Part shown: one piece after another, positions 1 to 22,315 of the stretch | Layout of the letters: each line of letters begins with the position of its first letter | How positions within the stretch are numbered: the stretch's first letter is position 1 | Source of the DNA: a virus | Direction: 5' to 3' (one strand) | Length of the DNA: 22,315 nt | IMG/VR virus record: IMGVR_UViG_3300045885_000314 | Location: 1 to 22,315 of that record | Translations under genes and position numbers: made by a program | Notes under the pieces: generated by a model | Database searches by the model: none | Seen by the model: the letters and a program-made list of their open reading frames with translations, nothing else | Told to the model about the DNA's origin: nothing

Positions 1-2
1 AT

Positions 3-1778
3 CAGAAGCAGGCCGAGCTGGCGACCGCCGCCATCAGATATGTAGTCGAGGGCGAACTCAAGGAGCACCGTTTTCCGTTCTCGGTGGAGATGGGCGCGGT
101 AGATGGTATTGGCGGCGTCGAGATGATGCTGATTGAGGGCGACCACGGAGACCCTGATGTCGGATTCGCTATTGTCGATACTGACAGTTTCTTTTATGAT
201 CCTCGCTCTTTTAGGCACGATTTTAGTGATGCTCGCTATATGGGGGTAGGTAAGTGGCTCGATGTGGAAGATGTGAAGGATTTAGTCCCGGAGAAGGCGG
301 ACGAGATTGATGGTGAGAGTGGCTCAGGATTTGAACTGACTTCCGCGCCTGACAGGGAGCGCTACTGGTTCAATGATGAGGGCGCGGATCAGCAGAAGCG
401 CATTCGGGTAGTTGATATCTGGTACAAACATCGAGGTGGATGGTGCTGGACGCTGTTTACGGGCTCGATGAAGCTTATGGAGGGGAAGAGCTACTTCTAT
501 GATGAGCGCAACAAGCCGATCTGTAAGTACGTTATGTTTAGCGCTTTTGTGGACCATGATGGGGATCGCTACGGCTTTGTAAGGGGCCTGCGGAGTTCGC
601 AGGACGAGATCAATCAGCGCCGGTCCAAAGGACTTCACGAGCTGGTCTCGCGGAGGATCAAGGCCGAGGACGGGGCCTTCGCCGACATAGAGCTTGCTCG
701 GAAGGAAGCCGTGCGCCCTGATGGAGTGGTGATCTATAACAGAGGCTTCGAAATGGAGTTCGACGATCAGGCGCGGATCGCGAACATCGAGGGTCAACTG
801 AAATTCTTGGAGGACGCGAAAAATGAAATCGAAAACTTCGGTCCCAATCCCGCACTTATCGGACAGGGCCTTGAGTACAAGTCCGGACGAGCCATTAACC
901 TTCTTCAGCAGGCTGGAATTGCAGAGCTTGGACCTTTCGTCATCGGGATTAAGAATTGGAAACTTCGCATTTATCGTGCGATTTGGTCAGCCATCCAGAG
1001 ATACTGGAAGGCAGAGCGATGGATACGAGTGATAGACGATGAAGGGTTTGCGCAGTTCGTGCAAGTCAACGGGGTGGGAATAGACGAGCGCACCGGCTTC
1101 CCGATCATGGTTAATGCGCTCGGCAATCTAGATGTGAACTTCGTACTCGAAGAGGGCCCGGACGAAGTGAACATGATGGCCGATGCCTACGACACGCTGA
1201 TCGCGCTGGCGACACAGGGCGCTCAGATCCCACCGGCCGTGTTGCTCGAACTAGCACCACTCCATGCGAGCGTGAAACGGAAGCTGCAGGCTATGATGCA
1301 GCGGCCTGATCCGATGCAGCAGCAACGGGCGCAGATCGAGATGCAACATGGTGTGGCCAAGGTCCAAGAGACTCAATCCAAGGCCCAGCTGAACCAGGCC
1401 AAGGCTGCTGAGTCGGCCCAGGGTGGCGCGCACGGTATGGTCGAGCGTCAGATGGACGCCGCCATGAAAGAGCGTGAGATGCAACTGAAAGAGCGCTCCG
1501 AGGCGGTCAAGGTGCAAGCCAAGATGGCCGAGACGCGCGCGAAGCTGCAGGGCCAAGCTATGGAGCAGCGGATCAAGCTGCAAGGCCAGGCACAGCAGAA
1601 CCGAATGAAGCAGCAAGAGACCGCAATGAAGGTTCGCGGCACGATGTTCGAGAATCAGCAGAAGCTAGAGATGCAGGGGCAAGCCCACCGGCAGAAGATG
1701 ATGGAGACTGCTGAAGAACATCGCCGCAAGATGGCAACGTCACAGCCAGTGCGCCCAAAGGGCGGGGGTCAGTCATGA
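3..1778 (+). CDS. P22-like portal protein, 5' end outside window
   Basis: Dodecameric portal ring at the capsid vertex: the DNA entry and exit channel and docking site for terminase and tail. The frame is open to the left edge (first whole codon at 3), so the ATG at 84 is internal and the N-terminus lies upstream. Visible features match the P22 portal family: a DTDSFFYDPRSF segment followed by DFSDARYMGV, then DGDRYGFVRGLRSSQDEINQRRSK, GFEMEF, and the PNPALIGQGLEYKSGRAINLLQQ segment typical of this family. From roughly residue 395 of the part after position 84 the protein becomes a long Gln/Met/Lys-rich helix with 11-residue repeats, comparable to the C-terminal helical barrel of P22 portal, ending in a short basic PRPKGGGQS tail. 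The gene heads the late operon; terminase should lie just upstream. The family is seen directly from motifs; the barrel assignment is inference. Confidence 0.93.
   Translation, partial: QKQAELATAAIRYVVEGELKEHRFPFSVEMGAVDGIGGVEMMLIEGDHGDPDVGFAIVDTDSFFYDPRSFRHDFSDARYMGVGKWLDVEDVKDLVPEKADEIDGESGSGFELTSAPDRERYWFNDEGADQQKRIRVVDIWYKHRGGWCWTLFTGSMKLMEGKSYFYDERNKPICKYVMFSAFVDHDGDRYGFVRGLRSSQDEINQRRSKGLHELVSRRIKAEDGAFADIELARKEAVRPDGVVIYNRGFEMEFDDQARIANIEGQLKFLEDAKNEIENFGPNPALIGQGLEYKSGRAINLLQQAGIAELGPFVIGIKNWKLRIYRAIWSAIQRYWKAERWIRVIDDEGFAQFVQVNGVGIDERTGFPIMVNALGNLDVNFVLEEGPDEVNMMADAYDTLIALATQGAQIPPAVLLELAPLHASVKRKLQAMMQRPDPMQQQRAQIEMQHGVAKVQETQSKAQLNQAKAAESAQGGAHGMVERQMDAAMKEREMQLKERSEAVKVQAKMAETRAKLQGQAMEQRIKLQGQAQQNRMKQQETAMKVRGTMFENQQKLEMQGQAHRQKMMETAEEHRRKMATSQPVRPKGGGQS
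1542..1640 (+). repeat. 33-nt in-frame repeats encoding 11-residue units in portal tail
   Basis: Three consecutive 33-base units encode KLQGQAMEQRI, KLQGQAQQNRM and KQQETAMKVRG. The first two are near copies; the third is diverged, and a weaker copy (KLEMQGQAHRQKM) follows. Hendecad spacing is typical of straight or right-handed coiled coils, as expected for a portal barrel. Confidence 0.6.
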
Positions 1779-1786
1779 ATATGGCA

Positions 1787-1803
1787 AGGGGCAAAACGCC
1801 CCT
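1787..1803 (+). other. Small GC hairpin between portal and next gene
   Basis: A 6-bp stem (AGGGGC / GCCCCT) with a 5-base loop lies 9 bases after the portal stop. No T tract follows, so it is not a convincing terminator. It may be an mRNA processing or stability element, or chance. Confidence 0.3.
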
Positions 1804-1819
1804 ATACATATCAAATGCT

Positions 1820-1823
1820 GGAG
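1820..1823 (+). promoter_or_regulatory. Ribosome binding site that sets start at 1830
   Basis: GGAG sits 6 bases before the ATG at 1830. The upstream in-frame ATG at 1815 has no Shine-Dalgarno sequence in front of it and would include this site in its coding sequence, so 1830 is preferred. Confidence 0.6.
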
Positions 1824-1829
1824 ATCGTT

Positions 1830-2024
1830 ATGCCACCAGTTAGTGAGGCCCAAAGAAGGGCCATGGCAGCAGCAGCGCACGGCCACAGCACACTAGGTAT
1901 TCCGGTCAAGATCGGGAAGGAATTTATCGAGGCCGACAAGGGCGGGCGCCTTCCACAAAAAAAGCCGAACAAACATATGGCTAAAAGCCTAGCCGACCTC
2001 AAGTCCGGGGAATACAAGAAATAG
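1830..2024 (+). CDS. Small phage protein ending in SGEY motif
   Basis: A 64-residue basic protein beginning [20 protein letters not shown], followed by [19 protein letters not shown]. The pattern [22 protein letters not shown] is one I know from small proteins near the head genes of many phages; its function is unknown to me. Its C-terminus, DLKSGEYKK, shares the [L/M]xxG[D/E]Y motif with three other proteins here (ends at 3579, 6623 and 14130). An upstream ATG at 1815 would add five residues but lacks a binding site. The stop overlaps the Shine-Dalgarno of the next gene (TAGGAGCGC). Likely a late-expressed virion or assembly accessory by location only. Confidence 0.75.
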
Positions 2025-2033
2025 GAGCGCACG

Positions 2034-3227
2034 ATGGGCCTGTTAGAGGATTATCTCGCCGCGCAGCAGGCTAATTACCTCGCTGGGCGAAACGCGCAGC
2101 TTGGAGGGGTGAGCCCCGCCGGGACCGCTATTAGTACTCCTACGACGACCACTAATATCGAGCCTATTCTACAGGCAATGGCGGCCCAGATCCCGACTGG
2201 CGGGGTGGCCAACCCACTGCAAAATCAGTACGCAAATCGCATAGCTACAACGACGAGTCCGGCTGGAACGACAGCTACCGCGCCACAAGTCGGCGGATTG
2301 TACGGGCAGATAACGAGCGACCCAGCTACGTCGGCGCTGTTGGCGCAGAGGCTACAAGAGGCGGCGGTTTCGCGCGTTCTCAGGAGTGCTGGTCTGGGGC
2401 AACTGACGCCTCAGCCGTTCGGCACAGCTAGTACGGGTACTGAAGCTGGGACTGGTCCTGGGGCTAGAGGAGGCGATACTAGTGGTATTGGCGCAGGTTC
2501 ACCTAATACTGGAGGCGTCGGTTTGTCTGCGGGTGATGCCGTCACTGGCGGGTTTGGCGCTCTCGGTCCTGCTGCTAATGCTACATCGGGCGGCTTCACT
2601 GCCAGTTCGCTTGGCGAAGCAATAACCGGCTCTAATCCTAACGTCGGTGTGGAAGGTTTTAATGCTAGTCAGGGTATAAATCCCTCGCTGTCTTCTGGGC
2701 TGGAGGGCTTTGGCCCTACTGTCGGGTTCGGCCCAGATGTTAGTAATCCTACAGCTCTCGCGGGCGAAACTCCATCTATTAACGTTGGTGTTACTCCCAG
2801 TGGCGAGCAGGTCAGTATCAATCCTTCTACCGGCGTCGTCTCTGTCGGCGGCGAACCTGTAGGGGTGATTGGCGGTGAGACTGATGGAGGCGGTGGTGCC
2901 ACTGGTGGGGGTGGCTACGGCGGCGAGGGTATGGGCATCGGCCTCGGGGGTGTGGCAGATGGCAGCTCGAACGCGGGCATCGGCGGGCCAGCGGGGACGG
3001 GTGCTGTAGGCGGCGCGGGCGACGCGGGGCAGGGGACCGGCGGTCCCGGCGAGGGCGATCAGTTCGGCAATCAGTATGTCGTGGGCGGACGCGGTCCTCC
3101 AGATAGCAAGCGCGTGGGGCTGACCGTGTCGCCGGGCGAGCTAATCACGGTGACGCCGCCCGGCGATCCTAAGGGCCGAGGACTCGATGACATCCTGAGA
3201 ATAATGGCGACGATGCGGAGGGGCTGA
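2034..3227 (+). CDS. Gly/Thr/Ser-rich virion-type protein with tail-like C-terminus
   Basis: A 397-residue protein. The N-terminus (MGLLEDYLAAQQANYLAGRN) is helical; residues of about 30-345 are low complexity, rich in Gly, Thr, Ser, Ala and Pro, and become almost pure Gly/Ala around 275-340. The last 50 residues are ordered: VVGGRGPPDSKRVGL, then SPGELITVTPPGD. This resembles the GG.gg.DS..V.f.atPGE.V.V.tP signature that I associate with C-termini of phage tail or tape-measure-like proteins. The gene follows the preceding ORF with AGGAGCGCACG before the ATG and is followed one base later by the next gene. The function is not recognised; a structural or injected virion protein is the likeliest reading from location and tail motif. 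Confidence 0.8.
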   Translation: MGLLEDYLAAQQANYLAGRNAQLGGVSPAGTAISTPTTTTNIEPILQAMAAQIPTGGVANPLQNQYANRIATTTSPAGTTATAPQVGGLYGQITSDPATSALLAQRLQEAAVSRVLRSAGLGQLTPQPFGTASTGTEAGTGPGARGGDTSGIGAGSPNTGGVGLSAGDAVTGGFGALGPAANATSGGFTASSLGEAITGSNPNVGVEGFNASQGINPSLSSGLEGFGPTVGFGPDVSNPTALAGETPSINVGVTPSGEQVSINPSTGVVSVGGEPVGVIGGETDGGGGATGGGGYGGEGMGIGLGGVADGSSNAGIGGPAGTGAVGGAGDAGQGTGGPGEGDQFGNQYVVGGRGPPDSKRVGLTVSPGELITVTPPGDPKGRGLDDILRIMATMRRG

Positions 3228-3228
3228 C

Positions 3229-3579
3229 ATGCCTGTTAATCCAATAACTGGAGCGCCACTGCCCTATTCGCAGGGCGGGGGCGCGCCGATGGTCGGGCCG
3301 CAGCAACCTCAAGCTGCGCCAGGGCGTATGCCGATGTGGGCTGGTGGTGGCGCTAATCCAGGGTTTGGGCAGGCGCCGGGAGGGCCGCAGGGAGCGCCTC
3401 CACCAGGGATGCCCGGAGCGCCTACTGGGCCGCCAGGAATGCCGCTCGGGCTGACGCCAGAACTGCTGGCTATGATCCAGGCGCGTATGGCCAAGAATGA
3501 GTTTCGGTCGGGGCCAGAGGATAGTCTGATCCCAACCGGGGGAGGCGGGCTCGCCTCCATGAAGTCAGGAGACTACTAA
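3229..3579 (+). CDS. Pro/Gly-rich small protein ending in SGDY motif
   Basis: A 116-residue protein with an extended Pro/Gly/Met/Ala-rich region (about residues 1-78), a short predicted helix (LTPELLAMIQARMAKNEF, about 79-96) and a Gly-rich end. It terminates exactly at MKSGDY, the same C-terminal motif as in the proteins ending at 2024, 6623 and 14130. A GGAGGGGCTGAC stretch inside the end of the previous gene provides the ribosome binding site, and the two genes are one base apart. No enzymatic motif is seen. Its place just before the scaffold suggests a role in head assembly or as a minor virion protein, but this is inference from position only. Confidence 0.75.
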   Translation: MPVNPITGAPLPYSQGGGAPMVGPQQPQAAPGRMPMWAGGGANPGFGQAPGGPQGAPPPGMPGAPTGPPGMPLGLTPELLAMIQARMAKNEFRSGPEDSLIPTGGGGLASMKSGDY

Positions 3580-3609
3580 CGCTCGCGTCAGCGACATGAC
3601 GCACGCACG

Positions 3610-3628
3610 CCGACCGCGACAGCGTCGG
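3610..3628 (+). other. Hairpin in 87-base gap before scaffold gene
   Basis: CCGAC and GTCGG flank a short loop, with two further inner GC pairs possible around a bulged C. Only TTT follows, so termination would be weak at best. It lies in the longest gap between plus-strand genes and could separate or process transcripts. Confidence 0.3.
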
Positions 3629-3666
3629 TTTCGTAAGCGCAACGAGACTGCGAAAGGACGAGGAAG

Positions 3667-4449
3667 ATGTCAGGTGATGCAGCAGCGGAACAGCAAGAAC
3701 TGTTCCAAGGGGCGTTAGGCCCGGAGCCAGCAGCGGCAGAGCCCGCTTCTGCGCCCGCGCCAGAACCAGTCCCCGCATCCGCTCCGCAACCCGAGGGTGT
3801 GCCGAGTTGGCGATTGCGGGAGGAGGCCGACGCCCGCAGGGCGGCCGAGGAACGTGCTCAGGTGTACGAGCAGAAGCTCAAAGAGTACGAAGCCCACCTC
3901 GCGCGGCAGCAGCCGCAAAAGGTGCCCGACTGGTTCGAGAACCCCGACGCCGCCATGCAGGAAGCACTGGTGCGCTGGATGGGTCCGATCGTCCAGGATC
4001 AACGCAATCAGGCCATCTACAACTCGCGGCTCGTCGCGGGACTGGTACATGGCCAGGATAAGGTTGACGCGGCCGAAGCTGCATTCCTGCAGGAACATCG
4101 AAGTGGAACGCTGGATAAGATGGACTATGAGCGGGTGGTCCAGTCGCCTAACCGCTATGACGCGGTGGTGAACTGGCACAAGCGACAGAATATCGTGTCC
4201 ACCGTAGGGAACGATCCGAATGAGTGGTTCGTAAAGACGTTGGACCAGCATCTGGGTGATCCCCGGTTCCAAGCCGCTGTCATGGAGCGTATCCGTGGCA
4301 GCGCCGCGACTCGTCCTGGCGCTACGCGCCTCCCACCGTCGCTCTCCGGAAAGACCGCCTCTGTCGGTAATGCCGACGACGGAGCCGGAGGCGATCTCAG
4401 TGACGCGAGCCTCTTCAACTTCGCGAAGCCGGATCGAAGGGGCCGGTAA
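3667..4449 (+). CDS. Scaffolding-like protein
   Basis: A 260-residue acidic protein immediately before the major capsid gene, the usual place of the head scaffold. Residues of about 1-45 are an Ala/Pro/Glu-rich disordered stretch (PEPAAAEPASAPAPEPVPAS). Residues of about 46-82 are a charged coiled coil (LREEADARRAAEERAQVYEQ). A PDWFENPDAAM segment and helices follow, and the tail is basic (KPDRRGR). Disorder, then coiled coil, then basic C-terminus is the general architecture of phage scaffolds, whose positively charged end binds the coat protein. A GGACGAGGAAG stretch precedes the ATG. Assignment rests on composition and synteny, not on a unique motif. Confidence 0.75.
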   Translation: MSGDAAAEQQELFQGALGPEPAAAEPASAPAPEPVPASAPQPEGVPSWRLREEADARRAAEERAQVYEQKLKEYEAHLARQQPQKVPDWFENPDAAMQEALVRWMGPIVQDQRNQAIYNSRLVAGLVHGQDKVDAAEAAFLQEHRSGTLDKMDYERVVQSPNRYDAVVNWHKRQNIVSTVGNDPNEWFVKTLDQHLGDPRFQAAVMERIRGSAATRPGATRLPPSLSGKTASVGNADDGAGGDLSDASLFNFAKPDRRGR

Positions 4450-4467
4450 AGAGAAAGGGCTGCGGCC

Positions 4468-5625
4468 ATGGCCGTAACCACAATTGAAACTAACAATAAA
4501 CTCATCAAATTCACGCAACAGATCAATCGTGAATTTGTGAGGGAGAATATGTTCTCGCCCTATATGGACGAGGGCCTAAATGCGATCATCCGACTGCGCT
4601 CGGAGTTGAAGAGCGGCGGCGAGGATATGAATATCCCGCTCGTCACTCGGCTCACGGGCCAGGGCGTTGCCACCGAGACGTTGGTCGGCAACGAAGAGAA
4701 GATCGACAACTACGGTATGCGCCTCCGCATCGAGTGGGCGCGCAACGCCGTGGTCACGACGAAGGCTGAGTCCCACAAGGACTCTGCGGATATCTTCGGT
4801 GAGGCAAAGCCCCTCCTATCGGATTGGGGCAAGGAGCTACAACGCGATGAAATTATCGCGGCGTTCATGGCTCTGCCGAGCGAAACGCTCCCCACTTCCA
4901 GCGGAGGCGTGCGTGTTAACGGTATCCAATACGACTTGGCCAGTGCTACTCAACGTAACACCTGGCTCACTGACAACAGCGATCGCATTCTCTACGGAGC
5001 AGCTGTTGCCAACGCAGTGTCTGGTGTACACGCCACGGCTCTTGGGCTCGTGGACGCGACAGCGGACAAGTTCACTGCTACGAACCTTGCAACCCTGAAG
5101 AGGGTTGCGAAGCTCGCGAGTCCACGTATCCGACCCTACAAGACCAGGGACGGGTACGAGTACTTCGTGGCGTTCGCTGGAACGAATACCTTCCGCGACC
5201 TCAAGTTGTCGCTGGAGACGATCAACAAGGACGCGCGGCCCAGAGAGGGCCGCCAGACCAACGGCGCTCCAGACAATCCGATCTTCCAGGATGGAGATCA
5301 GATCTATGACGGTGTGATCGTCAGGGAAGTCCCTGAGATCAGTTCATTCGTCACGAACGTCTGGACCGACCTCAAGACCGCGGGTGGCACTTCCAGCCGC
5401 GTCGAGCCGGTGTTCTTGTGCGGCCAGCAGGCTATGGTCTTTGGTTGGGGTCAGATGGCGAAGCCCACGTTCCGCAAAGAGGACGACTACGGCTTCATCA
5501 CTGGCGTCGGCATCGAGATGGCCTATGGCGTCGCCAAGATGTTCAAGAAGCATCCGATGACGGGTACCGCACTCAAGCAGTGGGGTGTCGCCACTGGGTT
5601 CTATTCAGCCGCAGTCGATGCGTAG
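4468..5625 (+). CDS. Major capsid protein, N4 gp56/DUF4043-like
   Basis: A 385-residue capsid subunit expected to have the HK97 fold. Family landmarks: ETNNKLIKFTQQINREF near the N-terminus, MNIPLVTRLTGQGV at about residues 52-65, then LVGNEEKIDNY and RLRIEWARNAVV at about 70-95, followed by the K.....D...A...LSDWGKELQRDE helix. This pattern matches the N4 gp56-like capsid group rather than P22 gp5, although the surrounding tail genes are P22-like. The length is within the usual 350-430 range. It is followed closely by a decoration-like protein and then a terminator, as expected for the most highly expressed virion genes. Confidence 0.9.
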   Translation: MAVTTIETNNKLIKFTQQINREFVRENMFSPYMDEGLNAIIRLRSELKSGGEDMNIPLVTRLTGQGVATETLVGNEEKIDNYGMRLRIEWARNAVVTTKAESHKDSADIFGEAKPLLSDWGKELQRDEIIAAFMALPSETLPTSSGGVRVNGIQYDLASATQRNTWLTDNSDRILYGAAVANAVSGVHATALGLVDATADKFTATNLATLKRVAKLASPRIRPYKTRDGYEYFVAFAGTNTFRDLKLSLETINKDARPREGRQTNGAPDNPIFQDGDQIYDGVIVREVPEISSFVTNVWTDLKTAGGTSSRVEPVFLCGQQAMVFGWGQMAKPTFRKEDDYGFITGVGIEMAYGVAKMFKKHPMTGTALKQWGVATGFYSAAVDA

Positions 5626-5634
5626 GAGGGCAAC

Positions 5635-6027
5635 ATGGTAACAAGTCTCAACAACGCCAAGCCCGCCCACGACTTCCAGTATCAGGCGGTCAACTACATC
5701 CGTGGCACCATCACCGCTCTGGCGAGCGGCGCGACGGTGACTGCGGCGATCGGTCGGCTTCCGCCGGGCGCGGTCATCTGCGGGATCAGCAACAGGGTGT
5801 CCACTGCGTTCAGTGGTGGCACGCCACTGCTGACCCTCGGCGACAGCACCGACGCGGGCAATGACAATATCACTGCGACGCTCGCCGAGGCGTCGGCCAG
5901 TGAGCTGGTACAGCCGTTGGCGACGTTCGCCATGCCGCTTACGGCTGAGGTCGAGGTGTGGGCAAACCTTAGCGGCGGTGCGACCGCTGGAAGTGCCACC
6001 ATCAGCGTTCTGTACACCAATAGCTAA
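5635..6027 (+). CDS. Probable capsid decoration or head-fibre protein
   Basis: A 130-residue, Thr/Ala/Gly-rich protein predicted to be all beta. Features: VNYIRGTITALASGATVTAAIGRLPPGAVICG, a TLGDSTDAGNDN loop, and a closing GSATISVLYTNS strand. The pattern 'lPaGavI...v.v...F.gg...l.lGds.d' is shared by small beta-rich proteins encoded directly after capsid genes in many phages. AGGAGGGCAAC gives a strong ribosome binding site. It shares the transcript segment upstream of the 6038 terminator with the capsid gene, consistent with high copy number on the head surface. The role is inferred from synteny and predicted fold. Confidence 0.7.
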   Translation: MVTSLNNAKPAHDFQYQAVNYIRGTITALASGATVTAAIGRLPPGAVICGISNRVSTAFSGGTPLLTLGDSTDAGNDNITATLAEASASELVQPLATFAMPLTAEVEVWANLSGGATAGSATISVLYTNS

Positions 6028-6037
6028 CCCCCACTGA

Positions 6038-6065
6038 GGGGAGGGTAAGGCCCCTCCCCCTTTTT
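6038..6065 (+). terminator. Rho-independent terminator after capsid genes
   Basis: An 8-bp perfect GC stem (GGGGAGGG at 6038-6045 with CCCTCCCC at 6052-6059), a 6-base loop and a C plus five T residues. It lies 11 bases after the decoration gene stop. It probably reduces readthrough into the tail genes. Confidence 0.9.
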
Positions 6066-6078
6066 CAGGGAGAGACGA

Positions 6079-6363
6079 ATGACCGTACTGCCAAAGGCGC
6101 CACCGGATAAGCCGGGAGATACGCCAGTAGAAAATCCGTGGGCCTTCATACCGAAGGCGCCATCGCAACAGCCCAACGCGCAGGGGCCGGCGCAGAAGCC
6201 GGGCGAGCCGCTCGCGGTGACGTTCAGGGAGCTGCCGCCGGCACCAGAGCCGCAGGCGAAGAAAGGGAAGCCCGAAGATACACCTGGGCGGGGTCCTGAT
6301 CCGGATCACAAACCCGGCGAGGGGCGAGGTCCGCCCCCTAAAGTCTCCCATTCGAAAAAATAG
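6079..6363 (+). CDS. Pro-rich hypothetical protein
   Basis: A 94-residue protein made almost entirely of Pro, Lys, Gly, Glu and Ala, for example PKAPPDKPGDTP and PPAPEPQAKKGKPED, ending in basic KVSHSKK. No fold or motif is recognised; it should be disordered. AGGGAGAGACGA before the ATG is a good ribosome binding site, and the gene starts just after the terminator. Plus-strand codons remain GC-rich with no stop, and neighbours abut it closely, which supports a real gene. The function is unknown. Confidence 0.6.
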   Translation: MTVLPKAPPDKPGDTPVENPWAFIPKAPSQQPNAQGPAQKPGEPLAVTFRELPPAPEPQAKKGKPEDTPGRGPDPDHKPGEGRGPPPKVSHSKK

Positions 6364-6398
6364 GGACGAACATACGTATCATTCACTGAGGTGTGAAG

Positions 6399-6623
6399 AT
6401 GCACGAGCAATCTGAAACCATCCAGACGCCTCGCGGAACGTGGATCAATGTCTACGGTCTGCGGACGAGAACTCCAGGGCTGCGTCTGCCCGGCTCGGGC
6501 GAATACAACACCTTGGAGGAAGCCGTCGAGGCCGCAAAGATGCGGTCTCAGAGTGGTGGTAGGTCGGGGTTGGGCCAACCGAAAAACATCGACAACCTGA
6601 TGCCTGGAGACTACGGGAGGTAG
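6399..6623 (+). CDS. Small phage protein ending in PGDY motif
   Basis: A 74-residue protein. The core (TPRGTWINVYGLRT, then GSGEYNTLEEAVEAAKMRS) resembles small phage proteins with a 'Y.TleeAveAAk.RS' helix, whose function I do not know. It ends DNLMPGDYGR, matching the C-terminal [L/M]xxG[D/E]Y motif of three other late proteins here. A GTG two codons upstream (6393) is possible, but GAGG at 6388-6391 is spaced 7 bases from the ATG at 6399 and only 1 from the GTG, so 6399 is chosen. GGGAGG within its final codons serves the next gene, which begins one base after its stop. Confidence 0.75.
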   Translation: MHEQSETIQTPRGTWINVYGLRTRTPGLRLPGSGEYNTLEEAVEAAKMRSQSGGRSGLGQPKNIDNLMPGDYGR

Positions 6624-6624
6624 G

Positions 6625-6969
6625 ATGGACATCTACCGCACGAGGGAACAGCTTATTCTGGAGGCTGCAGATAAACTGCAGCTTGCTGGGACGGGGCAGC
6701 CGCTCGAGCCGGAGTACCGAGACAAGATCAACTCGAACATCGAGCCGTTGCTAGCGCAGTTGACGCGCGACGGGATCTGTGAGGTCTCCAACTCCAATCA
6801 GATCCCTGTCGAGTGGTTCGATCCGATCGCGGGGCTGCTCGCCAATGTGAGCGCGCCGCTCGGCGGCAAGAACTACGACCCGATGATCCGCGACTACTAC
6901 GAGCGCACGCTCCGTCGAATAACCTCGGCGAAGCCGGACTATGCGGTGCTCGAAGGGCAGTACTTCTGA
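6625..6969 (+). CDS. P22 gp4-like head-tail connector / tail accessory factor
   Basis: A 114-residue helical protein. It opens YRTREQLILEAADKLQL, followed by PEYRDKINSNIEPLLAQLTRDGI, then a conserved-looking IPVEWFDPIAGLLANVSAP and a C-terminal YERTLRRI segment. This fits the P22 gp4 head completion factor, which binds below the portal and allows gp10 to attach. It is shorter than P22 gp4 (about 166 residues), mainly at the C-terminus, and no lysozyme-like motif is visible. Its stop overlaps the start of the gp10-like gene (TGATG), so the two are translationally coupled, as the assembly order would favour. Confidence 0.75.
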   Translation: MDIYRTREQLILEAADKLQLAGTGQPLEPEYRDKINSNIEPLLAQLTRDGICEVSNSNQIPVEWFDPIAGLLANVSAPLGGKNYDPMIRDYYERTLRRITSAKPDYAVLEGQYF

Positions 6970-8381
6970 TGCCTAACATCACGTTCCCCATCTCGTCGGC
7001 GCCAGGCCCCCGACCCCAAGAGTCGGGGGGTCGGCTGGTCAATGCGTTTGTCGAGAAGGCGCCCACTGGCGCTCCGTCGGAGACTATTATTCGGCGATCG
7101 CCTGGACTGTTGAAGGTGGCGCTGGCGGAGGGGTTCGAGCACACGCGGGGGTTCCTCGATTGCAACGGGACGCTGCTGTGGGTGCTTAATGATCGGGTCT
7201 GGTCAGTGACCCCGGACTTTGTGGCCACTGATGTCGGAGAACTCCTCGGAGATAAGCCCGTCACTCTCGCGCGGAACAATGCAGTGGTGCCACAGAACGT
7301 GGGAGTGACAGAGAATGGTTGTTTTAATCTATTTACCGATGCCGCTCCTACACCGTTCGCGGACACGGACTTGCCAGAAAATCCTACGAGCGTGTGTGAC
7401 TTCGAGGGTTATTTCATTTGGTCCTTCGCCACAGGACACGTCTACGCTTCGGACCTTAATACGGTTGAGGTCAATGCGCTGTCGTTCAACATCGAGCAGG
7501 GCAATAATGTTAGGCGGGTAGTGCGGTTCGCGGGGCGCGTGTTTGCGCTGGGCGACAAGTGGACCGGCGTCTACAAGAACGCTGGAACCATTCCATTTCC
7601 GCTTGCGCGTGAGGCCACGATCCCTCGCGGGATCATCGGAACGCACGCTGTATCGGGATGGGAGGCTGGTTGGGCTAATGAACTCATTTGGGCAGGGGAC
7701 GATTTCGTTGTTTACAGGTTGCAGGGCTATAAGCCTATCCCGGTATCCACCGATGACGTTAGTCGAGACATACAGCGAGCTGTGCTCGCCGGACGGAGAG
7801 ATTTCATCGAGGCATTCTGTTACATGTATAATAATAATGCCTTCTGGGTATTACAGTGTCACGACCTGTGGACTTGGGAACTCAATATTAGCACTGGAGC
7901 TTGGAACGAACGCAAGTCATTCCTCCAAGAGAACTGGCGCGCGAACAGGTGCGTAAGGATATTCGATCGGTGGCTCACCGGAGGTGATGCGGGCGAGCTG
8001 TTCGAGATTAGTGGGGACTATTTCCTCGAGGACCAAGACCCGCTGATCTGGCTGGTCGAGACTGGAGTGGTCACTGCGTTTCCGCAGCGGATGCACATTC
8101 CGAATGCCAGCTTTTATATCACGGCGGGCGTCGGAGATTATACACTGAGTCCTGAACCAGTGGTTGCGATTTCGTGGTCGCTAGATGGGGGCCACAGCTG
8201 GGGCTATCCGGTGCTGCGCAAGCTCGGCGCCCCCGGCAAGACCAAGTTCTATCCGTCGATCCGCAACAGTGGGCTCTCGCGGGGGCACGGCGTTCGCTAC
8301 CGACTGATGGTGTCGGACCCAGTGCACGTTGGCTGTAGCGGCGGGGTGATCGGACCTGTTCCAAGGGGAGTGGTTGGCTGA
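6969..8381 (+). CDS. P22 gp10-like packaged-DNA stabilisation (tail hub) protein
   Basis: A 470-residue protein, almost exactly the length of P22 gp10 (472). The N-terminus carries the family pattern GGRLVNAFVEKAP followed by a RRSPGLLKVA segment. Repeated beta strands follow, with VCDFEGYFIWSFATGHVYAS, ...GDKWTGVYKNAG and WAGDDFVVYRLQGYKPIPVST as family-like blocks. gp10 forms the tail hub below gp4 and plugs DNA after packaging. The start at 6969 overlaps the upstream stop (TGATG); the frame is also open upstream to 6813, but that part lies inside the gp4-like gene. It ends in another TGATG overlap with the next gene. Confidence 0.88.
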   Translation: MPNITFPISSAPGPRPQESGGRLVNAFVEKAPTGAPSETIIRRSPGLLKVALAEGFEHTRGFLDCNGTLLWVLNDRVWSVTPDFVATDVGELLGDKPVTLARNNAVVPQNVGVTENGCFNLFTDAAPTPFADTDLPENPTSVCDFEGYFIWSFATGHVYASDLNTVEVNALSFNIEQGNNVRRVVRFAGRVFALGDKWTGVYKNAGTIPFPLAREATIPRGIIGTHAVSGWEAGWANELIWAGDDFVVYRLQGYKPIPVSTDDVSRDIQRAVLAGRRDFIEAFCYMYNNNAFWVLQCHDLWTWELNISTGAWNERKSFLQENWRANRCVRIFDRWLTGGDAGELFEISGDYFLEDQDPLIWLVETGVVTAFPQRMHIPNASFYITAGVGDYTLSPEPVVAISWSLDGGHSWGYPVLRKLGAPGKTKFYPSIRNSGLSRGHGVRYRLMVSDPVHVGCSGGVIGPVPRGVVG

Positions 8382-8584
8382 TGCCCATACCCGATCCTTT
8401 GCTACACGAGGAGCCGTTTGTCGAGCAGGAGACGCTCGTCGTCACGCGCGAGTGGTACTCATGGCTCGTGGCACTGATCAATGAACTCAAGGCAGAACTC
8501 GCGGGCGCTCGCACCGATATCACGGCCCTTCAAGCCACGATCGCAGATCACGAAGCTCGAATTACAGCTTTAGAGCCCCCATAG
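8381..8584 (+). CDS. Short coiled-coil protein at the tail-needle position
   Basis: A 67-residue protein with an N-terminal proline-rich segment (MPIPDPLLHEEPF), a REWYSWLVALINELKAELA helix and a heptad-repeat stretch (TDITALQATIADHEARITAL) to the end. It starts on the stop of the gp10-like gene (TGATG overlap). In P22 the next gene after gp10 is the trimeric coiled-coil needle gp26 (233 residues), so this could be a very short functional counterpart or simply a small tail accessory. No specific family is recognised. Confidence 0.7.
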   Translation: MPIPDPLLHEEPFVEQETLVVTREWYSWLVALINELKAELAGARTDITALQATIADHEARITALEPP

Positions 8585-8593
8585 GAGGCCACG

Positions 8594-9631
8594 ATGGCCG
8601 GCATCTTCGATGCGTTCACAGGAAATGCGCAGAGCGCAGCGCAGCAGAACGCGCGTTCGTTCTTAGACGACATTCGGTTCGAGACCGGTCAAGAACTTGG
8701 GCAGGGCCTGGGCCAGGGACTTGGCTATCTACAGGGCTCGCTGAACCCCCAACTTCAATCGCTGCAGAATGCCTTCAATACAGCCAATCAGCAGTACGGT
8801 ACCTATGCCAATGCTGGAGTGGGCGCAGTCAACACTGGGGCCAATCAGGCCGCTCAGTCCGTCTACAGCATGCTCAACCCGGCGATCGCCGCGCTTAATC
8901 CGGCCGTTACTCAGTATGGGGATGAGCGGGCGCGTGCTGCTGCTATGTCCAACAGCGCGCTCGGTCTGACTGATCCAGCGGTAGCACGGAACGCGTTCAG
9001 GACGAGCCCGGCCTATCAGTTCATGCTGGATGAGGGCCTTAACGCGATCGCGCGGAACGCCAACGCGGCGGGCATGGTCGCCAGTGGCAACCAGATGCGG
9101 GAGTCGCAGAAGTATGGAAGCGGGCTCGCCGATAAGGAGTGGGACGATTGGCTGAACCGATTGATGGGGCGGGAGCAGTTGTACGCGCCGCTGCAGTTGC
9201 AGGGGGGCGCGAAGCTTGCCGACACCTACAGTGCGGCAGGACGAACGCTCGCGGATCTGCAGTCGCAGGCCGGTCGATACACCGGCAACATCTATGCACA
9301 ACAAGCACGTGATCTCGCGACCATCGCCAACCAGTTCGGCGGCGCCCAGGCCGGTATCTTCGGGCAGAATGCGCAGGCGCAGGCCGACTTCCTCAGGCAG
9401 CTGCTCGGCCTCAAGACTCAAGCCAACGTCGGGCTGGCTGGCGGCGAGGCGCAGACCTTCATTGGGCAGGGCGATGCTGCAGCTCAAGCCTCTAAGAACA
9501 TCTTTGATGCTCTTCTTGGAGCGGCCAAGCTTGCGGCTGGTTCGGGGGGCCTCGGTAGCCTATTCGGTGGCGGTAGTACTGGAGGCACCATCAACATAAC
9601 TGGTGCTAACGACGTAACGAATGTCGCTTAA
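8594..9631 (+). CDS. Ejection (DNA transfer) protein 1
   Basis: A 345-residue Ala/Gln/Gly-rich, mostly helical protein. Residues of about 136-185 carry a block I recognise from phage DNA transfer or internal virion proteins: RTSPAYQFMLDEGLNAI, then MVASGNQMRESQKYGSGLAD followed by EWDDWLNRL. The C-terminus is Gly-rich (SGGLGSLFGGGSTGG). P22 gp7, gp20 and gp16 are packaged in the head and expelled into the cell envelope to conduct DNA; this is the first of three consecutive large genes at the same place. AGGAGGCCACG precedes the ATG. The role is inferred from family pattern plus synteny. Confidence 0.82.
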   Translation: MAGIFDAFTGNAQSAAQQNARSFLDDIRFETGQELGQGLGQGLGYLQGSLNPQLQSLQNAFNTANQQYGTYANAGVGAVNTGANQAAQSVYSMLNPAIAALNPAVTQYGDERARAAAMSNSALGLTDPAVARNAFRTSPAYQFMLDEGLNAIARNANAAGMVASGNQMRESQKYGSGLADKEWDDWLNRLMGREQLYAPLQLQGGAKLADTYSAAGRTLADLQSQAGRYTGNIYAQQARDLATIANQFGGAQAGIFGQNAQAQADFLRQLLGLKTQANVGLAGGEAQTFIGQGDAAAQASKNIFDALLGAAKLAAGSGGLGSLFGGGSTGGTINITGANDVTNVA

Positions 9632-9643
9632 AGGGAGCGTCCG

Positions 9644-11077
9644 ATGGCTTTCAGCATCAACATTCCTGGGCCGAAGCTGATCGATCTCGGTCTGTATGGG
9701 AAGCTCTCTGACATCGGGTCGGCGTTCAAAGAGAGCCGAGACGAGGCACTGGCCAAGGATGTCTTTGCCAACATGCGCTCGGACGATCCGGCCTCAGTGG
9801 ACGAAGCTCTTCAAAGACTTGCGCACACAAAGTATGCTCCGATTATACAGCGGATAGCGGAGAGCCATCAGCAAGCGAAGGAGCGAGCAGCAACTCAAGA
9901 TATCGCACGGGGCCATCTTGGTGTTTCACAAGCAAATCTTAAAATACAGCAAGATCTGCAGGAGCAAGCAAAAAAAGATAGAGAGTCTTTTGATAAATTG
10001 TGGGGAGGAATGGAGCCTGCGACACCAGCAGCGCCAACTGCTCCAGCCGCCCCTAAGCCAGTTTTTCCGGAGCTTCTTGAGCCGCCTCCAGGCCCAGGAG
10101 CCGCTTTGCAAAATATGCAGCCAGGAGAAGGCTACGATATCAGTGCTGCAAAGCGTACTTCAGCTGTAGGAGCTCCAGCTACGGAAGCTCCGACTCCTTC
10201 TCCTCCAAGTCTTGCTAATATGAGCCAAGAACAAGCTATGCGATTGCTGGCTCATCCAGGCGTACCGGACAGCTTTAAAAAGGCCATAGAGTTCAGACTT
10301 CGACAGATTGAAGCGGAGCGAAAAGAAGAAGGGAAAGATAAGGAGGCCGAGTCACTTGGAACGGCACGAGGCAAAACGCTTAATGAGACATTTGGCGAGA
10401 TTAGAGATCAGGAACAAAGAGCTAATCGAAATCTCTACAACATTGAGCGACAGCAGCAGCTTATTAAAGAAACTCCTACTGGTTTCGGTTCTGGAGTCGC
10501 GAACTGGATCGACAGAGCTATGGTTGGCACAGAGGAGCTACAAAGAAACCGTTTAGGTTTCTCTTCGCCGTTTATGGGAAACCTGTACGAGAATGCTAAG
10601 AAACGAGCCGCGAACTATGACGAGCTAAGAGGTCTACAAACTCTCTCAGTTTATGATATGCTTCAGGGTTTTGGTAAAGGTACAACTAATGAAGAACGAA
10701 AAGTAATGGCACAGGCATACGCCGACAGTGCCAAAACTACTGAGGGTAATCTGGCCTCGCTCAGATTTCTGAAGCGCGTCAGCGAGCTAGATAAGGAGGA
10801 GTCAGCTCTAGTTCGTAGATACTATGCTCATCAGCAGCAAACAGGTCAGAATATAAAGCAAGAGGATATTGATATACTTAGAAATCGCGTTAGGGAGAAA
10901 GGCAATGCAGAACTTAGAAGGCAATACGAGATTGATAGAAAGAATAATCAAGTAGCTGAAGTAGCTGGCTCCGACAAAAAAACTGAACCAACAGCCGTAC
11001 CGTCTCCTGCGGGCGCTCCCGACGCCGAGGGATGGACGCCAATACCAGGTGGCGGTCGAATTAGGGTCAAACCATAA
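9644..11077 (+). CDS. Probable ejection protein 2
   Basis: A 477-residue charged helical protein. Residues 1-105 are helix with coiled-coil character (EALAKDVFANMRSDDPASVD); residues of about 120-200 are an Ala/Pro-rich linker (PATPAAPTAPAAPKP); residues of about 200-440 are long helices (EQAMRLLAHPGVPDSFKKAI, then RFLKRVSELDKEESALVRRY). The tail GWTPIPGGGRIRVKP resembles a short C-terminal strand motif of other phage virion proteins. It matches P22 gp20 in length (471) and place. The middle of the gene is distinctly more AT-rich than its ends. Its TAA is at 11075-11077 and the next gene's ATG starts at 11077. No enzymatic motif was seen. Confidence 0.75.
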   Translation: MAFSINIPGPKLIDLGLYGKLSDIGSAFKESRDEALAKDVFANMRSDDPASVDEALQRLAHTKYAPIIQRIAESHQQAKERAATQDIARGHLGVSQANLKIQQDLQEQAKKDRESFDKLWGGMEPATPAAPTAPAAPKPVFPELLEPPPGPGAALQNMQPGEGYDISAAKRTSAVGAPATEAPTPSPPSLANMSQEQAMRLLAHPGVPDSFKKAIEFRLRQIEAERKEEGKDKEAESLGTARGKTLNETFGEIRDQEQRANRNLYNIERQQQLIKETPTGFGSGVANWIDRAMVGTEELQRNRLGFSSPFMGNLYENAKKRAANYDELRGLQTLSVYDMLQGFGKGTTNEERKVMAQAYADSAKTTEGNLASLRFLKRVSELDKEESALVRRYYAHQQQTGQNIKQEDIDILRNRVREKGNAELRRQYEIDRKNNQVAEVAGSDKKTEPTAVPSPAGAPDAEGWTPIPGGGRIRVKP

Positions 11078-14000
11078 TGCCCGTTTTCGAGGTCCAAGGT
11101 CCGGACGGAAAGACCTATGAGATGGAAGGCCCGAGCATGGATTGGGCCGTCTCGACGTTCAAAGGACTTGGTAAAGGACCATCCGAGTCGTCTAATAAAG
11201 CGGCTGATATGCTTGTGCGCTATGCCACTGGCGGCGCGGGCATAAAGAACGCTCTGGAGAAGGCTGGCGAGCACGCCAAAGGATTGATGACTGGAGAGGT
11301 TCCGCCCACGCCCGAGAACGTACTGCCTGCAGCAACACTTGGGCTGCCGGCCTCGCCCCTCCCTGTTAAGTTTGGATTTAGAGGACCGCCTGGTGCAGGA
11401 CCAAATCTATATGGAGCGCCAGCCGCTTCTCCAGCAGCGTCAATAGCTCCAGTGGGACCGCCTACCGCGCGGACACTGGGAGAGGTTAAGGAAGCTGCAA
11501 CTGAGGCATTACTTCAGCCCACCGGGACCATTCCCTCGCAGGGTAAGGCTGGCTCAGTTATTCAGCGCGCAATGGAACCAAGGACACCTCCCAGAACTCC
11601 GAGTCCTGATGACTGGATGGGTACGCCTGGAGGACCAACTAAGCCAATGGCTCCAGGGTCCCTTGATGAATGGATCTATCAATCTAAGGGAGCGCCCTCC
11701 GAGGAGTGGATACGACGAGCACGGACGCCAGGAGATGACTGGACAGCCGGAATGCCCAAGGTGTCGAAGGCTCCCGAGGCTCCCGCTGCGATCGAGCCCG
11801 TACCGCAGGCAATTAGAGATCTCTTCCCTGGAAGGGGCGGAGATGCTATGGGGCACCTGCATGACCTTGCTAAGAACGATCCTGTTACTCTTGGACAGGT
11901 CATGCGAGCGGTGCCTGAAGCAGAACGGCCTATAGTGCAGGGAGCCTTCTCAGCCAAATTGGGTGGGGGCGCCGGCGCAAAAGGCCCAGCTGGAATTGAT
12001 CCAATAGCTCTGATCCGTGGCTATGGAGAATTGCCTGAGGTTAGCAGAGGTATTATATATGGAGAGGCTGGTAAATCAAGTATTCGTACGAGTCTGGACT
12101 CTATTCTAAATGACTATACGACTATAGCAAAGCTTGGTGTCTCGAAAGAGGGAGGTGCTGCTATACAACCACTAGAGCTTCTAGCTAATATTGTAAGGCA
12201 GGGACAGTATGGTCATTTTGGACACGCTATACTTAGAGATTTTACGAGTCCACATTTTGCCGCATCTATAGCTATGTGGTCTAGGGCGGTTGTTCGGTGG
12301 CTGACTAGCAAGACTCCTGCATCTATTGCCGCGCTCACGATTGCCACACGCAACCTAGAGAACACGATCGGCTCGGCCGAGGCTGGCACCCGGTCCATAG
12401 CCGACATCAACAAGCCACTTCCAGAGGAGGAGGAGGCTCGACGACGCATCCGCGAGCGGCTCCTCGACAGCGGGCGAACCGAGCTTCCGATAGAGAGAAT
12501 GCGCCAGTCTACTATGATGCAGGATAGAAGAGGGGTCACACCGCCACGTCCAGATATAAGAGATCTTCTTCCAAGGCAGCCGTATCTTGCAACAGGAGAT
12601 TTCAGGAGGCGTATACTAGGAGAGATACCAATACCAATAGGGCCGATGGAAACTGATGCTGGCGTCCCTGATATCAGGCCCAGAGGCCGCAGGGGCTTCG
12701 CGGAGGGCGGGCAGTTTGAGGTGCCTGACTATGATCCATTCGAGCGTGCGGCCCAACGTAATCGTGCTGGTGTTATAGGGCGTCAGGAAGGACGTACCTC
12801 ACAGGTTATTGATGCTATTGGAAGAGGACTTGCTCATGAGGGTACCAGAATTTTAACCATTCCAAAACGCTTTATTGAAGCTGGAATGATCCCTGACGAG
12901 GAGGATCGACGAGAGGCTATTCGTAAGGTGGGAGGGGAGTTGGCGGGAACGGGCGCCGAGCTGATGTTTGGGCCGAAGGGCACGGGCACGAGTGCGAAGG
13001 TTGTAGGATCTTTTGCTGGAGCTAAAGGCCCAGTTAATCAATCCTTTGCTAATAAAGTAGCAGATCTTCTTCCTGCGGAGTGGACTGTTACGCCGAGTAA
13101 TGTGTCCAGTAATTTCTATATACATGGCCCTAATAATAAGTTTATTGGGATTATAGGTCATACTGCTGCTCTCAAAGATAAGAAATATCTTTTCACTCCT
13201 GCAGCTACTACTGGTGGTGTCAAATCTAAATGGGGAATGTCTCTTGAAGAACTGTTACCAGTTATGCATGGAAATAAAGGCCCGACACCTATACAGGAGC
13301 CGATACATAAAGGCGAAATGACCAAAGCTGAGATGAAAGAGTGGTCGGACAAAGTAGCTGCTGATATTGGAAAAAAGATTACGTTTGAAGATATAAAAAC
13401 TCATGCACACGAGACAATTGCGAAGGAGCTGATTACGAAAGAGCCCGAAAAGATGAAGATTAGAGGTAAAACCTATGTTAATGAAGATAATAAATGGGTT
13501 GGAATAGAGGAATCAAAACAATATAAGCCAGAGCACAGAACCAATCTTGCTGACCTACCTCCAATGCTGCCAGAGGCCGAGCTTGAGGCAGCGCGGCAAG
13601 CAGGAGGATATACAACACCTGCTTATCGTGGGCGCCAGGGCGGCTCTGCGGGGCGGAGGGAGCCAGATGTTGGTGGAGAACCTATTTTCTCGGCTGCTAA
13701 TCCAGATCTTGCGGGGCTTTATGCAGGGATTAATCCAGATTTAACTCCTTACAAGGGAAGCCAGCTGTTCGGAGGGCATCAAACTCAGCCGCTGCTTCTA
13801 GACACACGAAACTATCTGAAATTTGATGCTCAAGGAGCTGATTGGAGTACTGCTCAGCAAAGGGCATTTCCGAAGGCTCGCAAAGAAGGTAAATCTGGAG
13901 TGATAATGTATAATGTGCTGGACGAGCCCATTGGTAATTACGCTGGACAGACCGTGCTCGGTCCACAGACAGTCTATGCTACGTTCGATCCTAAGACCCG

Positions 14001-14130
14001 TAAATCAAAGTTCGCGCGCCAATTTGATCCAGAGAGTAGAGATATGTTAAAGGCTCGGCTCCTTGGAAGTGATCCAACTCTCGCGGGTATCGCGACGCTT
14101 GATCCAGGAGACTATGAGGGGAGACGATAA
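11077..14130 (+). CDS. Large ejection-type protein with ADP-ribosyltransferase-like C-terminus
   Basis: A 1017-residue modular protein, third in the ejection gene series. Residues 1-30 are a small strand-rich cap (MPVFEVQGPDGKTYEMEGPS) common at the start of phage virion proteins. About 85-250 are Pro-rich repeats with W/D motifs (DDWMGTPGG, DEWIYQSKG, EEWIRRAR, DDWTAGM). About 255-440 are helical. About 540-640 contain FAEGGQFEVPDYDPF and an amphipathic or Gly-rich segment. About 645-830 are a separate mixed domain with Lys-rich helices. About 847-1000 resemble a phage/polyvalent-protein ADP-ribosyltransferase-like fold: PAYRGR, IFSAANPDLAGLYAG, PLLLDTRNYLKFD, KSGVIMYNVLD, TVYATFDPKTRKSKFARQFD. 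The C-terminus TLDPGDYEGRR carries the motif shared with three small proteins. Catalytic competence is unproven; the third catalytic Glu is not obvious. Confidence 0.78.
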   Translation: MPVFEVQGPDGKTYEMEGPSMDWAVSTFKGLGKGPSESSNKAADMLVRYATGGAGIKNALEKAGEHAKGLMTGEVPPTPENVLPAATLGLPASPLPVKFGFRGPPGAGPNLYGAPAASPAASIAPVGPPTARTLGEVKEAATEALLQPTGTIPSQGKAGSVIQRAMEPRTPPRTPSPDDWMGTPGGPTKPMAPGSLDEWIYQSKGAPSEEWIRRARTPGDDWTAGMPKVSKAPEAPAAIEPVPQAIRDLFPGRGGDAMGHLHDLAKNDPVTLGQVMRAVPEAERPIVQGAFSAKLGGGAGAKGPAGIDPIALIRGYGELPEVSRGIIYGEAGKSSIRTSLDSILNDYTTIAKLGVSKEGGAAIQPLELLANIVRQGQYGHFGHAILRDFTSPHFAASIAMWSRAVVRWLTSKTPASIAALTIATRNLENTIGSAEAGTRSIADINKPLPEEEEARRRIRERLLDSGRTELPIERMRQSTMMQDRRGVTPPRPDIRDLLPRQPYLATGDFRRRILGEIPIPIGPMETDAGVPDIRPRGRRGFAEGGQFEVPDYDPFERAAQRNRAGVIGRQEGRTSQVIDAIGRGLAHEGTRILTIPKRFIEAGMIPDEEDRREAIRKVGGELAGTGAELMFGPKGTGTSAKVVGSFAGAKGPVNQSFANKVADLLPAEWTVTPSNVSSNFYIHGPNNKFIGIIGHTAALKDKKYLFTPAATTGGVKSKWGMSLEELLPVMHGNKGPTPIQEPIHKGEMTKAEMKEWSDKVAADIGKKITFEDIKTHAHETIAKELITKEPEKMKIRGKTYVNEDNKWVGIEESKQYKPEHRTNLADLPPMLPEAELEAARQAGGYTTPAYRGRQGGSAGRREPDVGGEPIFSAANPDLAGLYAGINPDLTPYKGSQLFGGHQTQPLLLDTRNYLKFDAQGADWSTAQQRAFPKARKEGKSGVIMYNVLDEPIGNYAGQTVLGPQTVYATFDPKTRKSKFARQFDPESRDMLKARLLGSDPTLAGIATLDPGDYEGRR

Positions 14131-14996
14131 TGGGCAGCCTGTGGAACAGGTCAGGCGTAATCGAGCGGTATGGCGCAGACGACCTACCCGCGCGAAACGC
14201 TAAGGCCTATTTTTATCTGGGCGGAACTACTTCGCCCATGACAGTCTATGCAGATGCAGGCGAGGCCTCGGCGCATCCACAGCCGGTTGTGGCCGACTCC
14301 AATGGCCGCTGGCCTAATATCTTCGTGCCCTACACACTATCGTATGATGTGAGGGTCGTGAACGAGTTCAACACAGAACTCACTTACACCTTGGAGATAC
14401 CTAATCCTGATCCAGTGGAGGTGACAGTTGAGGTTCCGCCTCCCGATCCAGGTGATCCACCGGAGGAGCTTCCCGCTTCGGTGTTGCTGGCGACCGGAAT
14501 GACACACTGGGAGCCGATCCAAGGGGCAAAGACCGGGTTTGTTCGCTGCAACGGGCGGACTATCGGCAACGCTGTATCGGGCGGGGCCGAGCGCGCCAAC
14601 GCCGATTGCGAGGCCCTGTTTACCTATTTGTGGAACGCTTTGGCGAATGCGCAGGCGGCTGTGTCGGGCGGCCGCGGAGCCTCGGCGGCCGCCGACTTCA
14701 CCGCTGGCAAGACCATCGATCTGCCCGATCTTCGTGGTGCGCTGCCCATCGGGCTGGATGGTATGGGAAACAGTCTAGGAGGGTTCTTTCCAAGTACCCC
14801 TTCCACTTCACCTTCATACTTTGATATACCTGGATATTCTACTGGAGTAAATATCCAGACAATTTCCTTTACTACTATACCTGTCGCGACAGCGTCGCCA
14901 ACTCCCGGTGTGCTTGCGGTGACCGCTCCGGGCGGTAGTGTTACGGTAAGCAATGTCCCGAGAGTGGTCACTGGAACTTGGTATATGAAGCTATAG
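14130..14996 (+). CDS. Tail fibre / receptor-binding protein with collar-type domain
   Basis: A 288-residue protein. The N-terminal attachment domain (about 1-90) has ARNAKAYFYLGGTTSPMTVY, then PQPVVADSNGRWPNIFVP, a pattern used by many podovirus and prophage fibres to bind the particle. A Pro-rich hinge follows (PPPDPGDPPEELPAS, about 103-118). Residues of about 122-215 look like a phage tail collar domain: GFVRCNGRTIG, LFTYLWNALAN, KTIDLPDLRGALPIGLDGMG. The final 70 residues are Ser/Thr/Pro-rich beta (IQTISFTTIPVATASPTPG) and end VTGTWYMKL. The start overlaps the previous stop (TAATG). Within the gene, base composition drops sharply around 14770-14880. It is the likely host-range determinant. 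Confidence 0.83.
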   Translation: MGSLWNRSGVIERYGADDLPARNAKAYFYLGGTTSPMTVYADAGEASAHPQPVVADSNGRWPNIFVPYTLSYDVRVVNEFNTELTYTLEIPNPDPVEVTVEVPPPDPGDPPEELPASVLLATGMTHWEPIQGAKTGFVRCNGRTIGNAVSGGAERANADCEALFTYLWNALANAQAAVSGGRGASAAADFTAGKTIDLPDLRGALPIGLDGMGNSLGGFFPSTPSTSPSYFDIPGYSTGVNIQTISFTTIPVATASPTPGVLAVTAPGGSVTVSNVPRVVTGTWYMKL

Positions 14997-15005
14997 GAGA
15001 GTGCC

Positions 15006-15176
15006 ATGACACTTGGTCTTGCGTTCTGGATTATCATGCTAATCTGGCTGGTTTTTGGAGTGCTGCAGCACTTCGGTATGGCTGGAGGATGGGGTGTAAC
15101 AGCTAATGTAGTGCTACTGTTCGTGCTGTTTGGATTGCTTGGATGGCAAGTGTTCGGCCCGCCACTACACAGGTGA
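15006..15176 (+). CDS. Small two-helix membrane protein, holin candidate
   Basis: A 56-residue ORF with AGGAGAGTGCC before its ATG. It has two strongly hydrophobic helices: residues of about 4-20 (GLAFWIIMLIWLVFGVL) and about 32-50 (TANVVLLFVLFGLLGWQVF), joined by a short Gly-rich loop (HFGMAGGWGV), and a short PPLHR tail. Two transmembrane segments, small size and position three genes before... the endolysin cassette (directly ahead of the membrane-anchored protein and endolysin) fit a class II-like holin that permeabilises the inner membrane. Its 3' end overlaps the next gene by 34 bases, or by 4 if that gene starts at the GTG at 15173. No family-specific motif is recognised. Confidence 0.7.
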   Translation: MTLGLAFWIIMLIWLVFGVLQHFGMAGGWGVTANVVLLFVLFGLLGWQVFGPPLHR

Positions 15177-15475
15177 CTCATCTTGGGTACATAGCGTTTG
15201 CCATAGTCGCGGCTCTGTCGGCTATAGGCTATGGCGTGTTCGCGGAACTCCAAGCACAGGTGCCTCCACCCCTACCTAAGTATGACGCGCGCCTGATTGA
15301 ATTGGATCGACAGGCTATCGAGCGCGCCTACACCCAGCAAGCCGTCCACTTGTTCCAACAGTGGATGAAAGATGATACTCGTCAGCCAGAACGCATGATG
15401 CTTGGGCTGACACAAGCGCGGAGCGCCTACAGTCAAGCCATGGAGAAGGTTGAGGAGAGGGAGAGAGCCAAATGA
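15143..15475 (+). CDS. Membrane-anchored helical protein, possible Rz-like spanin
   Basis: A 110-residue protein with one N-terminal transmembrane helix (YIAFAIVAALSAIGYGVFAEL, about residues 16-36), a Pro linker (QVPPPLPKYD) and charged amphipathic helices to the end (ARLIELDRQAIERAYTQQAV; EKVEERERAK). An inner-membrane anchor plus a periplasmic helical arm next to holin and endolysin candidates is the layout of an i-spanin, which would disrupt the outer membrane after cell-wall digestion; no partner o-spanin was found. Start uncertain: the ATG at 15143 has no good binding site, whereas the GTG at 15173 overlaps the previous stop (GTGA) and would give 100 residues. Its stop overlaps the endolysin ATG (ATGA). 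Confidence 0.65.
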   Translation: MASVRPATTQVTHLGYIAFAIVAALSAIGYGVFAELQAQVPPPLPKYDARLIELDRQAIERAYTQQAVHLFQQWMKDDTRQPERMMLGLTQARSAYSQAMEKVEERERAK

Positions 15476-16113
15476 GATTCAACCGCGAGATCTATTTCGA
15501 CAGCGTGCGCGACTCGCTATTTAACGGCTCAATGAACCAAGTTCAAGTTAATGGCCAGAACGTCATCCTGACCATATTCGAGATGCGCGTGTATCGAGGC
15601 AGCACGGATGACTTGCGGCACTGCGCCTATCCGCTCGCCACTACGGCGCATGAGACAGGGTTCGAGATGGCTCCGATTGTCGAGTACGGCAAAGGCGATG
15701 GCATGGAGTACGGTGTGCCAGACCCCGAGACCAAGCAGACGTACTACGGCCGTGGATTTGTGCAGCTGACTTGGCGAGACAATTACGCTCGCGCTACTAG
15801 GGAACTGCAGCTGACTGGTGAGAACGATCTCGAGTGGCACGCCGACAGTGCGCTCAAAATGCCGATCGCAGCGGCCGTAATGTATCAGGGCATGACGGGC
15901 GGCTGGTTCCGCACTCATGACGACGGTAAGCCGGAGACGCTCGCGCGTTACTTCAGTAACACTGTTAATGATCCCTACGAGGCGCGCGAGATTATCAATG
16001 GAGATAAGTCCAAGGTGCCTAGCTGGAGTGGCGGAGTGAGCATCGGCAATCTTATAAAGGGCTACCACGAAAAGTTTTTAGCGGCCTTGGAGGTCTCCTG
16101 TGCCCAAATTTGA
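15472..16113 (+). CDS. Endolysin, GH19 chitinase-like (lysozyme-type)
   Basis: A 213-residue cell-wall hydrolase cutting the glycan strands of peptidoglycan. Family 19 features: LATTAHETGFEMAPIVEYG at about residues 55-73, containing the expected general acid Glu61 (AHET) and a possible second Glu71, and YYGRGFVQLTWRDNY at about 91-105, the classic substrate-binding segment. TLARYFSNTVNDPYEAREIING follows. No signal peptide or membrane anchor is seen at the N-terminus (MRFNREIYFD), so export should depend on the holin. The start overlaps the stop of the previous gene (ATGA), with GGAGAGGGAGAG upstream. It is the last confident gene of the plus-strand module. Confidence 0.9.
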   Translation: MRFNREIYFDSVRDSLFNGSMNQVQVNGQNVILTIFEMRVYRGSTDDLRHCAYPLATTAHETGFEMAPIVEYGKGDGMEYGVPDPETKQTYYGRGFVQLTWRDNYARATRELQLTGENDLEWHADSALKMPIAAAVMYQGMTGGWFRTHDDGKPETLARYFSNTVNDPYEAREIINGDKSKVPSWSGGVSIGNLIKGYHEKFLAALEVSCAQI

Positions 16114-16159
16114 AAAAAGCGCGGCGAACAACCATATCATCAACTTCCACCTCCATTAA
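16100..16159 (+). other. 19-codon ORF with strong ribosome binding site at the convergent junction
   Basis: GGAGG at 16089-16093, 6 bases before a GTG at 16100, opens a short frame reading MPKFEKSAANNHIINFHLH and ending at TAA 16157-16159. It overlaps the endolysin end and the end of the minus-strand NTPase gene. The first residues look like a normal protein start. It may be a micro-protein, or the surviving 5' end of a gene lost when the two modules were joined. Confidence 0.25.
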
Positions 16160-17375
16160 GTCTGGCCTCTTTGGAAGCTGGTTTGTAGCCAATATAATTG
16201 CCTTCTATCGGAACTAGTTCAAACATTCGCGAGCGGACCATTATCTCAAGCACACGCATTACTGAGTGAGCCGCAACGCGCTCCCTAAGGAAGTGGACTA
16301 TTCGGTGCTCGAGAATAGGCCTCTTTTCCTTGGCATAGAGCACCCACACGTAGTTCCAGGCCTCTTCCATCGCGACCGAGTCTCCACCCGAGGTCATTGA
16401 TTTGAAGATCTCGGGCATCTCCGTCTCGGCCTCGATGAGCCATGAGAGAGCCTCTCTGTAATGCTCCAGCCCTATCACGTGGTCTCCCGAGTGGGATATA
16501 CTGGAAATCATGCACAGTTTAAGCAGGTGTGCTGCGCGCCGTGCATTGTAGAACTGCAGTCTTATATGTGAGGGGACGGGAGGACACCCGGATTTGATCC
16601 ACTCGCGTATAGCGGCGGCAGCGGGAGTGGTGAAAGACATCTTTCCAATTTCGAGCCCGATTGTTTTAAGGTCATGCTGAAGATCAGCTTGCATTCTGGC
16701 GATGTACCCGGCATTACTATCTTCAGCAAATGGGTCTCTGACGACTTTGTCTCCCGAGTAGATGAGAATTGTTCTACTAATGAAGCCTTGATCCCAGGCC
16801 CCCGCAGGCATAACCTCATTAAGATACGAAGGAGTGCAAGCTCCAAGTAGGTTAATCTGCGGATGTAGGATTTTGATTTTAAGATCGCGCCCGCGTCTCT
16901 TCTGGTCAATGGTATATCCATCGTAGATATCCGTTAGGTTGTTCATGAGAGTTGACTCCCATGAGGGGATTAACACACCAAGCTCGCGGCAAATTACCAC
17001 AAGCGAGTTGAACTCCAGTACTGGAACCGCGTTGTTGAGATTGACGCAGCGCCGAGGCGACTCGTTCAGGGCGTCAATCAGTGACGCCGCGCTCATATCG
17101 GAGGGGCCTACGTGAAGTTCGGGTACTCCCCTGAGGAGAACTTCGGCAGGGTGGATGGCCTCGCCTTTACCCACACCAGGAGGCCCCACAAGGATTGTGT
17201 AGAGGCCAGGGTATAGGTCAGAACCCATCGTTCTGACCCAGATACGCCGTTCCATAGCTGCCGCGACCGTCGAGATAGCTGCCCACTTCCGGAGAAGGGG
17301 CGGAGAGGGTCTTATTTCAGTATACTCCAGGTAGCTATCTATCCAGTTGCCGAGTCTACGCGCGGTTGGTGCCAC
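16140..17375 (-). CDS. P-loop NTPase, DUF3987/helicase-like
   Basis: A 411-residue ATPase probably acting in phage DNA replication. Residues of about 25-50 (PPLLRKWAAISTVAAAMERR) match the family entry 'W..iS..aA.lerr'. Walker A is GPPGVGKG at 64-71. VVICRELGVLI at 126-136 looks like the Walker B strand with Glu131 but lacks the preceding Asp. INLLGACTPSYLNEVMP at about 174-190 resembles the sensor region, and Arg201 (GFISRTILIYSG) is a candidate arginine finger. The C-terminal 80 residues are helical, perhaps a winged helix. It begins with GTG and overlaps the polymerase end by 20 bases, so it is translated from the same message. Family resemblance is good; helicase activity is inferred. Confidence 0.75.
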   Translation of the reverse strand: MAPTARRLGNWIDSYLEYTEIRPSPPLLRKWAAISTVAAAMERRIWVRTMGSDLYPGLYTILVGPPGVGKGEAIHPAEVLLRGVPELHVGPSDMSAASLIDALNESPRRCVNLNNAVPVLEFNSLVVICRELGVLIPSWESTLMNNLTDIYDGYTIDQKRRGRDLKIKILHPQINLLGACTPSYLNEVMPAGAWDQGFISRTILIYSGDKVVRDPFAEDSNAGYIARMQADLQHDLKTIGLEIGKMSFTTPAAAAIREWIKSGCPPVPSHIRLQFYNARRAAHLLKLCMISSISHSGDHVIGLEHYREALSWLIEAETEMPEIFKSMTSGGDSVAMEEAWNYVWVLYAKEKRPILEHRIVHFLRERVAAHSVMRVLEIMVRSRMFELVPIEGNYIGYKPASKEARLNGGGS

Positions 17376-18870
17376 GAGTGTCTGGCCATGAGCTTAAGCC
17401 TCGGGGGTTCTCCACTCTACCGTCTTTATACTTAACCATTTTGCCCCAGTTCCATCCTACCTTGGCCTCGAGCGGGACGCTGAAAGCGCGTCCGCCCTCC
17501 AACTCAAGAACCACCTTCATAGCGGCTAAGGCCGCTGGAACGATCTCATTTTCCTTCTCCTCTGGATACTGGATTAGTATTGAGTCGTGGCATTGAAGTA
17601 AGATCTGACACATGCCTGTCCTCCACAATTGGAGGAGGCCATAGTTCATCTCATCTGCAGTCATGGACTGGCCCATGTGGGCTACAGCTTGCTTGAGAGT
17701 ATCTTTATCATCGCGTCTGCCGAAGAACCACCTCTTTCTGCCGAAAGGTGTGACAAGATAGCCATCAGTCTTAATCTGTTCCCATATCCAGTCGTGTAAC
17801 CGCGGTATTGCTGGGAATGTAGCGAAGTACTTAGGCTGGAACTCTTCAATAGTTTCCTTATCAATCTTAGTGTGCTTCGCCATCTCAAATGGCGAGCCCA
17901 AATAATTTGTTCCATGGCCCAGCACCTTGTTCATGTGTCGTACTGAATGGTGACGGTGCAGTTTTGTGCTGTCGGCAATTTCTTTATCTTTATGGAGATC
18001 TCCTGTCCACGGCAGTTCCGGATTAGAAAGTCTGCTAACCGTTGTATGTAGGTCTCCAGACTCACAGGCGTCGAGATACTTGGGGTCACGGAATACATTC
18101 CAACAGAGTGCTCCGATATTTCTGGCATCTGCCTGCTCCAAGTCTATGTTTGCGAACTTGTATCCTGGGTCTGGGATGAACATCCTTCGCAAGCGCTCCT
18201 CAATATTCTGCACGTTTCCGCCAGTTCCGAAGTCATTAAGGCTGCTTGAAAAGCGGCCTGTTGTAGTGCCTGCGATGTTATAGCTCGTCCGTAGTCGGCC
18301 GTCGGCGTCAATCTCTGTTTCAAGGACACCAATCTTTTTTCCAATATCTCGCAAAGCGAGGATATGCGAGATGATTGGCTGGGAGAGAAAATGTGCTGCC
18401 CAGAGCCGCTCGAGGGCGTCCCGGTTGACTGTAGGGACGAGTTCGCCGCGCTCGTTTCTCCTACGGATTGGAGGTATTTTGAGAATGTCGTAGAGCACAC
18501 TTGCAACAAATTGGTTAGATCTCCACGCCTTAGTTTTTCCACTGTCTCGGAACTCAGCGTATCCAACGCCATCGTGAATGACTGAATAGAGTTGCCGTTC
18601 GAGTCGAGTAGTATCATCCTTATATAGTGTGAGGGCTCGTTTTCGTTCGTGCTCATCGATTAAGACTCCTCTCATGTTCATTTCGAGCACCGGACCCTGA
18701 AGCTCGCGCGACAGAGCATAGGTGGCGCTGGTGTTGTTGTCAAGTTGGGGGAGAAGCTCTCCCAATACCTCGTGTGTGACGCAGCAGTCTAGGCCGTTAT
18801 AAACCCACAATTTTTCAGTCTCTGACTTCAGAGTGTCAGGACGCAGAAGATCAGTGTGGATCGCTCTCAT
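17356..18870 (-). CDS. Family A DNA polymerase, starting inside the exonuclease domain
   Basis: A 504-residue polymerase with intact catalytic core. Motif A is NIDLEQADAR with Asp243. The O-helix region RHMNKVLGHGTNYLG carries Arg311, Lys315 and Tyr323. Motif C is QCHDSILI with His428-Asp429. TPFGRKRWFFG lies before it. TTTGRFSSS (202-210) and LRRMFIPDPGYKF are also typical. The N-terminus is not a complete exonuclease domain: residues 22-36 (WVYNGLDCCVTHEVL) are the Exo III motif, whereas Exo I and Exo II lie on a separate ORF 1 kb upstream (19893-20927). The start at 18870 is chosen because AGGAG at 18877-18881 is 6 bases upstream and the ATG overlaps the previous stop; the frame remains open to 18972, but that part is inside other genes. 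Confidence 0.92.
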   Translation of the reverse strand: MRAIHTDLLRPDTLKSETEKLWVYNGLDCCVTHEVLGELLPQLDNNTSATYALSRELQGPVLEMNMRGVLIDEHERKRALTLYKDDTTRLERQLYSVIHDGVGYAEFRDSGKTKAWRSNQFVASVLYDILKIPPIRRRNERGELVPTVNRDALERLWAAHFLSQPIISHILALRDIGKKIGVLETEIDADGRLRTSYNIAGTTTGRFSSSLNDFGTGGNVQNIEERLRRMFIPDPGYKFANIDLEQADARNIGALCWNVFRDPKYLDACESGDLHTTVSRLSNPELPWTGDLHKDKEIADSTKLHRHHSVRHMNKVLGHGTNYLGSPFEMAKHTKIDKETIEEFQPKYFATFPAIPRLHDWIWEQIKTDGYLVTPFGRKRWFFGRRDDKDTLKQAVAHMGQSMTADEMNYGLLQLWRTGMCQILLQCHDSILIQYPEEKENEIVPAALAAMKVVLELEGGRAFSVPLEAKVGWNWGKMVKYKDGRVENPRGLSSWPDTRGTNRA

Positions 18871-19049
18871 GGCGCGCTCCTGATGGCGTAACGCGCTAGG
18901 AACTCGCGTAACTCTGCAATTCGCTGCGGAGTATTCGATGCTGTAACGATCTCGTGGAAAGGATCCGGGCAAGGCTGGACCTCGCCTTCATACTGTATCG
19001 CTGGGTGCAGATGCGGGTACGGTGAGTCGCATTTCGGACAATTAGTCAT
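18867..19049 (-). CDS. Tiny Cys-containing protein C between exonuclease and polymerase
   Basis: A 60-residue protein beginning MTNCPKCDSPYPHLHP. A CPKC pair, nearby His residues and one later Cys (QPCPDPFHE) suggest a small zinc-binding knuckle, though the usual second CxxC is absent. The C-terminus, REFLARYAIRSAP, ends with the IRSA peptide also found at the ends of the two preceding genes. Start (overlap with the previous stop) and end (overlap with the polymerase ATG) are both ATGA. AGGAG within the end of the upstream gene is its ribosome binding site. Function unknown. Confidence 0.7.
   Translation of the reverse strand: MTNCPKCDSPYPHLHPAIQYEGEVQPCPDPFHEIVTASNTPQRIAELREFLARYAIRSAP
18868..18888 (-). 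repeat. Junction repeat, copy 3 (diverged)
   Basis: Twenty-one bases agreeing with copy 2 at 19 positions. It contains the polymerase ATG, the AGGAG ribosome binding site (18877-18881) and the codons for the shared C-terminal IRSA peptide of the preceding gene. Confidence 0.7.
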
Positions 19050-19378
19050 TTCGCGCTCCTGATGGCGGCGGCGATCCGTTGACCAAAATGCAGGGCCGGC
19101 CCCCATTCCTGATTCTCCGCAATCTTCGCATCCTTCTCCCTTTGCGCCGCTGCAACACACTTTAGTTCGGCCTGACATTCCTGAAGCTGCCGCCATTGGG
19201 TGTCATGATAGTTTTGCCGTTCCGCCGCTGCATGGCGATCGAGGGCGCGGGCAAGTTGTACGGGCGTGCAAAGGCAGGGATGATCGTGAGCGCCCGGTAT
19301 CTCGTGTTCGTCGGCAAACAGAGTGCGAAACGCCTCCCGCATTGCGGCCTCGGACGGCACTGCACTTGGCTCGGTCAT
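19046..19378 (-). CDS. Small helical protein B between exonuclease and polymerase
   Basis: A 110-residue protein: MTEPSAVPSEAAMREAFRTL, a CLCTPVQLARALDRHAA segment, then a charged helix (ECQAELKCVAAAQREKDAKI) and the tail FGQRIAAAIRSAK. The tail is identical over nine residues to that of the preceding gene. The ATG at 19378 overlaps the previous stop (ATGA) and has AGGAG 6-7 bases upstream; the frame is open further to 19561 but that would run through the previous gene. Not recognised. It looks like the small, often host-directed or accessory proteins that accumulate in phage replication regions, but no role can be claimed. Confidence 0.7.
   Translation of the reverse strand: MTEPSAVPSEAAMREAFRTLFADEHEIPGAHDHPCLCTPVQLARALDRHAAAERQNYHDTQWRQLQECQAELKCVAAAQREKDAKIAENQEWGPALHFGQRIAAAIRSAK
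19047..19074 (-). repeat. Junction repeat, copy 2
   Basis: Twenty-eight bases, identical to copy 1 at 27. Read on the minus strand it encodes IAAAIRSA, contains AGGAGCGC as the ribosome binding site and ends in the ATG of the next gene. Confidence 0.85.
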
Positions 19379-19632
19379 TTGGCGCTCCTGATGGCGGCGG
19401 CGATAGCAGTTCCATCCGTGTAGATCGGCCTGTGGCCCTCGTCTTGAAATCTTCGCGCGAGCCGCTCCCGCTCCTGTGCGGCGGCGCGCTCTAGGGCGGC
19501 GGTGGTGTTGTCTAGGATGGATTGGCATTGGCACATACCACGGCTGAAACCTGCTGGACATGCTGCGCCACTAAACTCCTCACAGAAATCCTCGCCGTGC
19601 GCATCCAGTGCCCGCGCCCTCCAGTCAGTCAT
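19375..19632 (-). CDS. Small protein A between exonuclease and polymerase
   Basis: An 85-residue protein. Its N-terminal half contains Cys residues (EDFCEEFSGAACPAGFSRGM, then CQCQ), the second half is a helix (TTAALERAAAQERERLARRF), and the end is GTAIAAAIRSAK. The final nine residues equal those of the next gene. GGGG about 9 bases before the ATG is a modest ribosome binding site. It ends in an ATGA overlap with the next gene. Not recognised; possibly a metal-binding or disulphide-containing accessory protein. Confidence 0.65.
   Translation of the reverse strand: MTDWRARALDAHGEDFCEEFSGAACPAGFSRGMCQCQSILDNTTAALERAAAQERERLARRFQDEGHRPIYTDGTAIAAAIRSAK
19376..19403 (-). repeat. Junction repeat, copy 1
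   Basis: Same structure as copies 2 and 3: shared C-terminal codons, embedded AGGAGCGC ribosome binding site, then the next ATG. One mismatch to copy 2. Confidence 0.85.
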
Positions 19633-19643
19633 AGCAACATCCC

Positions 19644-19889
19644 CTAGTCGCAGTAATCAGCGAACGATCGGTAAACCAATGTTCCGTCAGCCCACCATCT
19701 ACGCGGCGGCGGCTCATCACCTTTCCACCGCAGCTCTTCGGGGTAATCAGAGGCGACATACTCCATCACGCACTTCTCGCCTCGGTGCGGATTGATGCAG
19801 CCTTCACCGCCCGGACAACTCTTCATCGTGCAGTGACGCTCAACACTCATGCGATCCTCCACAAAGGGCCGATGATCTGGGTCACTCAT
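19644..19889 (-). CDS. Small Cys/Trp-rich protein directly after UDG-exonuclease
   Basis: An 81-residue protein. The centre, RHCTMKSCPGGEGCINPHRG, followed by EKC, has four Cys and two His, compatible with a small metal-binding knuckle. The C-terminal half is Trp/Tyr/Arg-rich (EPPPRRWWADGTLVYRSFAD) and ends in YCD. GGAGG before the ATG at 19889 (8-base spacing) lies over the stop of the preceding gene. An internal ATG at 19850 also has GGAGG at 5 bases, so two products of 81 and 68 residues are possible. It is the first of four tiny genes separating the exonuclease and polymerase parts. Function unknown. Confidence 0.65.
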   Translation of the reverse strand: MSDPDHRPFVEDRMSVERHCTMKSCPGGEGCINPHRGEKCVMEYVASDYPEELRWKGDEPPPRRWWADGTLVYRSFADYCD

Positions 19890-19892
19890 CCC

Positions 19893-20927
19893 TTAGTCCT
19901 CCTTCTTAAACGTCTCTTTGTGCTTCAGCCGTACGGTCAGCTTCCAGGCGGCTTCGTCAGTGTAAACAGACCCAAGGTAATCAAGACCCTTCGGAGCTTC
20001 TGGTTGAAGCGCATGATGGAGAAGCATAGTATCGTGCTCGCAACCAGCAAAAGGTATACCATAACCTCGCCAAACCCTGTGAATGTCGAACATGCCATTC
20101 TGAAAGACCTTCTGTGGTAGAGGCATGGCCAAGATGCGCCGTATCCATCGCCAAACGGCCAGCTCGTCCTCCAGGGTCGGCCAGTACGACCACCCCGGCT
20201 TCCGTGGGTCCTCGATCGGAACGACCAGAGCCACTTGTGGCGAGGGCGCGAACCCTATACAGGTGATCTGATCGTTCCGAGTCTCGATATCCACCGCCAT
20301 CATTCTTGAGGGGAGGATGAATTTTTCCTCGAACCAGGGGAGTTCACAAAGGGCGGGCTCGATGTAGACTATTCGCTTGGGCCGTCGGATCTCTGGAAAT
20401 TCTGCTTCTCGGCGTGCTTTTTGGAGATCGAGGACAGTAACGTGTCGTTCGCTATAGCCTCCTTGAAGGATGTAGCTGGGGTGGAAGGTTGGGAGGACTT
20501 TGAGCCCTGGAACGGTTCTACTTTCAGCAACAGCCCCCCGGAGCTTGGAGATCCTGCCGTCACCGAGTAGTGCCCAGGCGGCAGTTCCGCCAAGAGCAAC
20601 TGCAATATTCGGCTTAATCGATTTAAGCTCTCCATAGAGTCGCTCGATTTCGCCAAGGTACTCGTCACGTATATATTTTCCGCTGGAGAGAGGGGGGAGT
20701 CCATGCTTTACCTCCTTCTTGGATGCGCAGAGGTTATCCACCTTGTTGGTGGGCCTCGGCCGCAGGTTGAAACAATTCGTTAGGTAGCACTCGTGCCGCG
20801 CGATGCCCGCCTCTTTGAGCATCGTGTTCAACTGCCACCCCGCCGGGCCGACGAATGGTTTTCGTTCTCGTTCTTCGTGTTCTCCGTAAGCTTCTCCTAC
20901 GATCACAATTTTATACACTGGAAGCAT
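19893..20927 (-). CDS. UDG-superfamily domain fused to N-terminal part of a 3'-5' exonuclease
   Basis: A 344-residue protein. Residues 1-175 are a uracil-DNA glycosylase-type domain: GEAYGEHEERERKPFVGPAG at 11-30 (water-activating motif region), YLTNCFNLRPRP at 48-59, FHPSYIL at 148-154 (second motif). No complete set of four Fe-S cysteines is seen. Residues of about 205-325 are a DnaQ-like exonuclease with Exo I DIET (Asp213, Glu215) and Exo II NGMFD (Asp281), then HDTMLLHHAL and GLDYLGSVYTDE. The protein stops at LKHKETFKKED, before the Exo III motif, which is on the polymerase ORF. SPO1-type phage polymerases are known to carry UDG, exonuclease and polymerase in one chain, so this is the N-terminal part of such an enzyme. 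Whether the glycosylase domain is active is not known. Confidence 0.87.
   Translation of the reverse strand: MLPVYKIVIVGEAYGEHEERERKPFVGPAGWQLNTMLKEAGIARHECYLTNCFNLRPRPTNKVDNLCASKKEVKHGLPPLSSGKYIRDEYLGEIERLYGELKSIKPNIAVALGGTAAWALLGDGRISKLRGAVAESRTVPGLKVLPTFHPSYILQGGYSERHVTVLDLQKARREAEFPEIRRPKRIVYIEPALCELPWFEEKFILPSRMMAVDIETRNDQITCIGFAPSPQVALVVPIEDPRKPGWSYWPTLEDELAVWRWIRRILAMPLPQKVFQNGMFDIHRVWRGYGIPFAGCEHDTMLLHHALQPEAPKGLDYLGSVYTDEAAWKLTVRLKHKETFKKED
20880..20921 (-). repeat. Second copy of UDG start peptide (recoded)
   Basis: Fourteen codons for PVYKIVIVGEAYGE in the UDG gene. They match the peptide PIYKIVLVGEAWGE encoded at 21319-21360 at 11 residues, but only 3 of those 11 codons are identical; the other 8 differ at the third base. 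Confidence 0.9.
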
Positions 20928-21396
20928 TGCGATACCTCCTTACAACCTCAAGAGCTTCTTCTTCAGAAGTATACGAGCCTAGGTTTATTCTCACTCCATT
21001 AACGAAGGGCCTGACTCTATACCTGTTACCATGTCTCTCTATTATTCGAGCACTCTTGCTTCTATAAGAATTAAGGGCATTTCCTCTTTTAGAGACAAGA
21101 CGTAAGTTTTCTTTTCTATTGTCTAGTGTATTTTCGTTGATGTGGTCAACTATAGTTCCATCTCCTTTTGTGAGCTGGAGAATAAATCTGTGGAGAAGAA
21201 CAGTCCCGTATTTAGGATCTTTTCTCATAACCCTAAATCTACCATCTTCCTGGCGAAATACGCACCAGGTATACGGAGAGACTCGCGGCCAGTCCTCCTC
21301 ATCTATGAGGACTGTTCGCTCGCCCCAAGCCTCGCCAACGAGAACTATCTTATAGATTGGATCAGCCACGTCTCTGGCTTTTGGAATATCGCTCAT
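20911..21396 (-). CDS. HNH-AP2 homing-type endonuclease with UDG N-terminal fragment
   Basis: A 161-residue protein. Residues 1-26 are not HNH sequence: PIYKIVLVGEAWGE (13-26) is the start of a UDG domain, interrupted right at its catalytic motif. Residues of about 28-110 are an HNH endonuclease of the phage homing type (TVLIDEEDWPRVSPYTW; LLHRFILQL at 67-75; DHINENTLDNRKENLRL at 84-100; a following NALNSY). Residues of about 119-157 form an AP2-like DNA-binding repeat (HGNRYRVRPFVNGVRINLGS, then YTSEEEALE). The stop lies 17 bases inside the downstream UDG gene. Composition is more AT-rich than most neighbours, consistent with recent arrival. The start (21396) overlaps the previous stop (TAATG); AGGA is a weak binding site. 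Confidence 0.88.
   Translation of the reverse strand: MSDIPKARDVADPIYKIVLVGEAWGERTVLIDEEDWPRVSPYTWCVFRQEDGRFRVMRKDPKYGTVLLHRFILQLTKGDGTIVDHINENTLDNRKENLRLVSKRGNALNSYRSKSARIIERHGNRYRVRPFVNGVRINLGSYTSEEEALEVVRRYRNASSV
20935..20941 (-). promoter_or_regulatory. Near-perfect ribosome binding site for the UDG restart
   Basis: AAGGAGG, 7 bases before the ATG at 20927, lies inside the last codons of the HNH gene. It fixes the UDG start and allows translation after the endonuclease ORF. Confidence 0.85.
21319..21360 (-). repeat. First copy of UDG start peptide (in HNH gene)
   Basis: Fourteen codons for PIYKIVLVGEAWGE fused in frame to the HNH domain. See the recoded partner at 20880-20921. Confidence 0.9.
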
Positions 21397-21584
21397 TATA
21401 GATTTACTTCCTGTTGGAACCAGCTACTGAACTCAACAAGAGCTTTCTTTTCTTCATCATTAGCTAGCCTCCAGATATCACCATAGACAACTCCTGGTCC
21501 AAAATCTTCAGAGGCTGCATCGTTGACAGTCTCGCGGATCAGTGTGATTAGATCAGCGTACCGCCGCGTTTCGGTACTAGGCAT
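21396..21584 (-). CDS. Small hypothetical protein
   Basis: A 62-residue acidic, probably helical protein: TRRYADLITLIRETVNDAAS, then VVYGDIWRLANDEEKKALVE, and FSSWFQQEVNL at the end. No motif is recognised. Its start lies 8 bases inside the methyltransferase gene, downstream of GAAGGAGAAGG within the last methyltransferase codons, and its stop overlaps the HNH start. Both couplings and the clean frame support a real gene. Function unknown. Confidence 0.65.
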   Translation of the reverse strand: MPSTETRRYADLITLIRETVNDAASEDFGPGVVYGDIWRLANDEEKKALVEFSSWFQQEVNL

Positions 21585-22314
21585 GTTCCTTCTCCTTCTG
21601 GGCCTCGGCCGCCTTAGCCAGCTTTCGCGCCCGCTTCAGTGCATCACGAGCTAGTCCACAGAACTCGGGGTTGATTTCGAGCCCAAGCACAATTTTAGCG
21701 CCAAGCGACTCAGCCGCTCGCAAGGCACTTCCACTGCCACATGTGGGGTCGAGGAGAATTGTATTCTCGTCAACGAGCATCCGGAAGAAGTGCCGCAGCA
21801 TCGGCTCCGGTTTTTCAGACATGTGTTTGTCCCGAACTGTCGGTGCTGCATAAGCGTTAGCAACAGGGCTAACAATCTTGCGATCTCCCTTTGATCCAAA
21901 GAGACAAGTTTCGTATATTTGTCTCGGGCCACGTTCGGGGTCTGGTATGATACCGACGCCATCGCTTTTCATCCATATGAGTGGTAGAGGATTGATGTCC
22001 CAGCCCATCGCCTCGAGGGCCTGGACTGTGGGCTCGTAGAGCCGCTCGTCGCGCTTACGCATAGCGAACCAGAACATGAGATGGGCCGAGGGTGTAGTGT
22101 GGTACTTGGTCGCGTGCGCGAGTGACTCCATCAGCGCCTCCCAAGTCGAGCGACTGTCCTCATAGCCTCCGTGCGCTGGTGCCGCACCCTGGACGAAAGT
22201 GTCCGCCCCTATTCCATAGGGAAAATCGCAGTGAATGAAATTGAAACGTGGAGATACGTGCATCAGCGTCCAATCATGGAAATCTACGTTGAGGATGCTC
22301 TCCGTCTCGTCCTC
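21577..22314 (-). CDS. DNA methyltransferase (N6-adenine/N4-cytosine, beta order), 5' end outside window
   Basis: SAM-dependent DNA methyltransferase. The frame is open to the right edge; the ATG at 22263 is internal, because the upstream codons (ending HDWTL) lead smoothly into the domain. Counting from that ATG, motif IV is CDFPYG at 12-17, a DFPY variant of the usual DPPY. MFWFAMRKRDERL lies at 63-75. HMSEKPEPMLRHFFRMLV at about 147-164 corresponds to the region before motif I, and motif I is LDPTCGSGSALRAAESLG at 171-188, followed by LGLEINPEFC. Motif IV before motif I defines the beta arrangement. The C-terminus is a Lys/Ala/Glu helix. No restriction enzyme is adjacent, so it is likely an orphan phage enzyme protecting its own DNA (inference). 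Confidence 0.88.
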   Translation of the reverse strand, partial: EDETESILNVDFHDWTLMHVSPRFNFIHCDFPYGIGADTFVQGAAPAHGGYEDSRSTWEALMESLAHATKYHTTPSAHLMFWFAMRKRDERLYEPTVQALEAMGWDINPLPLIWMKSDGVGIIPDPERGPRQIYETCLFGSKGDRKIVSPVANAYAAPTVRDKHMSEKPEPMLRHFFRMLVDENTILLDPTCGSGSALRAAESLGAKIVLGLEINPEFCGLARDALKRARKLAKAAEAQKEKEHA

Positions 22315-22315
22315 T

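Follow-up and report, generated by a model that had tools for sequence, protein, structure and literature searches.

Encapsulin cargo-loading peptides are usually C-terminal and sometimes N-terminal, and fusions of shell and cargo also occur (PMC7355545). The minimal signal of the M. xanthus encapsulin is LTVGSLRR (PMC5959871). In phage T4 the capsid targeting sequence (CTS), a short peptide common to different internal head proteins, ensures that they are incorporated into the prohead (PMC5694885). The P22 scaffold may be needed for the assembly of gp16 and gp20 into the procapsid, according to the accessible part of PMC12005531, and that part describes no short peptide shared by gp7, gp16 and gp20. 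Phage polyvalent proteins, which are multidomain or ART-bearing, are predicted to be packaged, and fusions with portal or MuF domains are known (PMC5512222, accessible part).

The DNA analyzed here (the window, 22,315 nucleotides, IMG/VR record IMGVR_UViG_3300045885_000314) is a contig from a soil phage with a short tail; the phage's genes for portal, capsid and head closure are similar to their counterparts in P22- and Pam1-type phages. The portal protein is encoded at 3..1778 on the plus strand (phrog_156, E 7.7e-58), with the 5' end of its gene outside the window. The scaffold gene (3667..4449, plus strand) is named by its position directly before the capsid gene (4468..5625, plus strand; phrog_334, E 7.5e-53). 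The major capsid protein is related to that of cyanophage Pam1, with 36% identity, and matches a solved relative, 7eel, at E 6e-144; the phage major capsid protein that it matches is known to have the HK97 fold. Genes were called with a simple caller of our own, and the contigs are fragments.

Four window proteins carry a peptide, T1, with the consensus L-x-[P/S]-G-x-Y plus basic residues, and a second peptide, T2 (IG[RN][QKRS]xY), stands on unrelated proteins of a sister clade. The encapsulin peptide is probably the nearest working analogue, and the T4 CTS may be regarded as the phage precedent. As with encapsulins, a short peptide occurs on different proteins encoded near an HK97-type shell gene, here on about 11 families for T1 and about 9 for T2, counts that are approximate; families C, D and F were recognized by eye and not with curated models. 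It is also mostly C-terminal and sometimes N-terminal (in genomes G002, G003 and G010). The M. xanthus signal LTVGSLRR and the T1 form LKPGDYRRR both fit L-x-x-G-x-hydrophobic-R-R, and T2 fits it less well; the likeness is short and may be due to chance, and we treat it as a lead only. Encapsulin peptides, in contrast, bind a luminal pocket of the shell itself and suffice for loading, whereas this phage has a scaffold and the partner of its tag is putative, and the window encodes portal and head-closure proteins, that is, a DNA-packaging head. The tag system may thus work like encapsulin loading, but it is not an encapsulin system. The T4 CTS differs in being an N-terminal propeptide that is removed by proteolysis, whereas the T1 copies in the window are C-terminal; PHROGs recognized no prohead protease among the window proteins scanned, which were part of the genes of a partial contig. 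The window shares a P22/Pam1-like portal and capsid with P22, but differs from it in the shared peptide, and the ejection-slot orthologues of the window's relatives have no tag. A general loading peptide is not described in the accessible part of PMC5512222 for polyvalent proteins, and most tagged proteins here are small.

A peptide shared by unrelated phage proteins

All four carriers are encoded on the plus strand. A small basic protein of 64 aa (1830..2024; 69 aa with the start at 1815), which belongs to family A (PHROG 16759), ends in LKSGEYKK (1998..2021). A Pro/Gly-rich protein of 116 aa (3229..3579), encoded just upstream of the scaffold gene and giving no PHROG or Pfam match, has MKSGDY (3559..3576) at its very end. 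A 74-aa protein (6399..6623), encoded between the cement-like and adaptor genes, carries LMPGDYGR (6597..6620); in two relatives the corresponding stretch encodes an N-terminally tagged protein of 241-243 aa. The fourth, a protein of 1017 aa (11077..14130) that blastp identifies as an extended ejection-slot protein, ends in LDPGDYEGRR (14098..14127). The preliminary description had placed the peptide at the C-termini of the genes ending at 2024, 3579, 6623 and 14130 and on the plus strand only; all four termini are present in the sequence, and no minus-strand gene of the window has T1. The motif is tighter than the pattern first given, [LM]xxG[DE]Y, because every window copy has P or S as the third residue of its core.

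The shared ending exceeds chance: [LM]xxG[DE]Y ends 4 of the 28 called window genes but none of 1329 background phage proteins, drawn from related prophages, Pam1, CBW1004C-Prop1, untagged relatives and minus-strand genes. At random internal "ends" 0.014 matches are expected in 28 genes (P ~1e-9), a post hoc figure since these four genes had themselves supplied the pattern; the real test comes from the relatives. That the peptide is shared is secure.

In family A the window protein, in its 69-aa form, matches phrog_16759 at E 1e-8 over residues 6-44 only, which excludes the tail. The model of the 64-aa form has two well-predicted helices and a tail region of lower confidence (56-61), and is compatible with a flexible tail without proving one. 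Residues 256-433 of the 1017-aa protein match the ejection-slot proteins of relatives by blastp, and its C-terminal part is absent from these proteins, which are 565-590 aa long. No close relative of the whole protein was found in IMG/VR, no close relative of its last 218 residues among phage records, and no significant domain match. An ART-like reading of residues ~850-990, made by eye, was supported neither by Pfam, nor by NCBIfam, nor by a low-confidence model; we do not claim an ART domain, because the single-sequence structure had a pLDDT of 43 and was not used.

T1 is conserved at the level of the peptide and not of the DNA. In a set of 23 distinct T1 tags, glycine is encoded by GGA 10 times, GGT 9, GGG 3 and GGC once, tyrosine by TAC 14 times and TAT 9, and leucine by five codons. 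The presence of GGAG at the motif in three window genes was correctly noted in the preliminary description; the same letters lie at the G codon in 10 of the 23 T1 tags and in none of the T2 tags. No called gene start lies within 40 nt of the G codon in 17 of the 23, and, as had been remarked for the gene ending at 3579, there is none within that distance of the G codon of MKSGDY. The three window genes that do have a close downstream start also have a separate Shine-Dalgarno-like stretch nearer to that start (TAGGAG after the stop at 2024, GGGAGG before 6625 and GGGGAG before 14130). A Shine-Dalgarno or translational coupling signal is therefore rejected, and the earlier judgment that ribosome binding fails as an explanation is borne out by the varying codons, the 17 tags that lack a nearby start and the N-terminal copies.

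These N-terminal copies have their cores at residues 7-8 (G003, MPSMTELRPGAYRG; G010, MPDLSELRPGAYRS; G002, MPKSLDELISGEYRR), and two low-complexity proteins (in G004 and G007) have internal cores. The claim that the motif is C-terminal thus holds for all four window copies but not strictly for the relatives, and a strictly C-terminal tag is rejected. A T1 profile scored at 13 bits or more gave, per 100,000 positions in the T1 clade, 441 C-terminal, 43 N-terminal and 13 middle matches. The C-terminal rate is high by construction, because the profile was built from C-terminal tags; the information lies in the remaining figures and in the controls, although two of the five N-terminal matches, one in a scaffold fragment and one in a minus-strand ORF, are spurious. 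In other clades there were zero matches at 13 bits at either end. An ejection-slot protein (L004:10208-11338, also in L006 and L008) has an internal LQSGQY[AG] that resembles the T1 core and is probably unrelated to it.

Two tags in two capsid clades

Relatives were sampled by taking the surroundings of 80 genes closely related to the capsid gene. In these loci the T1 tail is found on further proteins, mostly between portal and scaffold, and a scan of C-termini, as the preliminary description had suggested, reproduced T1 on the 11 or so unrelated families. When C-terminal 14-mers were compared between all non-homologous genes of each contig, with no pattern supplied, nine pairs across all loci scored 30 or more, and seven of these were T1 or its counterpart in the second clade. 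The controls yielded four N-terminal and two internal-segment pairs, with no tags among them. T2 was evident in the same search in G021, where proteins of 148, 133 and 1679 residues have the common endings GLLQIGRQIYGGPR, GLMQIGRQSYGGEA and RRPMRIGRQSY. One protein of L050 carries two copies of T2, several T2-tagged proteins are acidic, and the giant T2 proteins had no match in Pfam or NCBIfam.

The strongest C-terminal pair in the whole survey that was not a tag comes from the minus strand of the window, where three consecutive overlapping small genes (18867-19632) end in AIAAAIRSAK, AIAAAIRSAK and ARYAIRSAP, the first two forming the pair. Also on the minus strand, an HNH-type ORF (20911-21396) begins with MSDIPKARDVADPIYKIVLVGEAWGER and the gene after it (19893-20927) with MLPVYKIVIVGEAYGEHEERER; the two openings are the same, as if an endonuclease ORF had been inserted near the start of the polymerase-related gene at 19893-20927 and the first codons repeated.

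Regular expressions identified 32 T1-tagged and 24 T2-tagged distinct proteins among 1810, all on the plus (virion) strand, where shuffled tails or internal cuts predict about 1 and 0.1-0.3, respectively. The expressions were tuned on the same data, and families rather than proteins are the independent units because homologues are counted separately. The T1 matches include at least one false positive, an L026 adaptor that ends in AAGNYF, and the adaptor ends VQEAEYF and RTAEYF were set aside as belonging to the adaptors' own conserved C-termini. Neither tag was found in any of the 769 proteins of prophage relatives. A search of all IMG/VR contigs for GID-x-L-x-[SP]-G-D-Y gave 22 stretches, most of them on contigs already known as relatives; on four of the five other contigs (L098, L101, L104 and L108) small genes of family A or B bear the tag.

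The T1-tagged families include A, B (PHROG 2423), C, D, E (PHROG 20603) and F, with small basic proteins among them, and further carriers are an ART-PolyVal-like protein of 346 aa (in L063; E 1.3e-5, below Pfam's cut-off), the extended ejection-slot protein of the window and a fusion of portal and transglycosylase. The fusion (950-994 aa; last residues ILSGRY or ILSGKY) consists of a P22-type portal (PF16510) and an SLT transglycosylase domain. A P22-type portal with a C-terminal SLT transglycosylase is encoded at L023:1081-4059 (PF16510 and PF01464 in L023) and also in L030, L031, L101 and L108. T1 was not found on capsid, scaffold, adaptor, terminase or replication proteins. In families A and B the tail is an addition, since the PHROG matches cover the body and stop before it, while in family E the PHROG profile extends into the tail region. 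Some T1 families also have a common linker, RRGGID, before the core.

A tree built from 70 capsid proteins groups every T1 locus in a single clade (support 100/99). Within it, L014 and L020 have no T1-ended gene in the set searched but do have an internal T1 core. The T2 loci fall in another clade (100/99), which includes a few entries with no tag, possibly because the contigs are partial. Neither tag was found in the related viral loci L026, L029, L033, L043 and L057 or in Rhizobiales prophages. The alignment of family A shows one body that carries T1 in the first clade, T2 in the second and no tail in L081-L083. That orthologues keep the tail, as the preliminary description supposed, is therefore true within a clade; outside it the tail is absent or replaced by another tag. 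Capsid genes 64-70% identical to that of the window (L180-L188) occur mostly in Rhizobiales genomes (Sinorhizobium, Rhizobium, Mesorhizobium, Neorhizobium, Chelatococcus and Bradyrhizobiaceae), and one is on a short contig of a Betaproteobacteria MAG; this occurrence hints at the host group.

The scaffold as a candidate partner

Of the families compared over 14 T1 and 8 T2 genomes, just three (portal, scaffold and capsid) occur in every genome. Cement is present in all but one of these genomes, terminase in 7 of each clade, and the adaptor, head-closure and ejection families differ between the clades. We found no gene family exclusive to tagged genomes that might serve as a receptor. The scaffold, a candidate receptor, is a single homologous family in 37 of 37 genomes compared. 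The scaffold has 52 columns that are conserved within both clades, and 20 of them distinguish the two; the figures are 11 of 206 for the capsid protein and 48 of 245 for the portal. Scaffold residues 148-166 (4108..4164, plus strand) form a block that is conserved within each tag clade and differs between them: all nine doubly conserved columns of this block, which was picked post hoc after the differences had been seen, distinguish the clades, versus 11 of 43 elsewhere.

The block contains a T1 look-alike, LDKMDYER (4111-4134, plus strand). When the T1 profile was run over the untagged positions of 16 T1 genomes, the block site (LDPADYER and variants) ranked first in 10 and second in the window and in L020; two others have it third, one has it sixth and one has it far down. 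Since the scaffolds are homologous and some contigs nearly identical, the sixteen rankings amount to a single coincidence or a single case of mimicry. By plain local alignment the likeness is significant for a few tags only, and it is clearer with the profile. The T2 profile found no comparable match in T2 scaffolds, so that scaffold mimicry is unsupported for T2. The look-alike could have arisen by chance. On these comparisons the scaffold is nevertheless the partner that we prefer for the tag.

A docking peptide and its rivals

The preliminary description had proposed a sorting or docking tag. This remains the best-supported class of explanation, because the carriers are unrelated, the tag is exchanged as a unit between clades and the recognizable carriers are of kinds expected inside the head; the strictly C-terminal position is the part that was lost. 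We infer that the tag binds something, that the partner is the scaffold, portal or capsid protein, and that packaging is the result. A short linear peptide on unrelated proteins, at either end, would be collected by one common partner. It would dock on a surface of the assembling procapsid, most likely on the scaffold or on a surface shared with it, and the cargo (small basic proteins, enzymes and the extended ejection protein) would be enclosed in the head, kept there, and then leave with the DNA and be injected. To this reading, in which each clade has its own docking peptide and cargo enters the procapsid by means of it, most probably via the scaffold or a surface in common with it, we give about an even chance. 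Among the large tagged proteins are kinds predicted or known to be carried in the head: the P22-portal/SLT fusion and the ART-PolyVal match, the latter below Pfam's cut-off. Against loading, a portal does not have to be recruited, yet the portal-SLT fusions retain a tag, if a diverged one, and some T2-tagged proteins are acidic and unexplained. The ejection-slot orthologues in relatives are untagged, and therefore the tag is not required for every ejected protein.

A stronger version is tentative and, in our estimate, rather unlikely: a modular, clade-specific loading code in which the terminal peptide imitates a segment of the phage's own scaffold, whatever protein acquires it assembles together with the head and reaches the host, and one clade could change its code only by re-tagging all of its cargo.

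The foremost rival places the action of the tag in the infected cell rather than in head assembly, as a ligand of a host factor or as a stability or degradation signal. Short terminal peptides commonly have such roles, and the T1 and T2 clades might infect different hosts. Yet the tags occur only on virion-strand genes, mostly in the region from terminase to adaptor, and on no replication genes, and the internal and N-terminal copies are ill-suited to a C-terminal degradation signal; we consider this explanation unlikely, though it should be kept in mind. Less probable still is that the tag links its carriers with one another or into a common complex, with packaging incidental: tagged genes are often adjacent, but some genomes have a single recognized tagged gene and the tagged proteins have no common body. 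It is very improbable that gene ends have simply been spread by recombination, with no function. The RRGGID linker shared by some families is what such spread might leave behind, but the cores persist despite much synonymous change, T1 and T2 on family A are in step with the capsid tree, structural genes have not been reached, and the decay expected of a neutral tag among close relatives is not seen in the T1 clade. A cause at the DNA level (the Shine-Dalgarno sequence of the following gene, or some other site at gene ends that serves regulation or recombination) can be nearly discounted, for although GGAG coincides with the G codon in 10 of 23 T1 tags and basic Arg codons (for example AGGAGG) may double as a ribosome-binding site in some genes, it is largely refuted by the synonymous codon variation, the 17 T1 tags with no start within 40 nt, the T2 tags free of GGAG and the N-terminal copies.

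To our knowledge, few simple signals that mark head-loaded proteins are known outside the capsid targeting sequence of T4. If the docking reading holds, a peptide that can be read from sequence would allow cargo to be predicted in this group of phages, including proteins of unassigned function. A reporter fused to the peptide could test loading, and the exchange of T1 for T2 on family A is a natural swap experiment.

Follow-up and report, generated by a model that had tools for sequence, protein, structure and literature searches.

Probable intronless homing of an HNH-AP2 endonuclease gene into a phage UDG gene, with replacement of the gene start

The start of a phage uracil-DNA glycosylase (UDG) gene appears to have been replaced by homing: we judge it probable that a free-standing HNH-AP2 homing endonuclease gene entered by intronless homing at the conserved UDG catalytic motif, and that the 5' end of the target was exchanged in the process. 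The window (the whole stretch of DNA analysed, a 22.3 kb virus record of a soil phage of the P22-portal type) carries an HNH reading frame that opens as a UDG and runs directly into an intact UDG gene that starts afresh. Intronless homing with co-conversion is established for phages (PMC2988022).

Results and Discussion

Organization of the locus

Genes of the region lie on the minus strand in the order methyltransferase, 62-aa ORF, HNH ORF, UDG-exonuclease ORF, small ORF, family A polymerase and DUF3987 protein, with the following features:

21577..22315, minus: N6/N4 DNA methyltransferase gene (Pfam N6_N4_Mtase 8.6e-13), running off the contig
21396..21584, minus: 62-aa ORF, overlapping the HNH ORF by ATGA
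20911..21396, minus: HNH ORF, 161 aa; residues 1-26 are a UDG start, followed by HNH-AP2
21319..21396, minus: copy A, resident-type UDG 5' fragment; the first 26 codons of the HNH ORF, up to the HNH junction at ...GEAWGE
20911..21318, minus: HNH-AP2 endonuclease core (HNH_3 6.5e-11; G+C 0.42 vs 0.556 for the genome)
20935..20941, minus: Shine-Dalgarno AAGGAGG for the UDG restart, within the HNH 3' coding end
20856..20927, minus: copy B, putatively imported UDG 5' tract MLPVYKIVIVGEAYGEHEERERKP; codons 1-24, G+C 0.417
19893..20927, minus: restarted intact UDG gene, 344 aa; UDG domain (residues 6-156) plus 3'-5' exonuclease-like domain
17356..18972, minus: family A DNA polymerase gene, separate (Pfam DNA_pol_A 7.3e-32)

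The methyltransferase is the conserved left neighbour of the UDG gene, a ~70-76% identical homologue lying upstream of UDG in ~40 relatives. The 62-aa ORF between methyltransferase and HNH gene (21396-21584) has a lower G+C (0.455), and gave no Pfam match and no homologue in any relative examined. The UDG ORF matches Pfam UDG at 2.4e-22, and DNA_pol_A_exo1 weakly (E 0.0055, below the cut-off). An earlier note on this DNA, made from the sequence, had named a "polymerase/UDG gene" as the target; UDG it is, but the gene is a UDG-exonuclease gene, separate from the polymerase gene across the whole phage clade (17356-20927 in the window, and relatives).

The AAGGAGG, seven bases before the UDG ATG, is part of the HNH coding sequence, whose stop TAA falls within the UDG Tyr-Lys codons TATAAA. 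Nuclease stops (TAA/TAG) are placed within UDG Tyr-Lys/Arg codons (TATAAA/TATAGA) in the window (20911-20927) and in two related contigs, L012 (492-502) and L033 (3992-4005).

The two UDG starts

The HNH ORF opens with the UDG start PIYKIVLVGEAWGE (fuller N-terminus MSDIPKARDVADPIYKIVLVGEAWGE); its first 26 residues end IYKIVLVGEAWGE, and HNH-AP2 sequence begins at Arg27. The intact UDG restarts at 20927 with PVYKIVIVGEAYGE (ORF N-terminus MLPVYKIVIVGEAYGE). A recount confirmed both the arrangement and the figures given earlier, copies A and B being identical at 11/14 residues and different in 8/11 of the shared codons; nucleotide identity is 29/42, the longest identical run 5 nt, and the contention that this is no fresh tandem duplication is supported. 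When each HNH N-terminal region was compared with the start of the next gene at 171 HNH loci, the window gave a local score of 64, against a maximum of 42 in a null of 2041 mismatched pairs; the likeness of the HNH start to the UDG start is not due to chance.

Among HNH-less pairs with divergence elsewhere, 58% (sd 18%) of comparable codons are different, such that 8/11 is ordinary for the UDG family and the count, taken alone, speaks for old related copies and not for deliberate recoding. The codon differences between copies A and B do not exceed those of other diverged relatives, and so are no proof of selection for resistance; we rejected adaptive recoding beyond neutral divergence for this pair, since neutral divergence suffices.

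A resident-like and a putatively imported start

A tblastn-confirmed scan of IMG/VR yielded 53 relatives, and forty-odd related phage contigs carry an uninterrupted UDG. In relatives of the same clade the unbroken UDG starts at about (M)-YKIALVGEAWGEHEERER, directly after the methyltransferase. Copy A matches the relatives' consensus UDG start (YKIALVGEAWGE) at 11/12 residues and, over the 12-codon motif, has a mean nucleotide identity of 0.758 to 24 HNH-less lineages, whose own range is 0.67-0.79; the corresponding value for copy B, 0.647, is below that of every one of the 24. Copy A thus looks like the resident UDG start that an imported block would have displaced, and copy B like a foreign one, an assignment of ancestry that the earlier note had proposed to settle by comparison with HNH-less relatives.

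Base composition draws the same boundary. G+C is 0.419 in the HNH core and 0.417 in UDG codons 1-24, against 0.55 in the remaining UDG and 0.556 in the methyltransferase. A changepoint follows codon 24 (permutation p <=0.0005): past Lys-Pro 23-24, third-position G+C rises from 0.20 to 0.96, although it varies along the remainder of the UDG gene too. The common low G+C and the codon-24 changepoint make the HNH gene and ~24 UDG codons look like a single imported block, and the proposal that a foreign 5' end restored the UDG is supported by this composition and by the outlying copy B motif. All empty relatives of the window UDG are at most about 70% nucleotide identical, so that the donor tract is recognized by composition and not from a near-isogenic pair.

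We sought an AT-rich donor among relatives with GEAYGE (L050, L051, L078-L093), which have no HNH upstream. Searches of bacterial genomes returned only distant UDGs, and a pattern scan for other instances of VGEAWGE joined to a following Arg or Ser codon gave just ordinary UDGs or noise.

The nuclease family and the modelled fusion

The window HNH protein matches HNH_3 (PF13392) at residues 67-107 (6.5e-11), its only Pfam match, and shows no homology to WHO/HO proteins. The motifs LHR, VDHIN and LDNR, which hold the conserved His, Asp-His and Asn, are kept across 42 homologues. A C-terminal AP2 domain is identified by the family profile, whose PDB matches are AP2 domains (plant AP2/ERF structures, E 1.6e-15) and the homing enzyme I-HmuI; the window protein by itself gave no AP2 match in Pfam, and a PDB fold search with the whole model found local AP2 matches but no significant one. 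A single-protein HNH scan of IMG/VR returned 4 weak matches, and the closest relative of the window HNH core is only 45% identical.

In an AlphaFold2 model of the fused protein (41 homologues, pLDDT 86.6), the UDG-derived IYKIVLVG is predicted to form beta strand 1 (pLDDT about 93) and to pair as a hairpin with the following strand, which belongs to the nuclease itself; residues 2-9 (numbering from Ser2) are disordered. Homologues have a similar first strand at their N-termini (MKxIPLTxG), and the model makes the fusion of copy A to the nuclease structurally plausible.

The UDG start is a hot spot for HNH insertion

Overlap with the UDG start is seen for different HNH genes in L012, L033 (with six relatives) and L146/L147. 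Those of L012 and the L033 group belong to another Pfam family (PF01844), that of L146/L147 is another HNH_3 gene, and a sister of the window HNH (45% identical) occupies the same place at the UDG start in L117. The UDG start is a hot spot for HNH insertion.

Between close relatives, the nuclease may be present or absent at one site. L012 and its nuclease-free counterpart L011 are nearly identical to the left of the nuclease; in UDG, identity is 73% over codons 1-138 beside the nuclease and 97.8% over codons 139-340. This divergent segment of 138 codons is a clear co-conversion tract, the mark of homing. In L033, compared with L032, 8 of the first 12 UDG codons differ, all synonymously, against 53/328 elsewhere (Fisher p 2e-4), which is suggestive of a 12-codon tract that also arose through co-conversion; L033 and its relatives are mosaic elsewhere, with a second cluster of differences near codon 250. 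With lengths of 12, 24 and 138 codons, the tracts look more like products of repair than like a designed cassette of fixed size. A Trp-to-Tyr change in the UDG motif was found in 3/5 nuclease-bearing cases vs 6/49 (p 0.028), but the test was post hoc and two of the five have nearly the same nuclease, so that the change is only a hint of HNH presence.

In L117, Ns lie at the UDG start (1338-1500), many of them at third codon positions, along with a frameshift. They apparently reflect a merged strain mixture, and the codons there are unusable for comparison.

Probable homing that replaced a gene start

These observations are best accommodated by a donor phage in which the nuclease gene lay directly upstream of a diverged UDG. 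The nuclease would have cut or nicked the recipient UDG at or near GEAWGE, and repair would have copied the nuclease gene together with the donor UDG 5' end before returning, by way of homology, to the recipient UDG near codon 24. At the opposite joint, copy A, the broken UDG start of the recipient, would have met the nuclease gene in frame through short homology (TGGG.CGA.C codons), giving the nuclease the resident UDG start, first beta strand included; on this conservative account the left joint is accidental. In copy B the codons differ and Tyr stands for the motif Trp; it would keep the UDG whole while probably being uncuttable.

The scenario first put forward, invasion by an HNH gene at the conserved catalytic motif with the 5' fragment left fused to the nuclease, is supported and was right in outline. 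Its "recoded" repair holds in part: the start was replaced by homologous sequence, but not by a purpose-made one, and what best accounts for the "recoded" start is co-conversion that brought in the diverged start of the donor phage's own gene. "Repair" is accordingly better called replacement of the gene start by donor sequence. Homing of this kind explains the mosaic 5' end of this UDG gene, and would allow entry into an essential-type gene without breaking it, the element bringing a substitute start; it also shows how a nuclease can gain a new N-terminus from its target.

A second fused start, and comparison with WHO elements

Among the 171 HNH loci, one other stands clear of the null maximum of 42: L265 (score 53; the same contig as L326). 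At 2450..3348 of this contig, from an unrelated phage, an HNH-AP2 gene is fused to the start of its downstream neighbour; the nuclease begins MEAISGTRRAM-KEIPLSGG, the next gene begins MNAISGTRRSMREM, and 6/10 shared codons differ between fused start and restart. No empty relatives of L265 were found in phage records, the gene N-terminus not being conserved there, and each of the two fused cases rests on one contig. At the L265 junction the nuclease's own ATGAAGGAA meets the target's ATGCGTGAA; similarly, the N-terminus of the L117 nuclease, TGGGACGAACAG (the native form of the window family), resembles the UDG motif TGGGGCGAGCAC. With both junctions at points of nuclease/target likeness, we infer that short-homology joining is the simplest account of the two in-frame fusions.

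L350 (score 49) was rejected as a capture on account of its Arg-rich composition. At L253/L307, which came up in duplicate-start screens, two HNH-type starts lie near each other in the same phage locus; these were set aside as tandem or second HNH copies.

A close parallel in anatomy is with the yeast WHO elements (Torulaspora, Lachancea), which home into FBA1 and replace its 3' end with a resistant version, the leftover truncated fragment serving as homology (PMC7282813). Copy A, HNH and copy B, as well as L265, show the same components: a truncated target fragment, an endonuclease and a divergent replaced end. As in WHO elements, the endonuclease lies between a full gene with a divergent replaced end and the truncated old end, neither intron nor intein is involved, and the target gene evolves as a chimera (PMC7282813). 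WHO elements act at the 3' end of a eukaryotic gene, using an intein-zinc-finger nuclease unfused to the fragment, and both cleavage and resistance have been shown (PMC7282813); the window case, known from its sequence, concerns the 5' end of a phage gene and an HNH-AP2 nuclease whose reading frame continues that of the fragment. Given the shared anatomy and the lack of homology to WHO/HO proteins, the window element may work like WHO but is not one.

It follows that the fused fragment could be a working part: a left homology arm and a borrowed translation start for the nuclease, refreshed with recipient sequence at each homing, the mobile unit then comprising arm, nuclease and resistant UDG start. 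Such a plan would mirror the yeast scheme at the 5' end, and L265 repeats it in another gene. The L117 nuclease, moreover, has an N-terminus of the same Tyr-to-Thr length, aligning without gaps (MTYRLIIKSKRWDE vs MTYKIALVGEAWGE), and among 170 other HNH proteins it scores highest for likeness to the UDG start (30, the next 26), as if it were an old copy A. But at 21/42 nt the likeness is weak, and the first strand common to HNH proteins in general (MKxIPLTxG) could account for it; the nucleases of L012, L033 and L146 lack a UDG fragment, and the plan occurs in only 2/171 HNH loci. We therefore regard a recurrently working fragment as unlikely, if conceivable. The N-termini of HNH relatives, proposed earlier as a check, give a mixed answer in that the L117 sister keeps the place and the N-terminal length while no longer being recognisably UDG.

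By analogy with WHO, we tentatively suggest, while thinking it rather doubtful, a phage structural class of homing elements at gene starts, in which an HNH-AP2 nuclease takes the truncated start of its target as N-terminus. Members of this class might use the fragment as translation start, first beta strand and left homology arm, and carry a diverged, cleavage-resistant replacement start, a proposal we hold equally loosely. If true, the class would be nature's equivalent of "home and rescue" gene drives. L265 suggests that the plan could be sought across phage genomes simply by asking whether a nuclease begins like the gene that follows it.

Other explanations

The preferred reading, homing that replaced the gene start, can be set against three others besides the WHO-like one. 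That homing played no part, and that a single illegitimate end joining or duplication was followed by drift with recoding of the downstream copy, is improbable: the window case does occur in one contig only, but the tract stops sharply at codon 24 with nuclease composition although the peptide is still encoded by both copies, and insertion recurs at the UDG start with other HNH families and in L265. An assembly chimera of two strains is more improbable still. The junction does lie about 1 kb from the contig end, and the related contig L117 has strain-mixture Ns at its UDG start; against this, the in-frame, overlapping arrangement of the ORFs is also that of L117, the plan recurs in L265, and the copies share no run >5 nt, which leaves no word by which an assembler could have bridged them. 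Splicing or bypass of the insert (HNH and copy B being removed as a group I intron, as an intein or by a translational hop) is scarcely credible. The duplicated peptide does lie on both sides of the insert, where landing sites would be expected; but Rfam gave no intron match at E<5 over 19800..22315 (in keeping with the intron-less character claimed at the outset), Pfam searches showed no intein domain, copy B is equipped with a strong ribosome site and a start of its own, and HNH coding fills the insert.

Relation to other mobile nucleases

Homing that replaces a gene start also has much in common with the mORFs of fungal mitochondria (Allomyces, Glomus atp6 and others; PMC3630166): an inserted nuclease ORF with a divergent end-replacing copy, a native end left over, and largely synonymous divergence (PMC3630166). 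mORFs bring foreign C-termini, use LAGLIDADG or GIY-YIG nucleases and reside in organelles (PMC3630166), whereas in the window the left-over end supplies the nuclease start. With the T4-type seg/mob genes, as treated in the available part of PMC2988022, the window shares a free-standing phage nuclease beside an essential gene, flank co-conversion and (for mob) HNH chemistry. The same part describes mob/seg genes as intergenic or gene-splitting (mobE in nrdA of Aeh1, mobA) and, unlike the window, no fused fragment with a duplicated restart. Phage IPA-HNH (HNH-AP2) homing endonucleases, in the portion of PMC10448857 available, have the HNH-AP2 architecture and often lie near DNA polymerase genes; there they are free-standing beside genes, and that portion describes no capture of a gene start such as the window has.

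In the literature searched, which mostly excludes subscription journals, we found no report of such an arrangement in phages; as far as we found, gene-end replacement by homing is described for yeast nuclei and fungal mitochondria, not for phages. The window offers a testable phage system for gene-end replacement by homing.

The polymerase start of the same operon is a second hot spot in relatives. HNH genes lie directly upstream of it in L008 (2014-2484), L013 (5609-6040), L022/L023 and L014/L016, and several overlap it.
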